From: Collybiopsis luxurians FD-317 M1
Taxonomy: Eukaryota; Basidiomycota; Agaricomycetes; Agaricales; Omphalotaceae
Length of the DNA: 64,000 nt
Direction: 5' to 3'
Assembly (NCBI GenBank): GCA_000827265.1
Contig: KN834760.1
Span: 28,626 to 92,625 of the forward strand
In this document: positions 1 to 64,000 of the stretch, one piece after another
Layout of the letters: each line of letters opens with the position of its first letter
Numbering within the stretch: position 1 is the first letter of the stretch
Translations under genes and position numbers: made by a program
Notes under the pieces: generated by a model
The model's input: the letters and a program-made list of their open reading frames with translations, nothing else
What the model was told of the DNA's origin: nothing
Databases searched by the model: none

Positions 1-593
1 TGGATGAAGAATCCAATGGGAAGAATTGCACTCCACATCATCAGGCTGCATGAATGAAAATATCACTCAGTAATCTGACACAGTATCAAAAATCTAAAAC
101 ATACTGAGAACCTCCAAAATGCAGCTGACTCTGCATCTGAGAACACATCCTCACTTGGGGGTGGCCGTGGGGTTGGGGGGCAAATAAGTTCAGGCATTGG
201 CTGTGGGATGTATGGCTTGTCAACTACAGCTGGAATGTAGTCAAATTTTGGATGGAAAATGCTTTGATTATGTTTCAATGGATATTTTTCAGCTAGAGTT
301 TTCCAAGTACTACTCAAATAACAGTATAAATGAAAGAGTTGAGACAATAAAAGCAAGAAGTACACTTACTCCACTTCACGAACATGCTCATAGTCTATGG
401 TGATGGAAGGATTTACACCATGTGTTGTGCTAAGGAAAAGCTGCAATCTCAAAGTAAGTCCACTGATACTTGACAGTGAATGATTGACATCTTGAACAGC
501 CCCTTGGCAAGACTTGTAAGGACCATGGACGACTTGGACAATGCATCCGAGCCAAGGGATTGGACCAGAGTATGTTGAGCCTGTCGCAAATCG
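1..593 (-). CDS. Partial KOW-like domain protein, runs off left edge
   Basis: Two exons can be read on the minus strand. The first, about 593-370, encodes a stretch beginning FATGSTYSGPIPWLG and continuing through VQVVHGPYKSCQGAVQDV to ITIDYEHVREVE. The second, about 312-118, encodes STWKTLAEKYPLKHNQ and a proline-rich PPTPRPPPSEDVF segment. A GT-AG intron (369-313) joins them in frame. The pattern of V.GPYK..G.V.DV.. followed by a TIDYEHV strand resembles the KOW/Spt5-like proteins that are abundant and often degenerate in agaricomycete genomes. A further exon seems to lie at 1-50 (reading toward SSHWILHP), so the gene continues beyond the window. The start is not seen. Family assignment is from pattern recall and is tentative; it could be a pseudogene fragment. 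Confidence 0.4.
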
Positions 594-1782
594 CTGTAGA
601 ATAGATATCTTGAGTTAGCTGCATACTTAATCAATCAACAAGCTCATAACATACCGAAGACATTGGCACTAGTATGTATTCGTTATGTAATAGAGCAGGG
701 AGACAGCAGCAGAACTTACGAAGTCGCAGCTGCATCATGAATCGAGTATTTAAAAGCTAAATTGTAGGGGAAATGATTGCATGTATAATAAAATGTCCCG
801 AAATCTATGTATTGAGTCACATTGACTTGGAGTAGCCATGCACGCTAATAAGCTTATCATTGATAGGGCATAAATTAGTAAAACGCATGCTTGACGCACC
901 GGTTACGCACTTGACGCACTTGACGCATTTGACGCACCGGGAAAAAAATTGACGCATTTGATTGGGCATTCAGTGCCGATGCGTATACGCATTGATACGC
1001 ATCTGTATGCATTCAAACGCATCAGGGACAAGATGCGTCAAATGCGTTCAAGTCACACGAAAAAATGCGTGATGCGTATATGTTAAATTGAGTTAATTAA
1101 TGTTTTTTTGCCTTCAATTTCAAGAAATATATTCAAAGAATTGGTTATAATTGTAGTTAATCATTTGATTGTATAATAATTACGACGACATACAAGGTAA
1201 CATTGGTAAAAAAAACATATTTAATCAGCTTTGATACGCACCGTAAAACGCGTGACGCACCGGCGAGACGCATAATTCTACCTACCGTGCCCAGAGAAGG
1301 CCTCGATCCAAAGCTGTTGGCTCTCTTGTCCAACATACCAAGTTGATAGTAAGTTTTCCAGAAATCCTTCGACTCCCTCCGTGGTTGCAGGCAAGGTTTC
1401 CGAGCAAATGTCCGTGACGTAATAAACCAGGTTGTACTTCATCTCTGCCCTCTACCCTAGTACTTGATCGGTAGTTCCGAATCATTGTTAGTAAACAGGA
1501 GGGTGCAATCAACTTGTCAAGCCCCCGATCTCTTCGTAGGCTTGTCGATTTGGATCATGATAAGATGTATATATATAAGTTGTGCAACGTGTCAACGTGT
1601 CAACACATCATGAACTCCTTGCTTCATGTTCAGTAGTTTTCAATCCTCAAGGTCAAACCTTGTCATCATTTGCTTACCAGTATCGGATCGATGTCCAAAG
1701 TCGCACCGTTCAAGATGCCCCGGTATCCATTTATGATAGATGTGTGTTGTTTATTATTTGATCTTTTTTTGATTCCCTCGCA
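594..1782. other. Intergenic stretch
   Basis: No convincing gene is seen. The stretch holds a GACGCA-rich repeat cluster (881-1275, listed separately). The remainder contains only short ORFs without recognisable features. Confidence 0.5.
881..1275. repeat. GACGCA-rich repeat cluster with inverted arms
   Basis: The core word ACGCA recurs many times between 883 and 1272, often inside TTGACGCA or GACGCACCGG. The words at 890-960 lie in one orientation. A block at 1032-1080 carries TGCGTCAAATGCGT in the opposite orientation, so the two can pair as a hairpin. GACGCACCGG reappears near 1254-1263. About 115 bp of plain AT-rich DNA (1085-1200) lies inside. This looks like a subterminal-repeat-rich transposon remnant (many hAT-type elements have such arrays), but no clean terminal repeats or target duplication could be found. 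Confidence 0.5.
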
Positions 1783-2600
1783 ATGAGCAGCCTTGTCTCC
1801 ACCCGCTTGACGATCCTTGTGCTGTCCTTACAAAGTCTCCGAACCTCTTCAGAGATGGAAGTTAACGACACCCTCGCTATTCCCAGAAATACTTGCGATA
1901 ACCTCTATCAATGTCGCAGTCTTTTTCAAATCATTTGGAGTTGCCTTAGTGTTCTCATTGCATGCACCTGGGTCTCTGTCCATCCGAACATGCCTGCACC
2001 TCACGACGGTTTTTGGAGAATTTTGGGACGGAAGATAGGGTTAATGATAGTCACTGTTATCGCACCAGAGATTCTGGTCCTGTGGGCAGTGCGACAATGG
2101 TTTTTGGCTAGAGAGCTGTCTAGACGTGAGTCCTTTTAAACAGGAACATGCTCTCGGAACCACTCATCCGCCTGCTGTAGGATATAGATACAAAGGGTGA
2201 AAAGTTTCAGCCGCATGGTTTTTTCTCATGGGTGGATTTGCTCGGTACCGCGGGGACCATTTTGAATGTGTTCTGAGGTACCCCAGGATTGATTTCCCAA
2301 ATTTCCAATATTGATATTCCTTCCATAACTCTCTCGAATACCTTGCTTCGTACATGGAAGATCTCGATTTCATTGGTAGAATACCAGAATGCGAAATTCA
2401 GGATCGTAGCCACCGCGATGGTTTCGCAAAGTTCATAGTTGTGGGGCAAACAACCTGGTTTATGATCCAACTTTTCGCTAGATGGGCTCAACACCTTCCC
2501 GAATCTTGTGAAGCATAGTCAAGCAAAGTTAACCGGGAGTGTTCTAGAAGTATCCGGGATTGAATGTCCTCCGATGCACGTTCCATTTCAATATTCTCCC
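1783..2600 (+). pseudogene. Decayed multi-spanning membrane protein of a basidiomycete-expanded family
   Basis: A clean 118-codon frame starts at 1783 and carries NLYQCRSLFQIIWSCLSV and ACTWVSVHPNMPAPHD, then two hydrophobic segments ending AVRQWFLARELSRR. These are hallmarks of a multi-TM protein family common in Agaricomycetes, of unknown function. Homologous pieces continue downstream on the same strand: WFFLMGGFARYRGD (about 2212-2254), IPECEIQDRSHRDGFAKF (about 2382-2436) and VVGQTTWFMIQLFARW. TGA at about 2199-2201, TGA at about 2312-2314 and TAG at about 2516-2518 interrupt the reading, and a fragment KYPGLNVLRC near 2549-2578 follows. Introns could remove some stops, but the C-terminal part looks broken, so a pseudogene is more likely. 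Confidence 0.6.
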
Positions 2601-3972
2601 TTCCTTCCCTTCCATGATCATTTCATGAACTCGAGGCGGAACACGAGGCGGATATCCACCATAAATTGAAGGGGATCGATAATACTTCGGATCCCCCCTC
2701 TCCTGGTTCCAAGAACAACGTTCAGATGAAGCACTCACATCAGCCTACAGACTCAGCCCGCTGCAAGTGATGTAGATTAGCGGTCAGAAAGCTACCTGAC
2801 GGATCCAAAATTGGTATAGGCTTCTCATTCATCTACATAGTCACTAGACCAGCTTCAGGCTGTACATGTTCATAAAACGTAGAGCGATCAATAAATGCTG
2901 TTGAGAAACAATTGAATTCCAAGGCTCCCACACGATTACTCAGCCGTGAGGGGTATGATTGGACAGCTTGACTGCACGTTTATTATCTCCCGAACCTTAC
3001 TCATTAAGTACATTACATCGAGTACTCATATCCAATGGCGTTCGTATGCTCTGCTTTGACCGTTAGCTGTTTCGATCGATCATGATCGACGGAAATTGCG
3101 ATCACCAGGATTCGGGTGTGGAGACTTGTTTACACTCCGTTTCAGCGACACCCTGGTCGTTGGCAACACTATTTTCGAACTCGAGCGAGTGAATGTTGCC
3201 TCAGTTTATCATGATATACTTTAGGTCTAAGATAGTATCTATATCTGTTCCGTTGAAGCGGCACCCCGGGAACAGCATCGTTCACAGCCATGTACACTGT
3301 CCGGCCCTTCATAGCATCTAGACGTGCATGTACAAGTTCGTGATATACGGCGATGCGCACAACAGAGCGACTTATCATTCGAGGGGGGGACTCCTTGTAC
3401 CTGGGAGCTACCTCCATCGCGGTGGATCATTGGTAAACGGGATACTTTCGAGTGCGCAATATGATGTACATATGTGTGGTTTCTATCTCTGAAGTTCAGA
3501 TTCTTGGGGTAGGAACTGTTTTTGAGGATCTCGACAAAAAAGAGTGCCGTCATTGTTGTGAGTCATCCAACCAATTTTCCGCAAGCTTGCATATGTAAAA
3601 TTCAATAGAAGCACTGTGTGATACAGGCCATCTACACTACCTTGAATGCTCTAAAACTTACCAAGTTTGTAAAGACTTAAACTTGAAAGGACTTAGAAGT
3701 GGGAGATGATATCGGTCTCACAGGTGTTGATGTTTTGACTTCATATTCTTTGAAGACGAGTCACAAATCTCTTCCGGTACATAAAGCTGATTCATTTACA
3801 AAGACAAGTAACAAGGGCCCATTGGCCTTCAACGTGATATAGACATAGACTTTTCCTATGTTTAAAACGCAGACCTGGTATAGTATAGGATCGGTGGCAG
3901 TCAGAAGATGACATATAGCCATCCGGAATCGGTTACTTACAAGAATAAACTAAGTTGATTTCCCCTCGCGTA
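2601..3972. other. Intergenic stretch
   Basis: Only short ORFs occur. A minus-strand frame at 3169-3417 (80 residues) overlaps another at 3239-3553; neither has a recognisable domain, signal peptide or conserved motif. I see no RNA gene or repeat here. Confidence 0.4.
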
Positions 3973-4393
3973 TTAGGTGCTTGATTTGCAGTTGAATGAG
4001 TTGGCGACATTGGAGAATCCAACGAGGCTGAGATCCTCGAAAGTTCCGTCAACCACTAAGGAAGAGCCGTTGCAAGCTGTACCACTTTATGATACAAACA
4101 GCTTTCAAATCTATTTAGAAGACGCGAGAGGAAAAGAATGCCTACGTAAACAAGGTGCATTCGAGCCCTTCAGGGGTTTGAGCGCTTTTAACTCTACCGC
4201 CCTGGCTCTCCGTGGCGAAACTGATACATGCAGTAGGCAAAGTGATGCTAGTCCAGCCAAAGCAGTCACCCAGGTTGATCTCGGTGCAAGCATCGAGGAC
4301 TCCGTTCCAGAGGCCGACATTTCGGCTCACAGCAGAGGACCAGACCAAGGTGGCGTCAAGGACCAGAGGGAAGAGAGCAAGAAATTTCAACAT
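3973..4393 (-). CDS. Small secreted cysteine-containing protein, 119 aa
   Basis: Two exons: 4393-4146 and 4084-3973, joined by a 61-nt GT-AG intron; the spliced frame is 119 codons plus stop. The chosen start gives MLKFLALFPLVLDATLVW, a good secretion signal, whereas upstream in-frame residues are polar and lack one. The mature part carries LDACTEINLGDCFGWTS, PTACISF, GLECTLFTTGTACNGSS and a C-terminal GTFEDLSLVGF...ANSFNCKSST, giving six cysteines. The layout (C, GDCFGW, TACI, ECTLFT, GSS, L..VGF.N...SF.C) matches a family of small secreted fungal proteins of unknown function. Unspliced, the frame would end after ECTLFT, so the second exon is supported by restoring the conserved C-terminal Cys. 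It may be an effector-like or wall-associated protein, but no function can be claimed. Confidence 0.65.
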
Positions 4394-6325
4394 GGCCGAA
4401 ACTGAACGTGGATTTGTAGATGTAAAGTGGATCCCAAAAAAATTGAAGATATCGTTTGGCATCCTTTTAGCCCTTATAAATAGTAGACAGAGTGTTACCC
4501 CTTTCGAAACGACAAGTCGTATCCGGAATCCTGACCCTGTTCCATGCTATGCGTCAAAAATATGCTTCTATGCATGATTTGCTGTTCGCCTGCTTTGCGA
4601 TGTATATCTCCTGAGCTCATAATTTCTAAATTGGGTACACAAGTAATTGAAGTCGGTGTGTGCCTGTCAGGTATGTTGCTGCCAAGTTGATGATCAGTGA
4701 AAAAGCTAACCTGTAAAATTGTGCGGTGCAGAGCGTCTCGAAGTATCCCTAGTCAATTCTAAATAGCCCCTAAATGACGACTGCTAGACGGTTACGTATA
4801 GTCTATTCCAGAATCGTGGAGAATAAAAAGCGTGCTTCAGTGGAAAACTGGACCAGGAATGTCTCAGGAATGTCAGTCAGAGCCCATCAGGCCACTGGCA
4901 GTGGCACTTTCAAGTTGTTGTATCTTCCTACGACATATTTGAGTGCTCCGTTCTTGTGACCTCAATTGGATCATCTGTGCCTTATGAGCGGGTGGCCAAG
5001 TGGCTCAGTGCAGCAGCCGGTTTTGACAGATGTAATGTTGGAACTTTGGGATCGTTCATCAGTCTCCTCTGGTTTCTAAAAAGTACTTATACTTGCTGCA
5101 CCTGACATGTTTCTAAATTTTCTCAGCTAATTCGAGAGAGGGAATCACATAGTTGGCCATGCCCAATACTCTCTAAAAATAATTACCGTCAACCTAACTT
5201 AAATACCTCTGTTCCTGACCGTCACATGGAGGCAATTTTACGAATAGAAGTACTGAAATGTCATTGACCTTACGTGGGAGTAGTTTGTAGCCGCGGTTAG
5301 AAGGGGCTCGCGTTTGGTCGAAAGGAGCAGAATTGCCAGGGCGGAAAATTTTAATTTTTCCCTAATCGTAAGCGGTAGAGTGCTGTTCCGGCGGTACAGA
5401 TGGTGTGCATCACTGTGCCGTTGCAATAGTTCCAGAACTTGTTCTTCGTCATCATGCCTTTTGTAGTAGCTTCCTTCAGTTCCACGAGGCGGGACAATTT
5501 ATACGGACTTTTACCTTCTTTTACAACCAACCAGTCTCGTGTAATTCCATTTTCTCCATTTTTCTTTCATTTATTTGTTGATTCTTTCGATCAGAAGGCA
5601 GTCTCTCCCGACTCTATGTCCAAATCCGCACTAGAGAATCGCTGTTCTCAGTATTCGCATTTCTTCAGTACTCACGTTGTCATCGGTTCTGATTCAGACT
5701 TATGGAAGTCTAACATGTGCCATTGGTGGTTGTGTAGATACTTTTAAGCTTTCTCCTTCGATCCATTCGAAGAATTGATCTTACTTGAATATTAGTAGTA
5801 GGTCCAACCAGACTCCAGTGTAAGTATTCATGTTTAGAGTAGAATAAGGGCATAGCTATTAGCAAGCTCTGTGGTTTGAGTCTAAAGTTTAAGAGAGCTG
5901 TTATTTCCGAACAAGCACTGGTTCCTGGTAACAAAAGTTTCACACTCACACCTACCTACCATTCCGACATCTTGCCGACGTCCATCTATCCCATTCAGAT
6001 ATATTTTCCCATACGAAGGCACGCAGAGTAGTTAGAAAGCTCTCTAAAGAGCACTCTTCTGATGTTTTCCCCCTTTTAAATCACCATCCGTCTCGTTAGT
6101 TAGCATCAATACCCAGGTAGATATTGATATCAAACGTCGGACGTTCAATCTACAGCGCGTCCAATCATGAGAAGAAAGTAGCAATCCTGGCGCATCTCCT
6201 ACACCGCTGCGCTCATCATAACTTAAGTTTGGGCAGCGGCATCTTATCGGCATTCAAAAATAATTCGGCATAAGCGGCCCGGTCCCCTTGCTCGCTGAAT
6301 AATCCGCTCCTGATTCCCAACCACC
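4394..6325. other. Intergenic stretch
   Basis: Short ORFs occur on both strands (for example 5439-5747 plus and 5710-5949 minus), none with recognisable domains or splice-linked continuations. The last 100 bases should contain the EMC6 promoter; no clear TATA box was seen. Confidence 0.4.
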
Positions 6326-6824
6326 ATGTCCACCGACGCTTCATCAACCGCGCAGCTTCTCTACGCGCCCAATGTGCAGCACAATGCCCTTGTTTTGACC
6401 TCTATTAAATTTATATCATCCGCCTTCGCTGGTGCCGTAGCTGGAATCCTCGGTCTCACCAATTTTGCTGGGTTTGGCTTGTTTGCATGTGCGATGCTGT
6501 GGGCTTCATTCTGTGTATACGTCGTGTGTTGTGGGGGAAGGCTAGGGAGCTATCTGCCTAGTGCAATTGCGGCAGCTCCAAAAGGCAAGGGAAATGAAAG
6601 TGGGAGTGGGAGTGGATTGTTGGAACTGCTGAACCCGGGCTCAGATAATGCGTTTACATTCGTCTTGGTGTGGACGCTATTTTATGGTGAGTGTTGACTG
6701 TTTTCATAGAGAGGAATCATATTCACAGTAATTACTCCTTCTACCAGGGATTGTTCACGGTATGCTATTCCTATACGGCTCCAGCTTGCTGTATCTAATT
6801 GCGCTTTCTCTAGTATATGATTAA
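6326..6824 (+). CDS. EMC6: ER membrane protein complex subunit 6 (EMC6)
   Basis: Subunit of the ER membrane complex, which inserts transmembrane segments into the ER membrane. Three exons are inferred: 6326-6686, a 12-nt microexon 6748-6759, and 6814-6824, giving 127 residues. Introns are 61 and 54 nt with GT and AG ends. The protein shows NVQHNALVLTSIKFISSAFA, the family's AGILGLTNFAGFGLF hairpin, and a C-terminal FTFVLVWTLFYGIVHVYD, which is how fungal EMC6 proteins end. Without splicing the frame would stop right after FYG, so the microexon encoding GIVH is needed to rebuild that tail. Length is normal for the family. A Gly/Ser-rich insert (GNESGSGSG) sits in the loop between the membrane segments. 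It lies between unrelated genes. Confidence 0.9.
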
Positions 6825-6870
6825 CCTGAACGTCCGAACGTTATTGAAACATTCTGTGGGGTTGTTACGG

Positions 6871-7100
6871 TCGAACCAAAATCTCGGATAGAAATCTCCG
6901 ACGTGGAATATTTGCTGAACTTAGTTAATGTACGCTACGACATTTGCAAGTGTAATCCATGCAGAAGGACGTGCCCATCCCAAGTCGAACCAAAATCTCG
7001 GATAGAAATGTCCGACGTGGAATATTTGCCGAACTTACCTTAATGTACGCTACGACATTTGCAAGTGTAATCCATGCAGAGGGACGTGCCCATCCCAAGT
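6871..7100. repeat. Two-copy tandem repeat, 114-bp unit
   Basis: A unit beginning TCGAACCAAAATCTCGG at 6871 is repeated at 6985 with only a few changes; both copies end at GTGCCCATCCCAAG. It lies about 50 bp downstream of the EMC6 stop codon, so it may fall in the 3' UTR or just past it. No coding potential is seen. Confidence 0.85.
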
Positions 7101-7290
7101 GCTCTAAGTTGCTCATGAAGTGAGTGAACGCAAGAAGTGAACGGCAAAAAGACTGATAGCACAGCGACCCTCCACTAAACCATTTTGAGAGAAGTTTTAT
7201 ATTTGTATATTGGTATGGAATTGTCTTCTTGCCAAGTGTTCCTCGCTCCGGAGAGACTACATAATTAAGTCTGTAGAGACGGGGCCCGAT

Positions 7291-7510
7291 CCAGAAAGTT
7301 TCTCCTCGTAGTCAAATAATTTTACGCAACTCGACGAAGCAACTGAATCAAGTACCGCAATAAAATACGGTCTAGAAAGATTCTCTTCTTAGTCAAATAG
7401 TTTTACGCAACTCGACGAAGCAACTGAATCAAGTACTTACCGTAATAAAATATGGTCCAGAAAGTTTCTCCTCTTAGTCAAACGATTTTACGAAACAACT
7501 GAATACGTGC
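7291..7510. repeat. Three-copy degenerate tandem repeat, about 81-85-bp unit
   Basis: Units start near 7291, 7372 and 7457 with the words CCAGAAAGTTTCTCCTC or variants, followed by TAGTCAAA..TTTTACG and CGACGAAGCAACTGAATCA. The third copy is truncated. The array lies in the EMC6-tannase intergenic region together with the 114-bp repeat. Confidence 0.8.
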
Positions 7511-8240
7511 ACCCAATAGACCCTAAAATGAACAGGTGACGCTCAACGAGAAGAAAGGCTTGAGCCTGCTTGAGCCCACGTTGGATGTAGCGTGAATTCG
7601 ACATGGTAAGGATCCACTTATATCTTTTGGGTCCGAAGAGTCAGAGACGTCCCCCAAGGCTAAGAAGATTTTTGGAGAGGCTGAAAATGGATTAAGATGC
7701 CGACGGGTAAGTGTATAGAAAGATCCCGAGAAAACCGGTTAGATGATAGGTACTTAAACATAGTGACATCAAGGGTGGACGGATACACCAAGGACAAGAT
7801 TGCTTAACTGAAAGTACCATCCATAGCTCCCGAAATATTAGATTTCGTCGATATAGGTAGATGTAAATAACTTCAAGAGCGACCAGGGCGGAAAGATGAG
7901 GAACGAGTTGCTGCCAGTGGAGGATGATGAGTGTTGCATCTACGAAAAGGAACTCAATCAGCTCCTTTGTTGGGGCGCCAGTTAGAATATAGCCCATTTT
8001 CACCACCGTGTGTCGGTTTTTTAGAATGGCTAATATATTCCTGTATTCACTAAAGTTGTCCGGGAAGGAAGACAGAAGGATGGAAAGTATTACTTACACA
8101 GCACAGTTCAAAATCTAAACATACAATAAAAATGACCAGGAGGTTGAAGTCGGCATAGGATCCGGTCACTTGTTGATTTTTATGAGGCCATTTTCCCGAA
8201 AAATGGACATCGCTTTCCGCCGTGTGCGGAGAGCTGCAGA
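7511..8240. other. Intergenic stretch upstream of tannase
   Basis: A 104-residue minus-strand ORF (8006-7692) is hydrophobic in places (ALVALEVIYIYLY) but has no recognisable domain and no splice-linked partner exons. Nothing else is seen apart from the tannase promoter at its end. Confidence 0.35.
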
Positions 8241-8248
8241 TATAAAAA
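8241..8248 (+). promoter_or_regulatory. TATA box of the tannase gene
   Basis: TATAAAAA lies 40-47 nt upstream of the tannase start codon at 8288. Fungal TATA elements are commonly 40-120 nt upstream, so this is a plausible core promoter. Confidence 0.5.
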
Positions 8249-8287
8249 CGCACCTTTGCTCGAAGTTTTTCCTCATAATCTTCCTCC

Positions 8288-10060
8288 ATGATATTTTCGC
8301 TACTTCTAACTAGCGTACTTTCCGCGCTCTACTGCACTCAAGCGGCAGCGTTCAACTTCGATTCTGCATGTAGCAGTATTGCGTCTCAGGTTTCCTCCAT
8401 TGAGAATGCAACGGTGTTCCACACGGACCTCGTACCAGCTGGAACAAACTTGACGTTCCCCGACCAGGATCCATCATGCAGCTCTCGCTCCTCTCAGGTT
8501 GTTCCAGTAGATATATGCCGGGTCACTCTAAATGTATCAACCTCGGACAGTTCTGGTATTTTTATGGAAGCTTGGCTCCCTAAGAACTGGACCGGAAGAT
8601 TCTTGAGCACCGGAAACGGAGGCTTCGGAGGATGTAAGTGAAATATTACCTCGTTATGAAAATTCCATCTTGACCACATTTATAGGCATACAGTACGAGG
8701 ACCTTGCGTACTCCATATCATTAGGATTTGCTACGGTCGGAGCTAACAATGGCCATAATGGGACCAGCGGAAGCGCTTTTGTCAATCGCGAAGTTCTGGC
8801 TGATTTTGTTTATCGATCGTAAGTACATAACCAAAAACGAGGTTCATCATTTATAGACTCATTAATAAACATATAGCCTCCATACCAACGTTGTTGTCGG
8901 AAAAGAGATCACCAAGAAGTTCTACGGCACTCCTCATAACACGTCTTACTACCTCGGATGCTCCACCGGAGGTCGTCAAGGCTGGAAGATGGTTCAAGAC
9001 TTTCCAGACGACTTTGACGGTGTAGTCGCCGGATCTCCCGTTATTAATTGGAACAACCTTGAAAATTGGGGTTCTCACTTCCATGACATCCTTGGTAACG
9101 CGAATTCCCCCACATTTATCACCTCGGACCAATGGCTTGGTTTAATCCACGAGAACATTCTTAAACAGTGCGACACCATCGACGGAGTTGCTGATGGTAT
9201 TATCGAGGATCCCAATCTGTGCGACTACAAACCAGAAGAACTTATATGTAGTCCTTCGTCGGGGAACAGTTCAGATTGCTTGACTGCCGCACAAGCAGCT
9301 GCTGTCCGACTGGTCTTTAGTCCCATGTATGATACACACGGAAAGCTGATGTATCCAAGACAACAACCTGGAAGCGAGAACGCCGTATATATCAACGCAA
9401 GTTATGGCCCAAATATATGGGAGTTTGGCCCGGTGAGTAAGATATGCCTCTTTCTAATGTTCTGTCGAACTCAGTACTCTCTAGGATTGGTGGCACTTTG
9501 TAGTTTTTACGCCTTCTTTTGATCTGAATACCCTCAATCTCACGGACTACGAATTCGCGGAGAATCTAGATCCATTCAATATCTCAACTTTCAAAGGCGA
9601 TCTCAGTCCTTTCCAGGCGCGCGGCGGAAAGGTGATCACCTATCACGGTCAGGCTGATATGTTAATCGGTCCCACCGATACGGAGTATTACTATCAACAC
9701 GTCTCTCAGACAATGGGACTTCCACCTGTCGAGATTGACAAATTCATGCGCTTCTTCCGCATCAGCGGTATGAGCCACTGCTCGACGGGTCCAGGCGCTT
9801 GGGAATTCGGACAGACTCTAGCAGCTGCAAGTGGTAATTTAACCGCAGAAACGCTTGATCCTGAGCGAAACGTTTTGACGGCGATGGTAAGATGGGTGGA
9901 GGAAGGTGTTGCGCCGGATACGATTCTGGGGACCAAATATGTCAATGATACTCCTAGCTTAGGAGTGCAGTTTAGCCGAAAGCATTGCCGTTACCCTTTT
10001 AGGAATACTTATAATGGAACGGGAGACAGTACACTTCCGGATAGCTGGTCATGTCAATAA
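8288..10060 (+). CDS. Tannase / feruloyl esterase family protein, secreted
   Basis: Predicted secreted serine esterase that cleaves gallate or hydroxycinnamate esters of plant polymers. Four exons (8288-8633, 8686-8818, 8877-9432, 9485-10060) give 536 residues, normal for the family; introns are 52-58 nt with GT-AG ends. The N-terminus MIFSLLLTSVLSALYCTQAA is a signal peptide. The nucleophile motif is LGCSTGGRQG (Ser189), followed by FDGVVAGSPVINWNN; an Asp in ITYHGQADMLIGP (Asp403) and ISGMSHCSTGPG (His443, Cys444) complete the family's CS-D-HC arrangement, in which Cys188 and Cys444 would form the disulfide bringing Ser and His together. Many N-glycosylation sequons are present. Substrate (tannin versus feruloyl ester) cannot be decided from sequence. 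A broken copy of exon 3 lies at about 19.8-20.0 kb. Confidence 0.93.
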
Positions 10061-11277
10061 AATTCAGCGTGGGATATTTTGGCCGTGGACTAAACCTGGA
10101 GTAGTTTTCCATAGTAGTTTCGGAGTTCAGTTTGCTTTCTGATCAATGGTGTTATTTGCTATCATATTTCATCCATCTCGATTTTAGAATATTGTTGGTA
10201 CTAGATGTTGAAAAACGTTGGGAAGTTCCGCAGAACATTTTGTATATGCTTCTACAAATATAATCGGCCCTTGTGCTCGTTCTCCTAAGTTTGAATCCCT
10301 CCCTGCTGAGGCTCTATCGACTGTTCCTACTCATGAACGCTAGAGAATATCTATAACTTTCCAAACTTTGAGGATCCTATTTCAGGACTCAGACTTTATG
10401 CGTAGCTCGGTGCTCAGAGTATAGGATAAGTAAATTCAGGAACACGAACATCTCACTTGTATCAGCTGTTTTAGGAGCAGGGACCTTACAAGCAACTGCT
10501 GAATCTCGGGAGTGGTAGTGAGACGACCAGGGTTGCATGAAATATGAGAGGAACAAGCAAGAATGGACTTGGACCGGTTGAACTTGGATTTAGTGATAGC
10601 TGATCTAGCTCGCTTTAGTTAGCTGGAAATTGTGCGAGATTTTTCAAGGGAAATAAGGATAATCGATCATGGCCCACTACATTCTGAAATCCTGATCCTT
10701 CTCCTGTACCCAAACATGCCTATATCAGCTGTCTTGCATGTGCAGCATTGGTCATCTCACTTCCTAAGCCTCAGTGATCTTAGGATTATGCCTAATAGAC
10801 AAACTCTGGTATAGCCAGCTAAGGTAAATGAGTGAACTTCTCTACAGGGGACTAAGCTTGTTGACCTTACATTTCTCTACACTTATTCCATACCTCATTC
10901 TGTTCATTATTTAATGAAGTCAAAAGACAAGTCTACAACACTGTTATACCCTTTTGTTTGCTGTTGCTTCCTAAACTGTTTACTGCAAGGGAACCTTTTA
11001 CAACCTCATTACTTGCATACTATACCTTTCAGTCTGGTCTGATGCAGGTTTATATCTAGCCTAGAATATACATATTACCAGTGTGACCTCTATGACATTT
11101 GCAAAGCTTAAATATATTCTAAAGAAAAATGACATAAGAAATGAACAGTATATACATCCAGAGACGTATAATTGACATCAGATGTAGATTGCAACAACTT
11201 GGCCAGTCAGAACACAATATACACTGGTGATCCATAGAATTTGGGTATATGGCTAACTTGGTCCCTTCCTGAATGAA
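10061..11277. other. Intergenic stretch
   Basis: Only one short ORF (10632-10814) and no recognisable domain, RNA gene or repeat. It separates the 3' ends of the tannase (+) and the DUF6534 gene (-), so the two genes converge here. Confidence 0.45.
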
Positions 11278-12857
11278 CTAAACTTCATTATTGGGACCGG
11301 CAAGGTGACGGAGGGATTTTTTCCCTTCTAGTTCCACAAGGTCATATGCACCCTCCTGATCCTGTAAGTACTTAAGTCTGGGATGTGTAGCAGTAAAAGA
11401 ACTCCGCAAACTCACAAGTACAGCGGTAGTGTGCAGGACAACATTTTGAGCTGGACTATTACTAGTTACTGCGGCAGGGTTTTGATGTCTTTGCATTGTA
11501 TCATCATGCGATGTAGGCCACAGAATATTAACTGTGCTTTGGATGTCAGAATTGCTTTGGTACAGGTGGGCTGTACCCGATGTTACAAATGTGATTCTGG
11601 AGTTCAGATTTGCTAGCAGGGCATTTGCATAAATTTTTCCGCTGCTAAAAAATCTAGCAATCTGTTTGAGAATGATGAAAACTTGTCAAATAGGTCATCA
11701 GGACTCACACCATGTAACTGTACGTTTCATCTGGCAGTGCCAAAAATATTGCCAGTTCCACAAGCATAACAATCACGGTAATAGCACCAGTTTCAATAAT
11801 GTACTTAATAGCAGTCTCCACACGCATAATGGTGTGCTTGTATGTAGCATTTTTGCGTTCCCTCAGCAGGAAAAACACCATGGCTTTTTTGCCCATCAGC
11901 AGAGATGCCTGAGTGGTAGAAAAAACATCTCACCTGCTGTTATAAGTGAATCTGCCGCTGCTGAACAAGCATTCCAAGCCTTTCATTCACATTAAGACAA
12001 AATTATATGAGAATCTCAGAAATCTCTTACCGAAATAGCCGCAGTGAATTCATCAAGGAGCTGCCGCGTTTCAAATACTTTTAGAATCTAAGACATAGAA
12101 TTAACGGTAAACTTGCTAGAAATAAAGAGTTAGTTTATTCCATACCATGGCTGATACATAAATAGAGAGAGACAGTTGGGCGGCAGAAATCTAGAAAGGA
12201 GACAATGAATCGGGTAATTTTCAATATAAAATTGACAGCTTACCAAACTGATTATGACTGGGATAATATAACTCTTTCCAAGTATAAAAATTCTCCAGCA
12301 GTAGAATGCATGAGTAAAGGATATATCAATTCCAATCAGGGCAGGTAAAGGATTAGCCTCTGGAGGGAAGATCTTGATACGTTCCAATAGACCCCATCCA
12401 GAGCCAAGGCTCCACCAAGCAATATATGTTTCTAAAATTTGAAAGACAACTTCTGTTGTAAATAATATCCAGACTCAATGCCTGAAGTCAGCGTTGAGGT
12501 AGATAACCAATCAATGCAGTCACCTAATATTCGGAGCCACAGACGATCCGACCCTCTGAAGGCGATATGATAAATATCTGTTTTAATATGGTTAATATAA
12601 CACACAAAAGCCGTTATTCAAACATACATAGTTGAATACAAAGTATTCCAAATGTAAAATAAGAAGCCAGATGTCCGAGAACCTACGACCATGTTAGGTT
12701 CACAACTATACGTATAGAGTGAGAAATGCAGTACATAGGGTCCGGTTCTAGGTGTATAGATGAGATATGAGTCACAATGTAGAGTCGGGCTTTTAACTTA
12801 CATTGGGGTAATGCCTGGCAGTGGACTCGTCGGTAAAGATTGTGAGGACTCTGCCAT
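11278..12857 (-). CDS. DUF6534-type integral membrane protein
   Basis: Multi-exon gene for a polytopic membrane protein of the DUF6534 family, which is expanded in basidiomycetes and has no known function. In order the minus strand reads LGHLASYFTFGILCIQLY, AFRGSDRLWLRIL, FTTEVVFQILETYIAWW, FTHAFYCWRIFILGKSYI (about 12310-12270), an AAQLSLSIYVSAM exon, AWNACSAAADSLITA, RVETAIKYIIETGAITVIVM (about 11830) and the family-ending SGKIYANALLANLNSR (about 11640-11600), followed by a hydrophilic tail of about 90 residues to the stop at 11278. The order of TM segments and the final S/GKIY.N.LLA.LN.R signature are typical. Exon joints are in frame except the first: an ATG at 12857 starts a short exon (MAESSQSLPTSPLPG) whose phase to the next exon I could not resolve, so the 5' end is uncertain. 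Confidence 0.75.
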
Positions 12858-12905
12858 CTAGAGCTCAAGATGATGAATTAGAACAACAAAGACAGCCCTT
12901 TTAAA

Positions 12906-13420
12906 CAGAAGGTTCCTGTTGTATTTGTAGTCATTTAGTCATTTTGCAGATTACTTTTAAACTAAACTGGACTATAAATAAGGTGATTATAACATATATC
13001 ATGATATCACTGTTCACTTTGTTTTGGGTTAATGTTATGGGCAGTGCATGGACCTGGAATTCAGAAGGTTCCTGTCCTATTTGTGGTCACTTGGTTCTTT
13101 CGAGGATTACTTTCAAACTAAACTGAGGTGACTACACTATATTATGATTTCTGTTCTCAATTTGTTTTCCATCGATGTTGTGAGTGCATGGGCCTTTTTG
13201 GCAGTGCACGAATCTGTAGTTCAGAAGTTCCTGTTCTATCTGTGGTCACTTGATTATTTTGAGAATTATTTTCAAACTAAACTGAGGTGATTACACTATA
13301 TCATGATTTCTGTGCTCACTTTTTTGTTTTGAGTCGATGTTGTAGTGCATGGGCCTTTTTTAATTCAGAAGGTTCCCATCCCATTTGGTCGTTTTGCACT
13401 TTACTTTCACACCAATGGGT
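12906..13420. repeat. Tandem repeat, about 144-160-bp unit, 3-4 copies
   Basis: The word TCAGAAGGTTCCTGT or a close variant recurs at about 12906, 13062, 13222 and 13366. Each copy continues with TTTGTGGTCACTTG-like, ACTTTCAAACTAAACTGAGG-like and TATATCATGATTTCTGT-like words and a GTGCATGG segment. The copies have diverged and differ in length. The array begins about 50 bp upstream of the probable start of the DUF6534 gene (12857, minus strand), so it sits in that gene's promoter region. Confidence 0.85.
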
Positions 13421-14229
13421 TCCGGACTTGGGAATCCTGTGCCAGGGATAGGTAGGTAGGTTAGTCTGGGAGGTGCAAAAAAAAAAAATTTGACCAACCC
13501 CAAAGATGGTCTTTGATGGTCTTTTGATGGTCTCAAACGTGATATTAACTGACTGCATAATATCGCAAAGTCTCTTGGAAATGAAAAAGATTGGTTTATC
13601 CTATATGTGCACAGGCTGTGGTACTTCAGTTACCAAGTTTCAGCATACAGAGAAGGGTTTTGAGACAGTATGGGTAAGCTCATTGCATCCACGTTGGGTG
13701 AAGAAACCGATTATGTTCCTGTTTAGCATGATGAATCAAGCGTCTGGCTTGTGGCCTTGTTGGTCGTCATTTCTGTTGTCTCGCCCTGGAACTTTAGAAT
13801 TTTTTTAGCCTAAAGATTGATATCATCCAACATGGGTATTTCAAGATGATTGATCAGCAGCATCTACTCGATCTGTTAGGTGCCAGTTTCCGTTATCCCC
13901 GTGGAATTCCAAAATTTCTTTCTTGACCTAAATTGATATCATCCAACGACTAGGAATCTGATTGGAATATTGCCTCATCAGCATCTGGTCGACTCCTTAG
14001 TTTCCAGGACAGGAACCTCCAATAATTCAACCGTATTGTGAAACTTACAGATCCTGAGTAAGAACGAAGAGCGCGGAAGGAAAAAAGGAAGTTTTATCAT
14101 CGGTCAAGAGATTCTGAATGTCGGTTTCCAGAGATTATCCCGGCTCTGGGCCCAAGCACCACTGTCTCCAGAAAGACCCCGCCGTTCGTTCGAGTCTACA
14201 GTCAAGTTGCCCAAAGCGATCGTTGTCTT
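13421..14229. other. Intergenic stretch with a degenerate two-copy repeat
   Basis: A sequence around ATTGATATCATCCAAC occurs at about 13817 and 13934, each copy preceded by GGAATTCC..AATTT-like and followed by CAGCATCT..TCGA-like words, giving an imperfect duplication of about 110 bp (13780-14005). An ORF at 13506-13808 has no recognisable domain. Otherwise nothing is seen. Confidence 0.5.
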
Positions 14230-14417
14230 TGGTCCAAAACCCCCCCTTTTTTCTGTTTATCTACATATTCCTTCCTGACAAAATTCAATATACACTGTCC
14301 GATTCGCATATTCCGCCCTTCCAAAATTCCCCATTTGATCACCCATCCACTCATTCACGCATCCGCTGTCTCTATTCCTTCCGTTCTCTCCCGTATTCCC
14401 CAACCCCTACTTATCAC

Positions 14418-15846
<1,429 letters not shown>

Positions 15847-16190
15847 TGATTTATTGGGAAGGACTCGGATGTGGCAGGGGGCGGCAAAGCGGCGGAGTAG
15901 CTTGTGAGCAAGCCAACAAGCCGATCAAGCTTTTGTTCTTACCTTACCTTGTCTGGACTTGTCACTTGAGAGATGGACATAATTATTCCAAGGTGCTATA
16001 CGAACGGTTAGGTACTTTTGCTATAGGAGTCCCGATAACCTCAACTTCAACCAAGATGTGTGTTCCATAGTTGTACTAGAGTAGAGCAGAGTACATTATG
16101 GTAAACTGGTTGTTCGGGAATCAAACCATGGCCTATAATAAATATACTATCTTATCCTGAAAATTTATGTATATATCTGGACTTTTAACA
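15847..16190. other. Junction between P5CDH duplicate and O-methyltransferase
   Basis: Unique sequence with no recognisable coding content. It starts abruptly at the break point of the duplicated block. Confidence 0.4.
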
Positions 16191-17810
16191 CTAAGGGCTA
16201 TCCACACCTAGCTCGGTGATCCATAAGAGGCCCCTACAGGGCCCGATTCTGACGACCTTTAATCCTGCTTGTTCTGCCAATGCTGCAAGCTCCTCAGCGG
16301 TCCTCTCCCTACCATTGAACAAGGTCATCATGATCAAATCTCGCATATGGGAAAATCTTGCTGAATGTCCCCAGTTCTTGGGAAGCGGACTGGGTGCAGC
16401 TCCAAGTCCACCTTCCGGGATTCTGGGTTGGCCTATGGTGGTATTCATTACTGCATCACATATAAGAATCCGGGATTGTCGCGGCCTTTCGACTAAAGCG
16501 GGCCGTAAAGCTTTCAAAATGAGAATGCAATTCTCATCATCCCAATCATGCCTAGAAATTGTCAGAATCAAAGTGTGACAGAGAAGTATCGACTCAGACC
16601 TACAGAATATAACGGAGGTTATAAATATCTGCACTTTTGATGAGCTGCTCTGAGAAAAAACTGTGCTCCATCAACCGCGTACGATGTTTCTCGAGTGCCT
16701 CTGGCATTTCTGTTTGCCAGAACTTTCGGGCCTCTTCGATAATGGGTCCCTGATCTTGAACAATGAATTTCATGTCCGGATATTGTCTTGCTAAGTCCAA
16801 ACACATTCCCCCTACAGCTAGATCAATCTTCAATTAAATATATTGAGTGCTCCGTTACTTACCTAGCCCACCGCCGACATCAACGATGGTTCCATTTTGA
16901 AATTCATGCCAAGGGTAGTCTGATTTGTGCCCTTGATGTGAACATATTTGGCTCATTTCTGAAATCGACAGACCGACCTTCATACAGTTGCCAAGTTAAT
17001 GCTTTACTACTATTAACCATGACCCGATTAAATTCGGACAACTCCGGCCGAAATACGGGGGAGCCTCCTGATGTCTGATTGATGGGTGTATGAAGCCATT
17101 CAAAAAAGGATGTTCTAACATCCAGTGCTTTTTGAAAACCAGTATCCAGCGGTGAGTCTGAATGACCCTTTACTGGATCAATCAGTGTATGTGGAAGTTG
17201 GGTTGAAGCCGTGTAAGGTATCCCACTCCTGGATAGAACTTTAAGGCTGTATGGGAAACGAGCTTTCCTCATACTTACAGCATGATAATCCAATCTTTCA
17301 TCCATTCACTTTGTGCTAGATATTCTTCAGTTTTTCCATTTGTAAAGTGCCCATGTGAGGTTTCATTAAACACTCCGATGGTGCAAAGGCAGCGTAATAC
17401 GCGTGATGAGATTGCGTGAGTGATGAAAACCAATCAAAATAAATAGGATGGCTCCTACCCAACTTGTGCTCTTTCATTCCAGTTTTTTTACTAAGGTGGT
17501 CTAATGGTACACCGTCCTGTTGCGATGCCGTGGACAAAAGACTAGGTATGTTATTTTGGACGGCAATATGCAAGGCACGCGACTCATAGAATTGGGCGCA
17601 GATCTCCGCCAACCTTGCTGGTGGACTTTGAACGATATCAGCTATGACTCCCATTGTCGACAGGATTGTACGGCTAGCTTGAAAAACTTCAACAGAAGGC
17701 ATTGCATCCACTGCCCTTTGGTCCTCGGTCCCCCATGCTTGGATAATATCTTCGGTGGCTTGTACCAACATCGCAACAAGTGATCTCATTTGCCCCGACC
17801 TAGAATCCAT
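16191..17810 (-). CDS. SAM-dependent O-methyltransferase (caffeate-type family)
   Basis: Predicted small-molecule O-methyltransferase using S-adenosylmethionine on phenolic or secondary-metabolite hydroxyls. Inferred exons: 17810-17459, 17402-17279, 17228-16978, 16919-16863, 16811-16604, 16551-16191, giving 450 residues, normal for the family. Motifs: N-terminal helical dimerisation region with HLSKKTGMKEHKLG, then VLRCLCTIGVFNE (winged-helix part), the SAM loop IVDVGGGLGGM (residues 254-264), FIVQDQGPIIEEA, LRYILHDWDDE (His332, the usual general base), SRILICDAVMNT and RDLIMMTLFNGRERT. Most introns are 50-58 nt GT-AG. The first (17458-17403) has a good GT donor but ends in AC, not AG, at the only in-frame acceptor position, so the gene may be damaged or the base may be an error. 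A 168-bp tandem duplication lies just upstream. Confidence 0.85.
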
Positions 17811-17953
17811 TTTTGAGATTATTCGCCTTGGTCAAGTTGAGAATCAATGTTATAGCAACGGGTCTGATATCCCTCTTAAATACTGTCCCGCAACAGGAAC
17901 CCAGGGTATTTTTGTACACAGCGATATCACTTCGGTTCTCAGTCCAAAGCTCC

Positions 17954-18289
17954 CGGGAGTTGTGGAGTTGCATGAGACGCTTGGTAAAGATCTATTTTGG
18001 CTTGGTGCATGTTTCAGTTTGGGCATTCCGCTTTCACCAACTCAATACTGCGGCTGATGCATTCTGGAAATGGAAACAATGGGTTTATGGCTTATGCCTG
18101 CAGAGAAATCGACTTTTCTCTCGGGAGTTGTGGAGTTTCTCGGGACGCTTGGTAAAGTTCTATTTTGGGCTTGGTGCATATTTCGGTTTGGGCATTCCGC
18201 TTTCACCAAGTCAATACTGCGGCTGATGCATTCTGGAAACGGAAACAATGGGTTTATGGCTTATGTCTGCAGAGAAATCGACTTTTTCG
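17954..18289. repeat. Two-copy tandem duplication, 168-bp unit, upstream of the O-methyltransferase
   Basis: Copies begin at CGGGAGTTGTGGAGTT (17954 and 18122) and both contain TTGGGCATTCCGCTTTCACC and ATACTGCGGCTGATGCATTC. Identity is high, suggesting a recent event. The array starts about 145 bp upstream of the O-methyltransferase start codon (17810, minus strand) and ends next to the hAT insertion. Both copies keep open frames by chance, but no protein family is recognisable. Confidence 0.9.
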
Positions 18290-18340
18290 ACTTTTTTTTT
18301 TCAAGTTGTTAGTCGAGAAAAATAAAAATATAGAACAGAG

Positions 18341-19397
18341 TAGGGATCCGCACCGTAACCGTAAAATACGGTTTACGGTTACGGCCAATACGGTACCGTA
18401 TACCGTACCGTATAACCTTTGAGGTTGAGGTTTACGGTTACAGTTTACTGTAACAAATTTACGGTTTACGGCCGTATACGGTTGTATACGGCCCGTAAAT
18501 GTTGCGTTATTAGCCTTTCTGCTTGAGCGCTTTTATACCTAAATACAAAGTATCTAGGATGCTTTACTAAGTACTACGAACTAGAGGATGAATAATATGT
18601 ACAGTAATACGGAAGTGTAAGTACCGGGAATGATGAGTAAGTAGCTGTGCACTAGGATCGGCGCATCAGTGTCGGTGACATCATTAATCTACAACAGTAA
18701 GGAAGCCTAAACTTCGTATAAAAGGCCTGGGCATTGGAGAGTTCCACCTTTGCCGAACATGGATGGGAGCCAGACACTCAAAGAACCGCCTCAGGTTAAC
18801 TCGACCAAGCTTAATGCCAAGTTTGGTATGCTTATTTTCGTTTCAGTGAATCACTACCTTATAGAGCACATTTATAGGGCACTCATCTCGTCCCTCTCGA
18901 AACAAGAATCAACGCATGATAGATGCAGTGCATGCAGAGCAAGAAACTGATGAAGATACTCAAGCTCAACAACCTAAACAGAAACGATCCAACAGAAAAA
19001 GGAAAGGTAAAGGATCGGCATCTGATCCTGAAGATATTGAGTACACAGCATCCGAGGATTCAGAGGATGACAGTGAAGCTGATCTCTCTATCTCGAATCA
19101 AGAAGTAAGCTGATATTCTCTTCTTTGGAGTGAAAACAAGGATCTCATTTGATAATTTAAGTTTGCCTTGGTAGTCGCTGCTATCTGACAATGAATCCAG
19201 GCTTAGCGGTTGCCGTTGAACGTATTTTTTCAGGAGCTTGTGATACAATCTCACTCCGCCGAGCTCATTTGAAGCCATAAAGTGACCGTAAAGTGACCGT
19301 ACCGTACCGTAGGAGATATTTTGGTGAGCTTTACGGTTACGGTTACGGTACATCCGTATACCGTAAGTGACCGTAATTTTTACGGTGCGGATCCCTA
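18341..19397. mobile_element. Internally deleted hAT-superfamily transposon with TIRs and 8-bp target duplication
   Basis: The element begins TAGGGATCCGCACCGTAA and ends with the inverse, TTACGGTGCGGATCCCTA, so the terminal inverted repeats are about 18 bp. It is flanked on both sides by the same 8 bp, GAACAGAG (18333-18340 and 19398-19405), the target duplication length of hAT elements. Both ends carry many copies of CCGTA/TACGG words as subterminal repeats (18350-18500 and 19275-19385). Inside, about 19200-19270 on the plus strand encodes AVAVERIFSGACDTISLRRA, which resembles the C-terminal dimerisation region of hAT transposases, but the catalytic part is absent. An acidic/lysine-rich ORF (18916-19111) and a TATAAAAG (about 18716) remain. 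At 1,057 bp it is non-autonomous. Confidence 0.88.
18916..19113 (+). pseudogene. Transposase remnant inside the hAT element
   Basis: A short ORF reading PKQKRSNRKRKGKGSA then an acidic stretch ASEDSEDDSEADLS ends at 19111. About 90-160 bp further on, in a different frame, comes the VERIFSGACDTISLRRA piece typical of hAT transposase C-termini. Stops and frame changes separate the two. Together they look like leftovers of an autonomous parent; no DDE catalytic region is present. Confidence 0.5.
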
Positions 19398-19794
19398 GAA
19401 CAGAGAGAGATTTGTCTTGAGTCCACTACTTCTAGACAAGCATTTTTTTTGGTATTATGGGTGATTTGACCTTACCGCAATTAGGGCCCCTTAAGGAAGG
19501 CTTATAGTTGTTCAAGCGGCCGTTGGGTTATGCCCAATAAGGTGAGTACCACATTAGACATGACTCTCAGTCAATAACTTTCAAGATGACCCGTCACCCC
19601 ATCAGATTTTACTAATGTACATGCCTGCGACTTCAGGTGGAAGTACCGGTAATGCAGTGACGCGTGCACCCAATACGGTACCTTCTTCTCTGCGATCCTT
19701 CCTTGAAGCTTCCTTTACCTTCACCTTCTGTCGACCGGCAACGTCGAGGATTTGTCATTTGAGGTGGAAGTAAGGGGGAATCTGGTCTATGATG
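19398..19794. other. Intergenic stretch
   Basis: Short unique stretch between the hAT element and the tannase fragment; no gene, RNA or repeat recognised. Confidence 0.35.
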
Positions 19795-20005
19795 GAGCGT
19801 GCATACAAACGTTGTTGTCGGAAAAGAGATAACCAAGATGTTATACTTCTTATCGCCTCAAATGCTCTACCGGAGGTCCCCAAGGCTAGAAGCGGTGTAG
19901 TTGCCAGATCACCTGCAATTAATTGGGACAATCGCATTATCTTTTTCACTTCTAGCATAATGACACCCTCTCTGGCACTCCCCCCCATATTTTATCACAT
20001 CTAAT
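19795..20005 (+). pseudogene. Fragment of tannase/feruloyl esterase exon 3
   Basis: The sequence from CATACAAACGTTGTTGTCGG (about 19801) follows the intact tannase exon 3 (8882-9125) at the DNA level: GGAAAAGAGAT.ACCAAGA, then CTC.ACCGGAGGTC..CAAGGCT, GGTGTAGT.GCC.GATC, ATTAATTGG.ACAA, and finally CCCCC.CATTTTATCAC-like sequence. Several internal deletions remove the GCSTGG context and the frame. Neither flanking exon is present. It is a dead copy of about 200 bp lying 750 bp from the stop codon of the intact P5C dehydrogenase. Confidence 0.8.
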
Positions 20006-20753
20006 CATTCCTGGATTCTGAGTACTCACATTGTTGTCGGGATTGAGGAATGATTGGGTGTGCCTATTATGTGCTATCACTGCTTGTGCTTTTGTTGCCA
20101 TAGTACTCAGTGAGTCAGTAGAACAAACAATTGCCTGGAATAATACATTTATTTCTTCGTGCTTGCCGCAACACGGTGTGGAGGTTCCATTCATGGTTTA
20201 AGCCCTGTTTAATCCTCTTATTATCTCCCATTGGATATCTCCTTCATATCTCCACAGTTCCCCTCATTCCTGAATCCTCCAACCCACGCTATTGTCGATA
20301 TTAATTCACACCTGTGTGTATCTAACTACGTTACCTTGTCCATTGAAAGTTTTCTGTTGTGTCGTCAGGTAACTTTCCACCGATGAGATTCAATACCCCC
20401 TAAAAATGAGTCTACGGTATTGTAGGATTCTATATCCTTAGCAATCCCACTCGATCTTCAGCATTCAGCGCAGGCTTACTCAACTCCCCCGCATTCTATG
20501 TAGAAGAACGAACACCGAATACTCTAGAATCCAAGTCGGGACAACAGAATTGCCAAAAACCCTCGATGTTTTAATTTTCGTTCTATTTACATGCTCCTTC
20601 GTAACAAAAATCGAAATATATTCTGTCCAATTCACATTTTCCACATTTCCAACGTCCATCCCCTTTTACCTCCTGATCCACCCACCTTTCGATTCCTCCC
20701 TTCCCTCAGGTTAGCACCGGACGCTCAACACCCAACGCCTACTCACTAACCAC
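20006..20753. other. Intergenic stretch, 3' flank of P5C dehydrogenase
   Basis: No gene is seen. From about 20560 to 20753 the sequence resembles the DNA downstream of the P5CDH pseudogene (14230-14417), showing that the duplicated segment includes the 3' flank. Confidence 0.55.
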
Positions 20754-22994
<2,241 letters not shown>

Positions 22995-23944
22995 GATTGG
23001 GAAGTGAAGGAGATGATGGTGGTAAGAGGTCAAGAAGGACGGCCGAGTTCCTTCCGAGTCTTTCTGGATTACTTCACTGTGTCATGATCCGAATCATGTC
23101 ACATCGTTCGAGCCATATGCTGAGCAGAATTTTATTGAATTAATGATTTTGAAAGATGAAAGTCAATACACAAACCATCATTGTATTCGCGTCTTTATCG
23201 ACCAAGGATCAGTGAGCGACGGGCCGCAGCGGATCTTGATCCGGAAAGTCAAAGCTGTATCTATCAAGGACGCAAGTCACAGAGAAGTAAAGCAGTGACC
23301 AGTTAGAGTTTAAGATTTCTTTCTTAAGATTCAGTACTTTGAAGGCAGTTCGAGCTGGATCGGTCAAAAGCAGTTTGACCGAGGTCTATGAGACGAGCAC
23401 GTGTCAGTTTTTGTGCCTCTTTGGCTCCTTCCATCTTCTGCCACCGTTTTGACCTCTTCATTTTGCCCTGAGGGCCATGACGAGTTGTGGCCCTCAGTTA
23501 TTGTTCCGCGACATGCTTAAATGCCGGCGCTCTTGCCAGTCTCAAATTTTCATCTCTTTCTCCTCATATCCCACATACAGTTCGATAGCCTCTCTTGAGG
23601 TTTTTCTTGCCCCACCCTTTCCACTGTCCCACTTCTTTTTTTCTTTTTTCCTTATCTTAGTCTACGGTCTCGACCATGTAGTATGTACTTCGCCCGGTGC
23701 CGGCTTAAGCATTGACCCCCTTCATCGGGTCCGTGCGAGAGAGCATTGGGCGACCAAACATAGTCTGTTTGTCCCCAATACGTTAGCACCTGCTTCCTCC
23801 GCTTTCTCTCTCTCTCCCTCGCGAGTCACCATAGATCTGTTTTTCTTTATTTTCCCAGCAATAATAGCTTCAAGTTTCATGGGTAGCAGGTTGAGAGGGG
23901 CAAAATGTCAATTGAAAATAGATTTAGAAAATCTGGTTCTAATA
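22995..23944. other. Intergenic stretch, P5C dehydrogenase promoter region
   Basis: The 5' flank of PUT2. Part of a long plus-strand ORF (23477-24328) falls here but overlaps the membrane-protein gene on the opposite strand and shows no family features. No clear TATA box or proline-responsive motif could be identified. Confidence 0.35.
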
Positions 23945-25520
23945 TCACACCATACTACTAGAAGCAACTCTCCCCCGACTCTCTATATCCTTGTCCAGGC
24001 TCTTCGGACTCACCTCTTTCTCACCGAGCTGCTCATTCCTAGAACCATGCCTCTCTCTTCTCCTCGGCTTACATTCCGCGTCCCGACTCATACTTCTCCT
24101 ACCTTGCCTTTCATTCTCTTTATCATAACCTACAATCGACTCCTTTGTTACAACTTCTTCACATATCTCTTCACATTCCCAAGAAAGCACTTTGATCAGA
24201 ACCCTAGGCTGCTTTCCCAATCGATTGATAAGTCGCTGAGAGTCGGAAATGATATCCTGAAGCAATTGACCAAGATACAGACCGGATACATTCTGAGAAG
24301 TGGTAGTGGTGTCGTCAAGTACAACTGAAATGTTCGAGTCAAGCTTCTTGAACCCTTTTACATCGACAATGGTCGGCAGTCTTGGATTCTCAGCTGGGTT
24401 TGTCGAGATAACCTCCTTATCTGCCATCCAGGAACTGGCTATCACGAATATTTTCTGTCCATTGTATACTTCCCGATCAGTCTTGAAAACAATGGCAGTG
24501 TAAAGAAAGTCACCAGACTCCCCAAGGTGATAGTAGACCTCAATATCCTGCCATTCTTCCATGGGCCCCGATCCGTACCCCACATACCGGGAAACTCGTT
24601 CCAAAAAGCGAGCGCGGGAGATGAAGAGCAACCCTCTATCCTCCTCGGTGTTATCATTTTTGGGCCAAAGCTCCCAAGTTTCAAAAGGATCGAGTTGAAC
24701 CTTGGCCTCTATTCCAGTACCGTGCTCATCCGATGCTGGGTTCCATGCCCAAATGCACAATCTGAAGATGGATAAGGCCGCTTCTAGACCAAGCCAAATG
24801 AGGGCATTGTGGGGCACCGTGGTATTCTGTACAAGTGTGAAGCATCCCAAATACCCTACCCCTGTAGCGATAGCACCCAGCATAATGACAATCTGAGCAA
24901 TCAGAAGCAACGGGGGGTCATGCGTCCCAAGTCCTGTTGCTAACACATATCGATGCGCCGAGGATACGAAGAAGGGGATAGAGCCACACGGTGACTGGGA
25001 AAGTTTTCCGGTCAGATATGATGATTGCAATATATGGAGATATGCTGAATAGAGAGATCGCAAAGGTTGTGCCGATGAGCTTGAGATTCCACACCAGGGA
25101 TTGGAACGTAACTCCCACCATTTCCATTTGTAGAGGAAAGTAAGTTTTGTACTGGTGCTGAAACTTTGCCCAAACCTGGTACTCATCCGTCCGTCTGAAT
25201 ATGCGGGATCCGACCTTCTTATTGTCTGGTAGCATTTCGATCATCGAAGCGGCGGATCCTTCCAAGTTCAGGCCCGCGTCACGAAGCAGCCTGGCGAATC
25301 TTGGCGAGATGCTAGCGACAAGAATTGCCAATGAACCCTTTACAATACCGAGACAACCGAACATGGAGAGAGGGGCAGCGGTCGCGTACAGATACCCCTC
25401 GACAAGTGCACTTCCCATATGCCTCTCGCATTGGTCCGCTCCTAGAATGGGAAGGAAGGCAGAGATGTCCTGAATGCCAGAGGCAAGTGTGGTTCCGAAC
25501 GTTTGTGTTGGATCCGACAT
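23945..25520 (-). pseudogene. Large integral membrane protein with a frameshift
   Basis: An ATG at 25520 opens MSDPTQTFGTTLASGIQDIS, followed by FLPILGADQCERHMGSAL, a Gly-rich hydrophobic segment (SMFGCLGIVKGSLAILVAS) and further membrane helices. This N-terminus belongs to a membrane-protein family seen across Basidiomycota, of unknown function. The reading moves from one frame (to about 24950) to the next (from about 24940) in the middle of a membrane segment. The second frame continues TGLGTHDPPLLLIAQIV, GLEAALSIFRLCIWAWNP and a long hydrophilic tail to the stop at 23945. No GT-AG intron of workable length bridges the change, only a 13-nt candidate, so a 1- or 2-base indel is likely: a real lesion or an assembly error. 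Apart from this, both halves are uninterrupted (about 520 residues together). Confidence 0.6.
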
Positions 25521-27303
25521 TGAGGGTTGACCAAACACTGTCAGGGAAAAGACTTATAAGTGAAGCATGCAAACCTAGCCACCTGAGGGCACGTATATTT
25601 TTGCGTTTCACTGGTGCCATGTGATTTATTTTAAAAATCAAAAGAGGCAAATATCTGCAACTAAATAAATGTTCCCATTGTGTATTTACGCTAGGTTAAT
25701 ATATAGCTATGTATTTGCAATGGAATTTTGTACTATTTGTATTATTTAAAACATTTCTGGTCTAGAGATCTCCACGGATCCTCAGGGAGCCCTCAGTAGT
25801 GCGCCCAAGGCTCGGCTTCAAATGGTGGCGCGCCGCTCATAAGTCGGATCTAGGGCCGAGCTGAGCTGCTCGGCTCTGCTTGAAGCGACTAAGTGAGTGG
25901 CTCAATACCCTTATTAGCATGATGCATAATGTTCAAATCAGCATGTCCTGGACTCTTATTCCAACGACTTGGAATATATTTACATGTTTTATAGTATGAA
26001 TTGAATCAGGATAGGCTCCAAAATATAATCCTGACTTGCCAAACTTACTCCAGGTCAAGTTCACAGGCTGTGGCTGTGCCAAATAAACAATCTTCTATGC
26101 TCATAAACCTGCCGCAAACTGATGTACTAATAGCATTGCTAAGGATTGAATTTGTGACATTCAGATATGATCTATACTTTGAGAACACTCAGAAAACTGC
26201 TTGCTTCAGCAATATTGCCGAATTCAGATTCTTGAATGGCTCTAACGACGGCGCGCCAAGCCGGTTTCTATTTTTAGCTTAGCCGAGCGGAACCAAAGCT
26301 CAAGCATGCACATGTGTTATACATCTACATAGACGCTTGGCAAAAGACAATTTGATCACAGCCATCATTCGAGGGTACTTGTTACCATCTGTTGATCTGT
26401 CTATCACCATTATTTTGATCCATGGTCTCAAACACTCCGAGGACAATATCCTGTCAAGTAGAAATACTGCCTGAATGGTTAAAGAAATTTATCACTGCGG
26501 AATCCAAAAGAATGAAATTCTAGAAATGCATCCTAGATTCATAACCAGGTTAGCCCAGGTGTCAGCTGATAAGTATTTGAAATAAAAGGGCTGATTTCAG
26601 ATTGAAATTTTGTAAAGTAGACATGAGATTGTTTCGGAACACACACTTGGGGGTGGAATTTGCAGGTTTTATAAGCAATAGGCTGCAGGCAATCACTGTC
26701 AGTCAGTTTCTCTATTCCTAGGTATCGATGCCGTATATATACGATAGATAGGTCAGAAATAGCAGGAAGAAAATTACAGCTCATAAGTCAGAGCAATGTT
26801 GGCCATCGGGAGCTGTAGGAGTCAGATCACCTCATTTGTCCTGTCATGGGCCACAGGTTACCTCAGCAACAGAGATGTCGTATTTTATCCGCCACTTGCG
26901 CCGCTGAATATAAAGATTTGACATCTTTTGGAAGTCTCACGCAGGCGCTTAACAATTTTATGACTCAGATCCTGTCAAAGTGCCCCCAGAAAATAAACTT
27001 GGAAGGATCACTACGGTATCACCCGAAGTTTAGGAGTATGAACATAGTCACCTGATATTGCATTAGTGCCATATAAAGAACAATTGGGACAGCTCTTTAC
27101 CCTCTCTCGCTCCCTCCCATCGTCATGAGCGACGGCACCATTACGCCGGTCAGTTATAACAGGTGAGATTACTAAGTTAAATTGTGAGAACTTGATGATT
27201 AGATTTTTGTCAAACCGATACCACCCTTGAACGGCCATTTAGCATCAACTCCCAGAAGTGAGTCCCGCTTTGGAGCATCGGCTGATAAAAAAACTAACAC
27301 AGG
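25521..27303. other. Intergenic stretch upstream of the NLR-like gene
   Basis: No convincing gene. From about 25640 the base composition turns visibly AT-rich. Two GC-rich patches, each holding GGCGCGCC (about 25828 and 26250), are flanked by CTCGGCTT/AAGCCG-like words in opposite orientation, which might be the eroded ends of an inserted element, but terminal repeats and a target duplication are not clear. An ATG at 27126 followed by a GT donor at about 27161 could be an upstream exon of the NLR; I prefer the ATG at 27304. Confidence 0.35.
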
Positions 27304-30300
27304 ATGTCCACCAGCTCATTCTATCAAGCTCATGATTTTGTACTCAACAGTCCAGAGTTTCATTACCATGAGAACTCTACAATAAACATTCAAAAACAGG
27401 GCTGGAGTAAGAGGTCCCGAATGATGGAAAATCTCATTCTGAGGCGGTTGATCTGTAGAGACCAGAGATTTGGATGCCATCAGAAAGTGGCTCAATGCTC
27501 CAGACACTTCCACTAACTTCAATCATGCATTTGATAAAAAGACCTTAGGCACAGGAAAATGGATTCTGCAGCATCAAACATATCTGAATTGGAAAAGGGA
27601 TGGTCAGAGACTTTGGGTACAGGGGAAAGGTATGTATTCTTACTTCTGGAATGAAGGCTATATATTTTGCTTATAAATAATTATTAGTTGGGTCTGGTAA
27701 AACTGTTTTGTCGTGAGTGAATCATGAGGGCCAGAGTAGCCAACGAAACTTAATTTGACTCCAGAGCTACTATTGTCAAAGATCTGCAGCCCGCAGTTTG
27801 CTACTTTTATTTTGATCGGCGAGATAACACAAAAATGAAGTCCACATATCGCGGACTTCTGCTCTCTCTGTTGGTGCAAGTGGCATCTAATCATAATGGC
27901 GTTCATCCTTTGTTACGAAACTTATACAAGAAGTGCAAAATGGGACTTAACCAACCTGAAACAGAGGATTTGAAACAGACCTTGATTTCTGTTATGCAAA
28001 GACCAGGTACCACTATAACTTTCATCCTAGTTGATGCTATGGAGGAGTGCAATGAGCCGCACCTTGTTACAGAATTACTTGTGACCCTGCCAAAAGCTTG
28101 TTATATTCTGGTGACAAGTCGCATTAATCCGCAGGCACCTACTGCATGGCTCAGCATAAAGCTAGACATTGAATCCGTTTGCTCCGATATTGAACTTTTT
28201 ATTCAAGACAAATTGACAAGATGGAACTTGAGCCAAAAGCTTCATGAAGAAGTATTCAGTGGCTTGGCTAATGGTGCGCAAGGACAGTGAGTATAAAGCA
28301 TAAACTTAGACATTTCTGCGGTTAATCATGAAATAGATTTCGCTGGGTTGATTGTCAACTTCAAGCTCTTCAGGCCTTAAAAATTCCAAAAGCAATTAGG
28401 AAGGCACTCACAAAGTTGCCAAAGGATCTGGATGCAATATATTTAGAAGCGTTGCCAAAACTTGATGACCCAAACTATGAAAGTGTGCATCACATCTTTA
28501 TGTGGCTTCTTTATGCCTATGAGCCATTAAGGCTAGGCCAACTGGCAGAGATTCTGGCCATAGATCTAAAGACTGAAAAGTTTGAGCTGGACCATAGGCC
28601 ATTGAAACTACAAGATGAACTTCACAGCATAGTTGATTCCACTCTGGTAATTATCGACTCAACAAAGACAGATTATGTCGTTCAATTTGCACATATATCT
28701 GTGCAAGAGTTTGTACTTTCTGTGCACAGAATAGCTGAAGCAAAGAATCTTTTTGAGATCAACAAGGATTTGGGGCATGCAATTATTGCTCAAACTTGTA
28801 TTATTTATTTACTTCATTTTGACAGTCAGAATGAAGTCTATAATTTTGAAACTTTTCCATTATCTTGGTATGCAGCAATGTATTGGACAATGCATTGTAA
28901 TGAGCTTCAATTTATAAGCCCCAAACTCCGTAAGCTGTATAAAATCCTGTTCAAGGAGAGTAGTGGTCCATATTTGAATTGGTTAAGATTGCACCAAGTA
29001 GATAGGCCTATGAAAAAGTCTTCAGCATTTGATATTCAATTAGAGCAAATCCCAAAGCCATTATATTATGTGGCATATCTTGGCTGGGTTAATTTAGCTC
29101 AGGAATTAATACAGGAGACAAGGAACAGGCAAGCCAAAAGTACACAAGATTTATCTATTGAGTCCACTCTTGACCAGATTCAACAACTAAATGCCCAAGG
29201 TGGTGTATATGGAACTGCTCTACAGGCTGCAGCTTACAGGGGTCATAAATTGATGGTTAAATTTTTGTTGAAAGCAGGAGCTGATGTCAATGCAATAGGA
29301 GGGGAGTTTGGTACTGCACTTCAGGCTGCAGTATATTGGAACCATAAGAAAGTAGTGAAATACTTGATAGAGGCAGGAGCTAATGTCAATTGTCAGGTAG
29401 GGAAATATGAAAATGCTCTGCAAGTTGCAGTCTCCCAAGGTTATAGGAGGATGGTCAAATGCCTGCTCCAGGCTGGGGCCAATGTTAATGCCCAAGGAGA
29501 CACATATGGAAACATTCTTCAAGTTGCAGCTTACTGGGGCAGGAGTAAAGTAGTTCAAGACTTAATACAAGCAGGTGCTGATGTTAATGCACAAGGAGGA
29601 GAATACGGAACTGCTCTTGTGGCAGCCACTATGAAATGCCATAATAAAGTAATGAAATACTTACTGCGAGCAGGTGCTAATGTTGTTTCAGAAGAATGGC
29701 ATTATGGAACTGCTCTGCATGCTGCCGCATATTCAGGTTATAAGCAGGGAGTGAAAATGTTGCTAGAGGCAGGTGCCGATATTAATGTTCAAGGAGGTGA
29801 ATATGGAACTGCACTTCAGGCAGCAGCTCTTCAAGGCCATAGGAAGATAGTGAAGTATTTGTTACAAGCAGGAGCAAATGTTAATTCCCAAGGAGGGAGA
29901 TATGGAAATGTCCTTCAGGCTGCAGCTGCTTGGGGTCAAAAACAAATAGTCAAATATTTAGTTCAAGCAGGTGCTGATATTAATGCCAGAGGGGGGGAAT
30001 ATGAAACTGCTCTTTTGGCTGCAGCATCTGGAGGACATAATCATGTATTCAAATGCTTGCTGCAGGCTGGTGCTGATATTAGCACTGCTCTCCAAATTTC
30101 TGCCACTAAAGGCCAAACCAAGGTAATGGAATATATATTGCAAGCAGGTGCTCATGTTGACACATATGGAAGACCATATGGAACTGCGCTTCAAGCTGCA
30201 ACTTACTCAGGTCATAAAGAGACAGTGGAATTTTTATTGCAGGCAGGTGCTGATGTTAATGCCCAAGGGGGAGAGTACGGAACTGCTCTCTTGGCTGCAG

Positions 30301-31577
30301 CTTTTGTAGGACAGAAACATATCTTAGAGTGTTTGATAGGTGCTGGAGCTGTTGTGAATGTATCCTGGGGAGGATATGGAACAGCCTTGCATGCTGCAGC
30401 CACCAAAGGTCACAATGAGATTGTGGAATGCTTACTGAAAGCGGGTGCTGATGTAAATGCCCAAGGGGGACCCTATGGAGGTGCTCTTCAAGCTGCAGCA
30501 TATCTGGGCAGCAAAGAAGTAGTGGAGTCATTACTGCAAGCTGGTGCTGATATCATTGGGCAGGAATGGCAATATGGAAGTACACTTCTAGCAGTAGTTT
30601 GTCTAGGCAAAAGGGATATAGTGATTAGCTTGCTCAATGCAGGAGCTAATGTGAATGCCCAAGAGGGAGAATATGGGACTGCACTCCAAGCTGCAGTATA
30701 CTGGAACCATGCAGAAGTAGTAGAATGCTTGCTGCAAGCAGGTGCTAATGTTGATTCTCTAGGAGGAAAATATGGAACAGCTCTTCAAATAGCAGTTTTC
30801 CAGGGCAATAGCAGCATAGTACAATGTTTGCTGCAGGCAGGAGCAAATGTTAATGCCCAAGGCGGGAGATATGGAAATGTTCTTCAGGCTGCAGCTTATT
30901 GGGGTCGGAATGAGGTAGTTAAATATTTGGTTGAAGCAGGTGCTGATGTCAATGCCCAAGGTGGAGAATATGGAACTGCTCTTTTGGCTGCTGCTTTCAA
31001 AGGACATAAAAACATAGTGACACACTTGCTACAGTCTGGTGCTAGTGTCAATGCTAAACCTGAAGAAAACAGATATGGAACTGCCCTTCAAGCTGCAGCT
31101 ACCAAAGGCCACTATGAAGTAGTGGAATGTTTGCTTCAGGCAGGTGCTGATGTCAGTACTCAAGGTGGAAACCATGGAACTGCTCTTCTAGCAGCAGCTC
31201 ATTGGGGCTACAAAAAAATAGTAGAATGTTTGGTGCAGGCAGGTGCTGATATCAACACACAGGGAGGGAAATATGGAAGTGCTATTCAGGCTGCAGCTTA
31301 TTTAGGTCATAAACAAGTGGTTGAATTCTTAGTTCAAGCAGGTGCTAATGTCAATGCACAAGGAGGAGAGTTTGGGACCGCTCTTCAGGCAGCCATTCGC
31401 TATGGTGATCAAGCATTAGTAGCATGCCTCCTACATGCAGGAGCCGATGTTCATGCCCCCGGAGGGATATATGGAACTGCCCTTTGGGCTGCAGTTCATT
31501 GGGACCATAAAGAAATTGCCAAATTATTACTTGAGGCAGGAGCTACAGAGGGAGCAGACTTTGGGCATTCAGTATAA
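27304..31577 (+). CDS. NACHT-ankyrin STAND protein (fungal NLR-like)
   Basis: Likely intracellular signal-transducing NTPase of the STAND class, the fungal counterpart of NLR receptors used in non-self recognition. Exons: 27304-27406, 27459-27629, 27688-27712, 27765-28286, 28337-31577; 1,353 residues in one frame. Residues 1-35 hold an N-terminal motif (AHDFVLNSPEFHYHENST) like those before many basidiomycete NACHT proteins. Then comes LDAIRKWLNAPDTSTN, the Walker A loop GKVGSGKT (90-97), TFILVDAMEEC (Walker B, 186-195), LVTSRINPQ, and a winged-helix region to about residue 480. From residue 560 to the end come 24 ankyrin repeats of 33 residues with consensus AQGGEYGTALQAAA..GH..VV..LLQAGADVN. 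Repeat 10 is shortened. A 25-nt exon carries the P-loop. The surroundings are AT-rich and gene-poor. The exact start is uncertain. Confidence 0.88.
29193..31560 (+). repeat. Coding array of 24 ankyrin repeats (99-bp unit)
   Basis: DNA-level tandem array within the last exon of the NLR-like gene. Units of about 99 bp share the words GGAGAATATGGAACTGCTCT, CAGGCTGCAGCT and TTGCTGCAGGCAGGTGCTGA with small changes. Some blocks are more alike than neighbours: repeats 2-5 resemble 16-19 in order, and 8-9 resemble 18-19, pointing to block duplication or unequal exchange. Repeat 10 lacks the first third of the unit. Confidence 0.93.
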
Positions 31578-34500
31578 GGCTAGTCTCTTGGTTGGATCTT
31601 GAAGGTAAAATCTAAGAGTTTGAAACCTGAAGAAGACTCAGTCTTGAAGGCTGTAAGAGTAGTAATCTTTGCTGTGTTTGGCCTTAGTACTTCCTAAAAG
31701 ATTTTGGCATAATATAAAGTTACATTAAGCAGATAAGATTGGAGATGGAATAGCCTTTTCAATCTGACACTGAAAGGCCCAATTGGCAAATAGAAACTTG
31801 TGGGAAGCTAAATTACAAATGATTATAACTTTTTTTGTGTTCCCATTTTGCTTATTTCATTTTCAATTTTGTGTCTACCTCAAATTTCATAAGTATTACC
31901 TTCTCCATGTACTTATATATATGTATAGACTAGAAAAACATTGACAGTTTAACATGGGATACTTTTCCACCTCAGGTCAGGTAATCATAAGAAACTTTCC
32001 AATCTTGAATCTGCAAAGTAGAACTTGAAGCCTTTCATGTAAATTAGACAAGAAGTAGAGACTGCCTTTGAAGTTGTCAAGGCTTTGAAATGAGCAAGGT
32101 GCCAACCAACAGAGTATGTCTTTTTCCAATCTCATGTGATGCTACCCGTGCTTGCTCTCCCATGGCACTTCTTATTACTATCCCAGCCCAGATTGGTGAT
32201 GCTTGTCCAGAATTACACTTTCTTGTCCTTAATGTTGATTACCTTTGTCCCACACTGTTCACACTCTTTTGTTGTAACCCCTGGTTGCCAGCTTGGCTTG
32301 CCTGGCTCAATGACTCTGAGCCTAGACCAAAGACATGTGAAAGACATTGTTTGATGTCACCTGAGGGGTTAAATAGAGCAACATCAGTGATTCAGGATGT
32401 GCCGCACAGCTACTCCAAACTTCCTTATCATCACCAGATTACCTGTGGAACTGGGAGAGATGGAGAATGAGGAGCTAAAGATGCACAACAACAACATGAA
32501 GGGCTGACTGCATCCATCTCCAATAAAGAGAGTATGCATCAATTGGACAGGAAGGCTAATGTCTAAATATTCAAGTCCAGTGTGACAGCAAGTCCCATCA
32601 AAAAGTCCATCTCGCTTGCCAAACTTCTTTGCCCATATATTCCACTGTAAGAAAGCTTCATTTGAATTTGACAGAACTTGTTCTGACTGACTGAACAAAC
32701 AACCTGGATTTACATATTGTACAGAAAAACCAGTGCATCAATGTGGTTTGAGTTTATGGTTGCTGATCGAAGAGCAGCACATGGACAACTTGTTCCTAAC
32801 TCAGATGTTTACACTCAAAAGGAGGATGTTATTCTACTGCTACATAAAAAAGTAATACTTGCTGCAATTGAAGAGCATCCTGAAGTCTTTTCTTTAGAAA
32901 ATTTATGATAAATTTGACTCTTTTTACACTAGAAAATTGTATTTAAAAAAAATTAAATATTCAAACAAAAGTTGTGGTAAATTTTACCAGTAAAAACTAC
33001 CAAAATAATTTTCACAAAATGATCCAAATTTCACTGGGAATATCTTATCAATCCCCCCTATTATCTCTATTTGATTTTGCTCATGATTCAAAAAAGATTA
33101 CACAACCCTAAAGTATGCCATATTTAGAAGTGACTGAACTGAGATTGTACATCATTAGGGTTGCAAATTTTTTTTTGAATCACAAGTGAAATCAAATAAA
33201 GATAACAGGGGGGATTGAGATATCCCCAGTGAAATTTGGATCATTCTGCAAAAGTAATTTCGGCAGGTTTTTACTGGTGAAATTTATCACAATTGTCTGG
33301 CATAAAAGGAATTGTATTCTTAATAAAATTTTGAAAGAAAAAAACTTCTACTTTCAACATAAAATTTTGGTAATAATTTCGGATGCACAATTTTGAATCC
33401 GCCACACTGACTGGAGGCTTTTAACAATGTGACCAGTAATTCTCAACCAAGAAAATGCAGAGGAAAATATTAAGGAATTCTGAAAGTCTGGAAAATGGTA
33501 AGGAGAGTGACATTCCAGGTGTGAAAACCCTTCCTTGATCCTTTGAGCAACAATGACTGTACTTCTGGTCATAAAATTAGATATTGAGCCAGGGTCACCT
33601 TCTGCCTGATCCTGAATATTTTTATTTTGCCTCAGACTATCCAGATACCAACAATTTAACAATAACAGTCATTAAACTCCCAATTGATCATTGTATTCAC
33701 CTGATTTCAAAGGTTCTCATTAAAACCTTTCACAATCACTTTCACTGACCTTAACAAATCTTTAGAGTTGATAAAATTGATTTTCAGGATACTGAAAGCA
33801 CCTGTACAAAATTTGAGGCTCAAACAACAGGAATTGAAAAAGTTTTTCCATACTGGCATTCTTGATTGCAATACTGGTGATGGTATATGTATGAAAATGC
33901 ATGAAAGCTGGATCGCTAATGAATTGGTGTGAGCATCTGGTGCCCACCCACTAATGGAAAATTTTCCAAGGGGTCTTCAGGGAGGGGGTGTTCCTTTGAG
34001 TTGGCTTGAATATCAAGCAACATTGGTTTGAGAGTTGTGAGGAAGAGTATTGACTTTTTGCTCATGCTGTTACAAATCTGAAATGAAATGAAGGATTCAT
34101 CCTTGTTGGGATGTTTGGTGTCATGCACTGACAAAATGCTTATGTTTTTCTCTGTATATAGTCCATGTGAATGTGACTGCCTTGTGACCTTATGGCAATC
34201 AATTTTTTTTGACAAGTGATTGTGCTTCTGAGTCTTCCAATGGCAAATGCATAGGGAAATCAGCAGTGGGGCTGTGTATATATTATTATTATTATTGTTA
34301 CTGGTTTCCTCAAGCTTTGTTTGTTGCCACCCTCATACAAGCTGGAGTTCATTCTGGCAATGTCACAAAAGCTCTTTACTCTGATCTAGAGCTGAAAGAG
34401 CAATGAGGGTGCTGTAGAGGAATACATTGCCTTCACCAGCTCTATGGGAAGTGTAACTGGAAGAAAGGTGGAGGAGGCTGTGGTTAGGGTAGCTGGTATC

Positions 34501-37500
34501 AAGGGTGTTGTATTCCAGGTTTGGCCATGCCAACTGACCCACTCAACACCCACAACATGGCATGGATCTAGTCACCAGCTTCTCTCAAGATTTTTGATGT
34601 GCTTCTTCAATTGATCTGCAGCATATTCAGATCCCAAGTGCAGAGCATTTTTCTGGCACAATTTCATGTTCTGTATCTCAAGTTTATTACATAAAATCAT
34701 TTTACTTGAGACATGGTGATCTATATACATTGGGGCCAGCAAGTATAGGATGGTAAGAGGGACAGGATTGGAAATCAGGATTGAAGGAGGGAGATACAAG
34801 GGAGATAAGGGGGAAGTTGGAGCAGTGATGTCTTCTCAATGTTTGCTCTCCATTCTCTCCAAGTCCATGTGATTACTTGAGCTTTGCATTTAGCTGTTCC
34901 TTTTTCCCAAATGGATTTATCAGGCTGAACTGTGTACACTGTGAATTACAAGTGATAGTTGCTTCAACCTAAGTTTTTTTTCTTTTATGAGTAAATCACT
35001 CAGCAACTAAGACAGTACTAAAGTTTCTACATCCAAGGTCCATCAGCGACAGTCTTCTGAGAGCCATGGCCTCTAATTCAGACATAGAGAAGCATATGCC
35101 TCGGTGTCATAAACATGCCAAAAAATCAGATTCGTGACTGCCACACAATCCATCGCAGTGGCCCTCTCTCATGAGTCATGCTATCTGACTACTTAAGTTG
35201 GTTTACACACTTTTTGATGATTCTGCCATTCTATTTGTTTGTGCATGGGATGCTGAGGTAAGATGGAATGTAAGTAGTGCAGTATTTACAGCATTATGGC
35301 TATTTAATTTCTCAGTGTGGAGTTAGTAGAGGGAAGGTTTCCTCCTCCAGTAGTGGCAAGGAGGGCTGGTGCAGACTGGGGTGCACTTGATGGTGGTGGT
35401 ACCAGATCAGGTTGCCCCTGATGTCTACTGTTCTTCTATTTATTGGATTAGTTAATATTAAGTATTCTAGTGATGAAATGAAGCACACCTGAGTCCTGAC
35501 TAGATTCAATGTCTGAATTGAAACCTCTTTCTAGATCTCCCTTTGAATTAACATATCTGGCCAAATTTGTATGAGTGGTGTTCTCCACAAAAATTCTTTG
35601 TGTCGTCTATTAAAAATTTTGTCATCATCCTCCTTTTGTCAAAGTTTTGTTGTAAGTAGCATACCCCTTCTGCACTCCTCTAATATGGATAGAGCTTAGT
35701 GGGATGGAGATAACATTTTATTTTTCTCAAATCGTATCCCTGGCATTGAGCCTAATGAAGGATTTGGGAAATCACAGTCACCCAAAGGTGTCAGTCAATG
35801 TGAAAATTTTCATGCACATAGCAAGGAGCATGTTGATGTATACTGCAGAATCAAAAGGCTAAGTTAGCTGAACACTGATATCTGATTATTCCACACACAT
35901 TTGCTTAGTGGGAAATAGACTTTGGTAAATTAAGCCTTGGCAAATCAAATGACAAAATCACATAACCTCAACTTACAGGTCAGAAAAATATAGTTCTAAG
36001 GCATAGCTACATACTTCATGTTTGGTTAGTATAAAGCTGAGGAGTGAGCATTTTGACAGCTCACAGTGATAAAACAAGCAAGGGAAGCAACACTGCCCAA
36101 TATAAGAGAACAATAGTAATTCTAGTTGAAAACTATGATACCTAGTTATCATTCTGCAATAATGTTCAGTAGCCTTCTAATCCATATGCAATTTGTTACC
36201 CACCCTGTTTGTACTGTATAGAGGATCAGCACATTGATCATTGAGTCAGTACTGATAAGATGAATGACATTAGGGAAACACAGATGCAAAGCAACAAAAT
36301 ACTGTTTGACTCCACCTCTGATTTTATGGAGAAAAAAGCACAAAGATACAGCAATGTAGAGGTCTCCCACAACTAACATGCCCAGCCCAAGATACAGCAG
36401 CCACTAACATTCAGATTAGTGCAGCTCAGGAAAGGTTGAGTTTCCATACTGCAAGTTCAGCAAACTTCTCAACGGTATTCAAGGCAAACCTATCATCATA
36501 CAATGATCAATGAAATTGACCAAAAAAAAAAAAAAAAAATTGCTGTATGAACTGACAAGTGAATGCCAAATGCTGCAACATAAGCATAAGCATTATTAAT
36601 GATTTCTAGCTCTGAGTATGGTAGCTTGACAAACTGAGACCAATAACTTTTTCAACTTGGTGAATCCACAATTCCAGCAGAATACAAGTTGCTTGAATTC
36701 AGTTACACTTACCAAATATTACAAATATCCAACCAATCTGTGTTCTGCAGTAAGCTATGATTGAATATGTTGAAATTATATGATACCCTCACCAGTGAAT
36801 ATACTAGTAAATGCTTTTTAGTGCTCACTATGGAAATCTCAGTTTTCCAGACTTTTTCCAACCAAAATTCAGTCCTACAGATCCACAAACACCAGGTAAA
36901 AAAACTAAAACATCTTTAGCTAACATTTCCAAATTTCAAATAGAACTTACATTTGAACTATGGTGTCGCTTGTTGGCTGCCAGATCAAATTAAATGAAAT
37001 AACTCAAATGATAGATATATGTAGGAGCTTACCATCACAAGTATTCCTGCCTTGAAAAAACTTCATTGGTACAGGATATGTGAACTGCAATATCTACTCA
37101 CATCAATACTCCTGAACTTGCACATTAATATTATTTTTCTGCTCCATTGATCAAACTCACCAAGCTATCTGGTTCAAAACCTGAACATTACTGAAGTTTG
37201 TGACCATATACCTGGTGGCCTTTCAGTAATGGAGGCTACATGTAAGAAGCCTAATTATACCAGTATACTGCATGAGCTACAAAGACGACATGAAGAGTAT
37301 CAATGCTCCTTAGGAAGAATTGAAAACCATTTAACACCAAGAAACATTAGCCATACCAAAGTAATATCACCTGCAAATGAACTTCTTCAGCTTTTACAAT
37401 TAATACGACACATGCAACTTGCCATTTATTTTAAGACAGCCTTGTCCTTGCTAGATTTCTGGAGAAATATGAAAGATTGCAAACATGTTATGCCATATAA

Positions 37501-39384
37501 CCTAAGAGAATCTCAGCATAATAATCCCAAGAACAAACCTAAAAATGACTAAACATGGTAGTAGCAAGGCCGCCAATAAGAACTGTGCCCAGTGTATCAT
37601 AGAAACTTGAAACTGACATTGTAGATGGTGGGGTATAAACAACAGGTTATAGATTGTTAGTTCTTATATGGCAAACTGTGAGAATTAATATGATGTAAAG
37701 AACAAATTCAAATCCTGCTTAAGTAGGATGTTCACAAACTCAAAATAATCACAGAATTTCAAGGACCTTAATCACGTAGATCCATCATGTATTGTTAGCA
37801 TGCATCACCAAAAAGGGCACAAACAAGACCTCAGGATTGGGAGACAAATAGTACTCCGAAACTTAAAAACATCTCTCAAAACAAAGCAGGGTAACCTCTG
37901 GTCATAGTAAGGAGTCTTCAATCCATTGTTAAAATGTCAGCCATAATACTTGTTAAGACTTGAAGATCCTCTCTGCCACTCAGAATTATTCTGCCTTTTG
38001 TGTAACAAAGCACTAGCTCCTTGAGCGGAGCTAAAAAATGAATGAATTGGCCTGTCGAGTCACTGTCATTTGTTTATACTCTCAGTATGGACTTACATAA
38101 AAAGTTCATACTCACTACACAATATGATACCCCAAAATGGTGCATTTGATCAAATCTAGTGATCCCCAAATGTGCATCATGGATGACTTATTGCTTGGTG
38201 ATTATGAATACCAGATAGGAAACTTGCCCAGTGTCTCATAAGATCAGAAAATGAAGGCAGGTGTTAAAAAGACAAACAGAGATCTAGATTCAACCTCTGG
38301 GTGTCCACAGCAGACATGCCTAGATCATATAGAGATAAAACCCACAAATTTGCTAGCTCAAATTGAGCTGTTATTCTGTAATAAAGACATTTGGCCACAA
38401 AGAATTGCACAGGAAAGATGGGAAACTAGCAAGTCGTAGTGGGTAATCAGCGGCCAGGTAATTAAGTAGGGCACAGATCAACTGAAATAGTGCCAGTGGA
38501 GAACAAAAGCGAATGAACACCATTAGCTCAATGTTAGCTTTGGCAGCAGCTGACACTCTCAGCCTCCCCAACATTGCAATAGCTGCCTACAGCCAGGAGC
38601 GAGCCTGGACAGTACCGGTGCATGCCCGGTGGAGCTCGGGGGGTGCCCGCTGACTCAGTGAATTTGAATCCTTCTTCTGGATTTGGTCTCACCGACAGTG
38701 TGCTCCAAATACTGAGTACAAACTGCTGTCCAATGGCGGCACCTGTATGTCCATTACCGTAGAGATTAATGGTATGTTCTATCTGTAGGTAAGAAACAGA
38801 AGATTTCCACAGTTTTGCAATAGTACTTAGTTTGATGAGTCGAGAAAGGTCAAGAATTTTGGAATCTCCAAACTAAAATATAAGGACAGCCTGTTCTGAC
38901 ACTGCCATCAATCTGATGCCCTTGATGGGTGGTTCAGGATTGCAATTGACAATGGTAGGACACGCCAAGTGCACCACATTAAACAGCTTTCTACAACTCA
39001 ACAATGTCGGAGGGCATCGGATATTCGACAAGGGAAATTCTGCTTTTGGGCAATGTACATGAAGCCCCTGTGCAAGTGAGTGATTGGGATAGACTCAAGA
39101 CAATGATCACAACTAGATAGATATTACGCAACAGGGTCCCAGGAGGAAAGGAAAATTACATGGTACAATAGATATTCAAAAAATATTTGGGTTTCTGGTC
39201 GCTACAAAGTCCATGCTGAAGGCACCACGAAAGGGAAGAGGCAAACGCTAGGCCGAGTCTCGACAGCTTGAAATTTTCAAAAAATTGATCATGTTGCCAA
39301 ATAACTATGCATACAAAACTCCACATAAATGCCCATGGGCTGCCATTAACTCTGGATGCTAATTCAAGCAACAGGAAGACTCCC
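31578..39384. other. AT-rich, gene-poor stretch of about 7.8 kb
   Basis: No gene could be recognised. Short ORFs (32090-32470, 32717-32908, 37229-37552 plus; 33354-33662, 33916-34215 minus) lack known motifs and convincing splice partners. A fold-back palindrome lies at 32969-33297. An A-run of about 18 occurs near 36522-36539, which might be a retroposon tail, but no retroelement body was identified. Confidence 0.4.
32969..33297. repeat. Fold-back palindrome (MITE-like), arms about 140 bp
   Basis: The left arm (about 32969-33111) and right arm (about 33153-33297) are reverse complements along nearly their whole length. For example, ACCAGTAAAAAC at 32987 pairs with GTTTTTACTGGT at about 33267, and GATCCAAATTTCACTGGG at 33021 pairs with CCCAGTGAAATTTGGATC at about 33225. 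The spacer is about 40 bp. I estimate roughly 85% identity by eye. No ORF is present. The form fits a fold-back or MITE-type element; the superfamily and target duplication could not be fixed. Confidence 0.85.
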
Positions 39385-41261
39385 AGACAAAGTGCGAATT
39401 CTTGGGTGAGTGAAGGTCCAGCAGCCCAGGCCAAGCCATCCTCTGGAGTAGGCAACATCCATATAGACGTACATGTTATAGCCATCTCCTTCTTAAGAAC
39501 AGCATTTCCTGTGGGTCTTCGAGTATCGGGTATCGCTCAATCAGGTTTGCTGAAAGGTCATTGTCCCAGTTCTCTTCCAAGCACCTAGTGAAGGGGTGGT
39601 TTCCATGAGCAGTCTGTATAGCTGTAAATGGTCCCGTAAATTATCCTACCGTTTCCATTCGCAAAGACAACGAGGATAGTCTTTATATGTCATGAGAGTG
39701 CAAGTGACAAGTTCCATGAGATAAGCACTCACGGGCGGCCAAGTCTTCTACTTTAACAATGTCAAATATGCATTGGAAATCAATTTGTAAAGACGTTAAA
39801 CTAGGAATAATGCAATTTAGCCAATGATATTTTTGAATAAAATCATTGCCTCTGACAAAAATATATCAGCTGTAGTATACTATTCAGAAAGTTCTTGGAA
39901 GTATGCACTGAAGAGGAGAGTATCCTGATTCTGGATAAGTTGTAGCCATCAAGACTACTCATGCTTTACTGTCTTTTAATGCCCAGTCAATCATCGACAT
40001 AAATTTTGACATGTTCTTCTGCCCAACAGCCTGTATATGATTAATCATAAGAGGAAATATGAGAGAGCTTGCTCAAAAAAATACCTCAAGCATCTCTGTA
40101 CTTACGCAGGCATCAAATGCCTTTTCAAAATTGGGAGGAAGACAGCGGTAATCCAAGAGATGAACTTTGACTCGATCATCGACACCAGCAAGCCGGATAC
40201 TTTCTCTTGTACCAACATATTGCTCGGTAGATACGGTTATGGTATCAACTGTACAGCCAATCCTTGCAGCCTATTGTCAAATTCAACCCTTGACCTATGT
40301 GTGAGCAAGTTAAAACCTTACTGCAATAGCTAGAGCGCCCCGGCCTGAGCCGATCTCAAGTAGCCAATCCCCGGCTTTGACATTAGCTTGAGTCAGAATA
40401 TATGCAATCATCCAGGCTTGAGCTGTTTCTAGATCTTTAGGTGCTCTGAATCCCAGAGTATCCCCATTTACCCCTGATTCCGCATCATCCCAGAGAGGGC
40501 ATGAATATTTCATCTCAGTGCTCAGAAAAGCCTGGAAAATAGCATATCAAACATCCGAAGGCCAGGGTAATATGACAAGCCTCAAACCTTGTAAAACTCA
40601 TTAGAAAGGTTATAGCCGTCGGCCTAATGCATTAAGATGTTGTGTGCTCTTGAGATAATCAGTCGAAAAAGAGAATTGCTCACATTTTCAACGGACTTGC
40701 TGGGAGAGTGGTATAGAAAGTAAGTTTGTAACTTATGACTGAGCCAGCTTGCATAGAAAAACAGGCTAGAAAGGCCCCCTAAGTTATCTCGATTGTCAAT
40801 GTAGAGCTGTATGTTGAATCAGAGGCGGATCGTGGAAGAAGATAGCAAAATCATCTCACATTGAGCAACTGATGAAGATCAGGTGTTTCAATTTCGCCGG
40901 CCATCCAAGCTTCTGAAACTGAGCAAACGAGTGAGAACACCTCACAGTAAAAGCAGGAACTGATGAGTACATCCGATATCATAAGCCAAAAAAATCCGAA
41001 TCCAGAAAGTATTGTCATGAACGATGAGGGAGGCACTAGAAGCACTTTTTTGCTGAGTATTACCTAAAGTGACAGACCCTATGTCCGCATCCTGCACGAT
41101 AATCGATCCCTGAGTGATACCGTGCTGCAACTTAGCAAGAACCCAGTATCTACCTAGGCCACGGTCAATAAATTGGTGTCGTCGTGGCACTCAGCTAACT
41201 TACAAAAACTGACGCTTCGAGTCCAGAAGAAGGAAAATAATCGTAGTTTCAGAGTCGTCAT
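39385..41261 (-). pseudogene. Decayed cyclopropane-fatty-acid-synthase-like methyltransferase
   Basis: The 5' part reads well: exons 41261-41204, 41153-40971, 40918-40860, 40806-40684, 40623-40588, 40531-40322, 40270-40085 and 40030-39959, all with GT-AG introns of 50-60 nt. They give VHDNTFWIRIFLAYDIGF, SEAWMAGEIETPDLHQLL, ADGYNLSNEFYKAFLSTEMK, the SAM motif LLEIGSGRGALAIAAA, TVDTITVSTEQ and GQKNMSKFMSMIDWALKDS, the order seen in fungal CFA-synthase family proteins. The frame then meets TGA (39959-39961) at 308 codons. Family sequence continues in frame just past the stop (VVLMATTYPESGYSPLQ). Pieces of the C-terminus then follow in shifted frames: IQKYHWLNCIIPS (about 39830), ERYPILEDPQEM (about 39525) and YVYMDVAYSRGWLG (about 39450). 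A normal enzyme would be about 450 residues, so this copy is broken. Confidence 0.85.
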
Positions 41262-42738
41262 GGGGGTTGATGTTATTTGCGGGTTATTCTGCAACTACCG
41301 GTGATAGTAAAAATCGGAATTCTCAGTGGATCTTGGATGTCGAGTCAAGATTGGTTGTAAATCGGTTGAAATTTTTACAATGAGGATAGTGCCTAAAATG
41401 AAGCCTGATGCATGAGCTGTGACGGCAAATTGGGAATGCCATTTTGTTACCGTTGGATTTGGCTCCAATACGATGCTACATTGTATTATCTCAGTGAGAT
41501 AGAACCTTGTTCGGACATACACACATGTAGAATAGATTTGAAATAAAACATGCAACATGGCAATGCTGAACAGCATAAGGGTGTCGGTGTTCTCTTGTCA
41601 AGATGCCCAGGCTCGACTGCCGTTGTTCTTAATCTTCCTCGGAAGTGCAAGGAGTTCCTTACTGGATCGGTTGTTCTGTAATGTAAAGGGATCGAATTCT
41701 TTCTAGTTGCTGTTATCTCTGCTCTGTGAGGTGTCCGAGTCTTGATTTATCACTGTTTCTTTTTCCCTTCCGATAGCTCTCGCTCAGAAAATTTCCGAAT
41801 CGTCCCGCTTACAGAACGGTGACCCACAGTACAATAGCCCTACTGTTGGGATCGAGTGAACTTTACTGTGAGTCGATCGGACCCCATCCGAAATGATCGC
41901 AGAGTAACCGTTTTTTTCTGTCATTAACGAGAAATACATGACCCGGCTGAACTTTAAAATTACAGTGTTGAATCCGCCGACTTTCCCCTCCTTGTATGAT
42001 ATCTAACCTTAGCCAGTGCAGCCATTCGCTACTACGACCGTACGTCACTGCTTGAAGATTTTGTACTCAATTAAGCGTTAATGCGAAGGCTTTTACCTAC
42101 AAATAAATGCATTTATTATGATAGTCGGGCTCATTTTCGCTTCTCTGTGTTCCCGCTGTCGGATAACGTGGATTAAAGAAAACATTTTGGGGATCACATC
42201 GCTCATATCGCTCGAGTTGTCCCTCGGTCAATCTTTCCTTCAAAAAGTACATGCAAGAATAATGATTAAACTCAAAAGAACTGCGACAGTTATTCGATGA
42301 TCTGAGATGACACGGAATTAGGGCTTTAGCATCCCGAATCACAACCGGTAGAGAATGGGCAATGCCCGAACCACAGAGACTTTGTTCTCGCTACTACAAA
42401 CAGCAGTACAGCCTTACAGGCCATGATCGAGGATGGAAATGTGCTGCAATTGAAGATGATTCGAAGTATAAAGGACCTCAATTCAAATCCTGTTTCCTCG
42501 CGAAATGTGGTAGGTCCACGGCGGATCAAAACAGATTGCCTTTGTATCACATACACTCTTCTTTGTCTCTTACCGTCACCACCTCTCTGTTTTCGCGATT
42601 TCGCTCACTTTTGTGAATATAACGTGTATCACCCAAGTACCTGAGCCTGTAAATGCTCTCTGGTGTGTTTTCACCATATCACCTTAATGATAATTCGAAT
42701 ATAGGAAGTCAACGGCCGCGGGTTCTACTTGTCCGATT
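41262..42738. other. Intergenic stretch between divergent genes
   Basis: Lies between the 5' ends of the CFA-synthase-like pseudogene (-) and the alpha/beta hydrolase (+). Short ORFs (42097-42342 minus, 42362-42616 plus) lack recognisable features. No repeat or RNA seen. Confidence 0.4.
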
Positions 42739-44066
42739 ATGTACTTCGAGAGCCATATCTACACTCTTCCAGAAAATCTTGGTGGCCTCCAGGTATCAGC
42801 GAACCAATATATAGCACCTGAATATAGTTCTGCAAATGGAATGACTTTGATTTTTGCACTTGCTGCTAGCGCTCGTGAGTATTGTTTTGGTAAAGCTCAG
42901 AGAGAATGGGTGTATACGGATGTTATACATTAGACAAAGAGCAATGGGAAGTAACGATTACGAGGCTTCTCGAACTATCACGAAGAGTCGTACCTATACA
43001 TCAAATATGGTCACTGGACTGTCAGAGTCACGGTCATTCGGCGATCTTGAATGAGAGATTTTTCAGTGGCGAGCGCGATATCAGTAAGTCTCTGGGCTCT
43101 ATTTCATTTTTCCCTACTGATAGCTATTCTAGCGATTCGGGACTATGGGCTTATGCTAGGCTGGTTCACAAAGCTAGAGCAATTCTGTGACCACGTCGTT
43201 GTTGCAATTGGCCATTCTGCAAGTACTTCCGCATGGTACTTTTGCTTTTTGCTGTGTGATTAGAACAACATAACTCACGTTGTGAGTACTGAAGGTGCTT
43301 GGGAATTGAATCGCTCTCCGACCCAACCCCGGTGATAGCGTTACTGCTCATCGAGCCTGTGATGGTTACACCTCCTGTGGAGAAGGACGACCCGAGGATC
43401 AACAGTGGATACAAAAATGTTAAAGGTATTCTCAATCGAGTAGACGAATGGGAGGATACAGCAGTTTTGCAAATTTGGCTCAGGAAGAACTATCCTTACA
43501 AAATCTGGGATCCTCGTATCCTAGATATATACATCGTATGTTATATTTTTTGTTTCTCTTCAACTGAACATGCTGGAACTTGGTCATACAGAAACATGGT
43601 TTCACCCTCATTTCCTCCTCCGGTAAATCTGTGACCACAAAGATCTCGAGAGTGCAAGAAAGTCATTTTTACAAACACGAGGATCACGTCGACGCTGGAA
43701 TGATTGTGCACAAGGTGTGCAAGCGAGTTCAAGTCCACTGCATCTTTGGTGAACGGCCCGAAATGGTGTATGTACTTAATCCTTGCCGGGTCATATCTTT
43801 GCGTTGGTAACTTTGACTGTGTTGTTCTCATGTAGGTCGCTGAAATCCCGGGACTCAATCTGCAATGAGTCGCAGGGCAGAAAGATGGCTTCTATATCCA
43901 TTGTAGCTAAAGCTGGACACTTGGTGAAACATATATTCATGGTCTGTTCGATCGTAATGCTGATTGTTCTGAATAGGCCGTGCAAGAACAACCTGAGGGT
44001 GTCGCGAATGCTATCCTGAATTGCCTTCTAGCCATAAATATGAACTCTGTTAGATCAGCATTGTAG
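42739..44066 (+). CDS. Alpha/beta hydrolase, 327 aa
   Basis: Predicted cytosolic serine hydrolase of unknown substrate. Seven exons: 42739-42874, 42934-43083, 43133-43235, 43295-43535, 43592-43767, 43836-43923, 43977-44066; all introns 49-68 nt, GT-AG. The start MYFESHIYTLPENLGGLQVS matches the N-terminus of a fungal hydrolase group (TLP..LGGL.V.ANQY). Then come GMTLIFALAASAHKEQWEVT (oxyanion region), WSLDCQSHGHSAILN, the nucleophile elbow VVAIGHSASTSAW, IALLLIEPVMVTPP, WDPRILDIYIKHGF, VQVHCIFGERPEMV and ISIVAKAGHLAVQEQPEGVA (catalytic His in AGHL). The spliced frame is uninterrupted, with no signal peptide. The usual oxyanion-region His of the group is replaced (ALAAS), which may affect activity. 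Confidence 0.82.
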
Positions 44067-44578
44067 TTCAATTGACGCATAGAAACACGAGATTTATACC
44101 CCTATGCCCTCAAGTTGTGTAGTCGCGTCCGGATCTATCACCTGGCCTGCTCTTAAGGTCCATTCAGTCAACCCACGGATGCCCACCGGGAAGTAGATGC
44201 TCTGATGGCTGAAGCCTGGTCCTCTTAAGCCCTGTTCCTAGTCTTGAAAGGCGTGACCGAGTGTAATGAGCTTACTCATTTCAAAGATGTATCATCCAAA
44301 CGAATTGTTCTAGTTGTGCGGTCATGGAAATGCAACCTTCAATCGTGTACTTGAATAACTTGATAAACGAACGTGGATAAAAGTTCTAACCGAATACAAG
44401 ATTCACGAGCAACCAATGTTCGGTGCTCCCAGATTGAAGGGTAAAGCGGTAAAACTGCAACGCGGTAAGCCGGGGACCGAGAAAAAAGCGCCTACATGAT
44501 AAGCGCTCAAAGCTGTCCGGCACCGCGCGGGCTGGGCGTGACTTCTTTCCTGCTTTGTTTTTGACCCTCATATCGACC
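44067..44578. other. Intergenic stretch, cullin promoter region
   Basis: No gene recognised; contains the presumed promoter of the cullin-1 gene. Confidence 0.4.
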
Positions 44579-47325
<2,747 letters not shown>

Positions 47326-47780
47326 TGCTCTTCTTTCTTTTGGCGCGCGCCTGTGGCCTTCCCTTCCCTCCCTCCCACCATTCATTCCTTCGTCGTCCCT
47401 TTCTCGACCGTGAACGTCGTCGGTATATACTTCCTGCTGTTTCCTTTACACTGCATTTTGTCCCTTTGCCCCCTTCACTCCCTTGCTCATATTGCCCCAA
47501 ACCTCGCTTGTACTTTTTTGAGTATGCGTATGCTAAACATATGTGTATAGTTAATCGTATCAAATATTAGACGCAATTATACTTGTATGGACGTTCCGTA
47601 TGACAACGTCAGCTTGAAAGCCGAGAAATCGTATGAGAAGAACTTGAAGGACCAATCGATAATCGGATCATGTATTGAAAAATTCTGCCTTGTAAGGTGC
47701 TAAAGCCCCAGCGGCAGTAGGGATGTACATAGTGTGCATGACATATGTATATGTGCAACGTTTTTCAAACGACGAACGAC
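47326..47780. other. Intergenic stretch
   Basis: Presumed 3' UTR of cullin-1 and upstream flank of the tRNA; pyrimidine-rich at its start. Nothing else seen. Confidence 0.45.
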
Positions 47781-47894
47781 GGTAGCGTGGCCGAGTTGGT
47801 CTAAGGCGTTGGATTTAAGTCCATCACTGTATTCTCAGTGCACTTGCTTCCCAATGAAGGTGACTTCGCGCGAGTTCGAATCTCGCCGCTACCA
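47781..47894 (+). tRNA. tRNA-Leu(UAA) with intron
   Basis: Cloverleaf can be drawn: acceptor GGTAGCG (47781-47787) pairs with CGCTACC (47887-47893) plus discriminator A; D-arm GGCCGAGTTGGTCTAAGGC; anticodon TAA at 47816-47818 in loop TTTAAG; long class-II variable arm GAAG...CTTC; T-arm GCGAGTTCGAATCTCGC. A 29-nt intron (about 47820-47848) follows the base 3' of the anticodon, as in other fungal leucine tRNAs. The anticodon stem has one A-C mismatch next to the loop. B-box GGTTCGA-type sequence is present as AGTTCGAAT. Confidence 0.93.
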
Positions 47895-48163
47895 TGTGTT
47901 TTTTACCTTCTCTTCAATTTTTTATTTCTTTTTCTGACTCGAAAATTGCCATGTTGAGTACCGAGGACTGAGTAAGCGGTGTCATGAGCGGGGAAATGGG
48001 TCGGCAGGATCGGCGCGATGAGCCGGATGCCGGGTGTGCCGAGCTCCGAGCTCCGAATGGGAAATGTGTGATCCCGACGGAGATCCCGGACCGTATCGCT
48101 TCTGAGCTGATTACTGACATCACTGCGCTCAGCGCGCACTCCTCTGTCTCTTGTCAAAGCCCC

Positions 48164-49493
48164 ATGGCCTCCACAACCGCAACCACAAAGAAAACGGACT
48201 CTGGTAAGAAGTATAGGAATGAGTGTACAGGTGAAGCTTTAGAGACTGTCAAGAAACATGAGAAGGACGAGGATTTGACGCTTTTCGGGAGCTGCTTTTG
48301 TCCGTTTGTGCAGCGTGTGTGGGTTGCGTTTGAGGTTTTGGAGGTTCCGTATAAAGTGCGTACTAGTATCTACGTGTGATATTCATGGTACGATATTGAC
48401 ATTATTCTGTAGTACTGTGAGGATCATTCCAGACCGGATAATAGCGTAGTAGTCCCTACTTATCTTACCGATTACAGATGAAGTAGATCCGTACAAGAAA
48501 CCCAAGGACCTACTCGAAGTTTCGCCTAAAGGTCTTGTCCCAGGACTCAAGTTGAACAATTTCAATCCGCCAAAGGCTCTCAACGAGAGTACGGTGATTT
48601 TGGAGTATATTAACGAGTATGTTGGATTTTTGCTTTCACTCACGAACGCGGGGTAAAACTGAACTGGATGTTCGCGTTCTTGTACTATTCTTATATTATA
48701 GTTTGGCGGAAACTACGAAGGGAAAAAGTTTGCTTCCTCCTGCGACGAATCCATGTACGTGTGTTTTACTCAGGTTCTCTGAAGATCGAGACGTTAAGTA
48801 TGTCCTTACCTCGTCGTTGCGATTACAGACGCTCGAGCCCTCGTCCGACTCCAATGCGACCATATCAACCGCTCGATTGTTCCTGCCTTCTACCGGTACC
48901 TCCAAGCGCAAGATCAAGAGGCGCAGATCAACGCTGGAAAAGAGTACCATGAATCCATTGCGACCCTGGTGGATTTGTTTGAGCGTATGGAAAAAGAGGT
49001 TGTACAGAGTCAAGCTGCGGGTGCTGCTGGTGAAGGAGAGAAGAAGGCTCTGGCGGTTGGATTAGGTCTTTGGATCGATGGGAATGATGATATTGGATTG
49101 GTGGATGTTATGGTTGGACCGTGTAAGTAGAGTGGAATTCGGTGTTTTTTGTTTTTTTTTTGTTTGCCTTCTCGGAATTAATCTTTATCTGTATAACAGG
49201 GCTTTACAGATCCATCAACGTCTTGAAACATTACCGAGGATTCCAACTTCCTCCAGGCCAAAAGTTCAATTTTTGGCTGAACAAGTTATTCGAGCATCCG
49301 GATTTCAAGAGGACTTGTAGTACGGATGATTTGTATTTGGATAGTTATGAGAGGTGCGTTTGTCGACTCAATTTTTTTTTGTAACGGCAGCTTACTTTCT
49401 TCCCTTGATCAAATTTTGAAAAGATACGCTTTCAATCGCCCGAATACCAGTCAGGTGGCTAATGCTGTGAATTCTGGACGAGGACTGCCTTGA
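48164..49493 (+). CDS. Glutathione S-transferase, omega/GTE-like, with CPF active site
   Basis: Cytosolic GST, probably a glutathione-dependent thiol transferase or xenobiotic-conjugating enzyme. Exons: 48164-48355, microexon 48413-48416 (TACT), 48478-48616, 48702-48754, 48829-49122, 49200-49353, 49424-49493; 301 residues. Motifs: thioredoxin-fold DLTLFGSCFCPFVQRVWVAF (the Cys of CPF is the expected catalytic residue, as in omega-type GSTs), YYEVDPYKKPKDLLEVSPKG, ALNESTVILEYIN (glutathione-binding ES), then the helical domain ARALVRLQCDHIN, GLGLWIDGNDDIGLVDVMVG and KRTCSTDDLYLDSYERY. The 4-nt exon is needed to keep frame and is present in the neighbour too. This is the upstream member of a tandem pair 1.6 kb from its sister; both face the same way. 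Confidence 0.9.
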
Positions 49494-51055
49494 TGTTCGG
49501 ACTGTTGGGTATCTTCAGTGAAATGATAATTGACTATATGTCGCACATGTACTTATACAAGCTGAAGAATTATACTCAGCTTAACTTTCCTGTGACTAGC
49601 ATTATTTATGAAAGAACTAGCAGTGACCTGTGCGATACTTCTTGATCCAGAAGTGCAAGATCACCGAGAAGCGCAAGATCATACTTAAATCCTTAGCGCT
49701 GCCCGCGGCAGCAATGCCCGACTCGAATCAGTAGTCGTCGTGCTCGAAATGGCGCGCTGTAAGCTGAAAGACATAGTCATTACAAGCATCCAGTGCCGGC
49801 GACCAACTGGCATGCCAAATCCCTTCTCCACCCCACAAAAATCTTTGTATACCCAGGACACGCGAAGCCGTGATCAACCCTTTAGAGCCGCAATGCCAGT
49901 CAACGGTGAATCACAAATCACGTAGCTTATTCCACGTCGGGTAGTCGCTACTCTGTGGTGGAAAGTCTGTGTTTCTTATCAACACCTTCTTTTGCAAGCT
50001 TAAGTCGGAGGTAGAGCACAACTGAGTGGGTCGCAGATATAACAATCCCATGGGCTATCGATGGACCGGACAAGATATGTTTCCAGATTGATGGCTGCCT
50101 AGTCTCGAAAATGTATATTGATCTTTAGACTACCGCATTCAATTGTTGCCATACAAGGAACATGAAAGGTAGTCTCGACAGAAGCAAACCTAGGATAAGT
50201 ATATCGTACATGTTAGACAAGATATACACAACGGCATATGTAATGGTTCTGTCCATTACGATTATATAGTGCCTGTACCCGTATTGAGTAACATCGACAT
50301 TGTAGCCTTTTGGCTCAGTTGATATGCTGTCGGCCCGGATCACTGCAGCATACCTGAAGTTTCTAAAAGCATAATGGATTGCACCCGATACTCAGTTTCT
50401 CTCAACACTGCTGCAGCGGGGTTGCTCCGCAAAGGAAAGGAGGCGATGGAATTGTGATATACATCGAGGATGGCCATTACAACTTGAAATAGTACAGACG
50501 GTCAAGCCCGACTGCGTAAGTCAGGGAGCAGACCCTTGAAAAGACATGAGAACATTTGAGATAAGATAAACTGTGGAAAAGATCTACCTATTGGGACTAA
50601 ATTTGGGGAGATAACGATTGTTTGATGCAAATATATCCCTCCCTTCCCTTCGGTTAGGGTGGAGGATTGTTTCCTGTGCTCTCAATTCTGAGCTACTCGC
50701 TTCATAAATTTTACTACATTATCCGAGGTTTGTCCGGTCCGATCTGCCAGACTCCCGCCAAATTTCGGCAAGAGGTCGCGAGCGTCTCGCTTGCACTTCT
50801 TCGGTCTCGCTGGTGCCCTCTAAAAACTATCTCGCCATTCTAAAAATCTCAAAGTTGGAACAATGAAATTTTAGTGTCTTGGGCACATTCTGACAAAATT
50901 TGGAACCCGTTGGATAAGAATTACGAAGTACATACTCCCATTTACATATATGATATCCGAGTATATTTAATCCAACAGGTCAGGTATGGGGTGGCGTAAA
51001 TCGGATCCCCAGTATCCCTGACATCTCAGCGGCACTCAACAGTCTGTCAAGCCTC
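49494..51055. other. Intergenic stretch between the two GST genes
   Basis: No gene recognised. The last 50 bp before the second GST start (TGACATCTCAGCGGCACTC..GTCAAGCC) resemble the 50 bp before the first, so the tandem duplication included the proximal promoter. Confidence 0.5.
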
Positions 51056-52392
51056 ATGGTTTCCACAACCACAACCACAACCACAACCACAATGAAAACC
51101 GACTCTGGTAAGCCTTTTTGGACTGAGTGTACAGGTGAAGCTTTAGATACGGTTAAGAAGCATGAGAAGGACGAGGATTTGACGCTTTTCGGGTGCTGCT
51201 TCAGTCCGTTCGTGCAGCGTGTGTGGGTTGCACTCGAGGTCCTTGAATTTCCGTATAAAGTGCGTATTTGTGTGTTCGTGTTGAAAATAGTACGGTATTG
51301 ATCTCATCCTGCAGTACTGTGAGGACCATTCCAGATCGGATGATAGCGTTGTATTTCTTACTTACCCTACCGATTACAGGTGAAGTGGATCTAAGAAAGA
51401 AACCCAGGGACCCGGATCTACTCGAAATTTCGCCTAACGCTCTTGTCCCGGCACTCAAGTTGAACAATTTTAATCCCCCAAAGGGTCTCAATGAGAGTAC
51501 AGTCATTTTGGAATACATTAATGAGTATGTTCGATTTTTGCTTTCACTTACAAATGCTGGAGAAGACTTAAAGTGCTGAACTTGATGTTTGCGTTCTTCT
51601 ATGTTCTTAGTCTGGCAGAAACCACCAAGGGGAAAAGTTTGCTTCCTCCCTTGACGAATCCATGTACGTGTCTTTTACTTAGTTTCTCCAAAGATCAAGA
51701 CATTAAGTCCTCGTCGTTGCGATTAAAGATGCTCGAGCCCTTGTCCGACTCCAATGCGACCATATCAGCCGCTCAATTGTGCCTGCTTTCTACCGGTACC
51801 TCCTAGCGCAAGATCAAGAGATTCAGATCAGCTGTGGGAAAGAGTATTACGAATCCATCGTGACTTTGATGGCTTTGTTTGAACGCATGGAGAAAGAAGT
51901 TGTACAGTGTCAGGTTGCGGGTGTTGACGGTGAAGGGAAGAGGAACGCTCTGGCAGTTGGATTGGGTCTTTGGATTGATGAGAATGAGGATATTGGATTG
52001 GCGGATGTCATGGTGGGACCGTGTAAGTGCAATGAAGCTCATTTTTCGTTTCTTTTTTTGTTTTCCCCTCATGATTAATCTTACTCTGTATGACAGGGCT
52101 TTTCAGATCCAACGTTTTGAAGCATTACCGCGGATTCGAACTTCCTCCAAGCCAAAAGCTTAATAATTGGCTGCATAAGTTGTTCAACCATCCTGATTTC
52201 AAGAGGACTTGTAGTACGGATGAATTGTATTTCGATAGTTACGAGAGGTGCGTCACAGTCCGTCAACCGAATGTTTGCACATGCAGCTTACTTTCCTCCC
52301 GAATTGGTTAAATTTCGAAAAGATACGCTTTCAATCGCGCGCATGCAAGTAAACTCGCCAAAGCATTGAATTCTGGCCGGGAAATGCCTTGA
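51056..52392 (+). CDS. Glutathione S-transferase paralog with Cys-to-Ser active site
   Basis: Tandem copy of the GST at 48.2-49.5 kb, with the same seven-exon structure: 51056-51259, microexon 51315-51318 (TACT), 51380-51524, 51611-51663, 51729-52022, 52097-52247, 52323-52392; 306 residues. The N-terminus has a threonine run encoded by an ACAACC microsatellite. The motif DLTLFGCCFSPFVQRVWVAL has SPF where the sister has CPF, so the expected catalytic Cys is a Ser; a Cys lies three residues earlier (GCCF). The remaining motifs are kept: YCEVDLRKKP, GLNESTVILEYIN, ARALVRLQCDHIS, GLGLWIDENEDIGLADVM, FKRTCSTDELYFDSYERY. The 3' part of the helical domain is about equally conserved, and no stop or frameshift is seen, so it is likely expressed with altered chemistry. 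Confidence 0.88.
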
Positions 52393-52608
52393 CGTGGCTG
52401 ATGGATATCTTCAGTGACTTGATAAACTCTGTGATTTATACAAGCTAAATAATTCTATTTAACATAACTTTGTAGTCAACGACGCCATATTATTCATTCA
52501 TCGCTCGAGATGCTGAGCTCTGTCGCTTTAATAATTGCCGCGTGTATATAAGGATGCTCAGTAGCAATACAGTAATGAACTATCTTGACGGTGCCATCGT
52601 ATCTAGAT

Positions 52609-54380
52609 TCATGACATGGCATACGAAGATGCTTCGAGCTCCTCAATTTCTGTCACAGTAAATAAACCACCCTCGCCAATCGTGGAAGTTTGTGGTACCC
52701 TTGGTGCTTGGGGAACAGCTTCAGAAGCGGTACTCTGAGATGTATCCCGTTCTGAATTCCTGGTAAACACTAACAAGCGCAGGACGCACCTGGGTCACAT
52801 TGTTGGTAGTGGTAGCGAGTGATTCCTGATGCAGTTTCCTACGTAGGCCTTTCCTAGAATTTAGAATCTACGAAAAAAGGAAAATTAAAAATGCAAAGCA
52901 AGAATCAAAACTTACAGCAAGGAATGTATTTCTACTCCGAAAAAATCAGAAAGGAATGCCATGCGGTCCAGACAGCGCGAGGAGGGAATTTACTTACGTG
53001 TATATTCTCCCTATCGGCTGGCATGGTACAACGTTGGTAAGTGTGCAAAAGGAAAATGGGTAAATGAGGAATGCATTCACCATACCGAATACCATAAAGA
53101 TCATTGTGTCTCCCCGTAAAGTCTGTGGACCAAGCTGAGTGACGTTTTTCCAGTGTCCGTGTATTAGGCGACATACGATAGTGATAATATGCAAAATCTA
53201 TAATCTCGTTAGCATCTCCCTTTCGACATATTGCCTATAGCCGTCATGATGACACACGGTAAAGAGACTTGCAAAAGAACCGCTTTCAATAGCTGCACGT
53301 ATGAACCAAGAGACTAGGTAATCTGTCTCTCCTTCGATATTCTTGATATCAGACTAACGGGCGGGCGGAGAAAAAAAATTTACGCCACACTTACGACGAA
53401 GCCCACTTCGACTTGCTTGCAGGTAGTATATGAGGCATGCACTAGTAGAAATGCGATCGTCAGCGTGACTGTCGATTTCATAGAACGGTAACAAGTTCAC
53501 CTGATTGCTACATCAGTTGAGACCGTCAAAGCTCTGGAGCTATGGATTCACCATACTACGAGTAAGTAATAGAGCACACAGTGGAAAAAAAAAATCTTAC
53601 GTGTCTACAAGAGCCACGAAGCGCCTTGCGGCTGCCGAGCTGAGAGGAAGGGGCTTGATCAGAATTGAACCGAGGACTTGAAGCAAAGTAATGTCCATAC
53701 TTTTTCGCTTGTAGAGTGATTGCTGATGTTGCGAAGCCCAGACATCCCTTTGTTATCGAAATTGGCTGTCAATTTTGAAACCAGCTTTTTCGATGCTTAT
53801 GTTACACGCACCTCAACTAGGGTGAGGAACACCAGAAGTATGAATACGATCCTAGAGCCTGAAAGCTTTCGTACACGATCGGAGAGGAAGATTTGGATGG
53901 GAGAAGCACTTCTGGTAGATTAATTAGGTACTTAACTACCGGGAGGTCCATTTTATAAAGACTTACAGAACTGTCATAACAGGAAGAATATCTAGTGGCC
54001 ATGGATTGGAGAGGAAAGACGCTTCGTTCTTAAAATTGTCAACGACATAATGCCAGAGTGTGTACACCAATAGCGCCGTGTGAAAGGTGTCGACAAGTAG
54101 CTCCCAGACAATCATCAACCTTGGTATGTAGAAGGTGAAAAACTAAACATTATGACGATTAAAAGCTCTGCCTAATCACTTGATTGAGGGTCGATCTCGA
54201 GTGCCCGACGTAAAATACGTTATAAATTGCAGAAGACATAGGCCGTAAAGGAAGGTGTTGAACTACTTGTGTCGCATTGAGAATAAGATGGATTTTCGAG
54301 ATATTAATCAACCATACCATGACGGCGACCAACAGTGGCCCCAGAGTCATAACTGTTTTTACATCTGGCTTCGTAACCAT
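52609..54380 (-). CDS. DUF6534-type integral membrane protein, second copy
   Basis: Second member of the DUF6534 family in the window (see 11278-12857). Exons that join cleanly: 54380-54318 (MTLGPLLVAVM), 54262-54180 (FNTFLYGLCLLQFITYFTSG), 54119-53967 (LMIVWELLVDTFHTALLVYT), 53911-53812 (SRIVFILLVFLTLVE). Further pieces in order: ISTSACLIYYLQASRSGLRR (about 53460-53400), ETDYLVSWFIRAAIESGSFA (about 53320-53265), ILHIITIVCRLI, IFMVFGMPIGRIYTRNTFLA (end of the domain) and a cytosolic tail ending TVTEIEELEASSYAMS with stop at 52609. Splicing between 53775 and 53510 is unclear because several frames remain open. The family is typically seven-spanning and uncharacterised. The start at 54380 could instead be the internal Met before TLGPLL. 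Confidence 0.75.
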
Positions 54381-57288
54381 CAGGTGAGTTTAGCCTCCTG
54401 CTAGAGTGAACGAGATTAGGGGAATGGAAGGCATCGTGAAGCCGTCTCTCAAACTTATATGCCAGCTGACCCTGTTGTCTGGCCCTGAGCAGAATAGGTA
54501 TTGAGAATCGTTTTGCGAGGCGGGAGTATGTACTTATATTCGTTTTGTGACTTTCGCAGTATATCAATATTGAGGTTACGGTAACGAGACGAAGTCTAAT
54601 AATAGTGTACCCGAGTGAATGGGCTCTGCACCCCTATATATAAATAGCAGTCTGATGACTACCATACTTAATAGTTACTATACTTTTTTGAGATGAGTCT
54701 CAGACAACGAAAATTCAATACTTGGGGACTCGAAATTTATGGATTTTTCGAATGGTCAAAAGTTAGCATAATTGGAGGTAGAACAGTCTTACAGCTCGTC
54801 AGGGAATGACTGTCGCCGCAGTCGATGACGCGGAGGAGGAAGCTTACAAGGGCGGAGAATGCAGGAATTCGACAGGCAGAATTAGCACAAACCTGTTTTT
54901 TTTAAAGTTTGACACCTGCCTATGTAAGTTCAAGTTCATGGACTCGGAGTAGAATGCCGCAGAAGTGCTCAATTGGAGCCACAAGGCCTGGCCCCATCAA
55001 AATCATCTTGTGATGTATGAGCATTATGGATCGCTCACGTTAGAGACCTGGGCCCCGGTAATAGTTAACCGAATTTTGACCAGTTACCATTTTTGCCACT
55101 TTATGTAGCAACAATCGTGTAACGTCCGTGCCATGGTGTGTAAAATAATTAAAAGTAGAAAAAGAAATGGTAATGCATGTTTCAAACTGTACCTACTACT
55201 CTCCTGTATCCCGCATTTCCGGCAGATCGCCAATTATGTGGTGAAAATGCTTCATCTCATTAACAAAGCGAAAGAGGTACTTGAGGAGCCTAATTTGTGA
55301 ATTTCTTCACTATATCCTTAGCTACAGCTACAAGGTATTAATAGCAGATGGATCTGCATATAAACTTCAATTTACATGTCCTAAAGCCTGCAAAAATCCT
55401 GGGTAAGGGGAAAAATTAGTTTTCCTGCAGACAATCGATATCGAGCCGAGCCGTCACTTTCCATGTACGAGTATGCTAGCGCCTCTCTTAGACGCCAACC
55501 GCTTTGTTTTTGACAGCCATCATTCATTTCAATCATCATTCCCAATACCTCAAGTTCCATCTCGCGAATTATGAAGAATTGTGTTTGAAACATCCAGAGC
55601 ACTTTTGAACCATATGCACCTCAACCGAGCAAGTTCCTCAAGATACGCGAGAGGATTTTCACCCCGAGAAGAACTCAAAAACCGATCTCGAACCAGGAGT
55701 GGTTCCAAGCTTTTATCGACGAGGAACGTCGTCTCAAGCCACTTAACGTGTCGTAAATCATCCTCAAAATCAAATCAACTACCCAATTCGCCTTGGCCTG
55801 GATCAGACGACCTCATTGATTTAATATCTTATCCTGTCATTGTATGAGCGGAATTTCGGCAGAATTGATTTCTTACAGCCGTTTGCAAAAGGGTTTGCAT
55901 TTCCGACTATTCAACACTTGTTTGTTTGTATTTGGTCATCCTATATATTTCGGGACCCAGGCCCACCAAAACATACAGAACCACCATCCGACAACGCCAT
56001 CTATGGGTCAATCCTTATCGAAATCAGCGGTTTGCTTTTCCTTTGGGCGTCGGCTTTGTGTCCGGCTCTTGGAATATATAGAATCCGTATCAAAATATCA
56101 AATACAAATAAACAACAGTTGAATGCCTCGATGTGCAAAACTTTTTGCAAACGGCTGTATCAGACTACAACCATCATCTCGGAAGAGTTCCTATCGATTT
56201 CATTTCGATGGAAAGTTTTGTCAACCGAACAGTCCCAAAATTTGAATGATGAATGGAGTCGGACTCTCGAATTGCAGGTCGCTCTTGCATATGGAAAATG
56301 GACCCTTGCTTGGAGCCAATGCCGCTGCTTCTTGGGACACTGCATAGGAATAAGTGCTTTTCTATTATGATCATGTGATGCTTCATTGCATCTATCTCTG
56401 GGTCATCTTTTGACGGGAGGCTTGCTCTCTCGGATGTCAGTCACGGTTTACACGCAGTTGAATATGACTACCACCGAATTTCGAATACCTCCTCGGTCAA
56501 GGCGATTCCCAATTTTGGATTTTGTAAGCTTTAGATCGAAAATGCTCGGATGTAAGAGCTGTCGAGGCTCCCAGTAAATAGTTCAATCATCTCTTGGAAA
56601 AGTTTGAAGCCATGATTACATTTTCTGTCTCCGAAAGGACTAGAATGACAGGGGTGAGTGACGCGACTTCGACTGCTCCGCATTACTTTAGACCAGGCGT
56701 CCCTGAATTAGTCAGTATCAAATAGTATGCAATTCGAGCGCTTTACGACGTATATAGCCATTCACCAGTTTAGGACATTGACGGAGTGCGTGGACAAGAT
56801 CAAGATACCCCTATTTCATGAAAAATACTACAAATTCCCGTCAGAAGCTCAAGTACACATTTCTTGTAGTTGCCGCAACAGGACTTATGTTGTTCAATCT
56901 CAAACCAGTTTGTTTTATTTTTCTCTCCGTCCATACTGATATCTCTACCGCTTTGGGCCTTCTTCTTAAGGCAGAAGACGAAATGTCAGATCTTACGTAG
57001 GCTATCTTAGACGCGGACTTTCTCCATCCTCTTCGCTGTACCTCAGCTCTGACTCACCCTAGGAGCGATGAAACTATGTTGAATGCCAGTTCACGACACG
57101 ATATGTCTTGTTTTATTTCGTCGAAGAGGTTTTCCCCTTCAGGATTTGCCATAACTATAAAGGATGTTCAGTTTGAGCACTTTTTTCTTTAAATTCTTTC
57201 CTCTACTTCACCGCACTCACCATCGTGAGTGTTCTTGTACTAGACCGCCGCGATGATACTTACAGCTCTTCCAGAATAAACTTACGCT
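54381..57288. other. Gene-poor stretch of about 2.9 kb
   Basis: Holds short ORFs on both strands. The longest, 55840-56370 plus, is listed separately as a hypothetical ORF. No RNA gene, repeat array or transposon ends recognised. Confidence 0.4.
55840..56370 (+). CDS. Hypothetical ORF, 176 codons, unrecognised
   Basis: The longest unexplained frame in the 54.4-57.3 kb stretch. It has one possible membrane segment (SILIEISGLLFLWASALCPAL), no signal peptide and no recognisable domain. The overlapping +1 frame (55844-56122) and an antisense frame are also open, so the openness may be chance. No splice-linked exons were found on either side. I cannot say whether it is a gene. Confidence 0.2.
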   Translation: MYERNFGRIDFLQPFAKGFAFPTIQHLFVCIWSSYIFRDPGPPKHTEPPSDNAIYGSILIEISGLLFLWASALCPALGIYRIRIKISNTNKQQLNASMCKTFCKRLYQTTTIISEEFLSISFRWKVLSTEQSQNLNDEWSRTLELQVALAYGKWTLAWSQCRCFLGHCIGISAFLL

Positions 57289-57629
57289 ATGTGCTTCTGT
57301 TCGGTGAACTACGCGAAATTCATTGCTTGTGGTCATGAGCAGCCCGTTGATCCTGGTGTTTATGTCAGTTTCCTGCTCCTCAAATATGATCTAGACCTAT
57401 CTAACATCTAGACATTTCATTTTCCAAGGTCGATTGCAACAAAGCGACTTGTACCTATAGCCAGGCACACCGAGCGAAAGGCCCCTGTCTCAATTGTCGA
57501 GTTACATGCACGAATTGGTAGGTTAATGTGACTAAGATTTTCAACAACTTCACCTTCTTTAGGAATTCGCGTCCACAGCGAGGATATCTGTCTCGTGTAA
57601 ACGGCTATTGCTCTTTGTGTCGTCGCTAA
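57289..57629 (+). CDS. Small Cys-rich, probably metal-binding protein, 76 aa
   Basis: Three exons: 57289-57363, 57429-57517, 57563-57629, with introns of 65 and 45 nt. The spliced 76-residue protein starts MCFCSVNYAKFIACGHEQPV and continues VDCNKATCTYSQAHRAKGPC, LNCRVTCTNW and a C-terminal VNGYCSLCRR. It has about eleven cysteines and several His, spaced as in a group of very short fungal proteins with an MC...Y..CGH...DC...C..S..H...C..C..TC.. pattern ending YC..CR. They look like zinc-binding or disulfide-rich proteins of unknown role. There is no signal peptide, so it is probably intracellular. The exon 2 acceptor (AAG, 57428) is inferred from frame. Confidence 0.65.
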
Positions 57630-60056
57630 ATAGATGAGTTGAAAGATAGTACTAGGAGATTGTGCTATATCGCCATAAAATTAAACTGTCATGTAGACAA
57701 GCGGGTAATTGTACTTGCACTCTCCTTCGCCCAGACCGAGCCACAAGAATTTAGGGACAACTGTCACTGCTACGTACGCAGCAATCAAGTCCATCCTTAA
57801 CGCCCCTCTCCCTCTCCATACCTTTCTGTATCAGGCCTATCAGCTGTGATGGTGTTTGAACGGTGTCTCGTGATACGAGGGTTGCCCCTTCCTTTCTTGA
57901 TCCCGTCAACAGGAACGGCAATCATTTACAAACTCAAACTCGTCTTGTTGTAGCGGCATTCCACATTAGAGGAACATATTCAGAGCTCTTTTCGTAATCA
58001 ACAACCTCATTTTGACCACGACATTGAGAGAACGAAGCGTAGTTGCTCCTGAGATACCTCGTCATCTCAGCTGTCGTTCGGCTGTTCACTTGCGTAAGTT
58101 TACCAGTCCCGCACCTGCATCTAGGCGCTGATTATTTTCATGATCTACACAAGCTTCAATTACTTATGAAGCCCTGCCGGTAGATGATGAGGGGCAATGA
58201 AGATGTCATGATCAACGACGAAGAACCTACAGGAGCCATGGTAAAACGTCGAGACAGAGCAGCTTAATTTCATGAGATCTTCCATACTCTGAAGTTCTTA
58301 TCAATGAAACATTAAGTAGCTACTTATCTGTGTCCGGTGAGGAAATCGGCTGGGGATAAATCATTCTGCTTGCAGCTACTTGCGGTATGTACTGCAACTG
58401 CGTTAACTTTACTCTACCGGATGATAGATCGCCATCCATCTTGATACTCAAAAAATGAAGAGTTGTCCCGGAGCTTCGCATATCCAGCTCTTGAATATTT
58501 AGACCATAGGCTAAGTTGGAAGTCAGCTGACAGCGGGTTATATCTAGCACTTGAATGTCTGGCCAGATGGATTCCCTTGACATCGATCCGCTGAATTAAC
58601 GTCGCTATTCTCATTCTCCCAAGGAACCCAAACGGTATACAGTATAGCAGGCGATGGTTGATTTGACAGTTTCGGGTACCACATGGACAGTCCCTCCGCG
58701 TTCATTTCAGGCCTGCGTCGTCTATGGAGAAGGAAAAGTTAGGATACACTCTTTGCTAGGAGTAGAACAATCCGCAGAAACCAGAAAAGCATCTTGGATG
58801 GATGAGTTTGATCCAAACAAAGTTCAGCTTCTATTAAATTGATCTCATATTAAAAATGTTTACTCCTGCTTTTGCGGTTTTTAGAAGTAGGGTTGAAGTA
58901 CCTGGTACCTACTTGCAAAAAATAGCCAAATTAATGCAAAGACATGGAACCGAGGACCCTGTTGCAAGTGCGATATACTTTTTGAGTTCGTCAACTGCGA
59001 AGGTTATCTTCGCAGTCTTTCCCGTCGGCAAGTTCAAGCAAAAGTGTCGGTCCCAGGCAGATTTCTGAGGTTATTTTATTTTTTTGTGATATTTATTGTG
59101 TGTCGCTTCAACCAGGAAGGTACTCTGTTCTGTGAATCTAAATCATGCTTAAAATCTAGTTTTTCTCAACTAAAATAAGGAAAATTTCGCCATGGTCACA
59201 GGTCTTGGAAGGGTTTGCCGAAATCCGAACTTCGGCGGGAGGGACACAGGTCACACCCCTGCCGAACTGCTCGAAATGGTACAGTGGCGAGGACAAACAT
59301 GGAATCGCGCACCCTTTGTCTTTCCCAGTGCGGTATTCAACTGGTATCAAACTGGGCAAGTCTGTCTGCCATTTGCGAAATGTTAAGTCAGACGACCCTT
59401 GGAGGTCTCGATGTCTCCGTTGTAAGCGGAGCGCTCCATCAGCTCTGCTGGCCATTCCAAGTCAAAGAAGCACTTGAGTCACAGTGCGCGCGTCGCGAGT
59501 TTTAGCGCCCGTGACGGGTCGCGTCGTTGAACGCGTGACATTATACCTTCGAACGTTTCCTTTCCCAATAACATTGCGGTATTTGCACCCAAGTACTCGA
59601 ATTCTCGGTGATCTCATGAACCGCCGACTGTGACTCTCAATAGCAAACGAGCCTTTGATTGCGGCAAATCGAATCTCAGCACAATTCTTGGAGCAAAAAA
59701 AAATTTCTCAGATGAAGCGTCAGGTGCATAACTTTTCCCAGTCGCAATAGTTGCGGGCTATAGAATAAATTCAAAAACACTGCCTTCGAGAAGGTTTTAC
59801 CAAGACTTCGCTTTTGTCACGGGTAAAGTATCCTGCGGGACACCCTCCCATTTTCATCCTTCGATGACTAGATTCTGAAATTCAGTGCGTTCGGAACATG
59901 TGCGGTCACTGGGCTCTGGGACCCTCGAGTTAGTGAACTATTCTAGAGCATATAGGATACGTTCTAGGTGAGAAAAGCTCCGTGCGTCTTGGAGTTATTA
60001 ATAACAAGAATCTTATACTCAGTTCGTTTCGCCCTTTCCCTTCTACAGTCCTAAAA
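57630..60056. other. Gene-poor stretch of about 2.4 kb upstream of the GMC gene
   Basis: Short ORFs only (58320-58583 minus, 58654-58842 plus, 58856-59068 plus, and three overlapping frames at 59192-59505 plus). None carries a recognisable domain. The last 100 bp should contain the GMC oxidoreductase promoter. Confidence 0.4.
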
Positions 60057-62746
60057 ATGCTGAAATCTTTCCGTCGCACATTACTCTTGTTATTTGTTGC
60101 TTCCTCCTTTGCTGGTGCTACTATTATCACGAATGACACATCTACACTCGCCAGGGCGACCTTCGAGTATATCGTCGTTGGCGGGGGTACAGCCGCGTTG
60201 GCTCTTGCCAATCGTTTGGCGATGAATCATACTGTCTTGGTTGTAGAGCGTGGTCTCGATTTGATGAATAATGAAGTGATCAATAATCCGTATTCCCCCA
60301 ATGGAACGTGAGTAGTCTTTTGCTTTGGGTTCTGAGGACGACTCATTGTTTTTCATGGTCCGCGTACGCATTAGACCATCTCCCTGTCGAATGCAAATCA
60401 ATCTTGCCCCTCAGGTAGGCTCCAACGGGACTCGGGAGATGCCAATGACCTAGTACGTGCTCTTCACGAAATTTTCAGTATTTCGAAGCTTTTGATCACT
60501 TCTTATAGCGGAAGCTGTCTAGGAGGAGGCTCTTCTGTGAATACTATGATCGGGTCCAGACCGACTTTTGCAGGCATGAGTGCAGTTGAGGCTCTAGGTA
60601 ATCCAGGTTGGGGATGGAATGAATTCTTGTCGTAGGTGTTTCCTGAGACCGCCTCTTTCTCCTCCCTATCCTTTTCATTACTTCAGTTCTTCTTTGCGTC
60701 ATGTATATGTAAACTCTGATCATCCTTCAGGTTCATGCAAAAATCCGAAACCTTCCACCCTCCCAATCCTACACAACGTGCCGAGGGTGCAAACTACATT
60801 AGAGTGGTACACGGTTTTGAGGGACCGGTTGGGGTGTCTTTTGCCCATCCACTTGTCGCGCCGGAGCTTCAAGATGCAGCGAAGAATACTACGAATACCG
60901 TGTTTCAAGGAGCGGTGGCGCTGAGCCCGGATATGGGGGATGGGTTTTCAGGAGGTGAACTCTCCACATTGTCCATATATAAACTTTACTGAATGTTTGA
61001 TGATTATATAGGACACTACGCGTCTTATTACCACCACATCCATTTCAACGACTCCCTGCATGAAGACCGACGTTCCTCGTCCGCCTGGTCTTATCTCTAT
61101 CCTCAAACGCAACAAAGAGCGGGTCTGACGGTGCTTACGAGCCATTTGGTGGATACCGTGTTGACTGCGACTGCGGAGGGAGGTAACATTACGGCGACGG
61201 GTGTGCGTGTTGTACCAGTAGGTGGCAAGGGGCAGGCTTTGACGTTCAATGCTTCGAGAGAGATTGCGCTTTCTGCTGGTACCTTCTTCGTGGGTTTTTC
61301 GCTGCTACTTCGTTCAGTGGAGGCAGTTGTTCATGATGTGCTTCCTACCCTCTCTAGTCGCCTGCTATTCTACAGCGAAGCGGAATTGGGAATACGACGT
61401 ATGTCGGGTTTTACCATAGGTTGGCTACCCCTGCTGACGGCGAGACAGGCATCTCCAGAGTCTCGGTATAAAACCGGTTCTTGATCTCCCTGGTGTCGGC
61501 GCCAAGTAAGCAAACCGCCACCTCTTCTTCGAAGGTTTACTGACCCTGACTCCGACCGAACGACTAGCTTCCAGGATCAAATTTTGTTAACAAATGTCTC
61601 ATTCCCTCTTTCACCTACTGCAAACATTACTAACGTGACTGGCGGAGGGCATGTATTGCTAGCGGTGGTAGTTGCTCATCCAACTGCGATCGACACTCTT
61701 GGTCCAAATGGTACGTTACCCTGGTCGGGGGTTCTAGGTTTTTCCATGTGCCAGGTTGTGCTGATAGGGAAGTGGTCTTTTCACTCAGATACTAGCACGC
61801 TTGATAGTATGATACGAAATGTATCCCCCGACCATGCTCTTGCTGCTGGAGGTATTGTCAACGCGAAATCTCTTGCAACTCAAGCTGCTGTTACTGCAGA
61901 TGCTTACCAGATTGATCGTAAGCTCACTTCTTCTCTACAGCACGTTTACTAGCTCAAAATCCCGCTCCCTCCTTCACTTTCACGTTCTCTTTCTCCTCGT
62001 CGTTCTAGATCCTTTAATCGAGATCTTTTACACCCCCGGTTCATCAGCGATCAACGTTTGGGCCCAATCCGCCCTGCCCATCTCTAGAGGCTCCATCCGT
62101 ATCAACACTACTGACCCCTCCGTCGATCCCGTTGCAGATCCGCAGTATCTCACCGTCGAGGCTGACATCGAGGTTGCTGTAGCTGCCGCAAGGAGAGTCG
62201 CGAGCATTGCTGTGACACCGCCATTTAGTGAGTTGTTGACTAAGATGGCACTGGCAGACTCAGGGATGCCGCCGGTGAATGCGGGAGATGAGGAGTTTAG
62301 GAGTTGGGCGTTGGATACGTGCGTTTGTTTCTTTCTGTTTCGAAAAAACCTAGTCAACGGACGCTGACGTGTACTTGCGTTCGTGGGTGTGGGTATCTAT
62401 AGATATACGCCTGGTACACATCCTATTGCGAGCAACTCCATGATGCCGAGAGAGCTTGGCGGGGTGGTATCTCCAGAGCTTCTTGTCTATGGTTTAGCCT
62501 TCTCCTTCATCCCTTGATTCAGCCTTGACGATTGATTACATCTCCCATACAGGCACTACGAATCTGAGGATAGCAGATGCGTCGGTTGTTCCGCTGAGTG
62601 TGTTCCCTCATACGACGTTGGGGTGCTACGGAGTCGGTCAGTGGCTTTTTTCCCCTTCTTTTCGTTCGAACGTGTTGACACGAGATTCGCTGTTCATCTT
62701 AGCTGAAAAGGCGGCAGAGATGATGTTGCAGGCAGTAAATAAGTAA
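60057..62746 (+). CDS. GMC-family flavin oxidoreductase, secreted
   Basis: Predicted extracellular FAD enzyme oxidising an alcohol (aryl-alcohol, glucose or related), often a source of H2O2 in lignocellulose decay. Thirteen exons, beginning 60057-60307, 60375-60452, 60509-60631, 60731-60954, 61012-61289, 61358-61398, 61449-61505 and ending 62553-62636, 62703-62746; 616 residues, normal length. The start MLKSFRRTLLLLFVASSFAG is a signal peptide. FAD-binding ATFEYIVVGGGTAALALANR and TVLVVERG follow, then YGSCLGGGSSVNTMI, NPGWGWNEFLS, SAGTFFSPAILQRSGIG, LDLPGVGANFQDQI (GMC signature 2), YTPGTHPIASNSMM (His551) and IADASVVPLSVFPHTTLG (His594). These two His match the active-site pair of the family. 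Substrate class is not decidable here. Confidence 0.92.
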
Positions 62747-63147
62747 AGACGGATTAAACGAGGGAGACCAAGATACTGTGCCGTGAAGACTGGTTATAAC
62801 ATGATGTTTATATTTTTCGGACTCCGTCACTTTTGTACATTTGTTTAACGCTTGCAAAACTTTGTTCTCCTGGTTCATGATACATTTTTTCTGTTTATCT
62901 TTTGATGCTGTCTTGTCATGCCTTATCATGCATGTACATAGTGGTGAGTGCTGCTGGAGGCAACGACGTTCATGGTAAAAGTGGCAACCCTCTATTGAAG
63001 GTGAGGTTTACATGTACTTGAGGGCTCGATATGAGAAAATCATCGATCGAAACTAGCGTCCCAACAATGCGAGCATATAGTCTATTCTACATAAAAAGAA
63101 AGTATTGAGTAAAGAGTGGAAGCGCTCCGCAAGCTACTCGGACGCTG
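62747..63147. other. Intergenic stretch between convergent genes
   Basis: Shared 3' flank of the GMC oxidoreductase (+) and the alpha/beta hydrolase (-). Nothing else seen. Confidence 0.45.
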
Positions 63148-64000
63148 CTAGAATGTTTTCTGATAGACGAACAGCTGAAAAGAAGTTTGTGAGATCCAGT
63201 AACAGCTTCTGTTGGAGCTACCAAAGTTCCTACCTTATTGATCCCCTCATCACTTTCCATCATGCCTACGTTATCATGGGAAACCCCCTGAACCCAATCG
63301 ACGGTAGCATTGGCTGGCCAGCCGAATGTATTGTTGAGCATGTTGACAAAGTTCTGGCCTCGAGTGTAGTGGGTTGAGCCTTGGGTCTGACATAGAAAGA
63401 GAACAATGAGGACTGTTTCGAATATCATCTAGTCTCGCATACCTCTGCTTGGCATCGAGTATCACCGTTTCCGTTGTCTGCCTGTGAACAAAGGTGTAAT
63501 CGTAAATAAATCCCCCCAGCACTGTTCAACTTGAGGAAAAAACTTACCGTCCCCCAGGCGTAGTTGATAATTTTCCGGTTATACGAAGTCGTGATAGATT
63601 TACGGTCGAGTTTACCCGCGTATGCAGGAAAATCGCTCGCCAAGCCATATTTATAGTCGTCAAACCCGGTGCACGAGGTGTTGGGGATGGGCCGATCAGT
63701 AGACAGCCACATTAGTGAACCGGGATTGGCTTAATGAGATTGTCAGTTTGAAAAAGACCGAAGGAAGATGCAGCTTCGACATACCAATCCAAAAGTGAAG
63801 ACGGTCATCATGGGCAGTCGTACGCCTCAGACCAGCGTATCGCTGGACCATCTGAGCTCCGGCAGAATGTCCCGCGAGGACAACAGTCTACGACCAACTG
63901 CGTAAGCAGACGGAGGATTATAGAGGATCGCATACAACTCACGTTCAAATTGGGGTAGGCCGTTCTATTCATGTAGTACGCGATGAGGGAATCCAAAGCT
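63148..64000 (-). CDS. Secreted-type alpha/beta hydrolase, partial at right edge
   Basis: The 3' part of a serine hydrolase gene; the 5' end lies beyond the window. Exons: >64000-63943, 63887-63785, 63729-63548, 63481-63443, 63386-63234, 63174-63148, with introns of 55-66 nt. The reading gives DSLIAYYMNRTAYPNLN, the nucleophile elbow TVVLAGHSAGAQMVQRYA, LHFWIANPGSLMWLSTDRP, a Tyr-rich segment, ADNGNGDTRCQAETQGSTHY, TVDWVQGVSHDNVGMMESD (catalytic His in GVSHD) and the tail GINKLFVYQKTF. This order matches a basidiomycete hydrolase family, commonly secreted, of unknown substrate. The last exon start was chosen at the acceptor TTTTCAG to restore the GI.KLF end. It converges on the GMC oxidoreductase. 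Confidence 0.78.

Follow-up and report, generated by a model that had tools for sequence, protein, structure and literature searches.

Does the long ankyrin array encoded at this locus belong to an ever-changing recognition receptor or to a sensor with a fixed target? Fungal repeat-sensor NLRs are discussed mainly as fast-diversifying non-self receptors, and the initial annotation proposed that this gene could be one of them. The gene lies in a 64,000-nt stretch of Collybiopsis luxurians DNA (the window), which spans positions 28626–92625 of contig C12, and its relatives were sought in the genome of a single strain (64.26 Mb). From two paralogs in this one genome we favour, at a probability of about 0.58, a NACHT-ankyrin NLR whose 24-unit sensor surface is fixed and under purifying selection.

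The paralog-supported model of this NLR-like gene comprised six exons on the forward strand (27125–31577) with GT-AG at all five introns (152, 52, 58, 52 and 50 nt), giving a product of 1362 aa. Matching introns (158, 59, 51, 53 and 50 nt) were found in the closest paralog, C48 (locus L039; product of 1310 aa; 73% identity in the winged-helix region). Exon 1 (27125–27162, +) encoded MSDGTITPVSYN plus 2 nt; the only exact match to its pattern elsewhere in the genome was the same exon of C48, and similar first exons were present at four further loci of the nine paralog loci fetched. The start had been placed at ATG 27304, which falls inside intron 1 of this model, and was reassigned to ATG 27125. 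Exon 2 (27315–27406, +) encoded a short conserved N-terminal motif, SSFYQAHDFVLNSPEFHYHENSTINIQKQGW. It was followed by exon 3 (27459–27629, +; GT-AG introns, with lengths compared with those of C48), the 25-nt exon 4 (27688–27712, +), where the P-loop lies, and exon 5 (27765–28286, +). Exon 6 (28337–31577, +, stop included; open frame 28416–31577) contained the winged helix, the linker and the ankyrin array.

The winged-helix region had 124 matches in this genome, indicating the size of the family. The best named homologs were from Rhodocollybia, Lentinula and Collybiopsis, all Omphalotaceae; no near-identical protein was found by protein search, the best match being 40%. C48 as an allelic copy in a diploid assembly was ruled out, since the flanks of both loci were non-syntenic: positions 7500–27000 and 31600–51500 of the window shared nothing with the C48 locus except one copy of a dispersed repeat. 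The array of the gene itself was free of assembly gaps, and N runs occurred in three sibling arrays (L045, L078 and L079).

Assignment to the NLR class was upheld by profile matches. An NPHP3_N (NACHT) domain covered aa 74–228 (27548–28122, +, introns included; coordinates hand-converted from the gene model) with a Pfam E-value of 8.4e-31 to 8.7e-31, the NACHT profile itself (PF05729) scoring under its curated cut-off (18.2 vs 26.7), and the P-loop GKVGSGKT was present in the spliced protein. Between this domain and the repeats lay a winged-helix-like region (28491–28721, +, hand-converted), a weak match to GPIID_WHD (16.7 bits vs a cut-off of 27, E 0.0098). No annotated effector domain was matched by Pfam ahead of NACHT in the corrected model. 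The ankyrin array (29199–31568, +) was delimited by unit count, Pfam (Ank_2, E 1.9e-159) and AlphaFold2 helix pairs, and the initial count of 24 units stood. Unit spacing was 33 aa throughout, except for 26 aa from unit 9 to 10 and 35 aa from unit 19 to 20. By sequence the array resembled human-type ankyrin (4rlv, 8e-77) and designed ankyrin proteins (6mol, 3.8e-73). The AlphaFold2 model, made for the exon-6 product only with 15 sequences (mean pLDDT 76.4, pTM 0.50), had helix pairs along the whole array with pLDDT mostly of 80–97, with breaks at residues 560–585 (unit 10, which lacks the hairpin) and 715–750 (unit 15); its winged-helix part was of poor quality.

The repeats had been described as much closer to one another than is usual for ankyrin repeats, with DNA words common to the whole array. 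The second part of this description was borne out, mean unit-to-unit identity being 64% in DNA over a 93-nt core. The first part was not: mean amino acid identity was 53% (31-aa core), while the other unbroken sibling arrays that were measured, six in number with C48 set aside, were all more uniform (61–66% in protein, 72–76% in DNA). Among 118 homologous arrays, a biased yardstick as these were the top-scoring matches listed from a search with this gene, the median was 59% and 38% fell under 53%. Repeats of high internal conservation (HIC) are defined as more than 85% identical over at least 100 aa, and about 10% of ankyrin NLR repeats are put in this class by Dyrka et al. (PMC4986451). The best 4-unit run of this array reached 60%, whereas C3a reached 0.87 and 23 of the 118 homologous arrays reached 0.85. 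High repeat identity was therefore dropped as a special feature of the gene. Recent local tandem duplication was dropped too, since neighbouring units (63% DNA identity) were no closer than distant ones. Pieces of the array of C12b, a relative broken by in-frame stops, had 39–48% unit identity.

The arrays of the gene and C48 were found to run in the same order over 22 unit pairs. By DNA, the best C48 match lay in order for 21 of the 24 units, the exceptions being units 8, 9 and 20. In the order test, a comparison with shuffled unit order, z was 15.1 and 15.4 for protein and 16.7 for DNA. The comparison with C48 contained one gap of 59 aa and three of 1–2 aa; the former, a 177-nt segment absent from C48 (29931–30107, +; aa 815–873, parts of units 8–10), was the sole unit-sized indel separating the two arrays. 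An old block duplication was also recognised within the array, units 2–5 (29298–29693, +) being related to units 16–19 (30663–31064, +); this was the best pair of 4-unit blocks, and none of 300 shuffles reached it. The same duplication was present in C48 (units 2–5 with 14–17, p 0.003), indicating that construction of the array preceded the split between the two genes. It appears that the sensor underwent an early diversification and was frozen thereafter.

Such order was the exception among the paralogs examined. Among the 55 pairs formed by 11 paralogs (one pair undefined), z exceeded 3 only for the gene and C48, although C25c (5 usable units) and C25e (2) gave little power owing to N runs. 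At winged-helix identities close to the 73% of the gene and C48, C25a and C25f (74%) had an order z of -1.1, and C3a and C3c (75%) one of 2.3 (p 0.02). Simulated order-keeping arrays of 13–39 units gave z of 8.0–24.5, these control copies ending at 71–85% alike, closer than some real ones. Tree support was 100/99 for the gene with C48, 97/92 for C25a with C25f and 100/99 for the C3 group. A second set was drawn from the first units 3′ of the winged helix at 20 of 30 loci, with 67 pairs of at least 50% identity tested. The gene and C48 again came first (z 6.9, 14 units each). L013 and L015 (78%) gave z 4.7, indicating that one other pair was partly colinear, and L032 and L036 (84% identity; 13 and 11 units) gave 0.5; pairs of 91–92% identity gave 1.6–2.5, but over just 6–10 units. 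In most siblings that have diverged as much as this pair, or less, the unit order is gone.

In other species no clearly colinear array was found among 44 homologs tested and 118 further proteins listed. Order z for the 44 homologs was highest in P0021 (3.7, 9 units), P0029 (2.2) and P0032 (2.1), with 7–11 units. The 118 new proteins came from an array-directed search in which the 7998 candidates with the most shared words were scored; their top order z was 3.9, and one shuffle of 60 almost equalled it. Order conservation was thus shown for one pair of paralogs, not across species.

Substitution rates between the gene and C48 were obtained from Nei-Gojobori counts and are rough, because pS was near 0.5 (0.47–0.60). 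The dN/dS ratio was 0.11 for NACHT, 0.14 for the winged helix with linker and 0.21 for the array, with amino acid identities of 83%, 71% and 72%, respectively. The initial annotation had set its proposal against repeats that diverge between species at the rate of the NACHT part. Between these paralogs, the array (dN 0.160) had changed about as much as the neighbouring winged-helix region (0.166), whereas the NACHT part had changed less (0.087), so that the proposal survived one comparison and fared poorly in the other. Of the 33 unit positions, 32 had pN lower than pS; only at position 29, with few sites, was pN the higher (pN 0.26, pS 0.12).

To express the retention of unit-specific residues, the differences in matching unit pairs were divided by those in non-matching pairs and the quotient was subtracted from 1. 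Positions 13 and 14 were among the most variable of the unit, their residues differing in 83% of non-matching pairs, yet in matching units the same residue was found in 32 of 42 cases (21 pairs, the chimeric unit 8 being dropped); the outer helix (positions 17, 18, 21, 22 and 25) was identical in 54 of 105 (Fisher p 0.009). Over the 21 pairs, retention was 0.71 for positions 13 and 14, 0.66 for 9 and 16, 0.42 for hairpin positions 1–3, 0.36 for the outer helix and 0.15 for buried positions; over 22 pairs it was 0.21 at synonymous (fourfold third) positions, which were close to randomised. Position 3 alone, which is diversifying too, was poorly retained (0.38, 22 pairs), indicating that the putative surface is not wholly frozen. 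Unit positions are numbered here as in designed ankyrin proteins. The randomised interface residues given for them in PMC3602593 (46, 48, 56, 57, 78, 79, 81 and 89) are spaced as positions 3, 5, 13, 14 and 2, 3, 5, 13 of a 33-residue unit.

These residues might have been kept for folding only, each unit being co-adapted to its neighbours, so that no fixed ligand is needed. Persi, Wolf and Koonin (2016, PMC5120217) describe a universal course for protein repeats, in which horizontal diversification gives way to vertical conservation. The present array follows that biphasic course, with the difference that within one NLR family the first phase still applies to most siblings and the second to the pair of the gene and C48. 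Positions 9 and 16, which we take to be less exposed in the ankyrin fold, showed retention on a par with that of 13 and 14, and retention may reflect packing of adjacent units instead of ligand contact. Against this, positions 13 and 14 accept a wide range of residues from unit to unit, buried positions taken together were poorly retained, and the alignment with 6mol and the interface spacing in PMC3602593 equate 13 and 14 with positions that are randomised for binding in designed ankyrins. On balance we regard folding alone as rather unlikely to be the whole explanation.

Within sibling arrays, a nonsynonymous excess was detected at positions 3, 13 and 14. The ratio of pN at these positions to the pS of the array was 1.86 for C25a, 1.66 for C25d, 1.43 for C76a and 1.27 for C25f, with bootstrap intervals above 1 in these four of six sibling arrays; for C3a (1.14) and C3c (1.12) the intervals included 1. 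It was 0.93 for this gene and 0.95 for C48, where pS is near saturation (0.61 in this gene). At the remaining positions within-array pN/pS was 0.42–0.59. The sibling excess agrees with the ankyrin positions reported to be under positive selection in Podospora, which lie on the concave surface (PMC4986451).

Those siblings lend some weight to the reading first proposed for this gene, that of an allorecognition receptor like HET-D and HET-E, evolving fast and with an allele-specific number of repeats. The gene belongs to the same class; repeat-number polymorphism and positively selected positions are described for Podospora ankyrin NLRs in PMC4986451; unit order was mostly lost in the siblings, and excess at 3, 13 and 14 found in four of six; and a 59-aa indel separates the gene from C48. 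The array of this gene argues otherwise: its units are not homogenised (53% in protein, best 4-unit run 0.60 vs 0.85), their order and identity are shared with C48, and dN/dS is 0.21. HET-D and HET-E (HNWD) have a STAND architecture and a repeat sensor in common with this gene, but their WD40 repeats are given as more than 80% identical and in concerted evolution in PMC12222747, whereas here the repeats are ankyrin units that have not been shuffled, and there is no HET domain. Likewise, the fungal NACHT-ANK NLRs of Dyrka et al. (2014, PMC4986451) resemble it in having NACHT followed by ankyrin repeats and a large family per genome, and a short unannotated N-terminus such as this one is reported for basidiomycetes; from the HIC type among them it differs in low internal conservation and in the order kept with its paralog. 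An NLR-like (STAND) gene with a repeat sensor was recognised correctly, and array turnover and diversification of ankyrin surface positions are visible in its family. Rapid repeat turnover fits the siblings, where order is mostly lost, but was not supported for this gene (order z 15.1–16.7 with C48). For the gene itself, allorecognition of this kind appears unlikely.

Least probable, and hardly to be credited, is a declining gene isolated from the C25 cluster whose frozen order reflects a mere lack of recombination partners: the gene and C48 are dispersed, with searched flanks non-syntenic save for one repeat copy, unit 10 lacks a hairpin, model confidence is low there and at unit 15, and C12b, a further relative, is broken, but the open frame, conserved introns and dN/dS of 0.11–0.21 imply constraint, and the absence of exchange would account for order, not for retention at 13 and 14 far above that of synonymous sites.

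A sensor fixed under purifying selection remains the favoured reading of the gene. Unit order and surface residues were kept, unlike in most siblings examined, suggesting that the target is constant and does not keep changing. As the code was preserved between two dispersed paralogs, a conserved protein, whether self, guarded or microbial, is a likelier candidate for the ligand than a polymorphic partner in allorecognition. More tentatively, and with the odds somewhat against it, one family in one genome may use both sensor modes, i.e. scrambling and diversifying arrays together with a pair, the gene and C48, having a conserved 22-unit code at positions 13 and 14. If so, the family would parallel, in a fungus, the division of plant NLRs into conserved and highly variable ones, and the conserved code would point to a constant ligand common to two dispersed receptors. 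The plant work (PMC8226289) has in common with this the idea that just a subset of an NLR repertoire evolves fast; it differs in concerning leucine-rich repeats, plants and intraspecies data. No paper on such a contrast inside one fungal NLR family was found by full-text searches of open-licence papers. Sequence-similar ankyrin repeats by themselves are no marker of the fast-diversifying regime; order and unit-specific surface residues can tell conserved from scrambling sensors within a single genome. A simple screen of unit order against winged-helix divergence could thus pick out receptors likely to have constant, more easily identified ligands.

As for the mode of action, the ankyrin solenoid would bind its ligand through positions 13, 14 and their neighbours, and binding would release the NACHT module for oligomerisation. 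The oligomer may then gather the short N-terminal motifs, which might recruit a putative executor; an amyloid-like motif, such as has been proposed for agaric NLRs, is one possible means. According to PMC9815663, many basidiomycete NLRs are without an annotated N-terminal effector domain, and the short N-termini of agaric NLRs contain a meta-family of motifs whose effector partners are given as not known. The agaricomycete NLRs of that paper that carry the short amyloid-like motifs NLR05, 08, 22, 29 and 44 resemble this gene by description, having a short N-terminus in which a conserved motif lies close to the extreme end; a partner effector is neither known there nor found here. A single-sequence search of the genome, of limited sensitivity, yielded no effector carrying the N-terminal motif; its 10 matches comprised nine upstream of NLR genes and one at the end of contig C24. 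A pattern search gave 33 matches vs 14 in the reversed control. Two genes were recovered by a search of the genome for the HeLo domain, and the C-terminal motif of one of them had no second copy in the genome. The exon encoding the motif was conserved within the clade (consensus SAFNQAHDFVLN.PEF), with a dN/dS of 0.16 for aa 1–45 in the codon comparison with C48. More distant NLRs, both in this genome and in Rhodocollybia and Lentinula, begin with a looser form, F..A..F.i....F.

Judged from its sequence, the NLR repertoire of this genome is large. The winged-helix region, between the NACHT domain and the ankyrin array of the gene under study (window 27125–31577, plus strand), gave at least 124 exon-level matches across the whole genome (assembly G000), with clusters on contigs C13, C20, C25, C60, C69 and C70. 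Runs of N were observed inside the uniform arrays of three siblings on C25 (L045, L078 and L079), so that very long open frames among these matches can be partly gap. Gap sequence was seen within one such frame at C25:28192 (L078, listed length 4386 aa), and the frame at C13:693190, listed at 9289 aa, may include it as well.

In a further relative on the same contig as the gene under study (C12b, locus L047, C12:485500–493500), 38 ankyrin units were detected, and two in-frame stops broke the array. Unit identity, measured piece by piece, was 39–48%. By its sequence C12b looks like a copy in decay.

The gene under study was flanked by dispersed repeat copies, at window 25795–26305 on one side (up to 92% identity elsewhere) and at about 34075–35170 on the other (up to 89%). 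Downstream of the gene, window 32972–33292 contained imperfect inverted repeats with arms of 64, 54 and 26 nt (83–92% complementary), which matched dispersed copies elsewhere on both strands; this is likely a fold-back or MITE-like element.

A Pfam search of a 293-aa protein (L080, C33:79290–79859, ORF 1219–2100, minus strand) reported HeLo as its sole domain. Its last 60 residues contained two similar pseudo-repeats, which by eye were like the double motif of HET-s-type proteins; no second copy of this C-terminal motif was found in the genome.

Other genes in the window included exons of a tannase/feruloyl esterase (8989–9522), an aldehyde dehydrogenase (15405–15911), a GMC oxidoreductase (61819–62367) and a cullin-like gene (45324–46951, PF00888). 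Two adjacent stretches at C11:237425–241099 were 80–83% identical in DNA to the cullin-like exons.
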